In this document: positions 1 to 64,000 of the stretch, piece after piece | Layout of the letters: each line of letters begins with the position of its first letter | Position numbering within the stretch: the stretch's first letter is position 1 | Assembly (NCBI GenBank): GCA_947465395.1 | Contig: CANIAL010000008.1 | Coordinates: 1-64,000, forward strand | Length of the DNA: 64,000 bases | Direction of reading: 5' to 3' | Source: Alphaproteobacteria bacterium | Lineage (GTDB): Bacteria > Pseudomonadota > Alphaproteobacteria > Micropepsales > Micropepsaceae | Notes under the pieces: generated by a model | Database searches by the model: none | Told to the model about the DNA's origin: nothing | Seen by the model: only the letters and a program-made list of their open reading frames with translations | Position numbers and translations under genes: made by a program

Positions 1-1
1 C

Positions 2-400
2 GAGATCGGTTGCATGGTCAACGGCGCAGGTCTGGCGATGGCCACCATGGATATCATCAAGCTCTATGGCGCAGAGCCCGCCAACTTCCTGGACGTCGGC
101 GGCGGCGCCACCAAGGAAAAAGTCACCCAGGCCTTCAAGATCATTGTCAGCGATCCCAACGTAAAGGGCATCCTGGTCAACATCTTCGGCGGCATCATGA
201 AATGCGACATCATCGCGGATGGCATCGTGGCCGCTGCGAAGGAGGTGTCTCTGACCGTGCCGCTGGTGGTGCGCCTGGAAGGCACCAATGTCGAAAAGGG
301 CAAGGAAATACTGGCCAAGTCGGGCCTCGCCATCACATCCGCCAATGATCTGGCCGACGCGGCCGAGAAGATCGTCAAGGCCGTCAAGGGTTCGAAATAA
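2..400 (+). CDS. sucC: Succinyl-CoA synthetase (ADP-forming) subunit beta, 3' part
   Basis: C-terminal 132 residues of SucC; the 5' end lies outside the window and the frame is open from base 2. The visible part is the CoA-ligase domain, with the glycine-rich stretch [14 protein letters not shown] and the segment [11 protein letters not shown], both typical of the beta subunit. With SucD it forms the enzyme that makes succinate, ATP and CoA from succinyl-CoA in the TCA cycle. The stop codon overlaps the sucD start by one base (TAATG), so the two subunits are translationally coupled. Confidence 0.96.
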
Positions 401-1278
401 TGTCCATTCTCGTTGACAAGAATACCAAGGTCATCTGCCAGGGCTTTACCGGCAAGCAGGGCACCTTTCATTCCGAACAGGCCATCGCCTATGGCACCAA
501 GATGGTTGGCGGCACCACGCCGGGCAAGGGCGGGGAAACCCATCTGGGCCTGCCGGTGTTCGACACGGTGCGCGAGGCGCGTGAGAAGGTGGGCGCGGAC
601 GCGTCTGCCATCTATGTGCCGCCGCCTTTCGCCGCCGACGCCATCCTGGAAGCGATTGACGCGGAAATTCCCCTGATCGTCTGCATCACCGAAGGCATTC
701 CGGTGCTGGACATGGTGAAGGTCAAGCGCGCGCTGTCAGGTTCGAAATCGCGACTGATCGGTCCCAACTGCCCCGGCGTCATCACGCCCGGCGAATGCAA
801 GATCGGCATCATGCCCGGCCATATTCACAAGCGCGGCAGCGTGGGCATTGTCTCGCGCTCAGGCACGCTGACGTACGAAGCAGTGTGGCAGACCACGGCT
901 GTCGGCCTGGGCCAGACCACCTGCATCGGCATTGGCGGCGACCCGGTGAAGGGCACCGAGCATCTTGAGGTGCTGGAAATGCTGCTGGCCGATCCCGAAA
1001 CCAAATCCATCATCATGATCGGCGAGATCGGCGGCAGCGCCGAGGAAGATGCCGCGGACTTCATCAAGCGTTCCAAAGTGAAAAAGCCCATGGTCGGCTT
1101 CATCGCCGGTGTCACCGCGCCCCCGGGCCGGCGCATGGGCCATGCCGGCGCCATCATCTCCGGCGGCAAGGGCGGCGCGGAGTCCAAGATCGAGGCCATG
1201 AAGTCGGCGGGCATCCGCGTCTCGCCGAATCCCGCTGCCCTGGGCAGCACTTTGAAGGCGCTGCTCGAAGGTAAGTAG
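400..1278 (+). CDS. sucD: Succinyl-CoA synthetase (ADP-forming) subunit alpha
   Basis: 292 residues, the normal length for SucD. The N-terminal CoA-binding Rossmann domain carries [10 protein letters not shown] (residues 15-24). The catalytic phosphohistidine is H248 in [13 protein letters not shown], and the NCPG motif is at 123-126. It starts inside the sucC stop codon. A copy of the dispersed inverted repeat begins about 35 bases after the stop, separating sucCD from sucAB, so sucA may have its own promoter or be reached by read-through. Confidence 0.98.
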
Positions 1279-1616
1279 AGCTACGCTCTTCTCGTTTTTC
1301 ACGAACACACAGCCCCACCCTCCCCCTTTGCGCGAAGCGCATGGAAGGGGGAGGTGGCCGTAGCAGCGCGAAGGATGTCCGGTGGACATCCGAGCAAAGC
1401 TGCGAAGGCCGGAGGGGGGTCAAACCATGCCCAAAACGCATCTCAGCCGCTCGCGCAATAAAGATGCGCGAGAGCGGCATTACATAGACATAAGCAATGG
1501 CCAAAAAGCCCCAATATGGTTGAATATGCGCCCATAAGGCGCTACCACCCTCATGCCTGAAAACCGTGGCCCAAGGAAGGGTATAAGCCTAACAAGATGC
1601 CCCATAACCAATTGAA
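1279..1616. other. Intergenic region between sucD and sucA
   Basis: 338 bases without a convincing gene. The first third is the dispersed inverted repeat (1314-1426). The remaining 190 bases are less GC-rich and presumably hold the sucA leader. I could not assign a good -35/-10 pair. The sequence before the sucA ATG (CCAATTGAAATG) has no clear Shine-Dalgarno. Confidence 0.6.
1314..1426 (+). repeat. Dispersed GC-rich inverted-repeat element, copy 1 (subtype A)
   Basis: Layout: CCCTCCCCC, a short spacer containing the self-complementary GCGCGAAGCGC, GGGGGAGGTGGCC, then GGATGTCC-N3-GGACATCC, then CGAAGGCCGGAGGGGGG. The same order of blocks occurs at 37488-37593 and, more diverged, at 7347-7442. 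It can fold into a double hairpin, and no open reading frame is conserved across copies. Confidence 0.85.
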
Positions 1617-4583
1617 ATGACAGAACAACCCCCGTCAGAGCGAATCAACCGCGCGTCCAACGACATCCTGGACGCCACCTCCTTCCTCTCCGGCACCAAT
1701 GCCGCCTTCCTGGAAGCCCTGTATTCCCAGTATCTCGCCAACCCGGCGAGCGTGGATGACGCCTGGCGCGCCTATTTCGCGGGCCTTGGCGAAAACGGCC
1801 TGTCGCCCACCCAGCTTGGCCGAGGCCCGGCCTGGCTGCGCGACCGGAAGAATGCGCTTCCCAATGACGAGATCACCGCCGCGCTGACGGGGCAGCCCAT
1901 TGCCGGCAAGCCCGCCGCGAAGAAGGGCGGCGCTGCGCCCGATGCCGCGCCCAGTTCGGAAAGCGTGCGCGCCATCGCGCAAGACTCCATCCGCGCCATC
2001 CAGTTGGTGCGCGCCTATCGCGTGATCGGCCACCTGGAAGCCGAGCTGGACCCTCTGGGCCTGTCGCCGCGCCAGCCGCATCCCCAGCTTGATCCGACTT
2101 TCTATGGCTTTGGCGAAGCCCAGATTGACAAGCCCATCTTCATTGACGGCGTGCTGGGCATGGAAACCGCCACGCCCCGCCAGATGGTGGATTTGCTCAA
2201 GCGCACCTATTGCGGCCGCATCGGCTATGAGTTCATGCACATCAACGATGCCGAGCAGAAGGACTGGCTGCAACGGCGCATCGAAGGCGCGGACAAGGAC
2301 ATCACCTTCACGCCCGAAGGCAAGAAGGCCATCCTCAACAAATTGGTCGAGGGCGAAGGGTTCGAGAAATTCGCCGCCAACCGTTTTGTCGGCACCAAGC
2401 GTTTCGGCCTGGACGGCGGCGAAGCCGCGATCCCCGCGCTGGAACAGATCATCAAGCGCGGCAGCCAGCTGGGCGTGAAGGAAATCGTGCTGGGCATGGC
2501 CCATCGCGGCCGCCTGAACGTGCTGGTCAATGTGATGGACAAGCCCTATCGCCAGCTCTTCCATGAATTCCAGGGCGGCGGCGCCAATCCTTCCGACGTG
2601 GAAGGCTCTGGCGACGTCAAATACCATCTGGGCGCTTCGGCGGACCGCGAATTCGACGGCCAGAAAGTGCATCTGTCGCTGACTGCCAACCCCTCGCACC
2701 TGGAAATCGTCAATCCGGTTGTCCTGGGCAAGGCCCGCGCCAAGCAGCATCAGCTGGGCGACAACAAGGACCGTTCCTCCGTCCTGCCGCTGCTGATCCA
2801 TGGCGACGCGGCCTTTTCGGGCCAGGGCGTGGTGGCGGAATGTTTCGCCGCGTCCGGCACCAAGGGCTTCCGCACCGGCGGCACCATCCATTTCATCATC
2901 AACAACCAGATCGGCTTTACCACAGCGCCGATCTATTCGCGCTCCTCGCCCTATTGCACTGATGTCGCCCTGATGGTGCAGGCGCCCATCTTCCATGTGA
3001 ATGGCGATGATCCCGAAGCCGTGGTGCATGCCGCCCGCATCGCCACCGAATTCCGCCAGCTGTTCCACAAGGATGTGGTGCTGGACATGATCTGCTATCG
3101 CCGCTTCGGCCATAATGAAAGCGACGAGCCGGCATTCACCCAACCCCTGATGTACCGCGTCATCAAGGACCATCCCTCCACGCTTCAGCTCTATTCCAAA
3201 AAGCTGATCGGCGAAGGCGTTATTTCGCAGGCCGACCTGGATGGCGTGCAGGCCGCCTTCATCCAGCGGCTGGACGATGAATTCAACGCCTCCAAATCCC
3301 ATCTGCCCAACCGCGCCGACTGGCTGGACGGGCGCTGGGCCGGCATGGCCGCCGCCCCCAAGGGCAGCGACCGGCGCGGCGAAACCGGCGTGGCCGAGGA
3401 TGAACTGAAAAAGGTGGGCAAGGCGCTTTCCACCGCGCCCACCAATTTCCACCTTCACAAGACCATCGCCCGCCAGCTGGAAGCCAAGGCGCAGATGTTC
3501 TCGACCGGCAACGGCTTTGACTGGGCCACGGCCGAGGCGCTGGCATTCGGCACGCTTCTGAATGACGGCGTGGATATCCGCCTGTCCGGCCAGGATTCCT
3601 CGCGCGGGACTTTCTCCCAGCGCCACGCTGCCCTGGTGGACCAGGAAAGCGAAGAACGCTATCTGCCGCTCAACCATGTCCGCGAGGGCCAGGGCGAATT
3701 CGAAGTGGTGGACACGCTGCTGTCGGAAGAAGCCGTGCTGGGCTTTGAGTATGGCTACACCCTGGCCGACCCCAAGACCCTGGTCCTGTGGGAAGCACAG
3801 TTCGGCGATTTCGCCAATGGCGCCCAGGTGGTGATGGACCAGTTCATTTCATCGGGCGAAATGAAGTGGCTGCGCATGTCTGGCCTGACCATGCTGTTGC
3901 CGCATGGTTATGAGGGCCAGGGGCCGGAACATTCCTCCGCCCGGCTTGAGCGTTATCTGCAGCTTTGCGCGCAGGACAATATGCAGGTGGTGGCGCCGAC
4001 CACGCCTGCCAATTATTTCCATGTGCTGCGCCGCCAGATGAACCGCAGCTTCCGCAAGCCCCTGATCGTGATGACGCCCAAGTCGCTGCTGCGCCACAAG
4101 CGCTGCATTTCCTTCCTCAGCGACATGGGGCCGTCCAACAGCTTCCACCGCGTACTGCGCGACCAGGCCGAAGTAGTCGAAGGCGCGACAACGATCAAGC
4201 TGGTCAAGGATGCCGACATCAAGCGCGTGGTGCTGTGTTCCGGCAAGGTCTATTTCGACCTGATGGAGGAGCGCGAAAAGCGCGGCGAGACACGCATCCA
4301 GATCATCCGCCTGGAACAGCTTTATCCCTTCCCGGACACGGTGCTGGAAGCCGAACTGAAGCGCTTCCCCAAGGCCGAGCTGGTCTGGTGCCAGGAAGAG
4401 CCGCAGAACCAGGGCGCCTGGACCTTTGTCTCCACGCGCATCCAGGACGTGATGGCAAAAGCGGGCGTGAAATCGGCGCTGCGCTATGTGGGGCGGCCGG
4501 AATATGCCTCCACCGCGGCGGGCCTGATGAAGCAGCATCTGGCGGAATTGGCCGCATTCCTTGACGCGGCATTGTCTCTTTAA
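1617..4583 (+). CDS. sucA: 2-oxoglutarate dehydrogenase E1 component
   Basis: 988 residues, full length for the thiamine-diphosphate E1 subunit, which decarboxylates 2-oxoglutarate and succinylates the lipoyl group of SucB. The N-terminal E1 segment reads FLSGTNAAFLEALYSQYL. The core includes GMAHRGRLNVLVNV, the ThDP/Mg region HGDAAFSGQGVVAE and HVNGDDPEAVVHAARIA, and ICYRRFGHNESDEP. The C-terminal transketolase-like domain contains HGYEGQGPEHSSARLERYLQ. sucB follows 12 bases downstream in one operon. No lipoamide dehydrogenase gene follows within the window. Confidence 0.98.
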   Translation: MTEQPPSERINRASNDILDATSFLSGTNAAFLEALYSQYLANPASVDDAWRAYFAGLGENGLSPTQLGRGPAWLRDRKNALPNDEITAALTGQPIAGKPAAKKGGAAPDAAPSSESVRAIAQDSIRAIQLVRAYRVIGHLEAELDPLGLSPRQPHPQLDPTFYGFGEAQIDKPIFIDGVLGMETATPRQMVDLLKRTYCGRIGYEFMHINDAEQKDWLQRRIEGADKDITFTPEGKKAILNKLVEGEGFEKFAANRFVGTKRFGLDGGEAAIPALEQIIKRGSQLGVKEIVLGMAHRGRLNVLVNVMDKPYRQLFHEFQGGGANPSDVEGSGDVKYHLGASADREFDGQKVHLSLTANPSHLEIVNPVVLGKARAKQHQLGDNKDRSSVLPLLIHGDAAFSGQGVVAECFAASGTKGFRTGGTIHFIINNQIGFTTAPIYSRSSPYCTDVALMVQAPIFHVNGDDPEAVVHAARIATEFRQLFHKDVVLDMICYRRFGHNESDEPAFTQPLMYRVIKDHPSTLQLYSKKLIGEGVISQADLDGVQAAFIQRLDDEFNASKSHLPNRADWLDGRWAGMAAAPKGSDRRGETGVAEDELKKVGKALSTAPTNFHLHKTIARQLEAKAQMFSTGNGFDWATAEALAFGTLLNDGVDIRLSGQDSSRGTFSQRHAALVDQESEERYLPLNHVREGQGEFEVVDTLLSEEAVLGFEYGYTLADPKTLVLWEAQFGDFANGAQVVMDQFISSGEMKWLRMSGLTMLLPHGYEGQGPEHSSARLERYLQLCAQDNMQVVAPTTPANYFHVLRRQMNRSFRKPLIVMTPKSLLRHKRCISFLSDMGPSNSFHRVLRDQAEVVEGATTIKLVKDADIKRVVLCSGKVYFDLMEEREKRGETRIQIIRLEQLYPFPDTVLEAELKRFPKAELVWCQEEPQNQGAWTFVSTRIQDVMAKAGVKSALRYVGRPEYASTAAGLMKQHLAELAAFLDAALSL

Positions 4584-4595
4584 AGGCAGGATAGA

Positions 4596-5804
4596 ATGAG
4601 CACTGATATCAAAGTCCCGGCGATGGGCGAATCCGTCACCGAAGCCACGGTGGCGCGCTGGTTCAAGAAGGAAGGCGACGCCGTCGCCCGCGACGAGCCG
4701 CTGCTGGAACTGGAAACCGACAAGGTGACGGTGGAAGTGCCGGCGCCCGCCGCCGGTTCGCTGGAATCCATCACCGTCAAGGCCGGGGCCACCGTGCAGG
4801 TCGGCGCCATCCTGGGCGCCATTGCCGAAGGCAAGGCCGGCGCGAAACCTGCTGCCGCCGCTGCGCCTGCCGCAAAACCCGCCGCGCCTGCCGCCGCCGC
4901 GCCCAAGGCGGATCTGGCACCCATGCCGTCCGCCCGCCGCATTGCAGAGGAGAGTGGTGTCAGCGCCGCTTCCGTGACCGGCACCGGCCGCGACAACCGC
5001 GTCACCAAGGGCGACATGCTGGGCGCGCTGCAATCGCGCAGCGCCGCACCGGCCGCCGCGCCTGCGCCGGTTTCTAATTCATCGGGCGGCCCCCGCGCCC
5101 ATGCCGCGCGCGAGGAAAAGGTGGCGATGACCCGCCTGCGCAAGACCGTAGCGCTGCGTTTGAAGGAATCGCAGAACACCGCCGCCCAGCTCACCACCTT
5201 CAACGAGGTGGATATGTCGGCGGTGATGGCCGCTCGCAACACCTACAAGGATGGCTTTGAGAAGAAGCACGGCGTCAAGCTGGGCTTCATGGGCTTCTTC
5301 GCCAAGGCCGTTGTCGCGGCGCTGAAAGAATTGCCCAACATCAATGCCGAGATCGAAGGCGACAACATCATCTACAAGAATTACTATGACATCGGCATCG
5401 CGGTTTCGACCGAGCGCGGGCTGGTGGTGCCGGTGGTGCGTGACGCCGACAATCTGTCCCTGGCCGGCATCGAAAAGGCGATCGTGGATTTCGGCACCCG
5501 CGCCCGCGACAACAAGCTCAAGCTGGAAGAATTGCAGGGTGGCACCTTCACCATCACCAATGGCGGCGTCTTCGGCTCGCTGATGTCCACGCCCATCCTT
5601 AACTCGCCCCAGTCTGGGATATTGGGTATGCACAAGATCCAGCAGCGCCCCATGGCCGTGGACGGCAAGGTGGAGATCCGCCCCATGATGTATCTGGCGC
5701 TGTCGTATGACCATCGCCTGGTGGATGGCCGCGACGCGGTCACTTTCCTGGTGCGGGTGAAGGAAAACCTGGAAGATCCCCAGCGCATGTTGCTGGAAGT
5801 CTAG
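4596..5804 (+). CDS. sucB: Dihydrolipoyllysine-residue succinyltransferase (E2)
   Basis: 402 residues. The N-terminal lipoyl domain carries K43 in [10 protein letters not shown] as the lipoylation site. An Ala/Pro-rich linker (about 80-105) leads to a peripheral subunit-binding domain around 108-140 ([24 protein letters not shown]). The catalytic acyltransferase domain ends with [13 protein letters not shown], with H373 and D377 as the expected catalytic residues. AGGATAG precedes the ATG. A strong terminator follows the stop, so sucA-sucB end the unit here and E3 is encoded elsewhere. Confidence 0.98.
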
Positions 5805-5832
5805 AACGCTCCGTTTCACGGAACTCGGTTTA

Positions 5833-5862
5833 TAAGGGCGGCCTCGGCCGCCCTTATTTTTT
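5833..5862 (+). terminator. Rho-independent terminator of the suc operon
   Basis: An 11-base perfect inverted repeat (TAAGGGCGGCC / GGCCGCCCTTA) with a two-base centre, followed by six T residues, 28 bases after the sucB stop. Confidence 0.93.
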
Positions 5863-5922
5863 GCTTTGTCACAATTTCGCGCCATTGCAGGCCTGGAATG
5901 GGCCGACACAAGGGAGATCACC

Positions 5923-6276
5923 ATGGCCTATGTGGACGGGTTCGTGCTGGCGGTGCCGAAGGCGCGGCTGGAGGATTACAAGGCAATGGCGCGCAAATGT
6001 GCGCCCATCTGGAAAGAATTCGGCGCCACCGCCTATGTGGAATGCGTGGGCGATGACGTGCCTTACGGCAAGCTGACGTCTTTCCCGCGCGCCGTTCAGG
6101 CGACCGAGGACGAAGTCGTGATCTTTTCCTGGATCACCTATGAATCACGCGCCGCCCGCGACGCCGCCAACGAAAAAGTGATGAACGATCCGCGCTTGAA
6201 AGACATGATGACCAACCCGCCCTTTGACACGAAGCGCATGGTCTATGGCGGCTTTGAGGAATTTTTGAGACTTTAG
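5923..6276 (+). CDS. DUF1428 family protein (YbaA-like)
   Basis: 117 residues beginning MAYVDGFVLAVPKARLEDY, which matches the usual start of the DUF1428/YbaA family. The frame is open further upstream to a TTG at 5866. The ATG at 5923 is preferred because AAGGGAG precedes it and it matches the family start. The family adopts a dimeric alpha/beta (ferredoxin-like) barrel fold; its biochemical role is unknown. It is separated from sucB by a terminator, and its last four bases overlap the end of the convergent fliX. Confidence 0.9.
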   Translation: MAYVDGFVLAVPKARLEDYKAMARKCAPIWKEFGATAYVECVGDDVPYGKLTSFPRAVQATEDEVVIFSWITYESRAARDAANEKVMNDPRLKDMMTNPPFDTKRMVYGGFEEFLRL

Positions 6277-6695
6277 GCGACCTTGCGGTCCAGCTGTTCC
6301 AGCTTGGCCAGCTCGACATGGGCGCGCAGTTCGATCTGGTCCAGCACGTCCTGAAGCGCGGGATCGGCGAAAGCGTCATGGCGGCGCGTCACGGCGGCGG
6401 CCAGCCGATTGAGCGTGGCGCGGGGAATGCCGCCGGCCAGCATGCCGTCGCGCACTGAATCCAATATGTCCAAAAGCTGTTCGCCATGCTTCAGGCCCTT
6501 GGAGCGGCCATCACCGGCATCGCCCATGTCCTGCAGCGCCAGGATGGAATCCAGCGCCGCGATGGGGCCGGGACCTGCCACGATATGGGCATGCGGTTCC
6601 GCTTTTTCGGAAATGCTGAAATTGCCGCCGGAGGTGGTGGGGCCTTTGCGGCGGATGCTTCCGCTTTCGACCCGGCCTGTGCCTTTGATTTCCAT
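6273..6695 (-). CDS. fliX: Flagellar assembly regulator FliX
   Basis: About 140 residues from the ATG at 6695 (MEIKGTGRVESGSIRRKG). Upstream ATGs at 6752 and 6749 are in frame but would place the start inside a likely CtrA site. The C-terminal half is recognisable as FliX: LLDILDSVRDGMLAGGIP and DVLDQIELRAHVELAKLEQL. In Caulobacter, FliX couples assembly of the early flagellar basal body to the activator FlbD. No other flagellar gene is in the window, so it stands apart from a flagellar cluster here. Confidence 0.85.
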   Translation of the reverse strand: MEIKGTGRVESGSIRRKGPTTSGGNFSISEKAEPHAHIVAGPGPIAALDSILALQDMGDAGDGRSKGLKHGEQLLDILDSVRDGMLAGGIPRATLNRLAAAVTRRHDAFADPALQDVLDQIELRAHVELAKLEQLDRKVA

Positions 6696-6754
6696 GGGCG
6701 TTGGTCCCATTGGCCGCAAAAGCGGCTTTGACGGGCCAGCTTCGCCCATCATGG

Positions 6755-6769
6755 TTAAGGAACGGTTAT
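6755..6769 (-). promoter_or_regulatory. Probable CtrA binding site upstream of fliX
   Basis: On the minus strand the sequence reads ATAA-N7-TTAA followed by CCAT. This is one mismatch from the CtrA consensus TTAA-N7-TTAA and includes a perfect TTAACCAT half. It lies about 60 bases upstream of the preferred fliX start. Early flagellar genes are CtrA targets in Caulobacter; binding here is inferred. Confidence 0.55.
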
Positions 6770-6831
6770 CGCGGGGCTTTTAGGAAAACGAAAGGGTTAA
6801 GAGGGCAAACTTCGCGGGCATGGAGGATCGC

Positions 6832-7323
6832 ATGACGTTCGGTGGAAAAATGGAAATGGATGACGCGGCCTGGAGATCAGACATGAGTTATGGCGACAGC
6901 CGGCGCAAATTGCTGGTAAGCGGCTTGCTGCTGCTTCTTCTGGTTCTGGTCGGCGTAGCCGGCTACGCCTGGTGGACGCTGCATTCCAAGCCCGTCAATC
7001 CGCTGCTGGGCAAGTTCGGCTCCATCTCGATTTCCAATTCCTCGCTGGAATATGGCACTGCCTGGGGTTATCCCACACAGGCCGCCGCCAATGCGCGCGC
7101 CACCACAGAATGCAACGCCCGCACGCCCAACGCCGATTGCCAGACCCGCTTCAACATGGGCGAAACCTGTGGCGGCATGTCCATGAGCGCCATGCGCAAC
7201 CAGGTGTTCATCGTGGGCGACAATTCCAAGAACATGGCCGCCGCCTATGCCCTGGCCCAGTGCCAGGCCACCGGCGCGGAAGACTGCATGGTTCGCGAAA
7301 ACTTCTGCAGCGCCGGTCCGTAG
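6832..7323 (+). CDS. Membrane-anchored DUF4189 domain protein
   Basis: 163 residues. The ATG at 6832 is chosen because GGAGG stands five bases before it; an in-frame ATG at 6820 is possible. One transmembrane segment (LLVSGLLLLLLVLVGVAGYAWW, split here only as a hydrophobic run) follows a short charged N-terminus. The C-terminal domain has the DUF4189 pattern: a small-residue start SISISNSSLEYGTAWGYPT, alanine-rich helices, and six cysteines in two groups of three that suggest disulfides. It is therefore probably exposed to the periplasm. Function unknown. Confidence 0.75.
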   Translation: MTFGGKMEMDDAAWRSDMSYGDSRRKLLVSGLLLLLLVLVGVAGYAWWTLHSKPVNPLLGKFGSISISNSSLEYGTAWGYPTQAAANARATTECNARTPNADCQTRFNMGETCGGMSMSAMRNQVFIVGDNSKNMAAAYALAQCQATGAEDCMVRENFCSAGP

Positions 7324-7346
7324 GAAACTTCAGCAAACTCCGGCTT

Positions 7347-7442
7347 CCTTCCCCTGCGCGGCGAAGCCGCTGGCGGGGGAAGGTGTCGCAGCGAAGTGTC
7401 TGCCTCTTGGCAGACCTGAGCTGTGACGAATGGGGGTAAAAT
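7347..7442 (+). repeat. Dispersed GC-rich inverted-repeat element, copy 2 (diverged)
   Basis: Block order as in copies 1 and 4: CCTTCCCC, GCGGCGAAGCCGC, GGGGGAAGG, an internal dyad GTCTGCC-tctt-GGCAGAC in place of GGATGTCC/GGACATCC, then AATGGGGGTAAA. It ends at the rlmH stop codon. Confidence 0.7.
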
Positions 7443-7924
7443 TAAGCCCGATGATATGGGTGGCCAGCGAGTATGGCCATGGCGCGGTAGACCTGCTCGC
7501 ACAGCAGCGCCCGCGCCAGAAGATGCGGCCAGGTCTGCGGCCCGAAGGCCAGGCTGCGCCCCGCCTTAAGCCCCGGCAAAGCACCAAGCCCGTCCGGGCC
7601 GCCGATCACAAATGCCATGTCCCGCGTCCCCACATCGCGCAGACTGCCCAGCATCTGGGCGAAATCCTCTGACGTCATGCCCTTGCCCTTGGCATCCAGC
7701 AACACGATATGCGCGCCGGGCGGAATGCGCCCCGCCAGCCGCGTGGCTTCATCGCTTTTCCGCGCATCCATATTCGCCGCCCGCGACACCGCCAGCTCGG
7801 TCATGGTGACGGCAGTAAAGCCCATGTTGCGGCCGGATTTCAGGGCGCGGTCGCAGAAATCATCGCACAGCGCGCCCTCGGACGAACCTTTGGCGGCACC
7901 GATCGCAAGGATGTGCAGTTTCAT
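7442..7924 (-). CDS. rlmH: 23S rRNA (pseudouridine1915-N3)-methyltransferase RlmH
   Basis: 160 residues, standard for this SPOUT methyltransferase that acts on the assembled 70S ribosome. It starts MKLHILAIGAAKGS. The C-terminal SAM-binding knot is visible as FVIGGPDGLG and the LLCEQVYRAMAILAGHPYH end. It is the last gene of the obgE-proB-proA-nadD-rsfS-rlmH run. Its start codon lies in the second copy of a short duplication of the rsfS end (see finding). Confidence 0.96.
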   Translation of the reverse strand: MKLHILAIGAAKGSSEGALCDDFCDRALKSGRNMGFTAVTMTELAVSRAANMDARKSDEATRLAGRIPPGAHIVLLDAKGKGMTSEDFAQMLGSLRDVGTRDMAFVIGGPDGLGALPGLKAGRSLAFGPQTWPHLLARALLCEQVYRAMAILAGHPYHRA

Positions 7925-8026
7925 CGCGGCGCGCGGGCATCCTGGGACGGCGCAACTTTATTATGGTCGCACGGCCAGGCAGATGCCCTTCTTTTTGTTG
8001 TCATCGCGGCGACCGGGCATCCTGGG
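7921..8026 (-). repeat. Direct repeat duplicating the rsfS stop / rlmH start junction
   Basis: Two copies of a 26-base block (8001-8026 and 7921-7946, minus strand) differ at only two positions and both end in CGCGATGA. In the first copy the TGA is the rsfS stop. In the second the ATG is the rlmH start. They are 80 bases apart. Confidence 0.85.
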
Positions 8027-8600
8027 CCGGTGCTCCGACGGCCCACATGCTTTCCAGGTCGTAATAGTCGCGCACTTCCGGGCGGAAGACATGCACGATG
8101 ACATCACCAGCATCCACCAGGACCCAGTCGCCCTGGGTCGCACCGGTGACGGGCCGCGTGCCATAGCCCTGTTCCTTCAGGCGGCGGGCCAAGTGATCGG
8201 CAATCGCCATCACATGCCGCGACGAGCGGCCCGATGCGATTACGGCTGCATCGCAGATGGAAGAGCGCCCGGCCAGGTCAATGGTGACGATATCGGCGGC
8301 CTGGTCATCATCCAGCGATGTGATGATCCGCTGCAGCAGCACACTTTGCGGCGCAGGCTTTTTCGATGGTTTTGGGGCGGGCTTTTTGACCGCTTTCTTG
8401 ATGACCTTTTTGATGGCCGGTTTCTTGGCTGTTTTGGGGGCTGCGGCCTTTTTGGGCGCGGCCTTCTTGGTTTTTCGCGCGGGCGCGGCTTTGCGTTTCA
8501 GGGTCTGTCCTTTCAAGGTCGAGGCTGTCTTTACCACAGGCGCGATGCGGTCACCAAGCGGCCCTGAGCGCCGTGGCGCTTTGGGGATTGCGCCGCCCAT
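8001..8600 (-). CDS. rsfS: Ribosomal silencing factor RsfS with Lys/Ala-rich N-terminal extension
   Basis: The RsfS (Iojap) domain occupies about residues 85-195: LLQRIITSLDDDQAADIVTI, SSICDAAVIASGRSSRHV and GDWVLVDAGDVIVHVF. RsfS binds L14 and blocks subunit joining. The first 80 residues are an unusual low-complexity tail built from AKK, KPA and KKA repeats, resembling histone H1-type basic tails. The ATG at 8600 overlaps the end of nadD by 50 bases. Later GTG or TTG starts within the extension are possible, so the exact N-terminus is uncertain. Confidence 0.88.
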   Translation of the reverse strand: MGGAIPKAPRRSGPLGDRIAPVVKTASTLKGQTLKRKAAPARKTKKAAPKKAAAPKTAKKPAIKKVIKKAVKKPAPKPSKKPAPQSVLLQRIITSLDDDQAADIVTIDLAGRSSICDAAVIASGRSSRHVMAIADHLARRLKEQGYGTRPVTGATQGDWVLVDAGDVIVHVFRPEVRDYYDLESMWAVGAPAQDARSPR

Positions 8601-9135
8601 CCAGCACCGCCACGGCGGGCGGAACCATCAACGCCTTGAGGGTTCTCACGGTGCCAAAGCGGCGCACCAGGGCGGCATTGTGCCGGGCCAGGATGCTGCC
8701 GGGCCGTTGCACCACGGCAATGGGAATGGCGGCGGCGATGGCTTGCCAGTTCCGCCAGCGGTCGAACCCGGCCAGATTGTCGCTGCCCATCAGCCAAGTG
8801 AAATGACCTTGCGGGAAACGGCGTTTCAGCGCCGCCACGGTGTCGGCGGTAAAGCGCGTGCCCATGTCCCGTTCGATGCCGGTCACGATGATGCGGGGAT
8901 GTTGCGCCAGGGCGCGTGCGCCTTGCAGACGGTCCGCAAACGACGCCATGCCTTTTTCGGACTTCAGCGGATTGCCGGGACTGACCAGCCACCAGACATA
9001 ATCCAGCTTCAGGCGTTTCAGCGCCACGTCGCTGACATAAAGATGCCCGTCATGCGCGGGATTGAAGGAGCCGCCCAACAGCCCGATGCGAAGGCCCTGT
9101 GCGATGGGACCGGGCGGCCTGATCCAGCCGGTCAC
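8551..9135 (-). CDS. nadD: Nicotinate-nucleotide adenylyltransferase
   Basis: NadD converts nicotinate mononucleotide to the dinucleotide in NAD synthesis. The nucleotidyltransferase signature GLLGGSFNPAHDGH lies near the N-terminus, and the C-terminal QSATALR matches the family ISSTxIR motif. GTG at 9135 is chosen because it follows the proA stop by 13 bases; an in-frame ATG at 9183 would overlap proA. The last 50 bases overlap the annotated rsfS start, which supports co-translation. Confidence 0.93.
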   Translation of the reverse strand: MTGWIRPPGPIAQGLRIGLLGGSFNPAHDGHLYVSDVALKRLKLDYVWWLVSPGNPLKSEKGMASFADRLQGARALAQHPRIIVTGIERDMGTRFTADTVAALKRRFPQGHFTWLMGSDNLAGFDRWRNWQAIAAAIPIAVVQRPGSILARHNAALVRRFGTVRTLKALMVPPAVAVLDGRRNPQSATALRAAW

Positions 9136-9148
9136 TGATTTACCGAAG

Positions 9149-10416
9149 TCATGGGCGGATTTGCCCCGCGCCCCGCACCACATATTTGAAGGTGGTGAGC
9201 TGTTCCACGCCAACCGGCCCGCGCGCATGCAGCTTGCCGGTGCCGATGCCGATTTCCGCGCCCATGCCGAACTCGCCGCCATCGGCAAATTGGGTGGAGG
9301 CATTCCAAAGCACGATGGCGCTGTCCAGCGCGTTCAGGAATGTTTCGGCGGCGGCCCCATCTTCCGTGACGATGGAATCGGTGTGGTGCGAGCCATGACT
9401 TTCGATATGGGCGATGGCCGCTTCCAGCCCGTCCACCGCGCGCACGGCGATGATGGCGTCCAGATATTCGGTGGTCCAGTCTTCGGCGCTGGCAGGAACA
9501 GCGGCGGGGAAAATGGCACGCACGGCTTCGTCGCCGCGAATTTCGCAGCCCGCTTCTTTCAGGTCGTTCAGGATCGCGGGGCCATGGCTTTGCAGCACGG
9601 CCTTGTCCAGCAGCAACGTCTCCGCCGCGCTGCAGACGGATGTGCGGCGCATCTTGGCGTTCAGCACGATCTTGCGCGCCATGGCCAGGTCCGCCTTGGC
9701 ATGAACATAGACATGGCAAATGCCTTCCAGATGCGCCAGCACGGGTACCCGCGCCTCGCGCATCACGCGGCCCGTAAGGCCTTTGCCGCCGCGCGGAATG
9801 ATCAGGTCAATGGTGCCGCCCAATCCTTCCAGCATCAGGCCCACGGCGGCGCGGTCGGTGCTTCGCACATATTGTATGGCGGCGCTGGGCAGGCCCGCCG
9901 CAGCCAGGCCCTTGGTCATGGCGGCATGGATGGCGGTGGCCGAATGCACCGAATCCGAACCGCCGCGCAGGATGGCGACATTGCCCGCCTTCAGCGCGAT
10001 GGCGCCCGCGTCGGCCGTGACGTTAGGGCGGGATTCATAAATGATGCCAATGACGCCGATGGGCGTGGCGACGCGGGCGATATCAAGCCCATTGGGGCGG
10101 CTCCAGCGCGCCAGCTCGCGGCCATTGGGATCGGGCAGCGCCGCCACATCTTCCACGCCCTTTGCCATGGCTTCGATGCGTTTTTCATCCAGCGCCAGCC
10201 GGTCCATCAGTGCGGCGGTCATGCCGGATGCCTTGGCAGCGTCCAGGTCGCGGGCATTGGCGGCCAGGATTTCAGACTTGGTGGTGCGGATGGCGCGCGC
10301 GGCTTCGGTCAATGCTTTTGTCTTGGTAGCGTCATCCGCTTCGCGCATGGATCGCGCGGCGGCGCGGGCGGCATCGCCAACGGCCTGCATGTCCCCGGCC
10401 AATGTGTCATGCACAT

Positions 10417-10420
<4 letters not shown>
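9149..10420 (-). CDS. proA: Glutamate-5-semialdehyde dehydrogenase (gamma-glutamyl phosphate reductase)
   Basis: 423 residues, the usual length. The second step of proline synthesis is NADPH-dependent reduction of glutamyl phosphate. The catalytic cysteine is C263 in [14 protein letters not shown], and the ProA signature [15 protein letters not shown] precedes it. The start overlaps the proB stop by four bases (ATGA). Confidence 0.97.
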
Positions 10421-12806
<2,386 letters not shown>

Positions 12807-13325
12807 TTATGCCGCCTGTTTTCGCAGGAAATCGGCCCGCGTCAACAGCATGTCATGGCAGAGAACCGCCTGCCCCCGCGCTGCCGAGTGGCGCAAGGCC
12901 GAGCCATTGTGGCGCGCGCCCAGCTTGGCCAGAACCTGGCCCGAAGCGGGATTGTCGCAGAACCAGCCCGCATTCAGCCTTTCCCAGCCCAGCATCGTGA
13001 AGGCATGGGTGACCAGGCGGCCTGCCGCCTCGGTGGCATAGCCAAAGCCCCAGAAAGGCTTGCCCAGCCAATAGCCGAACTCGCCATCCTCGTGCAGCGT
13101 GATTTCGCCCAGGAAGACGCCGTCCTTTTTGCGCTCGATCACGAAAACATGATCATTGCCTTGCCCGCGCGTGATGAAATCCAGCGCATGGTCTTCGTGA
13201 TAGGGATACGGAATCCGCGCCGTCATCTTGGCCACATCATAATCGCCGAGCCACACCGCCAGCGCGGTGACATCCGAAGGCCGCAGCCGCCGCAATATCA
13301 GTCTTTCGCTTTCCAGAATGCACAT
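12807..13325 (-). CDS. GNAT family N-acetyltransferase (RimJ/RimL-type)
   Basis: About 172 residues from the ATG at 13325 (MCILESERLILRRLRPSD, the classic RimJ/RimL opening); the frame extends upstream to 13406 without matching the family. The acetyl-CoA loop region GYWLGKPFWGFGYATEAAG and the LNAGWFCDNPASGQVLAKLG helix are diagnostic. The substrate (an N-terminal amine or small molecule) is unknown. It lies between the rpmA terminator and obgE, nine bases before the obgE start. Confidence 0.9.
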   Translation of the reverse strand: MCILESERLILRRLRPSDVTALAVWLGDYDVAKMTARIPYPYHEDHALDFITRGQGNDHVFVIERKKDGVFLGEITLHEDGEFGYWLGKPFWGFGYATEAAGRLVTHAFTMLGWERLNAGWFCDNPASGQVLAKLGARHNGSALRHSAARGQAVLCHDMLLTRADFLRKQAA

Positions 13326-13357
13326 GACACAATTCCCCGCCTTTGCTTGCGAGGAAT

Positions 13358-13385
13358 AAAAAAGGGAGATGGCGGACCATCTCCC
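13358..13385 (-). terminator. Rho-independent terminator of rplU-rpmA
   Basis: On the minus strand: GGGAGATGG-tccg-CCATCTCCC followed by six T residues, about 50 bases after the rpmA stop. A second GC hairpin (GGCCGCCAA/TTGGCGGCC, 13398-13420) lies between it and rpmA. Confidence 0.9.
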
Positions 13386-13435
13386 TCGCGCATTATGGGC
13401 CGCCAATTTTGTTGGCGGCCTATGTCTTCAGCCGC

Positions 13436-13720
13436 CTATTCCGCCGCGAGCTTCGCCGCCGGGTTGGCGGTGGCGATCACGGACACGTACGTACGGCGCT
13501 TGAAGCCGGACTTGAACGCAACCGCGCCATCGCAAAGGGCGAACAGCGTATGATCTTTGCCCATGCCGACATTTTCGCCAGGATGGAATTTGGTGCCGCG
13601 CTGGCGAACGATCACGTTGCCACCGGAAATGCGTTCGCCGCCAAACAGCTTGACGCCCAGGCGCTGGCCCGGGGAGTCACGACCGTTGCGAGAGGAACCG
13701 CCTGCTTTCTTGTGTGCCAT
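13436..13720 (-). CDS. rpmA: 50S ribosomal protein L27
   Basis: 94 residues starting [16 protein letters not shown], with [19 protein letters not shown], as in all bacterial L27 proteins. There is no Firmicutes-type cleavable N-terminal extension. It begins three bases after the rplU stop. Confidence 0.99.
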
Positions 13721-13723
13721 GAC

Positions 13724-14041
13724 TTATTCCTTCCCCGCCGAAATGCCGAGGATCTTCACCTTGGTGAAATGCTGGCGATGACCGCGCTTGCGGTGCGTGT
13801 TCTTGCGGCGCTTCTTCTTGAAGGCCACGACCTTTTCGCCCTGACCATGTTCCAAGATTTCGCAGGACACCGAGGCGCCCTTGACCAGCGGCGCGCCCAG
13901 CTTGGGGGTGTCGCCGCCCAGCATCAGGACATCGCCGAAGGTGAGCTTGGCGCCCACGTCACCGGCCAGGCTTTCGATCTTGAGGACCGAATCCTTGGCA
14001 ACTCGATACTGTTTTCCGCCGGTGCGGATGACCGCGTACAT
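13724..14041 (-). CDS. rplU: 50S ribosomal protein L21
   Basis: 105 residues starting MYAVIRTGGKQYRVAKDS and ending with a basic segment (KKKRRKNTHRKRGHRQHFT) followed by VKIL. AAGGA precedes the ATG. It is transcribed from a near-consensus promoter at 14102-14129 together with rpmA. Confidence 0.99.
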   Translation of the reverse strand: MYAVIRTGGKQYRVAKDSVLKIESLAGDVGAKLTFGDVLMLGGDTPKLGAPLVKGASVSCEILEHGQGEKVVAFKKKRRKNTHRKRGHRQHFTKVKILGISAGKE

Positions 14042-14101
14042 GACTTAAATCCTTGAAAATACGAGATATTTCAGGCAGTTGAGGCTGCCGGAGAGCGGCG
14101 C

Positions 14102-14129
14102 ACTATACGGATAGGGGCTTTTGCGTCAA
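14102..14129 (-). promoter_or_regulatory. Sigma-70-type promoter of rplU-rpmA
   Basis: On the minus strand TTGACG, 16 bases, TATAGT. The leader to the rplU start is about 55 bases. Confidence 0.75.
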
Positions 14130-14208
14130 GCGCCTGTTTTTTGGACGCTTTTGACCGCTGCAACGCCATCCCGTCCCATGCGTTTCAAAGGCGTCGAAGG
14201 GGAGTTCC

Positions 14209-15204
14209 ATGACATTTATCCGCAGCTTTGCCACGCTGGCCATCCTGAGCCTGCTGGCGCTGCCAGCACATGCGCAACAGGCCAAGAAAGGCGAAGGCAA
14301 CACCTTCTCCTTGCTGTTCGAGAATGATCTCTTTTTCAGCTCGGATCACGATTACACCAACGGCATCGCGCTGGCCTACACCACCGCGCCGGATGAAACG
14401 CCAGGCTGGGCCGGCGATGTGGCGCGCGCCCTGCCCTTCTTCGCCCAGGGCGGCGAGATGCGCTCGCGCTATGCCATCGGGCAGAACATGTTCACGCCGC
14501 GCAATCTGGCCGCCGTCAATCCGCCCCTGACGGACCGGCCCTATGCGGGGTTCCTGTACGGCTCCATGGGCGTGGTGGCCGACAGCGGGACAAACATGGA
14601 CCAGTTCCAGGTGACGTTGGGCGTGGTTGGGCCATCCAGCTTGGCCAAGGAAAGCCAGACCTTCGTGCATGGCATCATCGCCGATCCCAAGCCCATGGGT
14701 TGGGGCACGCAGTTGCACGACGAGCCGGGGCTGATCATCGAATATGAGCGGTCCATGAAACTGATCCCCCCGCAATCATTTCTTGGCGGCGTCTTCGATA
14801 TCGAGCCGCATTACGGCGCTGCCATCGGCAATGTCTATGATTACGCCAATATCGGCGCCATGGCGCGCTTCGGTTTCAACCTGCCGCGCGATTACGGCCC
14901 GGCCCGCATCCAGCCCAGCCTGCCGGGCAGCGATTATTTCGAACCCACGGCTGGGCTTGGCGCCTATGTCTTTGCGGGGGTGGATGGCCGCGCCATCGCG
15001 CGCAACCTGTTCCTGGACGGCAACAGCTTTGTCGCCAGCCGCAGCGTTTCCAAGAAGGCCTTGGTGGGCGATGTGACATTGGGTGCGGCGGTTGTCTTCC
15101 GCTCTTTCCGCGTCGCCTTCACGCATGTGTTGCGCACCCGGGAATACAAGACCCAGTCCACGGATTCGCAGTTTGGCGCGGTGAGCCTTACCGCCCGCTT
15201 CTGA
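14209..15204 (+). CDS. LpxR-like outer-membrane lipid A deacylase (DUF2219)
   Basis: 331 residues with a signal peptide (cleavage after AHAQ). The start of the mature protein contains FSLLFENDLFFSSDHDYTNG, the conserved opening of the LpxR/DUF2219 family, which supplies active-site Asn/Asp and Thr residues. Alternating strands follow, ending in an outer-membrane C-terminal F (SLTARF). LpxR removes the 3'-acyloxyacyl group of lipid A in Salmonella. Whether this homologue acts on lipid A is inferred. It is divergent from rplU and convergent, with no gap, with the next gene. Confidence 0.82.
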   Translation: MTFIRSFATLAILSLLALPAHAQQAKKGEGNTFSLLFENDLFFSSDHDYTNGIALAYTTAPDETPGWAGDVARALPFFAQGGEMRSRYAIGQNMFTPRNLAAVNPPLTDRPYAGFLYGSMGVVADSGTNMDQFQVTLGVVGPSSLAKESQTFVHGIIADPKPMGWGTQLHDEPGLIIEYERSMKLIPPQSFLGGVFDIEPHYGAAIGNVYDYANIGAMARFGFNLPRDYGPARIQPSLPGSDYFEPTAGLGAYVFAGVDGRAIARNLFLDGNSFVASRSVSKKALVGDVTLGAAVVFRSFRVAFTHVLRTREYKTQSTDSQFGAVSLTARF

Positions 15205-15738
15205 TTATTTCTTGACCGGCAATAACCGCGCCACGATGGCGGCTGCCAGCAGCAGCAATCCCACCAGGATGGTTGCCTGTTTTATGCTGCCGAACATGTG
15301 GGCGGGGCCGGAATAGGCCAAGGTGTCGCCGCCCAGCATCATCATCAGGTACAGCGCGTTCTGCACCGCATTGCACAGCGCGCCGGCCAGCGGCGCCATG
15401 GCCGCCATGACGATAAAGCCGCGCCGCCGCCCGGGTCCGGGCGCGAAGCGTTCCGCCGCGATGATGCCCGAATAAAAGAACGCGGCGGCATATAGCGGCA
15501 TCAGGAGAAAGCCCAGGCCCAGATTGAACCCGGCCAGGGTGGCGTAGGGCTGCGGCGCCCAGGCATGGATGGCAGCGCGGATTTCGGCCGCATCATTCAG
15601 CGGGGCAAGGTCCCATGTGCCAACGCCGGTCAGGCTCTGCAGCATCCGGTCCAGGAAGAACAGGAAGGCGAAAACCAGAAGGCCCAGGCCCACGCTCCAG
15701 AACCAGCGGCGGTGAAGACTGGCTTTGGCGATACGCAT
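15205..15738 (-). CDS. Uncharacterised four-TM membrane protein
   Basis: 177 residues from the ATG at 15738, preceded by GGGGAAA; the longer frame to 15894 is proline-rich and looks non-coding. Hydrophobic segments lie near residues 13-30, 70-92, 103-125 and 150-170, separated by basic loops. I recognise no family. Its stop is adjacent to that of the LpxR-like gene on the other strand. Confidence 0.6.
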   Translation of the reverse strand: MRIAKASLHRRWFWSVGLGLLVFAFLFFLDRMLQSLTGVGTWDLAPLNDAAEIRAAIHAWAPQPYATLAGFNLGLGFLLMPLYAAAFFYSGIIAAERFAPGPGRRRGFIVMAAMAPLAGALCNAVQNALYLMMMLGGDTLAYSGPAHMFGSIKQATILVGLLLLAAAIVARLLPVKK

Positions 15739-15785
15739 GGCATTTCCCCGTTTGGCGGCCCCAATGAGGGAGGTTATAAGCCAGC

Positions 15786-16406
15786 ATGCGGCCCGTTGGC
15801 GATATTCTCTACAATTTTCACTGGATCCTGCCGGGCGATGCCGCCCGCGCGGCCCAGGCCTGGGCGGGTCGGCTGGGGCCGTTCCTGAAGGCACGCGGCA
15901 TTGCGGCCATCATAAATCTGCGCGGCCGCAATGACGATCTTTCCTGGTGGAAGAACGAGACCCGCATCGCCGGCGAGGGCGGCATCGCGCACCTGGACGC
16001 CATGCTGGATTCACGGAAACTGCCCAAGCCGGAAATGCTGGCCCGGCTGATCGAGACGTTTGATACCGCGCCCCGGCCCTTCATGCTGAAATGCTCCGGC
16101 GGGCAGGACCGCACCAGTTTCGCCGCCGCGCTTTATATCATTCATGTCAAAGGTTGGGGCGCGATGAATGAAGCCATGGCGCAGTTCGCCCGCTTTCCCT
16201 ACCTGCATTTTCCCAAGAAACGCCAACGCTGGCTTAAAGTGTTTCCCGAATTCGCGCGTGAAGATTCAGGCGGCATGGCGCTGGCCGACTGGATCATCGG
16301 GCGCTACGACCCGGCGCGGCTGAAGGACTGGCTGGCGCAAAATGGCCTTGGCGACGGGCATGAGGGGATTTTTACCGTCCCCACCCGCAGCCCGTTTCAG
16401 TGGTGA
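15786..16406 (+). CDS. Cys-based protein tyrosine/dual-specificity phosphatase-like protein
   Basis: 206 residues. The P-loop KCSGGQDRTSFAAAL matches C-x5-R-(S/T), with nucleophile C103 and R109. The preceding IAAIINLRG strand and HLDAMLDSRKLP segment resemble the small bacterial DSP/PTP fold, where an acidic residue upstream acts as general acid. No signal peptide, so it is cytoplasmic. alkB follows almost at once, which suggests a shared transcript. The substrate (phosphoprotein, phosphoinositide or nucleotide-like) cannot be told. Confidence 0.75.
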   Translation: MRPVGDILYNFHWILPGDAARAAQAWAGRLGPFLKARGIAAIINLRGRNDDLSWWKNETRIAGEGGIAHLDAMLDSRKLPKPEMLARLIETFDTAPRPFMLKCSGGQDRTSFAAALYIIHVKGWGAMNEAMAQFARFPYLHFPKKRQRWLKVFPEFAREDSGGMALADWIIGRYDPARLKDWLAQNGLGDGHEGIFTVPTRSPFQW

Positions 16407-16410
16407 GTTG

Positions 16411-17022
16411 GTGAAGCCGCTGGACGTAATGCCGGGTGTCAGCCTATGGCGCGCGCGCTATTCGCCGCAAGAACAGCGCGGGCTGCTGGACGCGGTCTTG
16501 GCCAACATCGCGCACGCGCCTTTCTATCGCCCCGTGATGCCGGGCAACGCAAAACCTTTCTCGGTGGAAGAAAGCAATTTCGGCCCGCTGGGCTGGGTGT
16601 CGGATCAGGCAGGATACCGCTACCAGGCCACGCATCCCGTCACCGGCAAAGCCTGGCCCGCGATTCCGCAAGCGTTGCTGGATTTGTGGGACGCCATTGC
16701 CGATGCGCCGCCGCCGCAATGCTGCCTGGTCAATCTCTACCGCGAAGGCGCCCGCATGGGCCTGCACCAGGACAAGGACGAGACGGCGCGGACCGCACCC
16801 GTGCTGTCCGTGTCGCTGGGCGATGACGCCATCTTCCGCATCGGCGGCGAGACGCGGCGCGGCCCCACCAAGAGACTCACCCTGCAATCTGGCGATGTGT
16901 TGATGTTTGGCGGCGTGGCGCGCTTGGCCTATCACGGCATTGACCGCATCAAGCCGGGAAGCTCCACGCTCATTCCCGGTGGTGGGCGCATCAACCTCAC
17001 GCTGCGCCGTGTGAAAGATTGA
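16411..17022 (+). CDS. alkB: Alpha-ketoglutarate-dependent DNA repair dioxygenase AlkB
   Basis: 203 residues from the GTG four bases after the phosphatase stop; an ATG at 16429 or the longer frame from 16342 are alternatives. Fe ligands H119 and D121 are in LHQDKDE and H175 is in RLAYHGI. 2-oxoglutarate and substrate arginines R193 and R199 are in RINLTLRRV. LGWVSDQAGYRY matches the AlkB nucleotide-recognition lid. AlkB reverses 1-methyladenine and 3-methylcytosine lesions. Confidence 0.93.
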   Translation: MKPLDVMPGVSLWRARYSPQEQRGLLDAVLANIAHAPFYRPVMPGNAKPFSVEESNFGPLGWVSDQAGYRYQATHPVTGKAWPAIPQALLDLWDAIADAPPPQCCLVNLYREGARMGLHQDKDETARTAPVLSVSLGDDAIFRIGGETRRGPTKRLTLQSGDVLMFGGVARLAYHGIDRIKPGSSTLIPGGGRINLTLRRVKD

Positions 17023-17044
17023 GCGCCGCATGCACGATTAAAAA

Positions 17045-17074
17045 AAAGCCCGGCTGATTTCTCAGCCGGGCTTT
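17045..17074. terminator. Bidirectional-type terminator after alkB
   Basis: AAAGCCCGGCTGA-tttc-TCAGCCGGGCTTT, a 13-base perfect stem with an A tract before it and T residues after it, 23 bases after the alkB stop. Confidence 0.88.
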
Positions 17075-17092
17075 AATGCGCCGTTACGCGCG

Positions 17093-17178
17093 GGGACGCC
17101 TGGAGGGGAACCGGCGTCCGCGGAAGAACCGGTCAGCGTGCAAGCGGGGGCAGAGCCTGCTGAACCAATGTTCTTCCT
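17093..17178. ncRNA. Candidate structured RNA between alkB and the ArsR gene
   Basis: Two nested features in a stretch without a gene. One is the hairpin GGACGCC-N12-GGCGTCC (17094-17119). The other is a long stem where GGAAGAAC pairs with GTTCTTCC and, inside it, GGTCAGC pairs with GCTGAACC (one bulged A). No known RNA family was recognised and the transcribed strand is unknown, so this is only a candidate. Confidence 0.3.
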
Positions 17179-17263
17179 GTATTGAAGCTAGGTACGATGG
17201 ACCCGGTCTTCAACTATCATTTCCGTAACGCCGGTATGTGCTTATTGAATGACAGTGTGGCCG

Positions 17264-17584
17264 TCAGGTGTTCATGCGGTCATGCAGTTGGCGTTCCCAT
17301 TCTTCGTTGAACGCCGCCGTCACTTCTTCCCAGAATGGCTCCAGCCAGGCGCGCATGGCGGCCAGCCCGGCGCGGTCCAGGCGGTATAGCCGCCTTGCGC
17401 CGTCGCGCTGGTCGCTGACCAAACCGGCCTCTTTCAGGATTTTCAGGTGCTGGGAGACGGCCGGGCGGCTGACCGGAAGCTGGGCCGCCAGGGCGTTCAC
17501 CGAGCTGGCCCCGCCCCGCAACAGGCCAAATATCTGGCGGCGCGTGGGGTCGGCCAAGGCTGATAGCACGGTATCGTAAGTCAT
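17264..17584 (-). CDS. ArsR/SmtB family transcriptional regulator
   Basis: 106 residues, a winged-helix repressor: LADPTRRQIFGLLRGG, recognition helix SRPAVSQHLKILKEAGLV, wing RDGARRLYRL. It lacks the cysteine metal site of classical ArsR/CadC and resembles the metal-independent SdpR group that often controls neighbouring activator or START-domain genes; no such gene is adjacent. A strong palindrome lies directly upstream of its ATG, indicating autoregulation. Confidence 0.9.
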   Translation of the reverse strand: MTYDTVLSALADPTRRQIFGLLRGGASSVNALAAQLPVSRPAVSQHLKILKEAGLVSDQRDGARRLYRLDRAGLAAMRAWLEPFWEEVTAAFNEEWERQLHDRMNT

Positions 17585-17586
17585 TG

Positions 17587-17608
17587 CTTACTGTAAGTTG
17601 TTACTTAC
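17587..17608 (-). promoter_or_regulatory. Probable operator of the ArsR-type regulator
   Basis: Two overlapping inverted repeats share a GTAAG arm: CTTAC-t-GTAAG (17587-17597) and GTAAGT-tgtt-ACTTAC (17593-17608). They begin three bases before the regulator's ATG, where bound repressor would block transcription. Confidence 0.6.
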
Positions 17609-17655
17609 CTAATATCAACAAAAATATCCACCAAAAGGCGGCTTGGAAGAATTGG

Positions 17656-18297
17656 CTATTTTCGGGGTGCCTTCACGGGGACCGTGAACAGGGCATCGTC
17701 CAGCTTGATCCCCGTCTGGGTGCCGGTCAGGGCCACGGTGGTCACCCCACCCTGATTGTCCTTCACCTTCCATTGCCGCAGCTCCAGCAGGGGCCAGGAA
17801 AAGACCAGGTCTATGTTGCCCTGGGTATGGGCGGTGCTGGTGCGGGCATGGATCACCAGCACGCCGGGCTGTTCTTCCACCCCCACCACGCTGCGGTCGA
17901 ATTTCAGGTTCACGTCCTGGTTCAAAAGGATACCCAGCGGCAAATCGGACAGGGAATAGCGGTCCAGGGTGTTGAGACGCCGGTTCTGGACATAGACGGT
18001 GCCGCCCGTGGCCACGACCAAAGTGGGGCTGGGCGCGGCATAGGCAAAGCGCAGGCGGCCGGGGCGCGCCAGGTCAAACTCGCCCTGGTCCAGCTGGCCG
18101 TCAGGGCCAAGCTGCACGAAATTGCTTTTCAGGCTGGTAAGCGCGTTCAGATACGCACTGACCTTGTCCAGATTGGCGGCCTGGACGGCGGTGAAGCGGG
18201 CGGTGCCGCGCTGTGGCGGCGACTGTGCCTGGGCCCGCGCCAAAGGCAGCGCGCTCAAGGCAATGAGGCCGGCGATAGCGAATGCGCGATACATCAT
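17656..18297 (-). CDS. lolA: Outer-membrane lipoprotein carrier LolA
   Basis: About 213 residues from the ATG at 18297 (MMYRAFAIAGLIALSALPLA), with a signal peptide ending near RAQAQ. The LolA half-barrel pattern is visible: LTSLKSNFVQLGPDGQ, GEFDLARPGRLRFAY, GGTVYVQNRRLNTLDRY and a C-terminal GTQTGIKLDDALF. LolA carries lipoproteins across the periplasm from LolCDE to the outer membrane. Only about 50 bases separate it from the divergent gpsA. Confidence 0.88.
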   Translation of the reverse strand: MMYRAFAIAGLIALSALPLARAQAQSPPQRGTARFTAVQAANLDKVSAYLNALTSLKSNFVQLGPDGQLDQGEFDLARPGRLRFAYAAPSPTLVVATGGTVYVQNRRLNTLDRYSLSDLPLGILLNQDVNLKFDRSVVGVEEQPGVLVIHARTSTAHTQGNIDLVFSWPLLELRQWKVKDNQGGVTTVALTGTQTGIKLDDALFTVPVKAPRK

Positions 18298-18349
18298 CAA
18301 AAGATAAAGTCCGTTTCTGAATAAGCAACAAATCATTTAGTCTTGGGTC

Positions 18350-19351
18350 ATGAGCGACAATCCCGCGCCTTATTCCCGCATTGCTGTCCTTGGCGCAGGC
18401 GCCTGGGGCACCGCATTGGCGCTGGCCGCCATCAATGCCGGGCGCGATGTCACACTGTGGGCGCGCGAAGCCGATGTGGTGGACAGCATCAGGACGGCGC
18501 GCAGCAACCGTTTCCTGCCCGGCGTGACTTTGCCGCCATCGCTGAAGGTGACCGGCGATCTGGGACAAGCCGCAAACGCTGATGCGGCGCTGGTGGCGGT
18601 GCCGGCGCAAGTGCTGGGAAAATTCGCGGGCCTCTTGGCGCCGCATGTGAAAGCGGGAATGCCGCTGGCCATCTGCGCCAAGGGCATCGAACAGCCGGGC
18701 GGACGCCTGCTGCACGAAGTTTTGGCGGCGGCGATCCCGGGCGCGGAAATCGCCATGCTGTCCGGGCCATCCTTTGCGCGCGACGTGGCGAAGGGCCTTC
18801 CCACCGCCGTCACCATTGCGGGCAAGGCGGATGTGGCCGCACGGCTGCAGGCCAGCCTGTCGTCCCTCACCTTTCGGCCCTATGCCAGCGACGATGTTGT
18901 GGGCGTGGCGCTGGGGGGCGCGGCCAAGAATGTCTATGCCATCGCCTGCGGCGTGGTCGAAGGCATGGGCCTGGGCGAGAATGCCCGCGCCGCGCTGCTG
19001 GCGCGCAGCTTCGCCGAACTGGCGCGGCTGGGCGAGGCGCAGGGCGCGCGGCGCGAAACCCTGATGGGCCTGTCCGGGCTGGGCGATCTGGTTCTGACCG
19101 CCACGTCCATGTCATCGCGCAATTTTTCCGCCGGGGTCGAGCTGGGCCGGGGCGGCCAGCCAGCATCACTGTCCACGCCGGAACATCCTTTGGCCGAAGG
19201 CGTCGCCACCGCGCCCGCGCTTGTGGCGCGCGCGCATGTGTTGGGTGTGGAGTTGCCTGTGGCCGAAGCCATGGCGGATCTGCTGGCGGGAAAATTGCCG
19301 CTTGGCGAAGCAGTGACGCGGCTGATGAGCCGAAAACTTAAAACAGAATAA
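18350..19351 (+). CDS. gpsA: Glycerol-3-phosphate dehydrogenase [NAD(P)+]
   Basis: 333 residues. The N-terminal nucleotide-binding motif is AVLGAGAWGTALA. SGPSFARDVAKGLPTAV is the GpsA signature. The catalytic lysine lies in ALGGAAKNVYAIACG, and MGLSGLGDLVLTATS follows. It makes sn-glycerol-3-phosphate from DHAP for phospholipid synthesis. Confidence 0.97.
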   Translation: MSDNPAPYSRIAVLGAGAWGTALALAAINAGRDVTLWAREADVVDSIRTARSNRFLPGVTLPPSLKVTGDLGQAANADAALVAVPAQVLGKFAGLLAPHVKAGMPLAICAKGIEQPGGRLLHEVLAAAIPGAEIAMLSGPSFARDVAKGLPTAVTIAGKADVAARLQASLSSLTFRPYASDDVVGVALGGAAKNVYAIACGVVEGMGLGENARAALLARSFAELARLGEAQGARRETLMGLSGLGDLVLTATSMSSRNFSAGVELGRGGQPASLSTPEHPLAEGVATAPALVARAHVLGVELPVAEAMADLLAGKLPLGEAVTRLMSRKLKTE

Positions 19352-19373
19352 AGTCTGAAAACGGAATAATGTG

Positions 19374-19787
19374 ATGGCCTACTGGCTTTTCAAATCCGAA
19401 CCGGAAACCTGGTCCTGGGACCAGCAGAAGAAAAAGGGCGCCAAGGGCGAACCCTGGAGCGGCGTGCGCAACCACACCGCCAAGCTGAACATGATAAAAA
19501 TGAAGAAGGGTGATCTGGGCTTCTTCTATCATTCCGGCGAAGAGAAGGCCGTGGTGGGCATCGTGGAAGTGATCGGCGAATACCGCCCCGATCCCACCGA
19601 TGCCAAGGGCCAGTTCGGGCTGGTGGTGGTCAAGGCCGTGAAAGACATGCCCAAGCCCTTTACATTGACCATGGCGAAAACCACGCCAGCCCTGGCCGAA
19701 ATGAGCCTGGTGAAAAGTTTTCGCCTTTCCGTACAGCCGGTTACCGCTGCGGAATGGAAACTGGTCTGCGCCAAGGGCGGGCTTTAA
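19374..19787 (+). CDS. EVE domain-containing protein
   Basis: 137 residues starting MAYWLFKSEPETWSWDQQ. The body GVRNHTAKLNMIKMKKGDLG and FFYHSGEEKAVVGIVEV is the EVE (PUA-related) fold, close to human thymocyte nuclear protein 1. EVE domains bind modified bases in DNA or RNA. It begins 22 bases after gpsA and is probably co-transcribed with it. Confidence 0.92.
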   Translation: MAYWLFKSEPETWSWDQQKKKGAKGEPWSGVRNHTAKLNMIKMKKGDLGFFYHSGEEKAVVGIVEVIGEYRPDPTDAKGQFGLVVVKAVKDMPKPFTLTMAKTTPALAEMSLVKSFRLSVQPVTAAEWKLVCAKGGL

Positions 19788-19864
19788 GGCCCGTAAAACC
19801 GACAAGATTGCGCGACGGGTGGGGGTATAGGCTGCAGCTGTATTCGCCAAAGGAGAGTCGGACA

Positions 19865-20281
19865 ATGGCTGCAAGCGATATTCTGAACCTGAACAATTCC
19901 ATGGCCCCCAAGGCCATCAAATGGCTTTACTGGATCGCGCTGGTTATCATCGCGGGCGGCCTTGTGATGGGGCTGGTGCGCGGCGTCGGCATCATGCAGC
20001 GCGGCATGTCGCCGCCGCCAGCGGTGACCACCACCGCCACGCCGGATGGCGCGGGCGGCATGACGACGCCCCAGAACGACGCGCAGAACCAGCGCGGGGA
20101 AAGGCGGCGTTTTTACAGCCGCCGCGAACAGCGCGAATTCAACCAGCGCCGCCGCAACCCCACCATGTTCGGCGCCATGCTGATCGGGCGTACCCTGGTG
20201 CGCACCATCATTTCTCTGTTGCTGGTGCGGGTGCTGGCCGAAATGGGCCTGTCGGTGCTGGCAATGGGCAAACGCACTTAA
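19865..20281 (+). CDS. Uncharacterised small membrane protein with basic central region
   Basis: 138 residues from the ATG at 19865, which has AAGGAGAG eight bases before it. A first hydrophobic segment (about 20-42), a polar linker rich in Q, N, R and G with the cluster RRRFYSRREQREFNQRRR, and a second hydrophobic segment near the C-terminus (TLVRTIISLLLVRVLA). No family recognised. A strong terminator follows. Confidence 0.7.
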   Translation: MAASDILNLNNSMAPKAIKWLYWIALVIIAGGLVMGLVRGVGIMQRGMSPPPAVTTTATPDGAGGMTTPQNDAQNQRGERRRFYSRREQREFNQRRRNPTMFGAMLIGRTLVRTIISLLLVRVLAEMGLSVLAMGKRT

Positions 20282-20301
20282 GGCTGACGTTCAGACAAGA
20301 A

Positions 20302-20340
20302 AAAGGCGCGTACCGGAAACGGTGCGCGCCTTTCTTTTTT
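20302..20340. terminator. Rho-independent terminator (bidirectional)
   Basis: AAAGGCGCGT-ACCG-gaaa-CGGT-GCGCGCCTTT followed by CTTTTTT. A 14-pair stem with a GAAA tetraloop, 20 bases after the upstream stop. The A tract on the left makes it work for the minus strand as well. Confidence 0.92.
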
Positions 20341-20425
20341 ATCCAGCCTCGCGCCGCATTTGGTCATGCGGCGCTGCGGCGTTCGGCCGGGCAAAATGTC
20401 CACCGGACCTTTTGCCTCTCCGGCC

Positions 20426-21829
20426 TCACCCCAGATGCTTGACGATTTCTTCCGTCATCTTCTTGGCGTCCGAGAACAGCATCATGGTGTTATCGCGGAA
20501 GAAAAGCTCGTTCTCCACCCCCGCATAGCCCGATCCCATGCCGCGCTTGATGAACAGCACGGTCTTGGCCTTTTCCACGTCCAGGATGGGCATGCCGTAA
20601 ATGGGCGACTTGGGGTCGGTCTTGGCGGACGGATTGGTGACGTCATTGGCGCCGATCACGTAAGCGACATCGGCCTGGGCGAACTGGGAATTGATGTCTT
20701 CCAGCTCGAACACTTCGTCATACGGCACATTGGCTTCCGCCAGCAGCACATTCATATGGCCGGGCATGCGCCCCGCCACCGGATGAATGGCATAGCTCAC
20801 CTTCACGCCTTCATGCTTCAGCTTGTCGGCCATTTCGCGCACCGCATGCTGGGCCTGGGCCACCGCCATGCCGTAACCGGGCACGATGATCACGCTGGCG
20901 GCGTTCTTCATGATGAAGGCGGCGTCTTCCGCCGAACCCTGCTTGACGGGGCGCGTTTCCGCCGGTCCTGCAGGGCCGCCGGTCTCGCCACCAAAGCCGC
21001 CCGCGATCACCGAGACAAAGCTGCGGTTCATGCCCTTGCACATAATGTAGGACAGGATCGCGCCCGATGATCCCACCAGCGCGCCGGTGATGATCAGGGC
21101 CGTGTTTTCAAGCGTGAAGCCCAAGGCCGCCGCCGCCCAGCCCGAATAGGAATTGAGCATGGAGACCACCACCGGCATGTCCGCGCCGCCGATGGGGATG
21201 ATGAGCGTGATGCCGAAGATGAAAGACAGACCTGTGATGGCCCAGAAGGCCCAGTGCGGCTGGTCCATGGTGAAGAATGCGATCAGCCCGGCAATGCCCA
21301 GGAAGATCAAAAGATTCAGCACATGACGCATCGGCAGGATGATGGGCGCGCCCGACATGTTGCCGTTGAGTTTTGCAAAAGCGATGATGGAGCCGGCAAA
21401 GGTGACAGCGCCGATGGCCACGCCCAGCGACATTTCGATCAGGCTTTGCGTATGAATGGCGCCTTCCGCGCCGATGTTGAAAGCGGCCGGCGAATACAGC
21501 GCCGCGCCCGCGGTCAACACTGCCGCCAGGCCCACCAGCGAATGGAATGCCGCCACAAGCTGGGGCATGTTGGTCATGGCGATGCGCTTTGCCATCACCG
21601 CGCCGATGCCGCCGCCAATGGCCAGCCCGCCGACAACCAGCGCCCAGGTGACAGAATCGGTGACGCCGGACACCCACAGGGTGGTAGCGATGGCGATAGC
21701 CATGCCGATCATGCCGTTGCGGTTGCCCGCGCGCGATGTGGCGGGCGAGGACAGGCCCTTCAGCGCCAGGATGAATAGCGATCCGGCGACCAGGTAAAGA
21801 AGAGCAGCGATGTCCGCTTGGCCGCTCAT
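20426..21829 (-). CDS. pntB: NAD(P) transhydrogenase subunit beta
   Basis: 467 residues: an N-terminal membrane domain with about nine TM helices (MSGQADIAALLYLVAGSL) and a C-terminal NADP-binding domain III (ASVIIVPGYGMAVAQAQHAV, HPVAGRMPGHMNVLLAEANV, GANDVTNPSA). With the alpha subunits it uses the proton gradient to reduce NADP+ with NADH. The stop codon of pntAB directly abuts the pntB start. Confidence 0.97.
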   Translation of the reverse strand: MSGQADIAALLYLVAGSLFILALKGLSSPATSRAGNRNGMIGMAIAIATTLWVSGVTDSVTWALVVGGLAIGGGIGAVMAKRIAMTNMPQLVAAFHSLVGLAAVLTAGAALYSPAAFNIGAEGAIHTQSLIEMSLGVAIGAVTFAGSIIAFAKLNGNMSGAPIILPMRHVLNLLIFLGIAGLIAFFTMDQPHWAFWAITGLSFIFGITLIIPIGGADMPVVVSMLNSYSGWAAAALGFTLENTALIITGALVGSSGAILSYIMCKGMNRSFVSVIAGGFGGETGGPAGPAETRPVKQGSAEDAAFIMKNAASVIIVPGYGMAVAQAQHAVREMADKLKHEGVKVSYAIHPVAGRMPGHMNVLLAEANVPYDEVFELEDINSQFAQADVAYVIGANDVTNPSAKTDPKSPIYGMPILDVEKAKTVLFIKRGMGSGYAGVENELFFRDNTMMLFSDAKKMTEEIVKHLG

Positions 21830-22135
21830 CTATTTTTCTTTCTTCTTGTACATCGCCAGCATGCGCGAGGTGACCAGGAAGCCGCCAAAGATATTCACGG
21901 ATGCCAGGATCAGGGCGAAGAAGCCCAGCCCCTTGGAAACCCAGGAAGCATCGTTCAGGACCGGCACGGCCACCGCCACCAGCGCGCCCACCACGATGAC
22001 GGAGGAAATGGCGTTGGTGACGCTCATCAGCGGAGTGTGCAGGGCCGGGGTCACGCCCCAGACCACAAAATAGCCCACGAAAATGGCCAAGACGAAGATG
22101 GAAAGCCGGAAGACAAAAGGATCAATCATCTCCAT
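21830..22135 (-). CDS. pntAB: NAD(P) transhydrogenase subunit alpha, part 2
   Basis: 101 residues with three TM helices ([60 protein letters not shown]). This is the membrane part of the alpha subunit, encoded separately as in other alphaproteobacteria. It ends right at the pntB start. Confidence 0.94.
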
Positions 22136-22153
22136 TGTCTAATCCTTCTCAGG

Positions 22154-22259
22154 TCCGCCTCCCCTTCGTGCGTGGAACACGCACAAGAGGGGGAGGTGGT
22201 TTCAGCGTGCGAAGGCGACCAGTTGGGAGCCGAGCGGAAGCTGAAACCGGAGGGGGTCA
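22154..22259 (+). repeat. Dispersed GC-rich inverted-repeat element, copy 3 (subtype B)
   Basis: GCCTCCCC, the dyad GTGCGTGGAACACGCAC, GGGGGAGGTGG, then TTTCAGC ... GCTGAAA, then CCGGAGGGGGTCATGA. It fills the gap between pntAA and pntAB inside what is otherwise one operon, and its end overlaps the pntAA stop region. Confidence 0.85.
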
Positions 22260-23390
22260 TGATTTAACTGCCGCGTGGGTGACTTCACCGGCATTGCAGA
22301 CCAGCGCGCCCTTCACGATCTCGTCTTCGAAATTGATCGCCAAATTGCCGGTCTTCTTGTCCACCAAGAGGGTGATGAAATTGAGCAGGTTGCGCGCATA
22401 GAGTGACGAGGCGTCCACCGCCAGCCGCCCCGGCAAATTGGTGTGGCCCATGATGGCGACGCCATGCACTTCCACCACTTCATTGGCTTTGGACAGCGGC
22501 GTGTTGCCGCCCGCTTCCGCCGCCAGGTCCACGATCACCGAACCGGGCTTCATGGTCTTGATCATCTCTTCCGACACCAGAACCGGCGCCTTGCGGCCCG
22601 GAATCAGCGCGGTGGTGATGACAATGTCCTGCTTCTTGATGGTCTCGGCGATCAGGGCCGCCTGTTTCTTCTGGTATTCCTCGGACATGGGCTTGGCATA
22701 GCCCGCCGCCGTCTGGGCGTTTTTAAACTCGTCATCCATCACGGCCACGAAGGTGCCGCCCAGAGATTCCACCTGTTCCTTGGTGGCCGGGCGCACATCG
22801 GTGGCGCTGACGATGGCGCCGAGCCGCTTGGCGGTGGCGATGGCCTGAAGGCCCGCCACGCCAACGCCCATCACCAGCACGCGGGCGGGCGCGATGGTAC
22901 CGGCTGCCGTCATCATCATGGGCATGGCGCGGCCGAACTGGGCTGCTGCGTCAATCACCGCCTTGTAGCCAGCCAAATTGGCCTGCGACGACAGAACATC
23001 CATGGCCTGGGCGCGGGAAATGCGGGGGATGAACTCCATCGCAAAACCGGTGGCGCCCTGACCGGCCAGGACTGCGATGGCGTCTTTGTCCGTGTGCGGC
23101 GCCAGCAGGGCAGCAACCACCGCGCCTTTTTTCAGATGCGCGCATTCGGAAGCCTGCGGCCCCCGCACCTTCAAGACAATATCAGCGTCGCAAAGGGCGG
23201 CTTTGGCATCGGGGGCGATGGTAGCGCCTGCGGACGCATAATCGGCATCCGTGATGCGGGCGGCATCGCCCGCGCCCGCCTGGACGATGACATCCAGGCC
23301 CAATGCCTTCAGTTTCTTGACGGTTTCCGGCGTGGCGGCGACGCGAGTCTCACCTTTTGCCGTTTCCTTGGGGACCGCGAGTTTCATCAC
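22257..23390 (-). CDS. pntAA: NAD(P) transhydrogenase subunit alpha, part 1
   Basis: 377 residues, the NAD(H)-binding domain I, homologous to alanine dehydrogenase. It begins MMKLAVPKETAKGETRVAAT. The Rossmann motif is VLVMGVGVAGLQAIATAKRL, and the mobile-loop region GRKAPVLVSEEMI is present. First gene of the pnt unit; the COX IV-like peptide lies just upstream. Confidence 0.96.
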   Translation of the reverse strand: MMKLAVPKETAKGETRVAATPETVKKLKALGLDVIVQAGAGDAARITDADYASAGATIAPDAKAALCDADIVLKVRGPQASECAHLKKGAVVAALLAPHTDKDAIAVLAGQGATGFAMEFIPRISRAQAMDVLSSQANLAGYKAVIDAAAQFGRAMPMMMTAAGTIAPARVLVMGVGVAGLQAIATAKRLGAIVSATDVRPATKEQVESLGGTFVAVMDDEFKNAQTAAGYAKPMSEEYQKKQAALIAETIKKQDIVITTALIPGRKAPVLVSEEMIKTMKPGSVIVDLAAEAGGNTPLSKANEVVEVHGVAIMGHTNLPGRLAVDASSLYARNLLNFITLLVDKKTGNLAINFEDEIVKGALVCNAGEVTHAAVKS

Positions 23391-23405
23391 GTTCCCCTGA
23401 GCCGG

Positions 23406-23558
23406 TTAGCCGTGTGTCCGAAACACGGCCAGAAGGACCATGATCAGCAAGATCCCAACCAGCGAATATTTGGAAAAGGTGAGGAAGCCGGCATAAGAGC
23501 GCTGGTGCGCGCTGATATCCATGGAGCCGGGGGTGTGTTCCGAATCAGGCGCGCTCAT
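23406..23558 (-). CDS. Aa3-type cytochrome c oxidase subunit IV-like small protein
   Basis: 50 residues starting MSAPDSEHTPGSMDIS. It has the family core MDISAHQRSYAGFLTFSKYS followed by one TM helix (LVGILLIMVLLAVF). Matches the bacterial aa3-oxidase subunit IV family (COX4_pro_2), whose members are short single-span peptides. It lies 15 bases upstream of pntAA on the same strand. Confidence 0.85.
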   Translation of the reverse strand: MSAPDSEHTPGSMDISAHQRSYAGFLTFSKYSLVGILLIMVLLAVFRTHG

Positions 23559-23614
23559 GAAATCCCTCGAAAAGCTGGCCAGACTATAGCAAAGCGGACC
23601 CGGCGGGCAATCGC

Positions 23615-24637
23615 CTATCGGCGGGTTGCGACAGAATGCTCCCAGTCCGCCAGCAGCGCGCGCAGGGCCGAAACCAGGGCCAGGGGCTGGTCCAGCAGGA
23701 TATGGTGCCGGGCCTCGGGAATCTCCACCACCGGCGAGGCCCCGCCCAGAAGCCCATAGATATAGTCGCCGATCTCGGGCGGCATCAGCACCGAATGTTC
23801 GCCCCGGAAAACCGCCACCCGGCAGCGGGCCGCCTTGAGTAGGGCCGATGTGTCGCCAATGGTGAAATGCCGCCAGATGGCCGGATCGAATTTCCAGGTG
23901 AAGCCGGGCGCGCCGTCTGGACCCGTTACCTCTTTCAGGGAATGGCGCGCCACCCAATCCAAAAGGAACAGGTTTTCGCAAGGCTGGGGCGGCATCAGCC
24001 GGAAGCGCGACAGCGCCTTGGCCAGTGAAGGATAGATGTGATGGGCGCGGGTGACGCGCTTAGGATCACTTTTCACTTCATCGCGCACCGGTGGGTTGAC
24101 CGGCGAATCCACGATCACGATCCCCGCCAGTTTCTCGCCATAAAGATCCGCCGCCAGCATGGTGACGAAGCCGCCAAAGGAATGGGCCACGAAGACCGGC
24201 GGCTTGGGACCATCGAACATGCCCGCATCTTCGGCCACCGCCATTTCCTCGCGGGCAAACATCTCCATGGAATAATCCTTGCGCCAGCCACTGTCGCCCA
24301 TGCCCGACAGGTCCATCGCCGCCACGTTGAAGTCCTTGGCCAGGTATGGCGCGATGAAACTCCACCAATAGGCATGCGCGGCATTGCCATGCACCAGCAG
24401 CACGCCGGGCTTGGACAGGTTTCCCCAGCGCAGATAATGCACCCGCGCGCCATCCACGGTCACAAAGCGGCTTTCCGGTTTTTGCGCCACCGCATTGGCA
24501 AACCATTGCGGCGCGGGCGGGGGCGAGCCGCCCAATTCCGCCAGCAGGCCCGACAAAGCCGACAGGTCGAACATGTGCTTTTCGGTATCCAGCCCCGGAA
24601 CGGGCGGAAGACCGGGCGTATCGCCATCGTCTGACAT
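23615..24637 (-). CDS. Alpha/beta-fold hydrolase
   Basis: 340 residues from the ATG at 24637; a GTG at 24658 is also in frame. The oxyanion strand is VLLVHGNAAHAYWWSF, the nucleophile elbow AHSFGG, and the catalytic His is in EARHHILLDQP. The N-terminal 60 residues precede the hydrolase domain and are not recognisable. There is no signal peptide. Substrate unknown. The spacing to the next gene (about 55 bases) allows co-transcription with the COX IV-like peptide and pnt. Confidence 0.85.
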   Translation of the reverse strand: MSDDGDTPGLPPVPGLDTEKHMFDLSALSGLLAELGGSPPPAPQWFANAVAQKPESRFVTVDGARVHYLRWGNLSKPGVLLVHGNAAHAYWWSFIAPYLAKDFNVAAMDLSGMGDSGWRKDYSMEMFAREEMAVAEDAGMFDGPKPPVFVAHSFGGFVTMLAADLYGEKLAGIVIVDSPVNPPVRDEVKSDPKRVTRAHHIYPSLAKALSRFRLMPPQPCENLFLLDWVARHSLKEVTGPDGAPGFTWKFDPAIWRHFTIGDTSALLKAARCRVAVFRGEHSVLMPPEIGDYIYGLLGGASPVVEIPEARHHILLDQPLALVSALRALLADWEHSVATRR

Positions 24638-24772
24638 GCTTGCCTGTTCCCGATTCACGCTTTGTTAAACATAGACCCATCTGTGCCGGGAAAAGACAGG
24701 TTTAAACGCCTCATTTACCTGGTCCTGCGCATTATGACGGCCACAGACCTCTCATTGAGCAGGAACGGGACA

Positions 24773-26281
24773 ATGGCGCAGACAATTCTTGTCGTAGATG
24801 ATGATCCGGTGCAACGCCGCCTGCTAGAGACCGCGATCTCGCGCTCCGGCATGACGGTGGTGACGGCGCCGGGCGGCCAGCCTGCGCTGGACCTGATCAA
24901 CGGGCCGCGCGGCGAACAGATTGCGCTGATGCTTCTGGACCTGATCATGCCTGACATGGGCGGTCTTGAGGTCCTGGCGAAACTGCGCCCCACCAATCCC
25001 GATCTTCCCGTCATCATGCTGACCGCCAAGGGCGGCATCGATTCCGCCGTGGAAGCCATGCGCGCCGGCGCCAATGACTTTCTGGTCAAGCCCGCCAGCC
25101 CGGAACGCATCCAGGTTTCCATCCGCAACCAGCTCAAGATCGGCACCCTGTCGGGTGAAGTGAAACAGCTGAAGAAGAAAGTGGACAACAAGCTCACCTT
25201 TGAAGATTTGATCGCCGACAGCGCGGAAATGAAACAGGTGTTCCGTTTGGGCACCCGCGCTGCCCAGTCCGACATCCCGATCCTGATCGAAGGCGAATCC
25301 GGCGCCGGCAAGGAATTGATTGCCCGCGCGATTCAAGGCAGCTCGGCCCGCGCCGGCAGGCCTTTCGTGACCGTCAACTGCGGCGCGATCCCCGAGAACC
25401 TGATCGAAAGCATTCTCTTCGGCCATGAAAAGGGCAGCTTCACCGGCGCGTCCGACAAGCATCTGGGCAAGTTCCAGGAAGCCGATGGCGGCACATTGTT
25501 CCTGGATGAAATCGGCGAACTGCGCCTGGACATGCAGGTGAAGTTGCTGCGCGCGCTGCAGGAAGGCGAAGTGGACCCTGTCGGCTCCAAGCGTCCGGTC
25601 AAGGTTGACGTTCGCATCATCTCGGCCACCAACCGCGATCTGGGCGCGATGGCCCGCGATGGCGATTTCCGCGAAGACCTTTACTACCGCCTGAACGTGT
25701 TTCCCATCATGGTCCCGTCCCTGCGCGAACGTCCCGATGACGTGGCCCCGCTGGCCCGCCATTTCATCGCCCGCTTTGCGGCGGAAGAAAACAAGGCCGT
25801 GTCGGGCCTAACGCCTGCTGCCAGCCAGTTGATCGGCCGCTTCTCCTGGCCGGGCAATGTGCGCCAGCTTGAGAACACGATTTTCCGCGCCGTGGTGTTG
25901 TGCGATGGCTCCATGCTGGATGTATGCGACTTCCCGCAGATCGCTGCCGCGATGGGTGTTGAAGCCGTGGTCCGCCAGAACGTGGCCGTTCCTGTGCCTG
26001 TCGCGGGCGAACAGCCAGCCCTGGGCGCCAATCCCGCCTATGCCATGAGCGTCACGGACGCCGCTGGCCATATCCGCAAGTTCGAGGACATGGAATCGGA
26101 CATCATCCGCATGGCCATTGGCCGCTATGAAGGGCACATGTCAGAAGTGGCGCGCCGCCTGGGCATCGGCCGCTCAACCCTCTACCGCAAGCTCAAGGAA
26201 TTCGGGCTGGAGCCGGTGGAAGGCCTGGTGGCGGAAGATGTCGCGCAACCCGCGATGCCGCAGCAGCGCAAGGCCGGTTGA
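24773..26281 (+). CDS. Sigma-54-dependent response regulator (NtrC family, TacA-like)
   Basis: 502 residues from the ATG at 24773 (MAQTILVVDDDPVQRRLLET). Receiver domain 1-120 with phosphoacceptor D56 and K106. AAA+ domain with Walker A GESGAGKE, Walker B GGTLFLDEIGEL, and the sigma-54 contact loop reading GSFTGA instead of the usual GAFTGA. C-terminal Fis-type helix-turn-helix SEVARRLGIGRSTLYRKLKE. The general layout and opening resemble Caulobacter TacA, a CtrA-controlled activator of stalk genes; that assignment is tentative. No sensor kinase is adjacent. Confidence 0.9.
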   Translation: MAQTILVVDDDPVQRRLLETAISRSGMTVVTAPGGQPALDLINGPRGEQIALMLLDLIMPDMGGLEVLAKLRPTNPDLPVIMLTAKGGIDSAVEAMRAGANDFLVKPASPERIQVSIRNQLKIGTLSGEVKQLKKKVDNKLTFEDLIADSAEMKQVFRLGTRAAQSDIPILIEGESGAGKELIARAIQGSSARAGRPFVTVNCGAIPENLIESILFGHEKGSFTGASDKHLGKFQEADGGTLFLDEIGELRLDMQVKLLRALQEGEVDPVGSKRPVKVDVRIISATNRDLGAMARDGDFREDLYYRLNVFPIMVPSLRERPDDVAPLARHFIARFAAEENKAVSGLTPAASQLIGRFSWPGNVRQLENTIFRAVVLCDGSMLDVCDFPQIAAAMGVEAVVRQNVAVPVPVAGEQPALGANPAYAMSVTDAAGHIRKFEDMESDIIRMAIGRYEGHMSEVARRLGIGRSTLYRKLKEFGLEPVEGLVAEDVAQPAMPQQRKAG

Positions 26282-26524
26282 TCAGCGCATCCCTAATGCG
26301 CTGAGGTACAAGTCCAGCATGGCTTCCTGTTCCTGGAAGTCGGCCTTGTCCAGTTTTCGCATCCGCGCCACCTGCCGCATCACCTTGGTGTCGAAGCCCG
26401 TACCCTTGGCCTCCGCATAGACTTCACGGATGTCGGCGGTCAGCGCAGATCGCTCTTCCTCCAGCCGCTCGATGCGGTCCATGAAAGAGCGAAGATGTTC
26501 CTTGGCGAAGCCGGATTTTGCCAT
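26282..26524 (-). CDS. gapR: Nucleoid-associated protein GapR (DUF2312)
   Basis: 80 residues. RSFMDRIERLEEERSALTAD, then REVYAEAKGTGFDTKVMRQV and LDLYLSALG are the DUF2312 hallmarks. In Caulobacter, GapR binds overtwisted AT-rich DNA as a dimer or tetramer and follows transcription and replication. The first 10 residues are shorter than in the Caulobacter protein. Its stop abuts that of the sigma-54 regulator (convergent). Confidence 0.92.
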   Translation of the reverse strand: MAKSGFAKEHLRSFMDRIERLEEERSALTADIREVYAEAKGTGFDTKVMRQVARMRKLDKADFQEQEAMLDLYLSALGMR

Positions 26525-26583
26525 GTTCTGTCCACGTATTTTTGAAGGCGCGGGACCCTAGCCGCCGCGCCCTACAGGGGCAA

Positions 26584-27336
26584 TCAGCCGGATGATTTCT
26601 GGCTGTGGGCGGATTGGGCCATGTCCGCCAAAGCCGCATCCAGCAAGGGTTTCAGGCGCGCCGCAAAGCCCCGTGCCATGGCCGCATCTGCCACCAGGTC
26701 CTGGCGGATTTCCACCAGCACATTGGCATGGCTCAGCTTTGTGCCATGGGTGTCCAATGTGTCGCCCTCCAGTGCGCCGTGATAAGGCTCGTTGTCGCCC
26801 ACCACGAAACCGGCCTGTTCAAAGACACGCATCAGGGGCAGCGCCAGCCGGTCATCCCGCCCATAGAGAACACCCAACTGCCAGGGCCGCGGCTTGCCCT
26901 TCCAGGCGGGCGTGAAACTGTGAATCGAAATGATCACCGGATTTTTGAGGCGCTTCAACTCGGCGCTGATCGCCGCATGATAGGGCGCATGAAAGCGCGC
27001 GATGCGCGACGCCACTTCCTTCGCATCTGCATGGCGGTTGCCGGGGATCAGACTGCCATCGGAAATCTTCATCACCAAAGTGGGATCGTCAGCACCCCGG
27101 TTGAGGTCAATCAGTAGCCGCGACCAGCTTCCCAGCAGCGCGGCGCAGCCCCAATCCGATGCCAGCACATGTGTCACCTCGGCGGCGCCGATGTCATAGG
27201 CGATGTGGGTGTCGAACAGCCCGGCCGCCAGCCCCAGTGAACCATGGGCCGGTGGCACCGCATTGGAGGCATGGTCGCAGACCAGCAGGATCGGCGTCGC
27301 CATGGTGGCGGGGATCAATGTAAAGGCGGCGTCCAT
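26584..27336 (-). CDS. N-formylglutamate amidohydrolase family protein
   Basis: 250 residues (possible alternative ATG at 27303). The family motifs ILLVCDHASNAVPPAHGSLG, LIDLNRGADDPTLV and ISIHSFTPAWKGKPRPW supply zinc ligands typical of the FGase fold. No hut genes are present, so a role in histidine breakdown is unsupported. Substrate uncertain. It lies upstream of gapR on the same strand. A second paralogue is at 60138-61043. Confidence 0.88.
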   Translation of the reverse strand: MDAAFTLIPATMATPILLVCDHASNAVPPAHGSLGLAAGLFDTHIAYDIGAAEVTHVLASDWGCAALLGSWSRLLIDLNRGADDPTLVMKISDGSLIPGNRHADAKEVASRIARFHAPYHAAISAELKRLKNPVIISIHSFTPAWKGKPRPWQLGVLYGRDDRLALPLMRVFEQAGFVVGDNEPYHGALEGDTLDTHGTKLSHANVLVEIRQDLVADAAMARGFAARLKPLLDAALADMAQSAHSQKSSG

Positions 27337-27416
27337 GGCGGCAATCTAGGCAAAGCCCGCACCCCGCGCAAAAGCCTGCATTGACATGCTTACCCAACAC
27401 ACTTCAAACCAATGCC

Positions 27417-27821
27417 ATGCCCCGCGCGATACCCCTTATGGCCGCGCTGGCGCTGGGCCTTGCCCTGACCGGCCCCGCGCAGGCCGCCTTTAATGTCTGC
27501 AACAAGACGGGCATGTCCACGCGGGTGGCGCTGGGCCGTTTCGACGGCATCGCCTGGACAAGCCAGGGCTGGTGGAACATCGCCCCCAAGACATGCGTGG
27601 GCCTTCTCACCGGGCCGTTGCAGGCGCGCTATTATTATCTTTATGCCACGGACGGCGCGCTGGGCCTGTGGCAGGGCAAGACGCGTTTCTGTGCCGCGGC
27701 GGGCGCGAAATTCCTGGCGCAGGGGCGGCAGGATTGCGCCGCCCGCCACATGGAGCAGTTGGGCTTTTTCGAAGTGGACACGGGCAAGGCCGCCGACTGG
27801 ACGCAGAATCTTTCCAACTAG
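27417..27821 (+). CDS. DUF1036 family exported protein
   Basis: 134 residues from the ATG at 27417, with a signal peptide ending AQA. The DUF1036 core is NVCNKTGMSTRVALGRFDG, TSQGWWNIAPKTCVGLL and a YYYLYA strand, with four to five cysteines in the mature part. Function unknown. pyk starts seven bases after its stop. Confidence 0.88.
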   Translation: MPRAIPLMAALALGLALTGPAQAAFNVCNKTGMSTRVALGRFDGIAWTSQGWWNIAPKTCVGLLTGPLQARYYYLYATDGALGLWQGKTRFCAAAGAKFLAQGRQDCAARHMEQLGFFEVDTGKAADWTQNLSN

Positions 27822-27828
27822 GAATGCG

Positions 27829-29244
27829 ATGAGACACCAGCGCAAGACAAAGATACTGGCGACCCTGGGTCCGTCCTCCAGCAACCCCGCCATGATGGCC
27901 GCCTTGTTCGAAGCGGGCGCGGATGTCTTTCGCATCAATATGAGCCACACCAGCCATGAAGCCCTGGCCGCCATGCATGCCGATCTGCGGGCGCTGTCGC
28001 TGGCCACGCGGCGGCCCATCGGCATCCTGGTGGATCTGCAGGGACCGAAAATCCGCCTTGGCACCATAGCGGGCGGCGAACGTATTTTGCGTGAGGGCGA
28101 GAAATTACGGCTGGTGCTGCGCGAGATCAGCAACGAAGCTGATGCCTTGGCCATTCCGCATCCCGAAATCTTCCAGGCCATTGAACCGGGTCACGCGATG
28201 TTGATTGACGACGGCAAGGTGCGGCTGAAGCTGCTGAAGAACCATGGCGATTGGGCCGAGGCGGTGGTGGAAATTGGCGGCACGGTGAAAGACCGCAAGG
28301 GCGTCAACCTGCCCGGCACCTTGCTGCCGCTTTCGGCCATGACCAGGAAGGATCATGCCGACCTGGACGCCGCATTGGCGCTGGGCGTGGACTGGGTGGC
28401 CTTGAGCTTTGTGCAGCGGGCGCAAGATGTGGCCGAACTGAAAGCCATTGTCGCGGGCCGCGCCGGCGTGCTGGCGAAAATCGAAAAGCCCCGCGCCCTG
28501 GATCATCTGGACGATATTCTGGAACTGGCCGACGCTTTGATGGTGGCGCGCGGCGACCTGGGCGTGGAGATGCCGCTGGAAGCGGTGCCGGGTCTGCAAA
28601 AGCTGATCACCCGCGCCGCGCGCAAGGCGGGAAAGCCGGTGGTGGTGGCGACCCAGATGCTGGAATCCATGATCGGAAATGCCGTGCCCACCCGCGCCGA
28701 AGTCTCCGACGTCGCCACCGCCGTCTATGACGGAGCGGACGCGGTGATGCTGTCGGCGGAATCGGCCAGCGGCGCGCACCCTGTGGCGGCGGTGGAAACC
28801 ATGGACCGCATCGCCCGCAAGATCGAAGGCGACGCGCTGTACCAGGCTTTCCTGGATGCCCAGCGATCCCAGCCCGAAGCCACCACGTCCGACGCCATCA
28901 TGGCGGCGGTGCACGAAGTCACCGCCACCATCCACGCCGCTGCTATCATCTGCTGGACCAAGTCTGGCGGCACCGCCATCCGCGCCGCGCGCGAACGATC
29001 CAAGGCGCCCATCATCGCGGTGACGCCGAACCTGGATATCGCGCGGCGGCTGACATTGGTGTGGGGTCTTTATTCCATGGTCTCGGCGGAAATTTATCAC
29101 CTGGACGAGATGGTGGATGAGGCGCTGGCCATGGCGCGGGCCGAAGGCTTTGCCAAAAGCGGTGACCGCGTCGTGATCACCGGCGGCGTGCCATTGGGTG
29201 TTACCGGAACGACCAATATGTTGCGGGTCGCAAAACTCGCCTAG
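27829..29244 (+). CDS. pyk: Pyruvate kinase
   Basis: 471 residues from the ATG at 27829 (MRHQRKTKILATLGPSS). Substrate and metal motifs: VFRINMSHTSHEAL, ILVDLQGPKIRLG, the signature lysine region VLAKIEKPRAL, MVARGDLGVEMPLEAVP and ATQMLESMIGNAVPTRAEV. Last step of glycolysis, PEP plus ADP to pyruvate plus ATP. It follows the DUF1036 gene closely, and its end overlaps the convergent TPR gene by four bases. Confidence 0.97.
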   Translation: MRHQRKTKILATLGPSSSNPAMMAALFEAGADVFRINMSHTSHEALAAMHADLRALSLATRRPIGILVDLQGPKIRLGTIAGGERILREGEKLRLVLREISNEADALAIPHPEIFQAIEPGHAMLIDDGKVRLKLLKNHGDWAEAVVEIGGTVKDRKGVNLPGTLLPLSAMTRKDHADLDAALALGVDWVALSFVQRAQDVAELKAIVAGRAGVLAKIEKPRALDHLDDILELADALMVARGDLGVEMPLEAVPGLQKLITRAARKAGKPVVVATQMLESMIGNAVPTRAEVSDVATAVYDGADAVMLSAESASGAHPVAAVETMDRIARKIEGDALYQAFLDAQRSQPEATTSDAIMAAVHEVTATIHAAAIICWTKSGGTAIRAARERSKAPIIAVTPNLDIARRLTLVWGLYSMVSAEIYHLDEMVDEALAMARAEGFAKSGDRVVITGGVPLGVTGTTNMLRVAKLA

Positions 29245-29846
29245 ATTCCCTGGCCCTCAACATCCCGCGTGAGTGCCTTCACGCGTTCGGCGGCGGTTTC
29301 CATCCTGGGATCAAGCACCAAAACCCGCCGATACAGCTTCAGCGCACCGGGCTTGTCGCCGAAATCTTCCAGCATCTGGGCCAGCTCGCGCATGGCCAGA
29401 AAATGGCGGGGGTTGATGGTGACGGCTTTCTGCAGCGAGATCATCGCGCCCGCATGGTCATCGGCGGTCAGCTGCAACAGCGCGCGGGTGCGCCAGCCTT
29501 CGGCATAATCCGGCGCCAGGCGCGTCACCGCATCCGACAATTGCCGCGCCGTGCCGGGATCGGATTTTCCATCCGGTCCGGCCATCGCCATGTTGATGCG
29601 GGCCATCAGCAGGTCCACGCTGGGGCTGCCCGAAATCTTGAACGTCTCGGCCAGCCGCGCTTCGATGCCTTGCGCTTCTTCGGCGGTGTCGGCGTCCGCC
29701 AGCGCGGTGAACAATTTGTCCTGATCGCTTTTCTGGGGCGCGGGTTTTTTGGCAGCCGCGTTCTTCACCGCATCCGGCGCCGCATAAGACGCAGGCACAA
29801 ATGCCAGCATCGCCAGGACGGCGATCATGCTGCGCGGGGTTTTCAT
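29241..29846 (-). CDS. Exported tetratricopeptide-repeat protein
   Basis: 201 residues with a signal peptide (ending SYA-A). A basic K/A/P linker (about 28-42) is followed by helical repeats; two TPR-like units are clear, YAEGWRTRALLQLTADDHAG and HFLAMRELAQMLEDFGDKPG. Periplasmic scaffold of unknown partner. Confidence 0.8.
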   Translation of the reverse strand: MKTPRSMIAVLAMLAFVPASYAAPDAVKNAAAKKPAPQKSDQDKLFTALADADTAEEAQGIEARLAETFKISGSPSVDLLMARINMAMAGPDGKSDPGTARQLSDAVTRLAPDYAEGWRTRALLQLTADDHAGAMISLQKAVTINPRHFLAMRELAQMLEDFGDKPGALKLYRRVLVLDPRMETAAERVKALTRDVEGQGI

Positions 29847-29909
29847 GGAATGAAGTCTAGCGCCGCCGCGGCGCGAATTCCAAACGCGGCGTGACTTAGC
29901 CCTTACGCC

Positions 29910-30035
29910 TTAACCTTGGCGGGCCTTGAAGCGCGGGTTCTTCTTGTTGATCACATAGACCCGGCCCTTGCGGCGGATCACGCGGCAATCCTTGTCACGC
30001 TTTTTCAGGGACCGGAGGGAATTGCGAACCTTCAT
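29910..30035 (-). CDS. rpmJ: 50S ribosomal protein L36
   Basis: 41 residues read directly from the sequence: starts [20 protein letters not shown] and continues [20 protein letters not shown]. This is the longer, zinc-ligand-poor L36 form common in proteobacteria: only one cysteine remains, so it does not bind zinc through a CxxC-type site. Confidence 0.95.
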
Positions 30036-30200
30036 CACACGCGCCTTTTTTAAGCCTTTCGGCCAAAAAGGCCGTCACCGCAAAGAGCGCGGAAGCTATT
30101 GCCCGGCCCCCGCCCTGTCAACACGGCAAAAAGGGCCGATTTCCGCCAAAAAATCCCAAAAATCGGCCCCCAAACCCCATCCGGCATGCTAGAAAAGGCC

Positions 30201-31517
30201 ATGCGCACGCCACCCAAGCCCAAGCTTTCGGCCCTGTTGCTGGCGGCCTGGCTTGCGGGCTGCGCGCCGCCCCCCAACCCCGCGCCGCCGGCCGCCGTCT
30301 CCATCCCCATGACGGCGCCTGCTCCGCCGCTCTTGCCCGTGCTGCGCGGCGATCCCGGCTTCCAGGATTTCGTGCGCGGCTTCCGCGAACAGGCCCTGGC
30401 CCGGGGCGTGACGCCCCAGACCTGGTTCGCCGCCTTCAATGGCGTGGAGCCGGTGGGCGGCATGGGCGAGATCATCGCCGAGCAGCCCGAATTCGTGCGG
30501 CCCATCTGGCGCTACCTGGACGGCGCGGTGTCGGCGCGGCGGATCAAGGACGCCAAGATCATGCTATCCCGCCATGCCGACCTGCTGGCCGGGATAGAAG
30601 AAAAACAGGGCGTGCCGCGCGAGATACTGGTGGCCATCTGGGGCATGGAGACGGATTTCGGCACCAGCATCGGCAGCTACAATATCTTCGCCACACTGGC
30701 CACGCGCGCCTGGATGGGCGGCGACCAGCGCCAGGCCGGCGCGGAGCGCGAATTGATCGCCGCCTTGCTGTTGCTGCAACAGCAGGATTTCAAGCCTTCG
30801 CAGATGGTCGCATCCTGGGCCGGCGCCTTCGGCCAGACCCAGTTCATGCCCACCACATTTTCGCGCTTTGGCGTTGACGGCGATGGCGATGGCAAGATTG
30901 ACCTTTGGCATTCAACAGCCGATGCGCTGGCCAGCGCCGCCAATCTTTTGGCGCGCCAGGGCTGGCAAAAAGGCATGCCCTGGGCAGTGGAAGTGACCCT
31001 GCCCAAGGGCTTTGACTGGCAGGACGCCGATCTGGGGATCGAAAAATCGCTATCGGAATGGCGGGCGCGCGGCGTCAAATCCGTCTTCGCCACCCTGCCG
31101 CTGGACGGCGATATCAAGGCCGCGCTTTACATACCTGCCGGCGCGCATGGCGCGGCCTTTCTCACCTTCGCCAATTTCAAGGTGATCATGAAATACAACA
31201 ACGCCGCCTCTTATGCGCTTTCGGTGGGGGTGCTGGCCGATCGCATGATGGACCGGCCCCCCATCAAGGCGGCCTGGCCGGCGAAGGACCCGCTATTGTC
31301 CCGCGCCCAGCGCCAGCGGCTCCAGGCGGCGCTGGCAGGGCTGGGTTTTGACAGCGGGGAGCATGACGGCCTGCTGGGGACCCGCACCCGGACCGCCCTG
31401 CGGTTGTACCAGAGCCAGCGGGGCCTGGTGGCCGACGGCTATCCCAGCATGGCCATGCTGGAGCGCCTGGACCGGGAGGCCGAAAAGCCAGCAAATCCGG
31501 CCTCAAAAGCCCCTTAA
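30201..31517 (+). CDS. Lytic murein transglycosylase lipoprotein (MltB family)
   Basis: 438 residues from the ATG at 30201; an in-frame ATG at 30186 is possible. The signal peptide has a lipobox LAGC with C21 as the lipidated residue. The SLT_2 catalytic domain has E150 in AIWGMETDFGTSIG, with FGQTQFMPTTF and the DGDGDGKIDLW loop. A C-terminal PG_binding_1 domain (about 360-425) includes LLGTRTRTALRLYQ. It cleaves peptidoglycan to 1,6-anhydro-muropeptides, probably from the outer membrane. Confidence 0.93.
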   Translation: MRTPPKPKLSALLLAAWLAGCAPPPNPAPPAAVSIPMTAPAPPLLPVLRGDPGFQDFVRGFREQALARGVTPQTWFAAFNGVEPVGGMGEIIAEQPEFVRPIWRYLDGAVSARRIKDAKIMLSRHADLLAGIEEKQGVPREILVAIWGMETDFGTSIGSYNIFATLATRAWMGGDQRQAGAERELIAALLLLQQQDFKPSQMVASWAGAFGQTQFMPTTFSRFGVDGDGDGKIDLWHSTADALASAANLLARQGWQKGMPWAVEVTLPKGFDWQDADLGIEKSLSEWRARGVKSVFATLPLDGDIKAALYIPAGAHGAAFLTFANFKVIMKYNNAASYALSVGVLADRMMDRPPIKAAWPAKDPLLSRAQRQRLQAALAGLGFDSGEHDGLLGTRTRTALRLYQSQRGLVADGYPSMAMLERLDREAEKPANPASKAP

Positions 31518-31518
31518 T

Positions 31519-31556
31519 TCCCCCTCCAAACGGGGGGCTGGGGCTTTGGTTTTTAC
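31519..31556 (+). terminator. GC-rich hairpin after the transglycosylase gene
   Basis: CCCCCTCC-aaa-CGGGGGG region followed by CTTTGGTTTTTA. Also resembles the outer arm of the dispersed inverted repeat, so it may be a truncated copy serving as terminator. Confidence 0.5.
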
Positions 31557-31606
31557 GCGCTATGTCGTAAATTGTCGGTCCCCGCCACACATGGCGGGAG
31601 GAAGTT

Positions 31607-32212
31607 TTGGATTTGCCCCGCATCTTGAGTGAGATGGAGATTGCGGGCTTTCGCGAGAAGCTCTGCGCCGTCGCCACCCGCATCGTGGTCGAGCACGGCC
31701 ATGAGGGTTTCAACATGCGCCTGCTGGCATCGCGCATGGGTATCAGCGCCATGACCCCCTATCGCTATTTCAAGGACAAGGACGAAATCCTGTCCGCCAT
31801 CCGCGCCCGCGCCTTTGACCATTTCGCCGACCAGCTGGAAGCAGCATTGGCAAAACCGGGCAACGCGGCGGAACGCGGCGCGGCATTGGCCAAGGCTTAT
31901 GTGCGTTTCGCGCTGGAAGAACAGGTTTGCTACCGGCTGATGTTCGACCTGGCCCAGGCGCCGGGCGCGGCCCAGGTGCCCGAACTGGCCGCCGCCGAGA
32001 AACGCGCCCGCGCCGCCATTACCGATCCAGTGCGCGGGTTGATCGCCGATGGCGCCTACAAGGGCGATGCCGACATGATCGGGCATGTTTTCTGGGCGGC
32101 GCTGCACGGCGCGGTAGTGCTGCATCTGGCGGGCAAGCTGGACGGGGCGGTGAATTTCGAGGCGCTGCTGGCGGAAGTCACCGCCATGCTGCGCCAGATG
32201 TACAAGCCCTAG
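31607..32212 (+). CDS. TetR family transcriptional regulator
   Basis: 201 residues. TTG at 31607 is chosen because GGGAGGAAG lies just before it; an ATG at 31634 is the alternative. N-terminal helix-turn-helix: LLASRMGISAMTPYRYFKDKDEIL. The C-terminal ligand domain resembles the WHG-type TetR_C group (EEQVCYRLMFDLAQAP, FWAALHGAVVLHLAGKL). It overlaps by four bases the end of the convergent TonB-dependent receptor and may control that cluster. Confidence 0.88.
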   Translation: MDLPRILSEMEIAGFREKLCAVATRIVVEHGHEGFNMRLLASRMGISAMTPYRYFKDKDEILSAIRARAFDHFADQLEAALAKPGNAAERGAALAKAYVRFALEEQVCYRLMFDLAQAPGAAQVPELAAAEKRARAAITDPVRGLIADGAYKGDADMIGHVFWAALHGAVVLHLAGKLDGAVNFEALLAEVTAMLRQMYKP

Positions 32213-34578
32213 AAGCTGCGCTTCAAGGTGATGCGCAAAATGCGGCCCATGCCCGGCAGCGCCGACAGGTTGGCATATGTATCCGCGCCCGGTGTGAAGC
32301 TTTTGGCATCCGCCAGATTGTTCACATTCAGGCTGACATCCCACAGGCCTAGCCGCACATAGCCGGACGCGTTGAGCGTGATGGATTGCGGGAAAACCAG
32401 CGGCGTGGTCACGGTCTGGATGGTGCGCGAGACATAGGTGCCGCTGACGCTGGCGCCCCAGCCCGCATCATCGGCGGTGTAGGTGATGGCGGGGCTGACC
32501 ACCCAGTCCGGCAACAGCGTGTCCTGGTATTCGCCGGGGCGGATGCTGGAAAAATCAAAAGTGACGTAAGAGCCGCCAAAGCCTGATTGCGGCGGCAGGC
32601 CAGCTACCCGCGCCGGAAGATAGGCAAAGCTGTGATCAGGGCCGCGCACCATGGAACGCTGGCGGCTTCCGGCAAAGGTAAAGCTGACATTGTCGCTGGC
32701 GACATAGCGGATTTCCGCTTCCAGCCCCTGCGCCTTGCGTCCGATCACGGTGGTGACACCGGCGCCTTGCAGCAGCTGCGTGCGCGATTGCGCGTACCAG
32801 GCCATGCTCCCCACCAGATGCTGGTCCAGCAGGTCGAACTTCACGCCCACTTCATTCAGGAACGATGCCGACAGCCAGTCGCGCCCCGCCAGCAGGGATG
32901 TCGCCACCTGGCCCGCCTGCCCGATTTCCACGGCACTGGACTTGGCGTTGGTGATGTAAGGCACGATGCCGAAGGGCGTCTTCCAGGAAAGACTGACGGA
33001 ATAGGTGAAAACACCCTTGCCGCCCTTGCCGTCCGGCGGCTCGAACGCCATCACGCCCAGATCAACCGAGCGCACATTGTAATTGTCGTAGCGCCCGCCA
33101 ACGGTGAGATCCAGGCCGTTGTCCCATGATGTGTCATTGACCAGGAACAGCCCGCCATCCGTCACCGTGCTGCGGACATCATTTTCGAAGCCCAGTCCCA
33201 CCGCGCCCGGCGGATCGGGGGTGAAGGGCGAATCCAGGATGTCATTGGCGGCGGCGCCCGCGCTGATATCGCGCCGGTCCAGCGCGATGACGCCGCTGTT
33301 GAAGCTTTCGCGCCCCACGGCATGGGCATAGCGGTAGGAACCACCGATGATGGACTGGCTGGAAAACAGGCCCCATGTGCGCGAGAAATCGTATCGCGCC
33401 CGCGCTTCAAAAATGTCGCTGCGATATGATCCCGGAAAGCCGTACGAAACAAAGCGGTCGTTAGACAAGGTATCGGTGAAAAGCTGCAGGCGGACGGCAT
33501 CGCCGCCGTCCAGCATGCGCGCAAGATCGACATAGCCGGTATGGGTGGTGGTGCGCGAAAAATCCACGCCTTTGGCGATATAGACGGTGCGCCGGTCCAG
33601 ATGCGTGGTGCCGACGCCGGTGTCCAGGCTGTGCGTGGCGTCAGTGCAGGCGCCGCAGAACGGCACCACCTGATACAGCGGCTGAAAGCCGGGATCGAAG
33701 GCGTAAGGATTGCCGCCAAGCTCGTTGAGGGTGAGGCGGCCATTGCCGTCTGCATCCTTCAGCGACGTATCGCGCCCCGTTATATAGGCGCCGTTGTCTA
33801 TCAGGGTTTGGGTTAGGCGGTTCCAGCCCGGCGTCTGCACCTGGCCGTCGGCGTGATAGAACATGTAATCGGCGGACAGCGACCAGTCGCCTGCCGAAAA
33901 ATCGCCCGAAAATTGCAGAAGCTGGTGGCTGGGATGCAGGCCGCGATAAAAGCTGAAGGAATCGTCCAGCTCGCCATAGGCATGGACGCCGCCAGCTGCA
34001 AAACCCAAAGCCACCGGCGCGCTGACCTGCGCGGTCATGTTGCGCCTGGAATAGCTGCCATAGGTTACACTGGCGTCGCCGCTGATTTCGTCCTGCCGCG
34101 CGTTGGCGATGCTCTTGGGAATGAAATTGAGCTGCCCGCCCACCTTGCCCGCACCATAGATGGCCGATGGCGGCCCGCGCACGATTTCCACCCGCGCCGC
34201 ATCGCCCAAAGGCGTCTCGTAAGTGCCGCGATTTTCCGCCCGCTTAAAGCCGCGGAAATAATTTTCCGCCAATGTGCCGCGCAGATTGACCGCGCCTTCC
34301 ACGCCGTAAAAACTGGCAGTATAGGCGGACGGTGTCACGCGGGTCAGGTCGTCCACCCCATCCACGCCGTACCGGTCCATGGTGGCGGCACTGACGGTGG
34401 TGACGGCGCGGGGCGTTTCGGTCAGCGGCTTGGCCAGGCCAAAGGCCGCCGTGCCGGGCGCGGTTTCGATCAGATGGGCGCGGTCGCCGGTGACGGTGAT
34501 GCTTTCCATTTGTTGCGCGGCAGCCGGTGCAGAAAGCGACACCAGCATGACAATCACCTGACGCACATACACACGCAT
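32209..34578 (-). CDS. TonB-dependent receptor
   Basis: 789 residues from the ATG at 34578, signal peptide ending AAAQ. A TonB-box-like ESITVTG lies near the mature N-terminus. The plug domain has TETPRAVTTVSAATMDRYGV, VNLRGTLAENYFRGF, VEIVRGPPSAIYGAGKVGGQ, then a beta-barrel ending in F (LRITLKRSF). The plug resembles FhuA/FecA-type siderophore receptors, but the neighbours (DAAO-like flavoprotein, MFS carrier) argue for an organic substrate. It follows the MFS gene by 67 bases. Confidence 0.92.
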   Translation of the reverse strand: MRVYVRQVIVMLVSLSAPAAAQQMESITVTGDRAHLIETAPGTAAFGLAKPLTETPRAVTTVSAATMDRYGVDGVDDLTRVTPSAYTASFYGVEGAVNLRGTLAENYFRGFKRAENRGTYETPLGDAARVEIVRGPPSAIYGAGKVGGQLNFIPKSIANARQDEISGDASVTYGSYSRRNMTAQVSAPVALGFAAGGVHAYGELDDSFSFYRGLHPSHQLLQFSGDFSAGDWSLSADYMFYHADGQVQTPGWNRLTQTLIDNGAYITGRDTSLKDADGNGRLTLNELGGNPYAFDPGFQPLYQVVPFCGACTDATHSLDTGVGTTHLDRRTVYIAKGVDFSRTTTHTGYVDLARMLDGGDAVRLQLFTDTLSNDRFVSYGFPGSYRSDIFEARARYDFSRTWGLFSSQSIIGGSYRYAHAVGRESFNSGVIALDRRDISAGAAANDILDSPFTPDPPGAVGLGFENDVRSTVTDGGLFLVNDTSWDNGLDLTVGGRYDNYNVRSVDLGVMAFEPPDGKGGKGVFTYSVSLSWKTPFGIVPYITNAKSSAVEIGQAGQVATSLLAGRDWLSASFLNEVGVKFDLLDQHLVGSMAWYAQSRTQLLQGAGVTTVIGRKAQGLEAEIRYVASDNVSFTFAGSRQRSMVRGPDHSFAYLPARVAGLPPQSGFGGSYVTFDFSSIRPGEYQDTLLPDWVVSPAITYTADDAGWGASVSGTYVSRTIQTVTTPLVFPQSITLNASGYVRLGLWDVSLNVNNLADAKSFTPGADTYANLSALPGMGRILRITLKRSF

Positions 34579-34645
34579 GGTTCTGATCGTTTGAAAAGCG
34601 CGCATGTTCTAGCAGGTGGAATGCCGCCCACAAGCGCCGCCGCCT

Positions 34646-35869
34646 TTATGCCGCAGGATTTCCGGGCGCTGCACCCATGCGCGGAGCGCGCATCAGGATC
34701 ACCGCCAGCATCACCGCCGCCACCACCACCGCCAGGATGATGAAGGCGGGCACGAACTGGCCGCTGCGGTCAAAGATGAAGCCGGCAAAGGCCGGTCCCA
34801 CCGCGCCGATGGTGGAAATCAGATTGACGGTGGAAAACAGTTCCAGATTGGGACCGCGACCGAAATATTCCAGCAGCAGGATGGTAGAGGCGAAAAAAGT
34901 CAGGCCATAGCCGATGCCGATGCCGCCGGCGAAGACCAGCATCATGGGCGCACCCTGCGCCGCGCCAAGCGCCAGAAGCCCCACGATCAGAAGGACCAAG
35001 GCCGCCAGCAACATGGTCTTGGCGGACACGAAACGCCCTGCCACGCCGCCCAGGAATCGCGCAAAGGAGTTGAGCATGGCTTCCAGGCTCATCAGCGCGC
35101 CTGCCACCACGGGGGCGACGCCATGGGTCATCAGATGCGCCACCGCCACGGCATTGACGGTGATGCCAACGAACAGGAAAGCGGAATAGGCGGCGGCCAG
35201 CACGGCGAATTGCGGCGTGCGCAGCGCGGATTTCACGTCCCAGCTTTGCGACGTGATGGCGGGATCGGGATCGCGGCTGCCTTCAAGATTGGTAGTGACA
35301 TCCACCAGCATGGCCGAGATCGCGCCCAACACCAGCACGGCGATGGCGGCGAAAATCCAGTAGCCGCGCCAGCCGCCAAATCCACCACTGATCGCCGACA
35401 CCCAGAAATACAGAGGAGGACCTGCCACGCCGCCCAGGCCCCCGATGGTGAAATAAAGCCCAAAGGCAAAAGACGGGCGCGCGAAAACGCGGCTGAGCAA
35501 ATATGTCCCCGGCACCGTGGCCAGGGTCATGAAACTGAGGCCCGCCAGCGAACAGCCCAGGAAATAAAGCCAAAGACCTTGCGCGCGGGCGAGCGCCACG
35601 AACCCCGCCGCCATCAAGATGGCGCCCAGCATCAGGGCGGCGCGCACGCCCAGCCGCCGTATCAGCACCGCGGGAATAAGACTGGCCAGGCCCGTGAAAA
35701 CGCCCAGCAGCGAGAAACCGGTACCCGCCGCGCCCCAGCTCCAGTGCAGCTCGGCCACCATGGCGGGCAGGACCACGCCCAGGGATGAGAATGTCAGCGC
35801 GGTGATGAGAAAAAACATCAGGCTGACGCACGCCAGCGTTACCCAGGCACGAACGGAAGCCTCGATCAT
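34646..35869 (-). CDS. MFS transporter
   Basis: 407 residues with 12 predicted TM helices. The N-half carries AVLIRRLGVRAALMLGA (the loop 2-3 motif A region) and the C-half GRFVSAKTMLLAAL. It resembles the oxalate/formate-antiporter-like and monocarboxylate groups. Its start overlaps by four bases the stop of the flavoprotein gene, so the two are translationally coupled and the substrate may be that flavoprotein's substrate or product. Confidence 0.9.
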   Translation of the reverse strand: MIEASVRAWVTLACVSLMFFLITALTFSSLGVVLPAMVAELHWSWGAAGTGFSLLGVFTGLASLIPAVLIRRLGVRAALMLGAILMAAGFVALARAQGLWLYFLGCSLAGLSFMTLATVPGTYLLSRVFARPSFAFGLYFTIGGLGGVAGPPLYFWVSAISGGFGGWRGYWIFAAIAVLVLGAISAMLVDVTTNLEGSRDPDPAITSQSWDVKSALRTPQFAVLAAAYSAFLFVGITVNAVAVAHLMTHGVAPVVAGALMSLEAMLNSFARFLGGVAGRFVSAKTMLLAALVLLIVGLLALGAAQGAPMMLVFAGGIGIGYGLTFFASTILLLEYFGRGPNLELFSTVNLISTIGAVGPAFAGFIFDRSGQFVPAFIILAVVVAAVMLAVILMRAPRMGAAPGNPAA

Positions 35870-37062
35870 GCGCGGGGGAAACGCGAATAAAGCTCTTCCA
35901 GCACGCCCACCGCCTTGTCGGCTTCGGCACGGTCGGCCACTTCGCGGCCATTGTCATAGCCCTTCATGTCGCCGCCATCCACCGCCTGCACCACGATGCC
36001 GTCTGTGCGCGACCAGGTGGAGACATCGCGATAGGACAGGGCGTAGCGCACTTCCGGCTGCGGGATAAGCCAGGCGATCTGGCCACGCACCGGCACGATG
36101 GAATTGTCGTTCCACCATTCGCGCGCCGCATAGCCGGGGCAGTTGATCACGGTTTTTTCCGCAAGCTGCGTCAGCTCGCGCGGGTCGCGGAATTCCTGGC
36201 GCACGAACTTGCCGCCGGCCAGGAAGAAATCCGTCATCAAGGTATGGCTGTAATTGGCGATGTTGAACTGCATCGTCTCCGAGCGACGCACATATTTCAC
36301 TGGAAACGGCGTGGCGGCAGGCGGAATATCCTGTGCGCGCGGCGTCAGGTCACGGATGCGGTCATTGTAATGGGCGAAATCCAGCGAGCCAGGCGGCTCC
36401 GACGCTTCGCGGAAAGGCGTGTCCGACAGGGAATAGCGGTCCGTCCATTGCACGGGATTGCCGGGCAGGCCCAGATACTGGCGATAGATCTTGAAGGATG
36501 TTCGCGCCATCTGTTCCCAGGTCTCGGCGAAAGCCGGCCCCGCCACATCGGCCAGCGCAATGCGCGAATCCGGCGTCCAGCCGCCAGTGGCCCGCGCCGA
36601 GCGCGTCTGGGGAAGCTGGTCGCGGGCATAGATGGTGACGGCCGCGCCCTGGCGCTGCGCCGTGATGGCCGAGGTAAGCCCGATCGCGCCGCAGCCTATC
36701 ACGGCGATGGATTTGGGCCGGTTGATCATGGCCTGGCCCACCGCCATCGCCGCCGATCCCCAGGACAGCGACCAGCCGCTGCCGCCATGGCCGTAATTGT
36801 GCACCACGCGGGTGTCGCCCATCATTTCGGTTTCGATGCGCGGCCCCTTGGCGCGGAAGGGGCGCAGGCACACCGTGATGTCGAACAGACGATCGGCATG
36901 GGCGCGAATGGGCATCAGACGCGGCGGCACATCCTGGGCCGAAAGGCCCAAAGCGGGCGCGGTGCGCGCGCCCGGTGCCGCGCATGCCCCAAGACCTGCC
37001 AAACCGCCAAAGGCCAGCGAAGTCGTCAACAGGCGGCGGCGATCCAGATTTTTCGACGTCAT
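35866..37062 (-). CDS. Exported FAD-dependent oxidoreductase, circularly permuted D-amino-acid-oxidase type
   Basis: 398 residues from the ATG at 37062 (an ATG at 37074 is alternative). The N-terminus has DRRRLLTTS and a hydrophobic run ending LGAC, so it is probably Tat-exported and perhaps lipidated. Residues 67-102 (RPFRAKGPRIE, then HNYGHGGSGWSLSWG) match the part of D-amino-acid oxidase that is normally at the C-terminus. Only afterwards comes the FAD Rossmann motif AVIGCGAIGLTSA (121-133), normally at the N-terminus. The protein ends after the VPVRGQIAWL region and GGDMKGYDN. The order is thus permuted. Substrate unknown. Confidence 0.85.
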   Translation of the reverse strand: MTSKNLDRRRLLTTSLAFGGLAGLGACAAPGARTAPALGLSAQDVPPRLMPIRAHADRLFDITVCLRPFRAKGPRIETEMMGDTRVVHNYGHGGSGWSLSWGSAAMAVGQAMINRPKSIAVIGCGAIGLTSAITAQRQGAAVTIYARDQLPQTRSARATGGWTPDSRIALADVAGPAFAETWEQMARTSFKIYRQYLGLPGNPVQWTDRYSLSDTPFREASEPPGSLDFAHYNDRIRDLTPRAQDIPPAATPFPVKYVRRSETMQFNIANYSHTLMTDFFLAGGKFVRQEFRDPRELTQLAEKTVINCPGYAAREWWNDNSIVPVRGQIAWLIPQPEVRYALSYRDVSTWSRTDGIVVQAVDGGDMKGYDNGREVADRAEADKAVGVLEELYSRFPRA

Positions 37063-37138
37063 GGCGGCCCCCAATTCGGTGCGCCAAAACTAGCCCCCTC
37101 GCCTGTCCGGGGCAACGCCGATGCTGTAGCGTCGCCGG

Positions 37139-37462
37139 ATGACAAAGGAAGAAATCACCGCCTGGGCGCTGGCCAATGGCTGGCAGATGATGGACGGCTT
37201 TCCCAGCCTGACCAAGCCCACCGCGCCGCGTCCGGCCATTGTGCGGCTGGTGCTGAAAGCCACTGTCGCCAGCGTGGAGATCAAGAAGCCTGCGGGCAAA
37301 TGGGAAAAAGTCTCGGGCGCGGCCTACAAGGACATCGCGGCAGATGCGGAAAGCGGCATGCCGGGCGGATTGGGGCTTGGCACCATTTCGGGCATCACGC
37401 TTTTGATGCGCGACAACAAGGACCGCATGGTCTTTGCGAAGTTTGCGGCGCCGAAATCTTAG
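37139..37462 (+). CDS. Conserved-looking hypothetical protein
   Basis: 107 residues, starting MTKEEITAWALANGWQMMDG. Predicted short N-terminal helix, then alternating strands (IVRLVLKATVASVEIKK) and a glycine-rich loop. No signal peptide, TM segment or recognised family. Codon use (strong GC3) is like that of its neighbours, which supports a real gene. Divergent from the permuted oxidase. Confidence 0.65.
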   Translation: MTKEEITAWALANGWQMMDGFPSLTKPTAPRPAIVRLVLKATVASVEIKKPAGKWEKVSGAAYKDIAADAESGMPGGLGLGTISGITLLMRDNKDRMVFAKFAAPKS

Positions 37463-37487
37463 GAAAACCCCGATCGAAAACTCAGGC

Positions 37488-37593
37488 CCGCCCTCCCCTG
37501 CGCGCGCGTAGCGCGCTGGCGGGGGAGGTGGCCGTAGCAATGCGAAGGATGTCCAGTGGACATCCGAGCAGGTTGCGAAGGCCGGAGGGGGTA
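37488..37593 (+). repeat. Dispersed GC-rich inverted-repeat element, copy 4 (subtype A)
   Basis: GCCCTCCCC, GCGCGCGTAGCGCGC, GGGGGAGGTGGCCGTAGCA, GGATGTCC-N3-GGACATCC, CGAAGGCCGGAGGGGG. Nearly identical to copy 1 from the GGGGGAGG block onward. It ends beside the cytochrome c stop codon. Confidence 0.88.
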
Positions 37594-37598
37594 AATAA

Positions 37599-38018
37599 CT
37601 AGCGCTGTGCCTTCACGTCTTCCGGCTTCACCTTGTCCTTATAACGATTTCCGAAATTGCTGCGGATGTAGTTGACCACATCGGCCACCTGCTGGTCGCT
37701 GAGGAAATTCTTCAGCGCCGGCATCGCCTTTTGCCCATTGACGATCACCGAGATGGGATAGGCGGCGGTTTCCAGATTGGCGTCCTTGGCCAGCGCCGGA
37801 TACATGCCCGCGCCAACCGCGCCCTTGGCATCGGTCATGTGGCAGCCCTGGCAGACACCCTTGAAGACGGCTTCGCCGCCCTTGAACTGGGTCCAGGCGC
37901 CGCCGCGGCCCATGGCGCCGGTGCCGATATCCTGGGAATCATCGGCGCGCGTGGGCAGGCTGACCAGCGCAGACGCAAGCGCCAGGATTGCCGCGGTGGC
38001 GGCAAGACGGATTTTCAT
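37599..38018 (-). CDS. Exported class I cytochrome c
   Basis: 139 residues with a signal peptide (cleavage after TRA). One haem site, CQGCH, a distal methionine probably in KAMPALKNF, and a C-terminal helix QQVADVVNYIRSNF. It starts 19 bases after the stop of the flavin amine oxidase, with GGGAGAG before its ATG, so the two form an operon. The likely role is as electron acceptor for that flavoenzyme, by analogy with CycN and NicA2 of nicotine-degrading Pseudomonas. Confidence 0.93.
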   Translation of the reverse strand: MKIRLAATAAILALASALVSLPTRADDSQDIGTGAMGRGGAWTQFKGGEAVFKGVCQGCHMTDAKGAVGAGMYPALAKDANLETAAYPISVIVNGQKAMPALKNFLSDQQVADVVNYIRSNFGNRYKDKVKPEDVKAQR

Positions 38019-38037
38019 TTTTCTCTCCCAAACTTGT

Positions 38038-39636
38038 CTATGCGCTCATCGCGCGCTGATGCACCCGCTTGATGGCATCGAGCGCGGACGTGGCCGAGCC
38101 TTCCTGCCAGGCGCTGAGGCGCGAGGCATGTTCGCCCGCCAGCACGATGCGCCCGTCCAGAGCGCACATATTGTTGTAATGCTGGTCGCGCGCAGCCTCG
38201 GTCCATTGGCCGGAACAGCCAAGCGTCCAGGGCACGCGGTGCCAGGCCACGGCCACGCCGCATTCAAACTCTTTCTTGTAATTGCCCGGATGCAGCATCT
38301 CGCCATATTCCAGCGCGTCCTTGATGCGCTCGGAAGCAGGCTTGGCCGCCGCCACGAAGGCGCCCGAACCCATCACATAGGCGCCCAGAATGACGCCTTT
38401 TCCTTTCGAGAAATAATCCCACATGGGATAGCCAAGCATGGCGTTGGGCTGGCTGGTATAGGAAAGCCCGCCATAAATGCCGTCATCCTGTTCCCAGAAG
38501 CGGCGCTTGAACTGCAGGCCGATCTTGAGGCCCGCGCCATAGGAAAGCTGGTTGATGGCCGTTTTCATCTTGCCGCCCACATTCATGGGAATTTGCGACA
38601 GGATGGAAGCGGGGATGGTGCAGACGCACCAGTCGGCGGAAACCTTTTGCGGTGCGCCGCCCTTTTGCGTATCGACATAGGTGGCGGTGACGCCCTTTTC
38701 GTCCTGATGAATGTCAACGACCTTGGCATTGTACTTGATCAGGTTGCCCAGCTCGATGCCGAACGCCTTGCCCACCTGGCCCATGCCGCCCTTGGGCTGG
38801 AAGATGGAGGTCTGGTAGTCCCAGTCCTGGCCCCAGCCAATGGCGCGCCACATGTAGGAATTGAGCACATTGCTCATGCTGTCGGGCTCGGAATAGATGG
38901 GCAGGGAATCCAGCCCGCCGCCGGAATCCTTTATATAACCGCGGCGCGCGCCGGATTCGCGGCCCATCTTGTATTCGTAATTCTTGTCCAGCGCGCCCCA
39001 GGCCTTGAGCGCCGTCATCAGGATTTCCTGGTCCTGCTTGGTCACGGCCTGGTCCAGCGCATTCTGCTTGGTGCTCTTGGCCAGCAATTCGGCGACATGG
39101 CCATGGAAGTCGGCCTGAACCTCGCGGTAACGCTTGGGCTTGCCGCCATTGGCAGCGGCATTGTGGACATAGGCGTTGTAATTGACCTGGGTGAAGGGCT
39201 CCAGGGTCACGCCCAGCCGGCTGGTGTAATGCATCATCGCCTTGTGATGGTGCGGCAGGCGCCAAGGCCCGGGATTGATGTACTGGCCGGGGTCAAACTG
39301 CACATGCTGGGTTTCGCCGCCCAGCTCGGTATAGGTGTCGCCGCCATAGAGCGACCAGTTCCGCCCGCCCGCGCGATTGTTGTATTCCAGCACCGTCACC
39401 TTGTAGCCGGCGTCGCGCATTTCCAGCGCCGCCACCATGCCGGCAATGCCGGCGCCCAGAATCAGAACCGAGGATCCCGGCGGCGCTTTGCCCAGCTGCG
39501 GCGGACCGGTGAAGTGCGATGCATCCGCAAAGCCCATCTCGGTCATGGCATTGTACATGGCGGTGGAGCCGGCCACCGTGCCGATCATGCTGAGGAGCGA
39601 ACGCCTGCTCAGCCGCGAGCTGTTTTTCTCTGCCAT
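38038..39636 (-). CDS. Tat-exported flavin-dependent amine/L-amino-acid oxidoreductase
   Basis: 532 residues from the ATG at 39636 (GGGGAGAAG upstream; the frame extends to 39798 but that part is non-coding). Twin-arginine signal SRRSLLSM (10-17). FAD site VLILGAGIAGMVAALE with the E in VTVLEYNNRAGGR. The motif GPWRLPHHH (R126) corresponds to the arginine that holds the substrate carboxylate in L-amino-acid oxidases. The C-terminal FAD motif is LAGEHASRLSAWQEGSATSA. It probably oxidises an amino acid or amine in the periplasm. Electrons may go to the adjacent cytochrome c rather than O2 (inference). Confidence 0.9.
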   Translation of the reverse strand: MAEKNSSRLSRRSLLSMIGTVAGSTAMYNAMTEMGFADASHFTGPPQLGKAPPGSSVLILGAGIAGMVAALEMRDAGYKVTVLEYNNRAGGRNWSLYGGDTYTELGGETQHVQFDPGQYINPGPWRLPHHHKAMMHYTSRLGVTLEPFTQVNYNAYVHNAAANGGKPKRYREVQADFHGHVAELLAKSTKQNALDQAVTKQDQEILMTALKAWGALDKNYEYKMGRESGARRGYIKDSGGGLDSLPIYSEPDSMSNVLNSYMWRAIGWGQDWDYQTSIFQPKGGMGQVGKAFGIELGNLIKYNAKVVDIHQDEKGVTATYVDTQKGGAPQKVSADWCVCTIPASILSQIPMNVGGKMKTAINQLSYGAGLKIGLQFKRRFWEQDDGIYGGLSYTSQPNAMLGYPMWDYFSKGKGVILGAYVMGSGAFVAAAKPASERIKDALEYGEMLHPGNYKKEFECGVAVAWHRVPWTLGCSGQWTEAARDQHYNNMCALDGRIVLAGEHASRLSAWQEGSATSALDAIKRVHQRAMSA

Positions 39637-39796
39637 CGTCTTCTCCCCGGTTCGGGTATCAGGTCCCGTTATTACAGGAATGTTATAGAAGCCCGGCAGG
39701 GCGGCAAGGGCTTGTTCGCAAATAGCGATTCTTGACGCGGCGCAACAAAGCCCTAACGCGGGCTGCGGTCCGCCCGCTGACAAGGAATGCGACAAC

Positions 39797-39830
39797 AAAA
39801 AACCCGCCCATCGGATGATGAGCGGGTTTT
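39797..39830 (-). terminator. Terminator of the second TonB-dependent receptor gene
   Basis: AAAACCCGC/GCGGGTTTT with an inner CATC-ggat-GATG stem; on the minus strand it is followed by TTTT. 34 bases after the receptor stop. Confidence 0.88.
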
Positions 39831-39863
39831 CCGTTTAGAGACGCGTCTTAGGACTTCCCGGAC

Positions 39864-42665
39864 TTAGAACTTCAAAGTCAGGCGGGCATAGTAGAAGCCG
39901 CCATTCGGGTTGTAGTTGCCCGCGATGGGGCCACCGGCGGTGCTGCCATTGCTGGGTGTCAGCGACTTGCCGTTGCCGTCCGTGTCCGGTGTCAGATAGC
40001 CCTGGCGTGTGGGCTTGACGCTGAACAGATTGTTGGCGCCCGCGGCGAACTGCACATTTTCGGTGATGCTGTAACGACCTTCGATGTCGAACAGGCCCAC
40101 GCCAGGACGGTTCTGCGCGTAATAGGGCGTGCCGCCATTGGGAGTGGTGAGCTGATGCTGCGGGCCATAATAAGTTTCGCGCAACGTCACGCCAAACTCA
40201 TCCAGCGACCAGTTGGCGGTCAGGCCAATCTTTTCCGACGGGCCGCTGTGCACGAAGTTGTACTGCGTGAAAAGCGGGAACAGGGTGGCACCCGGCGCCG
40301 AGGCCGTGATGACGGCCGGCGGCGGCTGGATCTTGCTGATCGAGGTCTGGTTGTAGTTGCCAGCCAGGGTCCAATCCACCGAACCATAATTGCCCATGTC
40401 CATCGGGTAGTTGACCGCCAGGTCCACGCCTTGCGTCAGGGTAGAGATGCCGTTCAGGAACACCGTGATGCCGTTCTGGGTGGCAGTCGGGTCCAGGGCA
40501 ATACCCTGAAGGGCGATCGCCGTATTGACCAGCGGCACATTGATGGCGCCGCCCAGGCTGTTGACCGTTGCGGACTTCACAATGCGGTTGCCCAAGGTCA
40601 GGCTGTAGGCATCGATGGTCACGCTAAGGTCGGCAAAGGGATGGGCCACGATGCCGGCGCTGTACTGGGTGGAAATTTCCGGACCCAGGTTAGGAATGCC
40701 CAGCAGCTTGGACGCCGGAGAGTTGGCGGGCAGCTGCACCGTTGCCGTGGTGGGCGAGACCTGCGTGGCGGAATAATATTCTTCAGCCAGGGTGGGGGCG
40801 CGGAAGCCGGTCGAGATGGTGCCGCGGATCGCCCATTGCGGGTTGAAGTCATAACGCGCCGTGATCTTGCCGATCGTGGCATCGCCGAAGTCGCTGTAAT
40901 GCTCGTAACGGCCGGCGATATCCAGCTGCAGAGCTTCGATGGGGGCAACCGCGAAGTCCACATAGGCCGCATAGTTCTTGCGGCTGTGCTTGCTGGCGTC
41001 CGAAAGGCTGTAGCCCGGGAATGACTGGCCGCCTTCCTTGTAGCGCGAGGCCGCATCACCAGACTTGATCTGGTAGAAGTCCTCGCGGGCTTCCAGGCCA
41101 ACCGCGACGGTCAGCGGGCCGGCCATGCCGATATTGTACTGGTGGGTGGCGTCGATATTGGCCACCAGCTGCGAGGCCACGAACGAGCCGTCATAGAAGT
41201 TGGACGGGGTGGTGTGCGTGTCAATGAACAGCGCACGGTTGCCCGAATCCAGGGTCAGGACATCTTCCTGGTCCTTGCCGTAGCTGGCGCCCGCATCAAT
41301 ATCCCAGCCGGCCAGCATGAACTTCACGCCGGCGTTATACTGGTAATCGTCTTGCCGGATTGCTTCGATGGGCGTGAAGCCCTTGGGCGCAAACACCAGT
41401 TCGCCAGGCGTATAGAGCGTGCCGGCTTGTCCACCGGAGATGATCTGACCAGTGGTTGTGTTAAGGCCATTGTTGCCAAGGGGCGCCACGCCAAGGCCGC
41501 TGCCATTGGTCTGACCAATGGCGCAAGCCGGCGTAATGCCGTTGGCCGCTACCGCGGTGTTGTAGCCCTGCTTGTTGGTTGCGGAACAAGGCTGGCTGGA
41601 ACCCGGCGCCGCGATGATCTGGTTCGGCAGACGGTAATTCTGCTGCGCCTTGGCATTGCGATGCGCCCAGCTGGCGAAGGCATACAGATGCACATCGTCG
41701 CTGACGTCATAGCCGGCGTTCAGGAAGGACGTGAACAGCTGCTGTTCCGAATTGCCGCCGATGCGGTTGGCATAGGGATAGAAGGGCGCCGTGCGGCGCT
41801 GGGCCAGCGGCACGCAAACGCCGTTGGAACAAGGCACGATGCCCGTGTTGGGATCGACCGCGAAGGTATTGTTGGTGGCCGTGGCGCCCAGGCCGATGCG
41901 GCCTTCCTGGGCTTCCGCGAAGCCGGTGGAGGGACCGCTAATATAGCGGGCGTCCTTGCCCGGCGATGTCAGGGCATAACCCACGAACTTCTTGTCAACG
42001 GTGACGTTGATGAAGCCCTTGTCGAACAGCGGCATGCCGATATTGAGCGAGATGTCATAGGTCTCGCCTGTCTTGTTGTACTGGCGGCCGACGCTGGTGG
42101 TCAGATTGCCGCCCGACGAGTTCTTCTTGAGGATGAAGTTGATAACGCCAGCAATGGCGTCGGTGCCGTACTGGGCGGCCGAACCGTCCAGCAGGACTTC
42201 TGCATGTTCGATGGCAGCCGTGGGGATCAGCGAAATGTCGGGCGCCGCGCTGCCGCCGAAGGCATTGGCATTCGCGTTGAGCAGACCAACACCATGACGG
42301 CGCTTGCCGTTCACCAGCACCAGCGTGTCATTGCCCGACAGGCCGCGCAGGGTGGCGGACAGCGCCAAGTTGGAAAGGTCGCCGCCAGTTGCCTGGGCGG
42401 TGAAGGACGGAACGGTCTGTCCCAGGGCCTGGCGAAGGTCGGCCTGGCCGGCGCCTTGCGTCAGGGCAGATGTGCCCAGCACGGTGATGGGGGCGGCGCT
42501 GTCGGCGGCGGTCATGCCGGCCACGCGCGTACCCGTGACGATCACGCTTTCCAGATCGGCCTGGTTGTTGCTCTGCGCCATGGCGGCGCTGGCAAACATG
42601 CCGAAGGACACGACGGACGCGCCCAGGAACAAGGAATTCTTGAAGTTGGATTTTGATACAAACAC
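39864..42665 (-). CDS. TonB-dependent receptor (large, Oar/CirA-like plug)
   Basis: 933 residues. GTG start at 42665, supported by AAGGGGG seven bases upstream. Signal peptide ending AMAQ. TonB box region ESVIVTGTRV. Plug with ATLRGLSGNDTLVLVNGKRR, IPTAAIEHAEVLLDGSAAQY and GTDAIAGVINFILKK. The barrel ends YYARLTLKF. The plug type is common in receptors for plant-derived or peptide substrates in Caulobacterales and sphingomonads. It lies between the amine oxidase operon and the PatB-like gene, separated from the former by a terminator. Confidence 0.94.
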   Translation of the reverse strand: MFVSKSNFKNSLFLGASVVSFGMFASAAMAQSNNQADLESVIVTGTRVAGMTAADSAAPITVLGTSALTQGAGQADLRQALGQTVPSFTAQATGGDLSNLALSATLRGLSGNDTLVLVNGKRRHGVGLLNANANAFGGSAAPDISLIPTAAIEHAEVLLDGSAAQYGTDAIAGVINFILKKNSSGGNLTTSVGRQYNKTGETYDISLNIGMPLFDKGFINVTVDKKFVGYALTSPGKDARYISGPSTGFAEAQEGRIGLGATATNNTFAVDPNTGIVPCSNGVCVPLAQRRTAPFYPYANRIGGNSEQQLFTSFLNAGYDVSDDVHLYAFASWAHRNAKAQQNYRLPNQIIAAPGSSQPCSATNKQGYNTAVAANGITPACAIGQTNGSGLGVAPLGNNGLNTTTGQIISGGQAGTLYTPGELVFAPKGFTPIEAIRQDDYQYNAGVKFMLAGWDIDAGASYGKDQEDVLTLDSGNRALFIDTHTTPSNFYDGSFVASQLVANIDATHQYNIGMAGPLTVAVGLEAREDFYQIKSGDAASRYKEGGQSFPGYSLSDASKHSRKNYAAYVDFAVAPIEALQLDIAGRYEHYSDFGDATIGKITARYDFNPQWAIRGTISTGFRAPTLAEEYYSATQVSPTTATVQLPANSPASKLLGIPNLGPEISTQYSAGIVAHPFADLSVTIDAYSLTLGNRIVKSATVNSLGGAINVPLVNTAIALQGIALDPTATQNGITVFLNGISTLTQGVDLAVNYPMDMGNYGSVDWTLAGNYNQTSISKIQPPPAVITASAPGATLFPLFTQYNFVHSGPSEKIGLTANWSLDEFGVTLRETYYGPQHQLTTPNGGTPYYAQNRPGVGLFDIEGRYSITENVQFAAGANNLFSVKPTRQGYLTPDTDGNGKSLTPSNGSTAGGPIAGNYNPNGGFYYARLTLKF

Positions 42666-43497
42666 GCTTAGGCCCCCTTGGATTAGGTGAACTCACAAAT
42701 CTGTAATGACGGCAGATCCCCGTTTTTCGGGTTATTTCCAGAACATACCATCGGAAATTATTGTAACACTCATGGCCTAGCATATATACCAAAAGAGTTA
42801 TACAATAATACTATAGTATAGTTTTATTGGGGGCGTGGCAGGGATTTTGCGAGATTTAGAAGCTTTTCAGATGACGCAAATCACCACATGCCGAGGGCTA
42901 GGAAGCTATATCCCAAAGATGAGCTTCTGCCTTTGAGAATAACAGGATAGCGACGCGCAGCCAGCGCCATCGTCACCGCCTGTCGTGCTGCGCAACAAGG
43001 CGACAATTTGCGAAAAATGACCCCAAATTTTCGCCCATGGCATTGCTGCAACACCGGGGTTGAAAAACATTGTACGCCTCGGCGCCTCTCACAAAACTGA
43101 CGCGGCGCGGGCGCGCGTCATCCGTCATCACCGATGTCATGCATGATTCCATGGCGGCGCTTGCGCAAGCCGCATCACCATCAAAGCCTTTGAAAATCGG
43201 CTCGGGATGCACGCGCTGCAATCGTGCGCGTCCTGTTGCGCGTTTTCCGATTCCCTCGCGGGATGATGCGCATGCGCGCAAGAGAGTGCCGCCCGGCATC
43301 GCATACAGCGTTACTTGGTCCGGACACGGATCAGACAGAGCGTGGATTGCCTCGCGCTGCATTGCACACCGGACATGGCAGCATTGCCGCTCCATTGACT
43401 CTGGCAATTACCAAACGGAAGCTATGGCCCAGGCGCTAGGAGGCGGATGCATCCGCTCGTCCGGTACGCGCCGGTAAAAACACTAAAGGGGACTTCC
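42666..43497. other. 832-base divergent intergenic region
   Basis: No convincing gene; the open frames here lack family features and consistent codon bias. Positions 42740-42830 form an AT-rich island, with the perfect 12-base dyad ATACTATAGTAT at 42808-42819, likely in the receptor promoter. Near the other end the dyad GCGGATGCATCCGC (43443-43456) lies 42 bases before the PatB-like start. The middle 500 bases have ordinary GC and no structure that I recognise; they could hold a decayed gene or a small RNA. Confidence 0.6.
42808..42819. promoter_or_regulatory. AT-rich dyad in the receptor promoter region
   Basis: Perfect palindrome ATACTATAGTAT within an AT-rich stretch about 145 bases upstream of the receptor start; flanked by CAATA and TATTG. 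Candidate operator. Confidence 0.35.
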
Positions 43498-43551
43498 ATG
43501 GAAACGAATCGCCGTTCTTTTATCATGGAAACGAATCGCCGTTCTTTTATG
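43498..43551 (+). repeat. 27-base tandem duplication in the signal peptide
   Basis: Two directly adjacent 27-base units, identical except for the last base, each starting ATGGAAACGAATCG and each encoding M-E-T-N-R-R-S-F plus I or M. Confidence 0.97.
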
Positions 43552-44913
43552 ATGGACACCGGCATGACCGCCGGCGTTCTGGCGCTGGGCCCGTTGGCCG
43601 CTTCGCTTGCCGCCACCGCTCCGGCCCAGGCCGCGGGCAAGTTCGATTTCGACACGCCCTATAACCGCCTTGGCACCGACAGCGTGAAGTGGGACCAGCC
43701 CCTGCGCGAGCGCCACATGGGCCACATCATTGCCGGCATGACCACCGCCGACATGGACTTCAAGTGCCCGCCCGCGATCACGGCTGCTCTGGCCAAGCGC
43801 ATCCAGCACGAAAACTGGGGCTATATGGACATGAACTCGCCCGGTCCCCAGGCCTTCAAGAAGGGCCTTATTGACTGGAACCAGAAGCGCTACGGCATCA
43901 ACAACATCAACCCGGAACTGCTGGGCATCACCACTGGCGTGCATTCGGGCATCATCGCCACCATGCGCTCGCTCTGCCCTCCCGGCAGCAAGGTGCTTAT
44001 GGCCACCCCGATCTATAGCGGCTTCTATGGCGACGTTCGCGCCACCAAGACCGTGGCTGAAGAAAGCCTGATGAAGCAGGTCAACGGCCGTTACGAAATC
44101 GACTGGGAAGATTTCGAACGCCGCATGACCCCGGACGTGAAGGTCTCGATTCTCTGCAATCCGCAGAACCCGACCGGCCGCGCCTGGACCCGCGAAGAAC
44201 TGACCAAGTATGGCGAGCTGTGCCTGAAGCACAAAATCGTCGTGCTGTCCGATGAAATCCATTGCGACTTCATCAGCAAGGGCCAGAAGTATGTGCCCTT
44301 CGCGACCCTGGCCAACAAGGACGTGGTCAACAACTCCGTCACCTACAAGTCGGCGTCCAAGTCCTTCTCGCTGCCGGGCATGAAGTGCGCCTGGTTCTTC
44401 ACCACCAACCCCACCCTGTATCGCCAGACTGTCGATAATAACCGCGCGGACCTTTCCACGCTGGGCATGATCGGCATGCAGGCGGCATATGCCGGTGGCC
44501 AGGAATGGATGACCGAGTGCGCGGCCTATATCGACGGCAACCACGAGTTCACCAACCAGTACATCAAGGCCAACATCCCGATGTTGAAGGTCGGTGCGAA
44601 GCCGGAAGGCACGTACCTTGCCTGGGTCGACATCAGCCAGGTGGCTGACAAGATCAACGCCAAGAAGCTGGCCGATGACATGAACAAGAACCCGAGGATC
44701 AATGCCCGCACCGGCATGGCCGTGAAAGCCACGCCCGAGGACATGGTCAATTTCTGGTTCGCCACCAACGCCTATGTCGCGATGAACTCGGGCACGGGTT
44801 ATGGCCTTGGCGGTCAGAACCACATGCGCATGAACCTGGGCACCTCGCGCCGCACGATCAAGGCGGCCCTGGACAGCATGGCGGCGGCTTGCAAGAAGCT
44901 GCAGTCGGCCTAA
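43498..44913 (+). CDS. Tat-exported PatB/MalY-type PLP-dependent aminotransferase/C-S lyase
   Basis: 471 residues with AAAGGGGA before the ATG. Residues 1-9 and 10-18 are a tandem copy of METNRRSF(I/M), giving two twin-arginine motifs, followed by a hydrophobic region and the AQA cleavage site. Fold type I PLP enzyme: NPQNPTG (221-227), SDEIHCDF (251-258), PLP lysine K288 in SASKSFSLPG, and a C-terminal RMNLGTSRR that binds the substrate carboxylate. The PatB/MalY group are cystathionine beta-lyases or cysteine desulfhydrases; export is unusual for it. Two terminators follow. Confidence 0.92.
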   Translation: METNRRSFIMETNRRSFMMDTGMTAGVLALGPLAASLAATAPAQAAGKFDFDTPYNRLGTDSVKWDQPLRERHMGHIIAGMTTADMDFKCPPAITAALAKRIQHENWGYMDMNSPGPQAFKKGLIDWNQKRYGINNINPELLGITTGVHSGIIATMRSLCPPGSKVLMATPIYSGFYGDVRATKTVAEESLMKQVNGRYEIDWEDFERRMTPDVKVSILCNPQNPTGRAWTREELTKYGELCLKHKIVVLSDEIHCDFISKGQKYVPFATLANKDVVNNSVTYKSASKSFSLPGMKCAWFFTTNPTLYRQTVDNNRADLSTLGMIGMQAAYAGGQEWMTECAAYIDGNHEFTNQYIKANIPMLKVGAKPEGTYLAWVDISQVADKINAKKLADDMNKNPRINARTGMAVKATPEDMVNFWFATNAYVAMNSGTGYGLGGQNHMRMNLGTSRRTIKAALDSMAAACKKLQSA

Positions 44914-44920
44914 AAAACAA

Positions 44921-44952
44921 CAGCGGGGCTTTAACGGCCCCGCTGCTTTTTC
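44921..44952 (+). terminator. First terminator of the PatB-like gene
   Basis: CAGCGGGGC-tttaacg-GCCCCGCTG followed by CTTTTTCT, eight bases after the stop. Confidence 0.92.
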
Positions 44953-44960
44953 TGATGGAA

Positions 44961-44992
44961 GACCCGGATCGAAAGATCCGGGTCTTTTTTTG
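44961..44992 (+). terminator. Second, tandem terminator
   Basis: GACCCGGATC-gaaa-GATCCGGGTC followed by seven to eight T residues. Perfect 10-base stem with a GAAA tetraloop, ending at the stop of the convergent sensor kinase gene. Confidence 0.93.
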
Positions 44993-44993
44993 C

Positions 44994-46262
44994 CTATGCC
45001 GATGCTGGAAGCGTGACGGCCATTTCCAGCCCGCGCGGCTGGCGGTTATGGGCCGCGATGGTGCCGCCATTGACCACCAGCGCGCGCTGGGCGATGGCCA
45101 GGCCCAGGCCGAAGCCGAAGCCATCCGCCGACACGCCGAAGGGCTTGAACAAGGTCGCCATGGCTTCCTGCGGCACGCCGGGGCCTTCATCACGCACCAG
45201 CAGGCTGTAGCGTTCGCCTTCCTGGCGCAGGATCACATGCACGGCGCCATTCTCCGGCGAATAGCGCACGGCATTGCGCACCACATTTTCAATGGCGCGG
45301 GCCACCAGGCGGCCACTGCCGCGCACGATCCATTCGACATCATCGCCTTCCGGCGTCACATCCATCATCACCGAAACGCCCTTGCCGGCGGCTTCGAAAT
45401 GGGCGTCCTGCACCACCGCCTTCACGATCTCGGCAAAGTCGAAATAATCATCGCCGCGCGCCTGGCCGCTTTCCAGCTTGGACAGGGTCAGAAGCTCGCC
45501 CACCATTTCGTCCAGCTTGCCGGCCTCGCCGCTGATGCGATCCAGCGAGGTTTCCAGCTTGGCCGGGTCCTGGCGTACCAGGCCGATGGCAAGGTTCAGC
45601 CGCGCCAGCGGCGTGCGCAGTTCATGGGAAACGTCGGCCAGCAGCCGGTCGCGCGCCGTCACCAGTTCTTCCAGTCGCATGGCCATCTGGTCGAAATCAT
45701 GGGCCAGGTCCGCGATTTCGTCGCGCCGACGCCCCATGGCGGGTCCCAGCCGCGTGCTGAAATCCCCGCCGGCCAGCTTGCCGAAGCCTAGCTGCATGCG
45801 CTGGATGGGATTGGTCAGATAAAGCGCAAGAGAGGCGCTGAACAACAGGCTGGCCAGTGCCGCCACCAGCATCACCGGCGTGGGCGGCATGCCGCGCGAT
45901 GAGGTGCGCTGGCGGAAGTAAGAGACGCGGTAATTGGTGCCATCGGGTGCGGGCGCCACGGTCTGGGCCAGCGGGTCCTGTTTTTCAGGGGCCGCGCTTG
46001 CCAGCGCCACATGCAGGCGGGCGCGTTCGCTGCGGGGCCAAGTGGCGGCCTGTGCTTCGAACGCTGGCTCGCCGCCCGCCCGGATGGCGGACGATGCCGC
46101 CGCCACCGACAGGTTCGCCATGTCGCGCATGTAATCGGAGACTTCCGATGGGCGCAGAAAATTGAACACCAGCCAGACACCCTGGGTGATGATGAAGAAA
46201 GTCAGCCAGAAGCCCAGGAAGATTTTCCAGAACAGGCGACGTTTCACGATCATCGGCCGCAT
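44994..46262 (-). CDS. Sensor histidine kinase (CpxA/EnvZ type)
   Basis: 422 residues from the ATG at 46262 (TTG at 46268 is also in frame). TM1 KIFLGFWLTFFIITQGVWLV, a periplasmic domain of about 90 residues, TM2 VMLVAALASLLFSASLALYL, HAMP (NPIQRMQLGFGKLAGGDF), HisKA with LLADVSHELRTPLARLNL, and HATPase with ENVVRNAVRYSP, DEGPGVP and GFGLGLAIA. It follows its response regulator by 13 bases. Signal unknown; envelope stress would fit the CpxA resemblance. Confidence 0.93.
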   Translation of the reverse strand: MRPMIVKRRLFWKIFLGFWLTFFIITQGVWLVFNFLRPSEVSDYMRDMANLSVAAASSAIRAGGEPAFEAQAATWPRSERARLHVALASAAPEKQDPLAQTVAPAPDGTNYRVSYFRQRTSSRGMPPTPVMLVAALASLLFSASLALYLTNPIQRMQLGFGKLAGGDFSTRLGPAMGRRRDEIADLAHDFDQMAMRLEELVTARDRLLADVSHELRTPLARLNLAIGLVRQDPAKLETSLDRISGEAGKLDEMVGELLTLSKLESGQARGDDYFDFAEIVKAVVQDAHFEAAGKGVSVMMDVTPEGDDVEWIVRGSGRLVARAIENVVRNAVRYSPENGAVHVILRQEGERYSLLVRDEGPGVPQEAMATLFKPFGVSADGFGFGLGLAIAQRALVVNGGTIAAHNRQPRGLEMAVTLPASA

Positions 46263-46275
46263 CACCAAGGCTCCA

Positions 46276-46968
46276 TTATCCCTGCTGCTTCAGCCGGTAG
46301 CCGACGCCGCGAATGGTTTCAATTTCAATGACCCCGCCGCTGGCGGTGGCCAGTTTCTTGCGCAGGTTGCTGACATGCACATCGACGCTGCGATCATATG
46401 ACTCGCGCGGGCGGCCCAGGACCTTCAGCGACAATTCCTCCTTGCTGGAGACCATCTCGCCGGCCCGCATCAGGCTTTCCAGCATGTCGAACTCGGACGT
46501 GGTGAGTTCAAAGGCAGCGCCATTCCACAGGACTTCGCGCTTGCCCGGCGACAAATCCAGCGCGCCCATCTTCAGGGCGGATGCCGGCCCCGTCTCGCGC
46601 TGGCGGCGCATCACCGCGCGCATGCGGGCCACCAGCTCGCGGGGAAAATAGGGCTTGGCGACATAATCATCAGCGCCCATTTCCAGGCCCACAACCCGAT
46701 CCACATCGCCGCCCTTGGCGGTCAGCATGATCACGGGGATGGTGCTGGATTTGCGGATATGGCGCAGCACTTCATTGCCGTCCATCCCGGGCAGCATCAC
46801 GTCCAGGATCACCACGTCATATTGCCCCGACAAGGCAGCGGCGGCCCCGTCCGGCCCGTTAAAGGCCGCGGTGGTGCGGATGCCTTCGCCCGCCAGATAT
46901 TCGGTCAGCATCTCGCTGAGGGCGGCGTCGTCATCAATCAAAAGGGCGTGCAATTCTGTCTCCGACAT
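46276..46968 (-). CDS. OmpR-family response regulator (CpxR type)
   Basis: 230 residues: receiver with acidic pocket DDDAA, phosphoacceptor D in VVILDVMLPGMDGNEVL and K in DYVAKPYFPRELVARM; C-terminal winged helix (LTTSEFDMLESLMRAGEMVS, DRSVDVHVSNLRKKL, ETIRGVGYRL). First gene of the pair with the histidine kinase. Confidence 0.95.
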   Translation of the reverse strand: MSETELHALLIDDDAALSEMLTEYLAGEGIRTTAAFNGPDGAAAALSGQYDVVILDVMLPGMDGNEVLRHIRKSSTIPVIMLTAKGGDVDRVVGLEMGADDYVAKPYFPRELVARMRAVMRRQRETGPASALKMGALDLSPGKREVLWNGAAFELTTSEFDMLESLMRAGEMVSSKEELSLKVLGRPRESYDRSVDVHVSNLRKKLATASGGVIEIETIRGVGYRLKQQG

Positions 46969-47080
46969 GATGGGAAGCTGGCCTGCCGCCAGGGCTTTGT
47001 CAGCAGGCTTTTCGCATTCTTTACAGTTCCTTGGCCAACAATTTACCCCATCGCGCGCGCCATGGCTCTAGCCTTGTCCC

Positions 47081-47410
47081 ATGAACATGCATCTGGACAT
47101 AAAGGGCGAAGAAACGGCGCGAAAGGCGCGCCTTCGCCCCAATCCGCGCCCTGACCCACGCATGTCCATGCTGCATGAAGTGGTGGTGGGCCTCTTGTGG
47201 ATGTCGCTGGACCCGCCGCCCGACGCCTCCCGCCAGGAAATGGAAGAGTTCGCGCAAGGCCTGGTGGCGCATATCCTGGGCGGCGCCTGCCCTGCCGCCG
47301 TGGAAAGCGAGATTGCGCTGCTGCAATCGCGCCAATTCTGCCACCCCATCAGCCCCATCGCCATCAGCGAACTGGCGCGGCGCCTGGGCGAAGTAGCCCG
47401 CGCATATTAA
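47081..47410 (+). CDS. Hypothetical protein
   Basis: 109 residues starting MNMHLDIKGEETARKARLRP. Predicted helical after a basic, proline-rich N-terminus; EVVVGLLWMSLDPPPDASRQ is a possible conserved core. No signal, TM or known domain. Divergent from the response regulator gene. A dispersed repeat begins right after its stop. Confidence 0.55.
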   Translation: MNMHLDIKGEETARKARLRPNPRPDPRMSMLHEVVVGLLWMSLDPPPDASRQEMEEFAQGLVAHILGGACPAAVESEIALLQSRQFCHPISPIAISELARRLGEVARAY

Positions 47411-47411
47411 C

Positions 47412-47516
47412 AACCCCCTCCGGTTTCAGCTTCCGCTCGGCTGCTCGGCTCACGCCTCGCTCAAGCCTCGCACGCTAAAACCACCTCCCCCTCCCATGCT
47501 TCGCATGAGGGGGAGA
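47412..47516 (-). repeat. Dispersed GC-rich inverted-repeat element, copy 5 (subtype B, inverted)
   Basis: Minus-strand reading: CCCCCTC, GCGAAGC, GAGGGGGAGGTGGTTTTAGCGTGCGAGG ... GAAGCTGAAACCGGAGGGGG (shown in parts). Same layout as copy 3 with the GGTTT(C/T)AGC / GCTGAAACC inner arms. Confidence 0.85.
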
Positions 47517-47661
47517 CCGGCCTGTATTTGCGAAATAAAGGCGTTCTTGGCGAAACCTTTTCACTTCGCTTGCGATCACCTTACCCCAAAAACTTTTCAG
47601 GCGTCCTATCTTCTCATCACACCAATCACGGTGCTGACGATAACGAACGGAGCCATTTCAA

Positions 47662-47787
47662 ATGACCAACATCAACGCCACCTCGATCAATGAAAAGATC
47701 AGCCAGTTCCTGCAGGCCGCCATGGCCGTCCCCTTCGGCCTCATGGCCCTCTCCATCGCGGTGCGCGTGCTGCCGCAGATCATGTAA
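47662..47787 (+). CDS. Small single-span membrane protein
   Basis: 41 residues: MTNINATSINEKISQFLQAA, then a hydrophobic helix (MAVPFGLMALSIAVRVL) and PQIM. GGAG lies nine bases before the ATG. High GC3 and a clean amphipathic-then-hydrophobic layout support it, but no family is recognised. It lies upstream of the dienelactone hydrolase gene. Confidence 0.5.
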   Translation: MTNINATSINEKISQFLQAAMAVPFGLMALSIAVRVLPQIM

Positions 47788-47935
47788 TGCGGCCCCGCAT
47801 CCCCTGCGCCCATCGCCCCATGGCGGTGTGGCGCAGGACGATGCTTTTCATGGCTTTTTGCGAATTTTCTCTGGCCCTTTGCGGCTCCGATACCGACTGA
47901 TAGGCTTCCCGCCCCAACAACAAGGGTGAGGAAAC

Positions 47936-48829
47936 ATGGCGACCGACGACAGCATCACAGATTTTCCCGAAGCGAATTCCTCTGGCCTTTCCCGCCGCGA
48001 TTTCGCGGGCCTGTCGGTGGCGACAGGCATCGCCACCATGGCGGGCGGCGCGCGCGCCGCGACGGAAGTGGTCGAAACCGACGTGATGGTGAAGACGCCG
48101 GACGGCATGTGCGATGCGGCCTTCATCCATCCGGCCAGCGGTGCCCATCCTGGCGTCATCATCTGGGCGGATGTGTTCGGCCTGCGTCCTTCCATGCGCG
48201 CCATGGCGCGGCGCATGGCGGCGGAAGGTTTTTCCGTGCTGGTACCCAATCCCTATTACCGCACGTCGAAAGCGCCGCAGATTCCGGACGCCTCCACCTT
48301 CGACTTCGCCAAGGATCGCGCCCAGCTCACCCCGTTGACCGGCCCGTTGCAGGCGCCGGGCGCGGCGGAACGTGATGCCGTTGCCTATGTGGCGTTCCTG
48401 GATTCGCGCAAGGAGGTGGACAAGACCAAGAAGATCGGCACCCAGGGTTACTGCATGGGCGGGCCGCTGGTGGTGAAGACCGCCGCCGCTGCCCCCGGCC
48501 GCATTGGCGCGGGCGGGTCCTTCCATGGCGGCGGGCTGGTCACCGACAAGCCCGACAGCCCACATCTGCTGGCCCCCAAGATCAAGGCCGGCATGTATTT
48601 CGCGGTGGCGGGCAGCGATGACGTCAAGGCGCCCGGCGACAAGGACACGCTGCGAAAGGCGATGGCCGACGCCAAGGTGCCGGCCGAGGTGGAGCTGTAT
48701 GCCAACTCCATCCATGGCTGGTGCGTTTCCGACATGCCGATGCAGAACGGCAAGCCCATCTACAACAAGGCCGAAGCCGACATGGCCTGGGCCAAGCTGG
48801 TGGCGCTTTACAAGAAGCATCTGGTTTAA
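47936..48829 (+). CDS. Tat-exported dienelactone hydrolase family protein
   Basis: 297 residues with GGTGAGGAA before the ATG. Twin-arginine signal SGLSRRDFAGLSVA at about 16-29, cleavage near ARA-A. The DLH fold uses a Cys-Asp-His triad: C in GTQGYCMGGPL, D in VAGSDDVKAPGD, H in ANSIHGWC. Dienelactone hydrolases open lactones in aromatic degradation, but exported members act on other esters. Substrate unknown. Confidence 0.88.
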   Translation: MATDDSITDFPEANSSGLSRRDFAGLSVATGIATMAGGARAATEVVETDVMVKTPDGMCDAAFIHPASGAHPGVIIWADVFGLRPSMRAMARRMAAEGFSVLVPNPYYRTSKAPQIPDASTFDFAKDRAQLTPLTGPLQAPGAAERDAVAYVAFLDSRKEVDKTKKIGTQGYCMGGPLVVKTAAAAPGRIGAGGSFHGGGLVTDKPDSPHLLAPKIKAGMYFAVAGSDDVKAPGDKDTLRKAMADAKVPAEVELYANSIHGWCVSDMPMQNGKPIYNKAEADMAWAKLVALYKKHLV

Positions 48830-48840
48830 TGCTTTTGGCG

Positions 48841-48875
48841 TCGGGCTACAGCGCGGTTCCTGCGCTGTAGCCCGA
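48841..48875. other. 14-base perfect inverted repeat at convergent gene ends
   Basis: TCGGGCTACAGCGC-ggttcct-GCGCTGTAGCCCGA. It includes the stop and last codons of the flavoprotein gene on the minus strand. No T tract on either side, so it is either a processing or stability hairpin or an atypical terminator. Confidence 0.6.
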
Positions 48876-50021
48876 TGACCAGGCCCACTGGAAATTATAA
48901 CCGCCCAGCCAGCCGGTGACGTCCACCACTTCGCCGATGAAATAAAGCCCGGGCACACCCCGCGCCTGCATGCTGCGCGAATCCAGACCTGCCGTATCCA
49001 CCCCGCCCGCCGTCACTTCCGCCACGCGGTAGCCCTCGCTGCCCGAAGGTACCACGCGCCAGTCATTGATGCGCGCCGCCAGCACCTTGATCGCCGCGTC
49101 ATTCAAATCGCCCATGGTGCCGTTCGCGCCACAGGCTTCCGTGATGGCCTTGGCCAGCCGCTTGGGCAGCATGCTGCTTAAATAGGTGTGTGCCGCCTGC
49201 TTGCCGTTGGTTGTGCGGGCTGCGCGCAAATCCGCCGCCACATTCCGGCCCGGCAGCAATGCGACATGGATGTCTTCGCCTTCGCGCCAATAGGACGAGA
49301 TTTGCAGGATGGCTGGGCCGCTAAGGCCGCGATGGGTGAACAACAGCGCCTCGTCAAACTTGGTCCTGCCCCGCGCCACGGTGGCGGGAACGGCCACGCC
49401 GGACAGGGGCGCTGACCATTCCAGCAAAGCGCCCTCAAATGTCAGCGGCACCAGGGCAGGGCGCGTTTCCACGAGCTTGAGGCCGAACTGCACCGCCAGG
49501 CGATAACCGAAATCCGTGGCGCCCATCTTGGGAATGGATTTGCCCCCCGTCGCCACCACCAGGGTACGGCAGGCAATGTCCGCGCCCTGCGACAGGTGCA
49601 GCAGGAAACCATCGGCGGTTTTTTCCACTGCCGTCACGGATTGGTTCAGGCGCAATTCCGCGCCGCCCATTTCCGCCAGCAGCATGTTGGTGATCTGGAT
49701 GGCGGAGCCGTCGCAGAAAAGCTGCCCCAGCGTCTTTTCATGCCAGGCGATGTGGTGCCGGTCCACCAGGGCAATGAAATCCCCCGCCGTGTAGCGGGAC
49801 AGCGCCGAGATGCAGAAGGCGGGATTGGCCGACAGGAAATTGGCCGTGGCGGCATGGCGATTGGTGAAATTGCAGCGCCCGCCACCGGAAATGCGGATCT
49901 TCTCGCCCGGCGCGGAGGCGTGGTCCAGCACCAGCACATCGCGCCCGCGCGCAGCGCCGGCGCACATCAGGCCCGCCGCGCCTGCGCCCAATACCACTAC
50001 ATCGCGCTGTTCAGGACCCAT
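48846..50021 (-). CDS. BaiN/HI0933-like NAD(P)/FAD-dependent oxidoreductase
   Basis: 391 residues. FAD motif VVVLGAGAAGLMCAGAARGR followed by EKIRISGGGRCNFTN, the HI0933 signature. ARTLVVATGGKSIPKMG and the C-terminal GLYFIGEVVDVTGWLGGYN with FQWAWSSGYSAG are typical. The family includes BaiN but most members have unknown substrates. Cytoplasmic. Confidence 0.9.
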   Translation of the reverse strand: MGPEQRDVVVLGAGAAGLMCAGAARGRDVLVLDHASAPGEKIRISGGGRCNFTNRHAATANFLSANPAFCISALSRYTAGDFIALVDRHHIAWHEKTLGQLFCDGSAIQITNMLLAEMGGAELRLNQSVTAVEKTADGFLLHLSQGADIACRTLVVATGGKSIPKMGATDFGYRLAVQFGLKLVETRPALVPLTFEGALLEWSAPLSGVAVPATVARGRTKFDEALLFTHRGLSGPAILQISSYWREGEDIHVALLPGRNVAADLRAARTTNGKQAAHTYLSSMLPKRLAKAITEACGANGTMGDLNDAAIKVLAARINDWRVVPSGSEGYRVAEVTAGGVDTAGLDSRSMQARGVPGLYFIGEVVDVTGWLGGYNFQWAWSSGYSAGTAL

Positions 50022-50065
50022 GCCGGGACATTAGTATAATGTGGCGGCGGTGGGAGGAAATGATG

Positions 50066-50650
50066 ATGCGGATGTTTCTGATGGCGCTGCTGCTGGGTGC
50101 GGCGCCCGCCCATGCCAACCCGGTCGCGCACATGACCATGGATACCGGCACGGTGGATGTGGAGCTGGCGCTGGACAAGGCCCCCGTCACTGTCTGCAAT
50201 TTCATCCGCTATGCACAAGGCGGTTTCTACGATGGCGGCGTCTTTTTCCGCACTGTGCTGTCCGATCACGGCCCGCGCGGCATTGACGTGATCCAGGCGC
50301 GGGTGGCGGCAGGGCGTCGCGAAGATAAATTCCCGCCCATTGCGCTGGAGCGCACCAACAAGACCGGTCTTTCCCATGGCGCGGGCACCATCTCCATGGC
50401 GCGGGATGGCGCCGACACCGCCACCTCCAGCTTTTTCGTGGTGATAAAAGACAGCCGCAATCTGGATTTCGGCGGGGCCCGCAATGCCGATGGCCAGGGC
50501 TTTGCCGCCTTCGGACATGTCGTCCGTGGCATGGACATACTAGAGGCCATCCAGAAACGCCCGGCCGAAAAGGAACAGATTACCGATCCCGCCCGCATCC
50601 TGCGCCTGAGCCTGACGGGCTATGACCGGGCCGCCTGCGAAAGCCGCTAG
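50066..50650 (+). CDS. Periplasmic cyclophilin-type peptidyl-prolyl isomerase
   Basis: 194 residues from the ATG at 50066 (GGGAGG eight bases before; ATGs at 50060 and 50063 are in frame). Signal peptide ending AHA-N. Cyclophilin motifs: APVTVCNFIRYAQGGFYDGG, FFRTV with the catalytic arginine, GAGTISMARDGADTATSSFF, GFAAFGHVVRGMDIL. It assists folding in the periplasm. Confidence 0.92.
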   Translation: MRMFLMALLLGAAPAHANPVAHMTMDTGTVDVELALDKAPVTVCNFIRYAQGGFYDGGVFFRTVLSDHGPRGIDVIQARVAAGRREDKFPPIALERTNKTGLSHGAGTISMARDGADTATSSFFVVIKDSRNLDFGGARNADGQGFAAFGHVVRGMDILEAIQKRPAEKEQITDPARILRLSLTGYDRAACESR

Positions 50651-50700
50651 ACACCTTCTCGGGCGCCGCCGATAGTGGGCGCGGGATTGGGGAGAGTTTC

Positions 50701-51807
50701 ATGGACCGCCGCATCTTGCTGGCTTCGTTGTCGGGCAGCGCCGCCGCGCTGGCCGCGCCGCGTTTCGCTTTGGCGCAATCAGCTTCTCCATCCACGGGCC
50801 GTGCCGGTCCCGGCAACCGCATCACCGATGTGCCCGGCCTGATGGTGGGCCAGGCCGATGATCCCAGGGTGCGCACCGGCGTCACCGTGATCCTGCCCGA
50901 CGGGCGCGCCACTTGCGCCGTGGATGTGCGCGGCGGCGGGCCGGGCACGCGCGAGACGGACGCGCTCAATTCATGGAACTTGGTGCATTCGATTGACGCG
51001 GTGGTGCTGTCAGGCGGCTCGGTCTATGGCCTGGCTTCTGCCGATGGCGTGGCGGCCTGGCTGGGCGCACGCAAGCGCGGCTATGGCCTTTCCACCCAGG
51101 CGGGCGTGCCGGTGTCGCCCATCGTGCCGGCGGCGATCCTTTATGACCTGGCCAATGGCGGCGACAAGAATTGGGGCACCAACCCGCCCTATCGCGACCT
51201 GGGCTTCAAGGCGGTGGATGCCGCCTCGCGCGATTTCAAGCTGGGCACGGTGGGCGCGGGCTTTGGCGCCGAAGCGGGCAAGCTGAAAGGCGGCATCGGC
51301 TCGGCATCCTTTGTCACCAATGACGGCATCACGGTGGGCGCCATTGTCGCCACCAACAGTTTGGGGTCCGTGGTCGTTCCAGGATCGAAGAATTTCTGGG
51401 CAGGCGCGTTTGAAATCGGCGATGAGTTTGGCGGGCTGGGCGCATCAGCCAACCGCGTCGTGGCCGATGACTGGGGCCTGGCCAAGGCCAATCCCGCCGC
51501 CCGCGCCAACACCACCATTGCCTGCATCGCCACCGATGTTGATTTGGACATAGACCAGATGAAGCGCGTCACCATGATGGCGCAGGATGGTTTTTCCCGC
51601 GCCATCCGCCCCATCCATTCGCCCTTTGACGGCGATGTTGTGTTCGGGCTTTCCACGGCGAAACAAAAAATCAAGGGCCCAGCCGATTTCGTGGTGGCGC
51701 GCATCGGGGCGCTGGCCGCCGATGTGTTGTCCCGGGCCGTGGCGCGCGGTGTCCACGAAGCAACATTGCCGCCGGGCATGAAGGGTCAGACTTGGAAAAA
51801 TTTGTGA
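50701..51807 (+). CDS. Exported P1-family (S58) peptidase, DmpA-like
   Basis: 368 residues, signal peptide ending FALA-Q. Family motifs: ITDVPGLMVGQADDP, GGGPGTRETDAL, DAVVLSGGSVYGLASADGV and GIGSASFVTNDGITVGAIV. These enzymes cleave themselves before a Ser/Thr that becomes the N-terminal nucleophile; the likely site is in NTTIACIATD. Members are L-aminopeptidases, D-esterases or beta-aminopeptidases. First gene of a six-gene catabolic operon, so it probably releases the imported compound. Confidence 0.9.
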   Translation: MDRRILLASLSGSAAALAAPRFALAQSASPSTGRAGPGNRITDVPGLMVGQADDPRVRTGVTVILPDGRATCAVDVRGGGPGTRETDALNSWNLVHSIDAVVLSGGSVYGLASADGVAAWLGARKRGYGLSTQAGVPVSPIVPAAILYDLANGGDKNWGTNPPYRDLGFKAVDAASRDFKLGTVGAGFGAEAGKLKGGIGSASFVTNDGITVGAIVATNSLGSVVVPGSKNFWAGAFEIGDEFGGLGASANRVVADDWGLAKANPAARANTTIACIATDVDLDIDQMKRVTMMAQDGFSRAIRPIHSPFDGDVVFGLSTAKQKIKGPADFVVARIGALAADVLSRAVARGVHEATLPPGMKGQTWKNL

Positions 51808-51823
51808 GGGGGCGCACGCTGTG

Positions 51824-52027
51824 ATGCGACCTGCGGCGCGCTACGCCATCGGCATCGGCGTGCCGTTCCTGTCAGTGATTCCCACCGTGCCGCTGCTGGG
51901 GCATTTGCCCGTCACCGTGCTGGGCGCGCCGCTGGCGCTGATCTGGCTGTTCTGCTGCATCCCGCTGACATCGCTGTGCCTTTACATCTGCTGGCATTTC
52001 GGTGACCGGCACCGCGACAACACATGA
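51824..52027 (+). CDS. DUF3311 family small membrane protein
   Basis: 67 residues (GTG at 51821 directly before the ATG). Two TM segments (IGIGVPFLSVIPTVPLLG, LGAPLALIWLFCCIPLTSLC). DUF3311 proteins are typically encoded right before sodium:solute symporters and are thought to be accessory subunits. Its end overlaps the symporter start by four bases (ATGA). Confidence 0.88.
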   Translation: MRPAARYAIGIGVPFLSVIPTVPLLGHLPVTVLGAPLALIWLFCCIPLTSLCLYICWHFGDRHRDNT

Positions 52028-53427
52028 CGGCGGCATTTCTTTTCATCATTGCGCTGTCGCTGGTGCTGGCCGCTTTGTCGCGGCGCGGACATGTGGCGCA
52101 AAAGGCGGCGGATTTCTTTGTCGCCTCCGGCCAGTTCAACACCGTGCTGTTTTTCTTCCTGGCTGTGGGCGAGACCTATTCCATCGCCACCATCCTGGGC
52201 TATCCGGGCGGGATCTATGCGGGTGGCACAGGCCTGGCGACATGGTTCCTGGGCTATATCCTGCTGGCTTTCGTGGTGGGCTATTTCCTCAATCCCCTGA
52301 TCTGGAAAGCGGGGCGCGTTTATGACGCCGTCACCATGCCCGATCTTTTCGCGCGCCATTTCCAGAGTCGCGCACTGGAACTGACGGTGACCATCGCCGT
52401 GTTGCTGTTCCTGGTGCCGCTGGGGATGCAGCAGTTCCTGGGCCTGCAGATCGTGCTCAAGGAGCTGCAATGGGGCGTGCCGCCGCTTGTGCTGGCGGGC
52501 GCGGCCGCGACCCTGGCCTTTCTTTATATCCTGATCTCCGGCATCCGGGCTTCTGCCTATGTGGCGGTGCTGAAGGACATCCTGCTGATCCTGGCCATCA
52601 TCATCACCGCCAGCGCCGCCCTGATGCATTGGGGCGATGCGGCGCCGGTCGGCGTAGCGGCGCAAACCATAAAGCCGCCCAGCCTGTCGGGGGATGTTTT
52701 TTCCATCACCACCATTCTCCTGCAATGCGTGGGCTTCTGCATCGTACCGCAGACCTGCGCCTATGTCTTCACGGCGCGCTCGGCCCGCGCCGTGCGGCGG
52801 GCGCAAGTCACCATGCCGCTCTACATGATCATGTTTCCGTTTTTGACATTGGTGGCCTTTTTCGCGCTGAAGCATCTGCCCGCCATTGCCGCCCCCAATG
52901 AAGTCTTTCCCGCCGTGGCGCGCGCGCTGCTGCCCGCACCCCTGATGGGGCTGGTGATGGCGGGGGCAGCCCTGTCGGCGCTGGTGGTGTTGACCGGCAT
53001 TTGCCTTGCCATCGGTTCGCTGGTGGCGCGCAACCTGGTGCCGGGGCTTGGCGATCGCGGGCAGCGGCAATGGTCCAAGCTGGTAATGGCGGCGTATCTG
53101 CTGCTGTCGGTGGCGGGGGCTGCGACATCGTCCCAGCTTCTGACCTCAATCAACAATTTCTTCTATTTCGGCATCACCCAGTCCCTGCCCGGTATACTGG
53201 GCATATTGTTCATCAGCCGCATGCGGCCCGCCGCCATCATTGCGGGCATGCTGGCGGGCGATATCACTGCCATCGCCCTTTACCAGCTGCATGTGCCGCT
53301 GGGGGGAACAAACCCCGGCTTTGTGGGGCTGCTGATGAACCTGGGGATCGTGTTTTCGGTGCTGTATTTCGCCCCCGGAAAGGCCCTATCCCCCGTGGCG
53401 AAGATGAGTTTGCCGGGTGCCTCCTAG
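52024..53427 (+). CDS. Sodium:solute symporter family transporter
   Basis: 467 residues with about 13 TM helices. The SSS core is FFVASGQFNTVLFFFLAVGE, GYPGGIYAGGTGLATWFLGY and the TM5-7 region RASAYVAVLKDILLI. Related to PanF/PutP-type carriers. With the DUF3311 protein it probably takes up the product released by the peptidase. The aldehyde dehydrogenase follows 18 bases later. Confidence 0.93.
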   Translation: MTAAFLFIIALSLVLAALSRRGHVAQKAADFFVASGQFNTVLFFFLAVGETYSIATILGYPGGIYAGGTGLATWFLGYILLAFVVGYFLNPLIWKAGRVYDAVTMPDLFARHFQSRALELTVTIAVLLFLVPLGMQQFLGLQIVLKELQWGVPPLVLAGAAATLAFLYILISGIRASAYVAVLKDILLILAIIITASAALMHWGDAAPVGVAAQTIKPPSLSGDVFSITTILLQCVGFCIVPQTCAYVFTARSARAVRRAQVTMPLYMIMFPFLTLVAFFALKHLPAIAAPNEVFPAVARALLPAPLMGLVMAGAALSALVVLTGICLAIGSLVARNLVPGLGDRGQRQWSKLVMAAYLLLSVAGAATSSQLLTSINNFFYFGITQSLPGILGILFISRMRPAAIIAGMLAGDITAIALYQLHVPLGGTNPGFVGLLMNLGIVFSVLYFAPGKALSPVAKMSLPGAS

Positions 53428-53445
53428 CCGCGCTAGGCTTTGGTC

Positions 53446-54891
53446 ATGAGCGACATCAAGGAACAGCTTTTCATCGGCGGCAAATGGCAGAGTGCCGCCG
53501 CCACAATCCCCGTGGAAGACCCTTCAACCGGCGACACCATCGGCACATTGGGCGCAGGCCAGGCCGGCGACATTGATGCGGCCGTGAAGGCAGCGCAGGC
53601 CGCGCTGGCCGGTCCCTGGGGCAAGGCCACCGCCGCCGAGCGCGGGCGCCTGTTGGCCAAGATCAGCAAGGCCGTGGAGGCGCAAGCCGACATGCTGGCG
53701 GCGCTGGAAGCACGCGATGTGGGCAAGCCGCTGAAACAGGCACGTTCTGATGTCACGGCGCTGGCGCGGTACCTGGAATTCTATGCGGGCGCGGCCGACA
53801 AATTGCACGGCCAGACCATTCCCTTTCTTGCCGACTACACCGTTTACACATTGCGCGAGCCGCATGGCGTCACCGGTCACATCATTCCCTGGAATTATCC
53901 CATGCAGATCATGGGCCGTTCCGTTTCGGCGGCGCTGGCCTGCGGCAATGCGGCGGTCGTCAAGCCGGCCGAGGAAGCCAGCCTGACCGCGCTGGCCTTT
54001 GCCCGCATCGCATCGGAAGCGGGATTGCCGGCGGGCGCGTTGAATGTGGTGACGGGACTTGGCGAATCCGCGGGCGCAGCATTGGCGGGGCATCCCGGTG
54101 TGCATCATGTGTCGTTTACCGGCTCGCCCGAAGTGGGCGCGCTGGTGCAGGCAGCGGCGGGCAAGAACGCCGTGCCGGTGACACTGGAACTGGGCGGAAA
54201 ATCGCCACAGCTGGTTTTCGCGGACGCAAACTTGGAACGCGCATTGCCGTTTTTGGTCAATGCCGGCATCCAGAATGCAGGCCAGACCTGCTCGGCTGGA
54301 TCGCGCCTGCTGGTGCAGCGCAAGGTCTATGACAATGTGCTGGAAAAACTTTCCGCGCGTTACCGCGCCTTGAAAGTCGGCGCGGCGCGTGACGATCTGG
54401 ATGTGGGGCCGCTGATTTCCGCAGGGCAGAAGGCGCGGGTGGAGAAACTGATCGCCCGGGGCCGCAGCGACGGGCTGAACGTGGCGGCGGAAGGCAGCAT
54501 CATGGGCAATGCGCCCAAGGGCGGACATTATGTGGCGCCGCTGTTGTTCGCTGGCGTCAAGCCCGACCATCTTCTGGCCCAGGATGAAATCTTCGGTCCC
54601 GTGCAGGTGGTGATCCCGTTTGAGGACGAAGAAGAAGCCGTCGCCATCGCCAATGGCACGCCCTATGGCCTGGTGGCGGGTGTGTGGACGGGCGATGGTT
54701 CGCGCGCCATGCGGTTGGCGCAGCAGATTCGTGCCGGACAGGTCTTCATCAACAATTATGGCGCGGCGGGCGGCGTGGAGCTTCCCTTTGGCGGCACCGG
54801 CCGTTCCGGTCATGGCCGCGAAAAAGGCTTTGAGGCGCTGTTCGCCTTCAGCCGCCTGAAAACCGTGGCCGCTTACCATGGGCGGGATTGA
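53446..54891 (+). CDS. NAD(P)-dependent aldehyde dehydrogenase
   Basis: 481 residues from the ATG at 53446 (TTG at 53440 in frame). Signature motifs: GHIIPWNYPMQIMGR, general-base glutamate in VTLELGGKSPQLVF, nucleophile cysteine in NAGQTCSAGSRLL, and QDEIFGPVQVVIPFE. Closest in style to betaine- or gamma-aminobutyraldehyde-type dehydrogenases. Oxidises an aldehyde intermediate of the operon's pathway; substrate unknown. Confidence 0.95.
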   Translation: MSDIKEQLFIGGKWQSAAATIPVEDPSTGDTIGTLGAGQAGDIDAAVKAAQAALAGPWGKATAAERGRLLAKISKAVEAQADMLAALEARDVGKPLKQARSDVTALARYLEFYAGAADKLHGQTIPFLADYTVYTLREPHGVTGHIIPWNYPMQIMGRSVSAALACGNAAVVKPAEEASLTALAFARIASEAGLPAGALNVVTGLGESAGAALAGHPGVHHVSFTGSPEVGALVQAAAGKNAVPVTLELGGKSPQLVFADANLERALPFLVNAGIQNAGQTCSAGSRLLVQRKVYDNVLEKLSARYRALKVGAARDDLDVGPLISAGQKARVEKLIARGRSDGLNVAAEGSIMGNAPKGGHYVAPLLFAGVKPDHLLAQDEIFGPVQVVIPFEDEEEAVAIANGTPYGLVAGVWTGDGSRAMRLAQQIRAGQVFINNYGAAGGVELPFGGTGRSGHGREKGFEALFAFSRLKTVAAYHGRD

Positions 54892-54892
54892 A

Positions 54893-55630
54893 ATGCGTTT
54901 GAAAGACAAGGTGGCCGTGGTCACGGGCGGCGCGTCCGGCTTTGGCGAAGGCATTGCGCGCCGTTTCGCGGCCGAGGGCGCAAAGGTGGTGATCGCCGAT
55001 CTGAATGAAGCAGCGGCGAAGAAGCTGGCAGCGGAAATCGGCGGCATTGGCGTCAAATGCGATGTTTCCCGCGCCGCCGATTTGGAGGCCGCAGCCAAGG
55101 CGGCCGAAACGCTTGGCCCGCTTGCCATCTGGATCAACAATGCCGGTGTCGGCCACACGCCCCAGCCGCTGGAGGCGTTGGCCGAGGATCATTTCGACCG
55201 CATCGTCTCGGTGAACATGAAGGCCATGTATCTGGCCGCGCGCGCCATCGTGCCGGGCATGAAGGCACGGAAAGCAGGCGCCATCCTCAACATCGCTTCC
55301 ACCGGCGGGGTCAGCCCCCGGCCCAACCTGACCTGGTACAATGCCTCCAAGGGTTTCATGATCACCGCCACCCGCGCCATGGCGGTGGAGCTGGCGCCCT
55401 TTGGCATTCGCGTCAACGCGCTCAATCCCGTGGCCGGGGAAACGCCCATGCTGGCCACCTTCATGGGCCAGGACACGCCCGAGATACGCGCCAAGTTCCT
55501 GGCCTCCATCCCCATTGGCCGTTTTTCGACGCCCGCCGACATCGCCGCCGCCGCCGCCTTTCTTTGCAGCGATGAGGCGTCCATGATCACCGGCGTCGCC
55601 CTGGAGGTGGATGGTGGACGCTGCATCTGA
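54893..55630 (+). CDS. Short-chain dehydrogenase/reductase
   Basis: 245 residues; the ATG follows the ALDH stop by one base. Cofactor motif VTGGASGFGEGIAR with VIADLNE (aspartate after beta-2, so NAD(H) is preferred), INNAG, catalytic S in NIASTGG and YNASK. The C-terminal ALEVDGGRCI is classic for SDRs. Probably converts an alcohol or hydroxyacid intermediate. Overlaps the next gene by 20 bases. Confidence 0.95.
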   Translation: MRLKDKVAVVTGGASGFGEGIARRFAAEGAKVVIADLNEAAAKKLAAEIGGIGVKCDVSRAADLEAAAKAAETLGPLAIWINNAGVGHTPQPLEALAEDHFDRIVSVNMKAMYLAARAIVPGMKARKAGAILNIASTGGVSPRPNLTWYNASKGFMITATRAMAVELAPFGIRVNALNPVAGETPMLATFMGQDTPEIRAKFLASIPIGRFSTPADIAAAAAFLCSDEASMITGVALEVDGGRCI

Positions 55631-56900
55631 AAAAGCTTTGGCGCCGGTGTTGGCCGAGATCGAATCCCGCCGGGACGAGCTCACGGCGCTGACGCAGGAC
55701 CTGATCCGTTTTCCCACCATCAATCCGCCGGGCGAAGCCTATACGCCTTGCGCCGAATATCTCGGCCAGCGTTTGGCCAGGCGCGGCTTCAAGGTCGAAT
55801 ATGTGCGCGCCGAAGGCGCGCCGGGCGACAGTGACAAATATCCCCGCACCAACGTGATTGCCCGGCGCGAAGGCGTGCGGCCCGGCCCTTGCGTGCATTT
55901 CAACGGCCATCTGGACGTGGTGCAGGTGGGTGCGGGCTGGACGGTGGACCCGTTCGCAGGCGTGGTGAAAGACGGCAAGGTCTATGGCCGCGGCGCCTGC
56001 GACATGAAGGGCGGGCTGGCATCCGCCGTGGTGGCGATGGAAGCGTTGCTGGATAGCGGCATGGCCCTGCCCGGCGCCATCGAGATTTCCGGCACGGTGG
56101 ACGAGGAATCTGGCGGCTATGGCGGCGTCGCGTATCTGGCCGAGCGCGGCTGGTTTTCAAAGCCGCGCGTGGACCATGTCATCATTCCTGAACCGCTGAA
56201 TGTGGACCGGGTCTGCATTGGCCATCGCGGCGTCTGGTGGGCGGAGATCGAGACACTGGGCCGCCAGGCGCATGGCTCCATGCCGTTCCTGGGCGACAGC
56301 GCCATCCGCCACATGAGCGCGGTCTTGGAAAAATTCGAACGCCAGCTTTATCCGGCGCTGGCCTCGCGCCATTCCGACATGCCGGTGGTGCCGGAAGGCG
56401 CGCGCCAGTCCACCATGAACATCAATGCCGTGCATGGCGGGCAGGAAGAAGGCTTTACCGGCCTGCCCGCGCCCTGCGTGGCCGATAGTTGCCGCATCGT
56501 GATCGACCGGCGCTTCTTGATCGAGGAAAAGCTGGCGCAAGTCGAAGGCGAAGTGAAAGCCATCCTGGAAGGGCTCAAGCGCGACCGGCCCGGCTTTGGC
56601 TACAAGCTGCGCGAGCTGTTCCATGTCGAGCCGACAATGGCCGATCCAGAGGGCCCCGTGGCCAGCGCCACCGCCAGCGCGGTGGAAAAAATCCTGGGTC
56701 GCAAGGCGCAGATTGTCTGCTCCCCTGGTACCTATGACCAGAAACATGTGGACCGCATCGGACGACTGAAGGAATGCATCGCCTATGGCCCGGGCGTACT
56801 TGACCTGGCGCACCAGCCCGATGAATGGGTGGGCATCCAGGACATGGTGGATTCAGCCAAGGTGATGGCAGTTGCCGCGGTGGATCTGCTGACGCGCTAG
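55611..56900 (+). CDS. M20 family metallopeptidase/deacylase (ArgE/DapE type)
   Basis: 429 residues. Metal ligands H100 and D102 in HFNGHLDVVQ, bridging D131 in GRGACDMKGG, catalytic base and ligand E165/E166 in TVDEESGG; the lid domain includes AHGSMPFLGDSAI. The family hydrolyses N-acyl amino acids such as N-acetylornithine or N-succinyl-diaminopimelate. In this operon it is likely to deacylate an imported or intermediate compound. Its end overlaps the convergent next gene by four bases. Confidence 0.92.
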   Translation: MVDAASEKALAPVLAEIESRRDELTALTQDLIRFPTINPPGEAYTPCAEYLGQRLARRGFKVEYVRAEGAPGDSDKYPRTNVIARREGVRPGPCVHFNGHLDVVQVGAGWTVDPFAGVVKDGKVYGRGACDMKGGLASAVVAMEALLDSGMALPGAIEISGTVDEESGGYGGVAYLAERGWFSKPRVDHVIIPEPLNVDRVCIGHRGVWWAEIETLGRQAHGSMPFLGDSAIRHMSAVLEKFERQLYPALASRHSDMPVVPEGARQSTMNINAVHGGQEEGFTGLPAPCVADSCRIVIDRRFLIEEKLAQVEGEVKAILEGLKRDRPGFGYKLRELFHVEPTMADPEGPVASATASAVEKILGRKAQIVCSPGTYDQKHVDRIGRLKECIAYGPGVLDLAHQPDEWVGIQDMVDSAKVMAVAAVDLLTR

Positions 56901-57688
56901 TGGCGGCGCGCCAGGCTGAAGCCGACCTTGTCGTCCATCCAGCGCGCCGAAATGGCCGACGCCACCGAGACGATAGCCCCGAACAACAGCGCGAAGGCGG
57001 TCCACAAGGTCACCATGGCTGCCGCTTTCCGCAGATTTTCCAATGCATCGCGGAAATGGATTTCGCCATTGCTGACGCGGGTCAGGGCGCTGGCGCTGGA
57101 CAATCCGGTATCGCGGGACACCAAGTCGGCGATCGCCATGCGGTCATCGCCGGCCAGCGGCTCGCGGCCGGTCACCAGCAGGATGCGCGAGGCCTGCGCC
57201 TTGTCCGCGATCACAACCGGGTTGTTGGGGGCGCCCCGGAACATGGAATCCACCCAGTAATTGGAAATACCGGCATTGCCCATGCGCGCCGCGCCGCTTG
57301 ATGCGGACATGGTAGGCACGGTGGCGGCCAGCAACAGCCCCGCCACCACCGCCAGCGACCACATCACAAAGCCGTGCGCGGCGGCGCGGAATTCTTCTTC
57401 CTTGGAGGTTTCCACTTCCGGCCCGATCAGGCGGCCCACCAGATAGCCGCCAACCGCAAAACCAAATGCCTGGGACGCGAAGAAATAGATGGCTCCCAAG
57501 GACAACATGACAGCCGGCGAGGTTCCGCGCGCGGCCATGGAAAGCCCGACGCCGCCGCCCAGGGCAAGAAGGAAAAAGCTGGTGGCAATGGCAGCCACGG
57601 CGCCCGCAGAGCAGATGCCCCAACTCAACCCGGCGCGGTCATTGGCGATGATGGTTGCGCTGTCTTCGGTCAAAACCGTGGTGGACAT
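56897..57688 (-). CDS. Uncharacterised four-TM membrane protein
   Basis: 263 residues from the ATG at 57688 (MSTTVLTEDSATIIANDRAG). Hydrophobic segments at about 20-50, 58-85, 108-130 and a C-terminal one at about 230-252, with a polar domain (about 130-225) between the third and fourth. Glycine-rich first helices (FFLLALGGGVGLSMAARG) resemble small YrzE-like or PhnA-type membrane proteins, but no firm family assignment is possible. Confidence 0.7.
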   Translation of the reverse strand: MSTTVLTEDSATIIANDRAGLSWGICSAGAVAAIATSFFLLALGGGVGLSMAARGTSPAVMLSLGAIYFFASQAFGFAVGGYLVGRLIGPEVETSKEEEFRAAAHGFVMWSLAVVAGLLLAATVPTMSASSGAARMGNAGISNYWVDSMFRGAPNNPVVIADKAQASRILLVTGREPLAGDDRMAIADLVSRDTGLSSASALTRVSNGEIHFRDALENLRKAAAMVTLWTAFALLFGAIVSVASAISARWMDDKVGFSLARRH

Positions 57689-57765
57689 GTCAAACCCCCA
57701 GATTGCTTCATCCCGAAAACCCGCCCTGGCCTGTTTGGTTCCTTTTTCTTGCCGCCCCCGCAACC

Positions 57766-57801
57766 CTCCCCGCCGCTTGGCGTTAAAGGACGAAAGGGGA
57801 G
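57766..57801 (+). promoter_or_regulatory. Possible hairpin sequestering the small-protein ribosome binding site
   Basis: CTCCCC (57766-57771) is complementary to GGGGAG (57796-57801), which contains the Shine-Dalgarno; the short dyad GCC-gctt-GGC lies between. The block CCCTCCCCGCCGC also resembles the left arm of the dispersed repeat. Confidence 0.3.
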
Positions 57802-57807
57802 AACTCC

Positions 57808-57888
57808 ATGCGATCCGGATGTTTGTGGCTGTTGGGTGCGCCGATCCCGCTGATCATCATTCTTTGGTTGATAACCGGGCACGCTTGA
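57808..57888 (+). CDS. 26-residue small membrane protein
   Basis: Read directly: MRSGCLWLLGAPIPLIII followed by LWLITGHA. A strong AAAGGGGAG stands six bases before the ATG. The G-C-L-W-L-L-G-x-P-I-P pattern recalls a short peptide seen in other bacteria, but I cannot name a family. A predicted hairpin covers its ribosome binding site (57766-57801). Confidence 0.5.
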   Translation: MRSGCLWLLGAPIPLIIILWLITGHA

Positions 57889-57976
57889 TGTGTCGGCGGC
57901 GTTCACTGCCGCCATTACCACGTAGCGCATCACGAACGCCGTCCACGAGGAAAGGTGTTCGCGGACATGCCGCGCC

Positions 57977-59347
57977 TCATCCCCTGCGAGCGGCTAACGG
58001 CCAGTCCTTGACCAGGTACAGGCCTGCCGCGATCACCGACAGGTCCAGCACGTAAAGATAGCGATAGTCACACGCCACCGACAGGAAGTAATAGCTCAAG
58101 CAATAAGCAAATGCGCCCAGCAGCAAGCCCATGATGGCGAAATCGGCGGCCTCCCGCCGCCGGTACAAAAGCAGCAGGCAGACAAGCCCGCCTAGCGCGA
58201 ACAACGGATGGGAAAACAGCGGCGTTCCCAGCAACTTTCTTCCGTAACCCCTGTCCAGCCAGGAATCGCGGACATTGTATCGGCGCGCCAATTTCAGCTG
58301 CGATAATATATCCGGCTCCCCGTTCACGCCTACCACGAATGCAACGCATTCCTGGGGATGAAGCGAAAGTGCGACCCATTCAAAATCCGTCAACCGGACC
58401 TTGAGATAGGTGAGAGGGTTGGAAGAAACCGCGGCGCGCCATATCTGGCCCACTGCTCCTGCCTTGCCATTGGCAAGGGACAGGAACTGCTCATTATCAA
58501 TCAGCGCGTCCTGTGATAGCGGCGCATAAAGCGCGGCCGACCGGGTCTGCATGAATTGCATCAGGCCGGGTGCTTCCTGCGCTTTTGGAATCGCCAGCTT
58601 GGGATCATGCTGCAGCATGCCGGCCATGTCATAGAGCTGCAGATATTCGATCTGGCGCGTCGCGCTGGTCGCATCGGAAGACCGCAACTGAAGCGCGAGA
58701 CTGAAAGTGCCCGCCAGCAAAAGCACGGCCGCTGCGAAACTCGCTGTCACGGCTGCGGATGTCCGCCAGCCTTGGGCGCAGCCGGAGATCGCCGCCAGCG
58801 CCAGAGCCGCAAAAACGCAAACCACGAAGCCGTTCTGGCGCGACAGGATCACCAGCGAGAAAAGAAAGGCCGAAGCCGCCAGCCAGCCATAACGCCGAGC
58901 AGGCTTGTTCCATGTGCTGGCGGCGCAGGCCAAGCTCGCAAAAGCCGCCAGGCAGGCATTGGCGAAAAGCACGTCCTTCCAGACAATGCCCTGATACAGA
59001 AAAAGTTGGGGCAGTGCGCAGACGACCAGCACCGCCGGCATGGCCCACCAGGAGACGCGTGGTTTCAGCCACAAAAGTCCGATCAGCGATCCGAACGCCA
59101 GCGCACTGACGGCGAGGACATAGATCCCGGCGCCAACGGAAATGGAATCCGAGACGCCCAGCATCCAGGACATCACCGCCGGATGCCAGTTGGCGTAGCG
59201 GCCGTTGCGGCCCTCCAGCAGCTGCAAAATGGAATCGTAGGAAAGATGCCCTGGCAGGTTGGCGGCCAGCATGGCCATGAACCCCGCCATCAGGATCGCT
59301 GTTGCAGCGATCTGCGCAGACGGCAATCCCTTGTGTCTTCCGATCAT
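57977..59347 (-). CDS. Polytopic membrane protein, probably GT-C-like glycosyltransferase
   Basis: 456 residues, about 11 TM helices. The first periplasmic loop holds LSYDSILQLLEGRNGRYANW followed by HPAVMSWML. An acidic residue in the first loop is a hallmark of GT-C enzymes, but the exact family is not recognised. A long soluble segment (about 230-350) lies between helices. There is no lipid-sugar gene nearby to confirm the role. Confidence 0.65.
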   Translation of the reverse strand: MIGRHKGLPSAQIAATAILMAGFMAMLAANLPGHLSYDSILQLLEGRNGRYANWHPAVMSWMLGVSDSISVGAGIYVLAVSALAFGSLIGLLWLKPRVSWWAMPAVLVVCALPQLFLYQGIVWKDVLFANACLAAFASLACAASTWNKPARRYGWLAASAFLFSLVILSRQNGFVVCVFAALALAAISGCAQGWRTSAAVTASFAAAVLLLAGTFSLALQLRSSDATSATRQIEYLQLYDMAGMLQHDPKLAIPKAQEAPGLMQFMQTRSAALYAPLSQDALIDNEQFLSLANGKAGAVGQIWRAAVSSNPLTYLKVRLTDFEWVALSLHPQECVAFVVGVNGEPDILSQLKLARRYNVRDSWLDRGYGRKLLGTPLFSHPLFALGGLVCLLLLYRRREAADFAIMGLLLGAFAYCLSYYFLSVACDYRYLYVLDLSVIAAGLYLVKDWPLAARRG

Positions 59348-59426
59348 GCTTTACCTGTAGCGCGACAGGGCCCCGCGCCGCATAGCGGCGCAAAAAATTG
59401 AATCGATCCCTGTGCGCCTTCAAACA

Positions 59427-59458
59427 ATTTCTTCAATCGCCTTGGCGATTGAAGAAAT
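59427..59458 (-). terminator. Hairpin directly after tRNA-Val
   Basis: ATTTCTTCAATCGCC-tt-GGCGATTGAAGAAAT, a 15-base perfect stem that starts at the tRNA CCA end. Followed on the minus strand by TGTTTG, a weak T tract. Confidence 0.65.
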
Positions 59459-59532
59459 GGTGGGCGCGACAGGGATCGAACCTGTGACCCCTTCCATGTC
59501 AAGGAAGTGCTCTCCCGCTGAGCTACGCGCCC
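59458..59532 (-). tRNA. tRNA-Val (anticodon GAC)
   Basis: 75 bases with encoded CCA. Acceptor stem GGGCGCG/CGCGCCC, D-arm GCTC-AGCGGGA-GAGC, anticodon arm CTTCC-TTGACAT-GGAAG with GAC at positions 34-36, variable loop GGGTC, T-arm ACAGG-TTCGATC-CCTGT. Confidence 0.97.
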
Positions 59533-59591
59533 CACCTGCAGACGGCATTTCTGCCCGCTCGGGGCGCTTTCATAACCGCCCGCTGGCCCAA

Positions 59592-59633
59592 AGAAAAGCG
59601 GCCTCAAAACCGGCCCAAAAGGCGCTTTTTTGC
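59592..59633 (-). terminator. Terminator of cpdR
   Basis: AAAAGCG(C)C ... GGCCGCTTTTCTTT on the minus strand (one bulge), about 15 bases after the cpdR stop; the plus strand also ends in six T residues. Confidence 0.65.
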
Positions 59634-59645
59634 CCCCGAAAACCC

Positions 59646-60008
59646 TCAGGCGGCAGCCAGCATGCGCTCCACCTCGGCCACGATCTCGCGCAGGTGGAAG
59701 GGCTTGGACAGGATCTTGGCCTGTTTGGGCGCACCCGAGGACGGGTGCAAAGCCACGGCGGCAAAGCCGGTGATGAACATGATCTTGAGGGCGGCGTTCA
59801 TTTCGGCGGCCCGTTTGGCCAGCTCGATCCCGTCCATGCCCGGCATCACGATGTCAGTCAGAAGCAGGTCGAAGCTGAAGCCCTTGATGCATTCATAGGC
59901 ATCCGCCCCGTCCCCGAAATCGGTCACGGCATGGCCGGCGCGCACCAGGGCCGCCGCCAGGAACTTGCGCAGCGATTCATCGTCTTCCGCCAAAAGGATA
60001 TGCGCCAT
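59646..60008 (-). CDS. cpdR: Single-domain response regulator CpdR
   Basis: 120 residues, receiver domain only: MAHILLAEDDESLRKFLAAA, phosphoacceptor D52 in LLLTDIVMPGMDGIELAKRA, IMFITGFAAVAL, conserved lysine in ILSKPFHLREIV. This sequence pattern is characteristic of CpdR, which in Caulobacter, when unphosphorylated, primes ClpXP for cell-cycle proteolysis (CtrA, PdeA). The gene pairs with a divergent N-formylglutamate amidohydrolase. Confidence 0.93.
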   Translation of the reverse strand: MAHILLAEDDESLRKFLAAALVRAGHAVTDFGDGADAYECIKGFSFDLLLTDIVMPGMDGIELAKRAAEMNAALKIMFITGFAAVALHPSSGAPKQAKILSKPFHLREIVAEVERMLAAA

Positions 60009-60137
60009 AAGCCCCTGATTATTGAAGGAACAGCCTGCCCGCCCCCAATAAAGCCTATAAACCCGGACCGGTAAACGGCCCCTCGCATGGCTGGTTAAGG
60101 GCTTGGGGCGCGTCCCCGGGCATGGCAGATTGGCACC

Positions 60138-61043
60138 ATGGCCTTGCCCCCCGAACCGGCACCTATTGCTGACAGCGCCCTGGCGCTGCTTCTGGCGGAA
60201 CCCTTCCGCATCACCCGCCCGGCGCGCCAGACCCTGCCTTTCATTTTCGCCTCCCCCCATTCGGGGCGGCTCTATCCCCATGGCCTGATCGCCGCCAGCG
60301 CGCTGTCGCCGCTGATGTTGCGCCGTTCGGAAGACGCCTTTGTGGACGAACTGTTTTCCAGCGTCACGGCGCTGGGCGCGCCGATGATTTCGGCGCGTTT
60401 TCCCCGCGCCTATTGCGATGTGAACCGGGCGCAAAGCGAACTGGATGCCGGCATGTTCGCAGGCCCCCTGAACATGGTGGTAGACGCGCCGTCCCCCCGT
60501 GTGCAGGCAGGCCTTGGCGTCATTCCCCGCATCGTGCGCGATGGCGCGGAAATCTACCGCCGCAAGCTGGCGCCCGCCGAAGCCGAATTCCGTTTGGCCC
60601 ATTTCTGGCGGCCTTATCACGCAGCCCTGGATCTGCTGGTGGAAGAGACGCTGGCCCGTTTCGGCGTGGCAGTGCTGGTGGATTGCCATTCCATGCCATC
60701 GGCCCTGTCGGTGCCGGACATCGTGCTGGGCGACCGCTATGGCGCATCCGCCGCACCGATGGTGACGCAATGGACGGAAGCGGCCTTTTCCGGTTTCAGC
60801 ATGGCGCGCAACGCGCCCTATGCCGGCGGCTATACAACGGTGCGCCATGGCCGCCCTGACCGGCGCTGTCACGCGCTGCAGGCAGAAGTGAACCGGGCGC
60901 TGTACCTGGAAGAAGACACGATCCAGAGGAAGCCCGCTTTCGAGACCGTGCGGGCGCGCCTGGGCCAAGCGCTGGCGCAACTGGTGCGATTGGATGCCAG
61001 TGCGCTCGACACCCGCGCCACGCTCTCCCAGGCGGCGGAGTAG
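60138..61043 (+). CDS. N-formylglutamate amidohydrolase family protein (second paralogue)
   Basis: 301 residues. FIFASPHSGRLYPHG, RSEDAFVDELF, RFPRAYCDVNRAQSELDAGM, VLVDCHSMPS and NAPYAGGYTT are the FGase motifs with the zinc ligands (PHSG, DCHS). Longer and distinct from the copy at 26584-27336. No hut genes nearby. Divergent from cpdR. Confidence 0.92.
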   Translation: MALPPEPAPIADSALALLLAEPFRITRPARQTLPFIFASPHSGRLYPHGLIAASALSPLMLRRSEDAFVDELFSSVTALGAPMISARFPRAYCDVNRAQSELDAGMFAGPLNMVVDAPSPRVQAGLGVIPRIVRDGAEIYRRKLAPAEAEFRLAHFWRPYHAALDLLVEETLARFGVAVLVDCHSMPSALSVPDIVLGDRYGASAAPMVTQWTEAAFSGFSMARNAPYAGGYTTVRHGRPDRRCHALQAEVNRALYLEEDTIQRKPAFETVRARLGQALAQLVRLDASALDTRATLSQAAE

Positions 61044-61047
61044 CCAG

Positions 61048-61073
61048 AAAAAAGGCCGCCCCGAGGGGCGGCC
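61048..61073 (-). terminator. GC hairpin with T tract on the minus strand
   Basis: GGCCGCCCC-ga-GGGGCGGCC. The A tract (seven A) lies on the left, so the T run is on the minus strand; on the plus strand AAGTTCGG follows. It may stop plus-strand transcripts only weakly. Confidence 0.5.
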
Positions 61074-61584
61074 AAGTTCGGGGAGGAAACGCCCAACTGG
61101 GGCGGACAGCTTCGCCGTACAAACATCTAGCAAATACCGCGTTGCAACAATAAAGCTGCGGAATCGCGGCTGGCAAGTGAAACTTGAGACAAGTTGCGAA
61201 AATTTTTTGTAAGGAAAGCGCCGACAACTTTGCCGCCTACCCCATTTTTGGCCCTTTTGACTGTCCTTGATGTGCAATGCAGCATTGCGGACGCATTGCT
61301 GGAGCGGCCTCTTCATCATCCTGTCGCTGCCCTGCAACAACAGATTCGCGCAGACGCGCCATCTTGCCTCCAGACAGGGAGGCAACATGTCCGCCACAGG
61401 GCCAAGACCGCGCTGGTTGAAAGCGGCTGCGGGCTTGCCGATGATGCGGACCGATGCCCAACACCCAAGCCTTCTGCAATTCCTGTTCAGCCCTCCGGCG
61501 GAGCATCCATTCGCGCGACCGCGCCTGTTCGCGCGCCGCGCCATTGCCCTGCAGCCCAGCGCCATTCCCGGCGTGGCGGCGCAT
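61074..61584. other. Intergenic region before the glycosyltransferase
   Basis: About 510 bases without a firmly supported gene. 61130-61220 is relatively AT-rich with an A/T run (AAAATTTTTTG) and could be a promoter region. A 15-base dyad GCAATG-cag-CATTGC lies at 61274-61288. From 61387 an ATG preceded by GGGAGG opens in frame with the downstream glycosyltransferase and may be its real start. Confidence 0.5.
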
Positions 61585-62604
61585 TTGAAAATCATGATCG
61601 TCACCGATGCCTGGCGGCCCCAGGTCAACGGCGTGGTGCGCACCCTGGAAGTGCTGGGCGAGGAATTGCGCGCCCTGGGCCACGACGTGCGTTTCGCAAC
61701 GCCAGAAGGCCGCATAACCGTCGGCCTTCCCACCTATCCCGAAATCCGCCTGGCGCTGTTTGCGGGGGCGGCCCTGGAAAAAGAGATGCGCGATTTCGCG
61801 CCCGATGCGGTGCATATCGCAACCGAAGGCCCATTGGGCATGGCGGCGCGGCGTCTTTGCATCCGTCACGGCATTGATTTTTCCACGTCGTTTCACACTC
61901 GCTTTGCCGAATATGTGGCGGCGCGCTTTCCCCTTTTTCCCGCCGAACTTGTCTGGCGCTGGCTGCGCTGGTTTCACGGCCCCGCCAGCGCAATGATGGT
62001 GGCGACTGAAAGCTTGAAGCGCGAGATGGCGGCCAAGGGCTTCACCAATATCCGCCTGTGGTCGCGCGGCGTGGATGTGGACCAGTTTCACCCTGTCGGC
62101 GGTGCGTCGTTGCCCGATCAAAAGCCCCTCTGGCTTTATGTGGGCCGGGTGGCGGTGGAAAAAAACATCGAGGCTTTTTTGGACCTGGACCTGCCCGGCA
62201 CCAAGATCGTGGTGGGCGACGGGCCGGACCGCGCCGTGCTGGCCGCCCGCTATCCCGCCGCGCGCTTCCTGGGCGCGCTGTCGGGTGAGGCGCTGGTTCG
62301 CGCCTATTCGGCCAGCACGGTTTTTGTCTTTCCCAGCCGCACCGACACGTTCGGGCTGGTGCTGCTGGAGGCATTGGCTTGTGGATTGACTGTTGCGGCC
62401 TATCCCGTGCCGGGGCCGCTGGACGTCTTGGGCGACGCCCCCGTGGCGGCGCTGGACGAAGATCTGGGCCGCGCCTGCCGGACGGCGCTGGCCATTGCCA
62501 ATGCCGGAGTAGCCAATCCCCGGGCCTTTGCCCTGGAACGGTCCTGGCGGGCCTGCACAGTGCAATTCCTGCGCAATATTGTGGTCGAGCCGGATCAGGT
62601 TTAG
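61585..62604 (+). CDS. Glycosyltransferase family 4 (GT-B) protein
   Basis: 339 residues from the TTG at 61585, which gives the family opening (M)KIMIVTDAWRPQVNGVVRT. An ATG at 61387 with a strong ribosome binding site would add 66 unrecognised residues. The GT-B N-domain has HIATEGPLGMAARRLC and FSTSFHTRFAEYV; the C-domain has LYVGRVAVEKNIEAFL, VGDGPDRAVLAARYP and the donor-sugar motif SRTDTFGLVLLEALACGL. Similar to alpha-mannosyl- and sulfoquinovosyl-type transferases; acceptor unknown. Confidence 0.88.
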   Translation: MKIMIVTDAWRPQVNGVVRTLEVLGEELRALGHDVRFATPEGRITVGLPTYPEIRLALFAGAALEKEMRDFAPDAVHIATEGPLGMAARRLCIRHGIDFSTSFHTRFAEYVAARFPLFPAELVWRWLRWFHGPASAMMVATESLKREMAAKGFTNIRLWSRGVDVDQFHPVGGASLPDQKPLWLYVGRVAVEKNIEAFLDLDLPGTKIVVGDGPDRAVLAARYPAARFLGALSGEALVRAYSASTVFVFPSRTDTFGLVLLEALACGLTVAAYPVPGPLDVLGDAPVAALDEDLGRACRTALAIANAGVANPRAFALERSWRACTVQFLRNIVVEPDQV

Positions 62605-62694
62605 GCCCGTTTTGGGGGCTTTTGGGGGCCGGACCCTTATGCCGGGGCCGGGACTGCGCTAGAAACACTGGTAAATCCGCAGGTTTCAGCCGCC

Positions 62695-64000
62695 ATGCCG
62701 CCCTTGCTCCGCCCCCGCTGGGGCCTCAGCGCCAGAGAGTTTGCCTTTCTGGGCCTCACCATCCTGTTCTGGGCGGGGTTCGTGATCGTACTGGGCAAGG
62801 ACACGTCCTGGGACTTCCGCAATTATCACTGGTACGCGCCCTACGCCTTCCTCAACAACCGCATGGCGATGGACGTGGTGGTGGCGCACCAGGCCAGCTA
62901 CTACAACCCCATCCTCGACATTCCCTTTTACTGGCTGGCCACCCACACCCGTTCCTGGATCGCGCTGGGCGTGCTGGGGGCGGTGCAGGGCGCCAATGTG
63001 GTGCCGCTTTATCTGATCGCGCGCGAAGGCCTGACATTCGGAAACCAGCCCTTTGCAGACCGCAATTTGGCTGCGGGCGCGCTGACGCTGATAGGACTGG
63101 CGGGCGCTCAGACGCTCTCCAGTTTCGGCACCACCTATTACGACAATGTGATGAGCGTGTTTGTGCTGTCGGGGCTGGCCATCCTGATCGTCAAGCGCGA
63201 AGCATTGAAAACCGCGCCGCTGGGGCAAGCCGCCGCCATCGCTGGCGTGGCCGGACTGATCACCGGTTCGGCCATGGGCCTGAAGCTGCCCGAAATGCCT
63301 TTTTGCATCGGCTTTGCCGCCACCCTGGTGTCACTGGGCGGCGGCGTGAAGCGCCAGGCCGTGCGCCTGGTCGCGGGCGGCATTTGTGGCGTCTTGGGCT
63401 TTGCGCTGTTCAGTGGCTGGTGGATGCTGCACATGCAGCACCTTACCGGCAATCCGCTCTTTCCCTATTTCAACGACTATTTCCATTCGCCGCTGGCGCT
63501 GGATTCACCCTACCGCGACATGCGCTTTTTGCCAACGCATCTGTGGCGGCAGATTTTCTTTCCCGTGCTCTTCTCGCTGGACTGGCATGTGGCCGACGAT
63601 CTGGGCTTCCAGGATATCCGCGTCGCCATCGCCTATTTCCTGGTGATCGGGCTGGGCGTGCTGGCGGCATTGCGCAAGACGGCGCGCGATCCCTTGATCC
63701 GCACCGACGTGATGGTGCCGCTGCTGGTATTCGTGGCGGTGTCCTATTTCGTCTGGCTGAAATTCTTTGCCATCTACCGCTACATCATTCTGCTGGAAAT
63801 GCTGGCGGGCATCGTCATCGTGGCAGCAGTAGGCGCCTTTCCGCTGGCGCGGCGCACCCGCTACATGGCGCTGGCGGCCATCGCCTTTGCCGTGCTGGTG
63901 ACGGCGCGCAGCGATTTCCTGGACCATGTGCCGCTTGGCGATCCCTATATCGAGGTGGCGCTGCCCCCCATTGCCGATCCCGCCCGCACCATGGTGGTGA
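62695..64000 (+). CDS. Polytopic membrane protein, GT-C-like, 3' end outside window
   Basis: At least 435 residues; the frame is open to the last base. Starts MPPLLRPRWGLSAREFAF. About ten TM helices so far. After TM1 a loop contains KDTSWDFRNYHWYAPYAFL with acidic and aromatic residues, then ASYYNPILDIPFYW, a pattern of large bacterial GT-C-like proteins. It follows the GT4 gene by 90 bases, so both may act in making a surface glycan or glycolipid. Exact family unknown. Confidence 0.75.
   Translation, partial: MPPLLRPRWGLSAREFAFLGLTILFWAGFVIVLGKDTSWDFRNYHWYAPYAFLNNRMAMDVVVAHQASYYNPILDIPFYWLATHTRSWIALGVLGAVQGANVVPLYLIAREGLTFGNQPFADRNLAAGALTLIGLAGAQTLSSFGTTYYDNVMSVFVLSGLAILIVKREALKTAPLGQAAAIAGVAGLITGSAMGLKLPEMPFCIGFAATLVSLGGGVKRQAVRLVAGGICGVLGFALFSGWWMLHMQHLTGNPLFPYFNDYFHSPLALDSPYRDMRFLPTHLWRQIFFPVLFSLDWHVADDLGFQDIRVAIAYFLVIGLGVLAALRKTARDPLIRTDVMVPLLVFVAVSYFVWLKFFAIYRYIILLEMLAGIVIVAAVGAFPLARRTRYMALAAIAFAVLVTARSDFLDHVPLGDPYIEVALPPIADPARTMVV

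Follow-up and report, generated by a model that had tools for sequence, protein, structure and literature searches.

Candidate components of an extracytoplasmic amino-acid oxidation system, including a circularly permuted D-amino-acid-oxidase-family flavoprotein, in a Micropepsaceae genome

Background

In Gluconacetobacter diazotrophicus PAL5, a Tat-type L-amino acid oxidase, a cytochrome c and RidA are encoded in one operon (lao-cccA-ridA), which is placed in the context of indole-acetic acid synthesis from tryptophan and reported to be conserved in Caulobacter crescentus and Xanthomonas (excerpts of PMC5053998). Flavin amine dehydrogenases of the NicA2/Pnao type combine a Tat signal with a cytochrome c partner, to which electron transfer was measured (excerpts of PMC12224317). 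Rid proteins are not described as exported in the excerpted parts of PMC9537276 and PMC7688666, and the MalY protein of Lactobacillus is a broad amino-acid racemase acting via its Lys and Tyr (PMC5845896, in part).

The region described here shares with lao-cccA-ridA a Tat-type L-amino-acid-oxidase-like flavoprotein (LAAO) and a cytochrome c, but has no ridA beside them; in turn, the D-amino-acid-oxidase-family flavoprotein (pDAAO), the exported PatB and the TonB receptor of this region do not appear in the excerpted description of that operon (PMC5053998). Since the LAAO-cytochrome-RidA trio is known from the same source, the novel elements are the permuted exported D-amino acid oxidase (DAAO) with its own cytochrome, the exported PatB and the loci at which they occur jointly. 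Among the papers listed by searches of the open-licence PMC literature on permuted and exported DAAO, exported C-S lyases and exported Rid proteins, none was seen to describe the permuted DAAO or an exported PatB. A preliminary description of this DNA had regarded PLP C-S lyases and DAAO relatives as usually cytoplasmic or peroxisomal, which fits PatB and DAAO; an exported LAAO/cytochrome/RidA set has already been published (excerpts of PMC5053998).

Gene organization of the region

The window, i.e., the whole stretch of 64,000 nucleotides analysed, belongs to a genome assembly whose 17 contigs add up to 1,769,448 bases, at a completeness of 93.5 %. All genes named in the preliminary description, the response regulator included, are present where it had placed them (Table 1). 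The export signals that it ascribed to the three enzymes are likewise present, as read by motif: (i) DRRRLL plus the lipobox LGAC in pDAAO, (ii) SRRSLL in LAAO, and (iii) NRRSFM followed by AQA in PatB.

Table 1 Coordinates of features of the region (positions in the window)
Feature	Position	Strand	Remark
TetR regulator	31607-32212	+	convergent with TBDR1
TBDR1, TonB-dependent receptor in one unit with pDAAO and MFS	32209-34605	-	
MFS carrier	34646-35869	-	4 bp overlap with pDAAO stop
pDAAO, circularly permuted D-amino-acid-oxidase-family flavoprotein	35866-37062	-	twin-arginine signal and lipobox
107-aa ORF between pDAAO and LAAO units	37139-37462	+	no Pfam match
Mono-haem cytochrome c, exported; probably accepts electrons from LAAO	37599-38018	-	19 bp downstream of LAAO
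LAAO, flavin amine oxidoreductase with Tat motif	38038-39636	-	
Terminator-like hairpin between TBDR2 and LAAO	39795-39840	-	
TBDR2, TonB-dependent receptor	39864-42665	-	
Tat-exported PatB/MalY-type PLP enzyme	43447-44913	+	K305, Y190 conserved
Terminator-like hairpin between convergent PatB and histidine kinase	44919-44947		match on both strands
Histidine kinase	44994-46268	-	
Response regulator	46276-46968	-	

The minus strand carries, in this order, TBDR2, LAAO, cytochrome c, pDAAO, MFS and TBDR1, the latter two separated by 40 bp; the opposite-strand 107-aa ORF parts pDAAO from the LAAO-cytochrome pair. At one border, tetR converges on TBDR1 with an overlap of 4 bp, so that the two share no promoter region; at the other, the two-component pair converges with patB across the second hairpin. 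The hairpins, the opposite-strand ORF and the convergent borders together indicate several transcription units rather than a single island operon.

A TetR regulator had been said to border the cluster and a two-component pair to follow it. Both positions are right. As a shared regulator, however, TetR is not supported, since it is convergent with TBDR1 and stays with TBDR1 and its Rut-like operon in relatives. Likewise, a part for the two-component pair is not supported, as no link to LAAO or PatB was seen in the neighbourhoods of the relatives listed.

The idea of one conserved island as a strict gene set is rejected: the nearest relatives (genomes G033, G072 and G074) keep pDAAO, LAAO and PatB at different places. 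What does recur are parts of it, as detailed below.

The circularly permuted flavoprotein pDAAO

Judged from sequence comparison and structure prediction, pDAAO is circularly permuted, the part matching the C-terminus of DAAO preceding the part that matches its N-terminus. In phmmer comparisons with solved structures, pDAAO residues 68-112 matched DAAO residues 325-369 and residues 122-371 matched 25-276 (7ct4), and the pieces were likewise swapped relative to D-aspartate oxidase (6rkf). The AlphaFold model (mean pLDDT 91.3, pTM 0.86; alignment of 60 natural sequences) has the same confidence in block 51-110 as in the remainder, and D-amino acid oxidases took the top rank in Foldseek. VIA-align paired model residues 117-393 with DAAO 1-268, leaving the DAAO C-terminus for the N-terminal block of the model (Z 19.6-21.0, rmsd 2.8-2.9 over 244-253 residues for the mammalian enzymes). 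The permutation already noted in the preliminary description is thereby corroborated by both approaches; a search for solved structures of the permuted form returned none. In the predicted build, the native C-terminal strand block would lie ahead of the Rossmann fold, and a short linker would connect the former termini.

Both motifs of the DAO fold, GxGxxG and HNYGHGG, are present in pDAAO, in reverse of the canonical order, in which the Rossmann motif comes first and HNYGHGG lies close to the C-terminus. Among 80 loci kept from a survey of named genomes, 61 were permuted, 8 canonical and 11 undecided; for L118 and L120 the class was set by eye, their automatic label "canonical" having arisen from a motif that occurs by chance in the signal sequence. 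After rotating the permuted sequences back and aligning them with the 8 canonical ones, R67 was found in 67/67 sequences, H88 in 66/67 and Y90 to G94 throughout; R67, GxGxxG and H88-G94 are kept in both classes. R67 aligns with DAAO R283, the residue serving the substrate carboxylate. While pDAAO resembles DAAO and D-aspartate oxidase in the Rossmann motif, HNYGHGG and this arginine, it differs from them by its permutation, its Tat signal, the frequent lipobox and the occasional coupling to a cytochrome c.

According to the titles of their records, permuted loci occur in Alpha-, Beta- and Gammaproteobacteria, Bacteroidota, Opitutales, Gemmatimonadota, Acidobacteriota, Phycisphaerales and Synechococcus; the permuted DAAO is a separate family across several phyla. 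The tree splits permuted from canonical sequences with a support of 1.0 and is no proof of a single origin, because the canonical side consists of only 8 sequences from the same motif search. Twin arginines followed by a hydrophobic stretch occur in 55/61 permuted homologues and a lipobox-like motif in 35/61. pDAAO was detected in 35/96 family genomes at E 1e-3 (weak matches counted) and in 16/349 phylum genomes at E 1e-20. That a well-known flavoenzyme was permuted in nature and the product maintained as a separate exported family in several phyla would clearly tie the rewiring of a fold to a new compartment and perhaps a new oxidant.

Gene neighbourhoods of pDAAO

Neighbours were counted on all ORFs of 100 pDAAO loci (98 after removal of duplicates, L040/L117 and L050/L133 being identical loci) with fetched flanks of up to about 10 kb a side. 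A cytochrome c gene lies directly downstream of pDAAO (overlap to 15 bp) in 8 loci, i.e., L041, L060, L064, L065, L067, L119 (Acetobacter oeni), L124 (a Sphingomonadales MAG) and L130 (Altererythrobacter); in the other 92 no adjacent cytochrome c was found. RidA is encoded in the fetched flanks of 10 loci and absent from those of 90. It is the gene next to pDAAO in L148 (Emticicia), L155 (Runella) and L145 (an Opitutales MAG), and nearly all RidA proteins of the 10 loci have, by eye, a hydrophobic signal start (one of the three in L065 is without). An amidohydrolase (Pfam Amidohydro_3), which we take to be N-acyl-D-amino-acid-deacylase-like, is encoded within 0.5 kb in 4/100 loci, and LAAO accompanies pDAAO in another count of 4/100 (L124 and the related L054, L055 and L174). 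Most loci have none of these partners.

Locus L124 combines them in the row LAAO-cytochrome-pDAAO-cytochrome, followed by RidA, TBDR, RidA, cytochrome and LAAO; the positions of its two exported RidA proteins match the only two PF01042 genes of that genome. The order LAAO-cytochrome-pDAAO is common to L124 and the window, the two LAAO proteins sharing only 54 % identity.

Two further arrangements were observed in this survey. In the Opitutales MAG (L145:172-2776, minus strand), pDAAO has as neighbours a HisC-like PLP enzyme and a Rid-domain protein of 447 aa, both exported. An exported family of about 490 aa and no Pfam match (L110:10882-12360, plus strand; homologues in L064 and L065) is encoded beside LAAO as well as beside pDAAO.

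In relatives of the host, pDAAO stands in a different row. In L032, where all genes are called, it is followed by a regulator that we assume to be GntR, then by MFS, RutA-like, RutB-like and TBDR1 genes, with tetR convergent; L031 has a row of this type downstream of pDAAO, the RutB-like gene is not called in L034, and L033 ends at a contig end within MFS. MFS is kept beside pDAAO in L031-L034, the RutA-like gene is present in L031, L032 and L034 and the RutB-like gene in L031 and L032. Their products match the RutA and BiuH/RutB models, all below the curated cut-offs. The window has neither the RutA-like monooxygenase nor the RutB-like amidohydrolase beside MFS, and the host genome gave no RutA-like match at E 1e-10. 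As these genes are missing here relative to the relatives, the operon of the window is a shortened form: MFS, TBDR1 and TetR derive from a different operon, whose RutA/RutB-like genes have been lost, and the transporter pair of MFS and TBDR1 may have carried another compound.

From the complete row of L032 and the loss of the RutA-like gene in the host it could be argued that pDAAO-MFS-TBDR1 is what remains of an operon for the catabolism of an N-heterocycle or amide, once with GntR, a RutA-like flavin monooxygenase and a RutB/BiuH-like amidohydrolase, and with pDAAO acting on that compound and unrelated to LAAO and PatB here. We regard this as rather unlikely, because pDAAO occurs elsewhere alone or beside cytochrome c, deacylase, RidA or LAAO, and the carboxylate arginine of DAAO is invariant.

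LAAO, cytochrome c and RidA

Among solved structures, the window LAAO is best matched by 2jae (E 5.6e-78 over residues 48-529), which we take to be the L-amino acid oxidase of Rhodococcus opacus. LAAO was found in 19/96 family genomes at E 1e-40 and in 8/289 class genomes at E 1e-100. Purpose-built profiles, applied to every ORF in the window and in 60 fetched loci, gave the neighbours of LAAO and PatB; the 51 LAAO genes counted are those within these chosen stretches, not every match in family or class. Twin arginines with a hydrophobic stretch are present in 49 of the 51. A cytochrome c gene follows within 300 bp downstream of 35, and 16 are without (two of them at contig ends); within 5 kb, RidA is encoded at 13, a TBDR at 12 and PatB at 4 of the 51 genes. 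In L092, L218 and L223 the order is LAAO-cytochrome-RidA-TBDR2, with the TBDR2 homologues last, and in L083, from a relative, LAAO-LAAO-cytochrome-RidA-PatB are encoded on one strand.

A profile search of all ORFs found no RidA in the window or near its LAAO. RidA genes are near LAAO in the relatives L083, L092 and L223 and on host contig C16, where an exported RidA shares a stretch of 6 kb with LAAO and PatB; the host genome has two PF01042 genes in all.

With its Tat signal (by motif) and the adjacent mono-haem cytochrome c gene, the window LAAO resembles the NicA2/Pnao-type dehydrogenases (excerpts of PMC12224317), but has its nearest solved structure in the Rhodococcus enzyme. By analogy with these Tat/CytC flavin amine dehydrogenases, pDAAO and LAAO may be dehydrogenases that pass electrons to cytochrome c. 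LAAO could also be an oxidase, as 16/51 LAAO genes are without a cytochrome. One step further, both flavoenzymes might be exported oxidases that form H2O2 as antimicrobial or signal, and indeed homologous LAAOs are oxidases and genes presumed to be AhpC-like and AhpF-like adjoin LAAO in L054 and L055; given the coupling to cytochrome c at 35/51 LAAO genes and 8/100 pDAAO loci, we consider this improbable.

The exported PatB/MalY-type enzyme

PatB is a fold-type I PLP enzyme which shares the catalytic Lys and Tyr of PatB/MalY C-S lyases (K305 and Y190 in the phmmer comparison with 6qp3, E 5e-65), but differs from these by its Tat signal, an insert of about 45 residues (399-443 relative to 6qp3) and a score of 303.7 bits, below the cut-off of 340 for TIGR04350 (NCBIfam). 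The twin-arginine start with hydrophobic stretch is found in 19/19 PatB genes with neighbourhoods (out of 23 matches including fragments). Exported PatB occurs in 6/96 family genomes at E 1e-40, all six of which also carry LAAO, and in 1/289 class genomes at E 1e-80, namely that of the host alone; exported PatB is thus an expansion within a single clade, from which its neighbourhoods likewise come.

Instead of a C-S lyase, the exported PatB might be a MalY-type broad amino-acid racemase supplying LAAO and pDAAO from either enantiomer. This is possible though doubtful: the Lactobacillus MalY provides a precedent (PMC5845896, in part), both residues are present, and in L085 an exported paralogue of PatB has a member of the alanine-racemase family encoded 2 kb away, but the same Lys/Tyr pair serves beta-lyases and the insert also weighs against this reading. 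The racemase-family protein in question (L085:6411-7700, minus strand) has a twin-arginine signal.

Both RidA and LAAO are encoded within 5 kb of only 3/19 exported-PatB genes each. That 16/19 have no LAAO within this distance would favour a chance neighbourhood, in which three unrelated exported enzymes came to lie within 10 kb in a paralogue-rich genome, as would the 4 LAAO and 4 exported PatB copies in 1.77 Mb and the division of the units by terminator-like hairpins and the opposite-strand ORF. Against such a coincidence, which we judge unlikely, an LAAO is encoded no more than 5 kb from 2 of the 4 host PatB genes (those of the window and of C16), L083 holds LAAO, cytochrome, RidA and PatB in one row, and pDAAO meets LAAO again in L124 and in L054/L055/L174. 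The recurrence of the gene set thus has two sides: the exact set is scattered in the nearest relatives, an outcome that the preliminary description had named as contrary to its proposal, and most PatB genes stand without LAAO, yet the LAAO-cytochrome pair with RidA or TBDR neighbours recurs, PatB joins it in L083, and pDAAO joins LAAO in four loci.

Proposed extracytoplasmic amino-acid oxidation

The region probably, if by a modest degree, contains parts of an extracytoplasmic amino-acid oxidation system consisting of LAAO, pDAAO, cytochrome c, PatB and TBDR2, with RidA encoded elsewhere. Gene order, export motifs, the permutation, conserved active-site residues and recurrent neighbours are direct observations, from which we infer substrates, electron transfer, the role of RidA and the direction of transport as follows. 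TBDR2 would carry the substrate across the outer membrane. LAAO, exported in folded state by Tat, would produce imino acids from L-amino acids or from related amines, with electrons passing to the adjacent exported cytochrome c rather than to O2, and pDAAO, as a Tat lipoprotein that elsewhere has its own downstream cytochrome c, may perform the equivalent oxidation of D-amino acids or D-like substrates. Exported RidA, in the host encoded beside a second LAAO on contig C16, could convert the imino/enamine products to keto acids and ammonia, and exported PatB may catalyse beta-elimination or racemisation of amino acids in the same compartment. The earlier proposal of extracytoplasmic deamination is thus supported in part: LAAO-cytochrome recurs with RidA and receptor neighbours, but MFS, TBDR1 and TetR go with the Rut-like operon.

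More broadly, and tentatively, as somewhat short of an even chance, one may speculate on a respiration of amino acids outside the cytoplasm in several phyla: pDAAO and LAAO would act as dehydrogenases, each with a cytochrome c of its own to reduce, the imines would be removed by Rid proteins outside the cytoplasm, and PLP enzymes of the PatB/MalY or HisC-like type, also exported, would interconvert or cleave the amino acids. In this way D- and L-amino acids, whether from the environment or from turnover of the cell wall, would supply electrons and ammonia while staying outside the cell. If the modules work in this way, many bacteria's Tat-exported amino-acid enzymes without an assigned role would receive one, an extra route from D-/L-amino acids to ammonia and electrons would exist outside the cytoplasm, and Rid proteins would be active in the periplasm. 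As the genes are present in culturable Sphingobium, Gluconobacter, Brevundimonas and Dyadobacter, these ideas are testable.

Further observations on the host genome and window

At 1.77 Mb (93.5 % completeness), the host genome compares with 1.8-5.0 Mb in other members of the genus and has nonetheless kept 4 LAAO and 4 exported PatB genes, besides 1 pDAAO. An exact palindrome, GGATGTCC-NNN-GGACATCC, occurs at window positions 1373-1391, just past a called gene, and at 37547-37565, where it is intergenic; similar text in another host contig suggests that it is perhaps a dispersed repeat, and two matches (up to 3 mismatches) were reached in 8/100 shuffles. Downstream of the region, at 50701-51807 (plus strand), a peptidase with a twin-arginine-like start, presumably of family S58 (DmpA/P1 type), is followed by an SSF symporter, an aldehyde dehydrogenase and a short-chain dehydrogenase; if exported, this peptidase could liberate unusual amino acids. 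A dienelactone-hydrolase-family protein with a twin-arginine-like signal is encoded at 47936-48829 (plus strand).

Follow-up and report, generated by a model that had tools for sequence, protein, structure and literature searches.

The closest described relatives of the protein considered here are D-amino-acid oxidase (DAAO, EC 1.4.3.3) and D-aspartate oxidase (DASPO, EC 1.4.3.1), represented in the PDB by 7ct4, 6rkf and 1kif. In these enzymes the FAD-binding Rossmann motif is N-terminal and a signature block containing Arg283 and HNYGHGG is C-terminal. Eukaryotic DAAO uses O2 and makes peroxide in a compartment of its own. The Rossmann-first order is that of the wider DAO family, and canonical bacterial DAAOs (Tsukamurella, Mycobacterium, Streptomyces, and on Vibrio and Burkholderia plasmids) likewise carry the motifs, block included, in normal order with the block C-terminal. 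DadA-type and other DAO-family dehydrogenases (PF01266) contain no DAAO block, and their Rossmann motif lies close to the N-terminus; DadA is linked to the respiratory chain.

We analyzed a stretch of 64,000 nucleotides (the window) from an alphaproteobacterial genome of the Micropepsaceae (contig CANIAL010000008.1, positions 1 to 64,000), in which a flavoprotein gene carries the DAAO motifs in another order. The features of the locus are as follows.

32209..34605, minus strand: TonB-dependent receptor, downstream context (Pfam)
34646..35869, minus strand: MFS transporter (Pfam MFS_1, 4.6e-21); its start overlaps the flavoprotein stop (ATGA)
35866..37062, minus strand: DAAO-like flavoprotein CDS with circularly permuted motif order, 398 aa (Pfam DAO, 82.4 bits)
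35887..35931, minus strand: C-terminal helix, residues 378-392 (model); the new C-terminus corresponds to about DAAO residue 269
36079..36090, minus strand: VRGQ, residues 325-328, aligned with DAAO RGQ (Gln201 in pig DAAO)
36613..36711, minus strand: start of the FAD Rossmann beta-alpha-beta unit, residues 118-150 (VIGCGAIG at 121-128; strand and helix from the model)
36727..36921, minus strand: displaced segment (RPxR, GPRxE, HNYGHGG, WG), residues 48-112 (phmmer and family profile)
36985..37062, minus strand: Tat-type lipoprotein-like signal, residues 1-26 (DRRRLL ... LGA, then C27; sequence pattern)
37599..38018, minus strand: small cytochrome c whose N-terminus resembles a signal (Pfam Cytochrome_CBB3, 1.2e-12)
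38038..39636, minus strand: flavin amine oxidase, likewise preceded by a Tat-like signal (Pfam Amino_oxidase, 2.4e-45)
39864..42665, minus strand: TonB-dependent receptor, upstream context (Pfam)

The flavoprotein frame is open from the ATG at 37062, upstream of which lies the G-rich stretch GGGGGCCGCCATG, to the stop at 35866. Pfam DAO matches residues 119-396 (E 5.9e-23), with a score that exceeds the gathering cut-off of 27.9 bits. The signature block occupies residues 67-102 and reads RPFR...GPRIE...VVHNYGHGGSG...WG, with RPFR at 67-70, GPRIE at 73-77, HNYGHGGSG at 88-96 and WG at 101-102; R70 and H88-G94 are present and conserved. The Rossmann motif follows the block, an order opposite to that of DAAO and DASPO. 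All motif positions given in the initial annotation, which named no strand, match the translation of this minus-strand ORF. The same annotation placed the end of the chain before the displaced segment, which is correct, and directly after the VRGQ/GGD region, which is not: GGD lies in the region of residues 367-369 and is followed by the further predicted helix 378-392. A second intact block at the C-terminus was looked for and is absent.

Searches of PDB sequences with phmmer ranked DAAO and DASPO first, as two pieces in reversed order. On 7ct4, query residues 118-367 aligned with 25-276 and residues 64-108 with 325-369, as expected from the permutation proposed initially. With the single sequence the block was significant by itself (i-E 2.9e-8) and the body was weak (i-E 0.21); with the family profile both were significant (i-E 2.2e-11 and 5.7e-12), the block match extending over query residues 48-98 and 321-371 of 7ct4. 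The displaced segment is thus the counterpart of the C-terminal end of DAAO. Rotation of the query left the total score for 7ct4 nearly the same (53.8 versus 52.7 bits), because HMMER already sums both pieces; it fused them into one collinear stretch for 7ct4, but not for DASPO or human DAAO.

An AlphaFold2 model built with 18 relatives as input (pLDDT 86.3, pTM 0.83) has a strand at 118-122 and a helix at 126-137 around the Rossmann motif. VIA-align superimposed model residues 115-393 on DASPO 2-263 (Z 19.5) and residues 117-394 on DAAO 1-269 (Z 18.5), so that the likeness of fold concerns the body portion, and gave lower values for other DAO-family enzymes (Z 14-15). Since the body aligns to about DAAO 1-269, the C-terminus sits at the point at which the displaced segment would begin in DAAO. 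Three strands (59-70, 75-81 and 84-90) and a helix (100-111) make up the block in the full model, with high confidence; folded alone, the block was poorly formed (pTM 0.49) and had no match in the PDB. This contrast suggests, short of proof, that the block packs on, and needs, the body; it is uninformative as to placement. In a permutant of this kind the block would be predicted to occupy the place in space of the DAAO C-terminal segment. Overall, the flavoprotein is almost certainly a circular permutant of the DAAO kind. It differs from DAAO and DASPO in that the last ~65 residues are moved to the front and a Tat/lipoprotein-like signal is added.

The permuted order proved to be widespread when homologues were collected. 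Classification by motif order gave 130 permuted and 8 canonical ORFs; L040, L167 and the frameshifted L168 were assigned to neither class, and some of the 130 are one gene fetched twice via two collections. Those hosts that are named belong to the Alpha-, Beta- and Gammaproteobacteria and the Acidobacteriota, with one Verrucomicrobiota MAG. The distance between HNYGH and the Rossmann motif is nearly fixed, being 34 aa in 119 of the 130, and a second copy of the block was found in none of the 130 by the motif-order check. Full-length homologues at 52-74% identity occur in the genus of the window; 32 of 100 genomes of relatives had a match, with about two dozen long matches in that genus. A GTDB genome scan yielded at least 574 related stretches, of which the best 80 were kept. 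It could be argued that a window taken from a draft genome contains an assembly or frameshift artefact; nothing further points that way, and the recurrence of this order in about 130 ORFs, which come mostly from independent genomes, refutes it for practical purposes.

Samples of some 300-400 genomes of the window's phylum were also searched. The family profile matched 20 of 398 genomes and all matches read as permuted; three canonical queries found no canonical protein with the block in these samples, where every block-bearing protein found was permuted. Matches to the canonical queries at L175-L185 are partial and lack the block. Canonical DAAOs are present on plasmids of Vibrio and Burkholderia, and a single one, the ORF L111:513-1601 on a long branch, comes from a genome of the window's genus. 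Plasmid copies of the permuted proteins are annotated plainly as 'FAD-dependent oxidoreductase'. No description of a permuted DAAO was found in the literature searched, which is weak evidence as most subscription journals lay outside it. A textbook flavoenzyme occurs naturally in circularly permuted form in many bacteria, providing a natural test of the effect of permutation on a flavin site. A frameshift within the Rossmann motif (GVMG / LTAAT) divides the gene of a group III relative (group III is described below) on a Mesorhizobium plasmid (L168:2735-3798), where two genes are annotated.

In a careful tree of rotated sequences a single branch parts permuted from canonical proteins (support 100/99), and a quick tree of the body only gave the same split (support 99). 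Both trees are unrooted; the canonical order was taken as ancestral on the basis of the wider DAO family. The permutation appears to have arisen once. If the root is on the canonical side, the deepest permuted group is group III (L132, L133, L157 and L158). Canonical bacterial DAAOs have 26-35 aa beyond the motif at the C-terminus in 7 of 8 cases, and 4-8 aa at the N-terminus in the three proteins for which a close Met start was found; the 34-aa spacing is about the sum expected from joining these termini end to end. The proposal that the chain was cut before the last FAD-binding segment and rejoined at the front agrees with the reversed order, the fixed spacing and the single branch. The break would lie in the loop that follows the helix with its end near DAAO residue 269 and precedes the strand running up to the catalytic Arg283, and the old C-terminus would have been joined to the old N-terminus via a linker of about six residues. 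The block would consequently have become N-terminal, behind a Tat-type signal that is here lipoprotein-like. No tandem or duplicated-block intermediate was found among the classified ORFs. This would also be the case if the C-terminal segment of another DAAO gene had been placed before a C-terminally truncated one, and sequence cannot separate such a paralogue copy from a tandem duplication. We consider this origin unlikely, as the linker length fits plain joining of canonical termini and only one branch is involved.

The N-terminus has the twin arginine, hydrophobic stretch and lipobox Cys of a Tat lipoprotein signal (DRRRLL...LGAC27), in line with the Tat-type signal noted initially, and the flavoprotein is probably exported, as judged from this pattern. 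By the same patterns an RR-like signal is present in 123 of the 130 permuted ORFs, with a lipobox in 84 of those 123; at least one RR match, that of L157, is spurious, lying upstream of the real start. The further idea that the permutation is tied to export is unsupported, because a signal is missing from L132, L157 and L158, which are three of the four proteins in the deepest group.

In the alignment, the equivalent of the carboxylate-binding Arg283 and the HNYGH histidines are invariant. The position of Tyr228 retains Tyr in groups II and III; in the flavoprotein it is not Tyr, and in most of its subgroup (group I) it is S, N or another residue, a loss less firm than the block assignment as the alignment is gappy here. 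In the subgroup the two glycines of the LGG motif known from DAAO are changed as well. Given both changes, DAAO chemistry may be altered.

The flavoprotein and the MFS transporter are probably co-translated, since the stop of one and the start of the other overlap in ATGA (GCATGATCG). The cytochrome c gene, whose product is a candidate electron acceptor, lies 0.5 kb upstream of the flavoprotein gene and follows the amine oxidase gene after 19 nt. The same amine oxidase and cytochrome c pair is found beside the permuted gene at L071; as a family rule this operon was discarded, because among 80 loci examined by tblastn only 2 had the amine oxidase nearby. Between the cytochrome c and flavoprotein genes there is a 107-aa ORF (37139-37462, plus strand) with no Pfam or NCBIfam match. 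In the wider family, a cytochrome c start lies -4 to +20 nt from the flavoprotein stop in 23 of 130 permuted ORFs, a count that includes L049 and L019, where only some possible starts fall at or near this range. One clade, sister to the window protein and its closest relative, consists mostly of these genes; the coupling requires 2 changes on the body-only tree. Among same-strand downstream neighbours Cytochrome_CBB3 is the top family (9 of 95 proteins), and TonB receptors account for 8 of 88 upstream. In Kozakia such a pair is annotated as FAD-dependent oxidoreductase plus cytochrome c, in a cluster that also encodes serine hydrolases and a TonB receptor, together with another FAD oxidoreductase, which we take to be DadA-like from the appearance of its sequence.

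We favour, with somewhat better than even confidence, a permuted DAAO-fold protein that oxidizes amino acids or amines after export and passes electrons to a c-type cytochrome and not chiefly to O2. It would probably bind FAD and be exported in the folded state, the oxidation taking place on the outer face of the inner membrane; in its link to the respiratory chain it would probably resemble DadA. Cytochrome c gene coupling in the sister clade and the retained Arg283 equivalent argue for this. Against it, the window gene lies just outside the coupled clade, the cytochrome c near it is part of the amine-oxidase module and lies 0.5 kb away, beyond an ORF on the opposite strand, and Tyr228 and the LGG glycines are changed in its subgroup. 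For an exported dehydrogenase linked to cytochrome c as such, the chances are about even or slightly better. The same fold might instead act as an oxidase producing hydrogen peroxide in the periplasm: its nearest solved relatives are oxidases, and in 107 of 130 cases the permuted gene is not directly followed by one for a cytochrome c. The coupled genes of the sister clade and the cytochrome c near the window gene make this rather doubtful. That catalysis has been lost, leaving an FAD- or ligand-binding lipoprotein, would suit the replaced Tyr228 and is improbable with Arg283, GxGxxG, HNYGH and RGQ (nearly) invariant down to about 50% identity. More generally, and tentatively, exported permuted DAAO-fold dehydrogenases may be widespread and deliver electrons taken from D-amino acids or related amines directly to c-type cytochromes dedicated to this role. 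Whether amino-acid oxidation in the periplasm supplies cytochrome c directly is a further question for which this family is a natural test case.

The proteins listed as released by the acetic acid bacterium Asaia bogorensis include a 'D-amino acid oxidase' (PMC12502724). Proteins resembling RidA, a few of which seem to carry a signal peptide, are encoded near the permuted genes at L047, L081 (10885-11547), L094 and L096. On three rhizobial plasmids group III genes (L157, L158 and L168) precede a gene for a thiamine-diphosphate enzyme, and on two of the three an FAD-binding oxidoreductase lies ahead of the group III gene.
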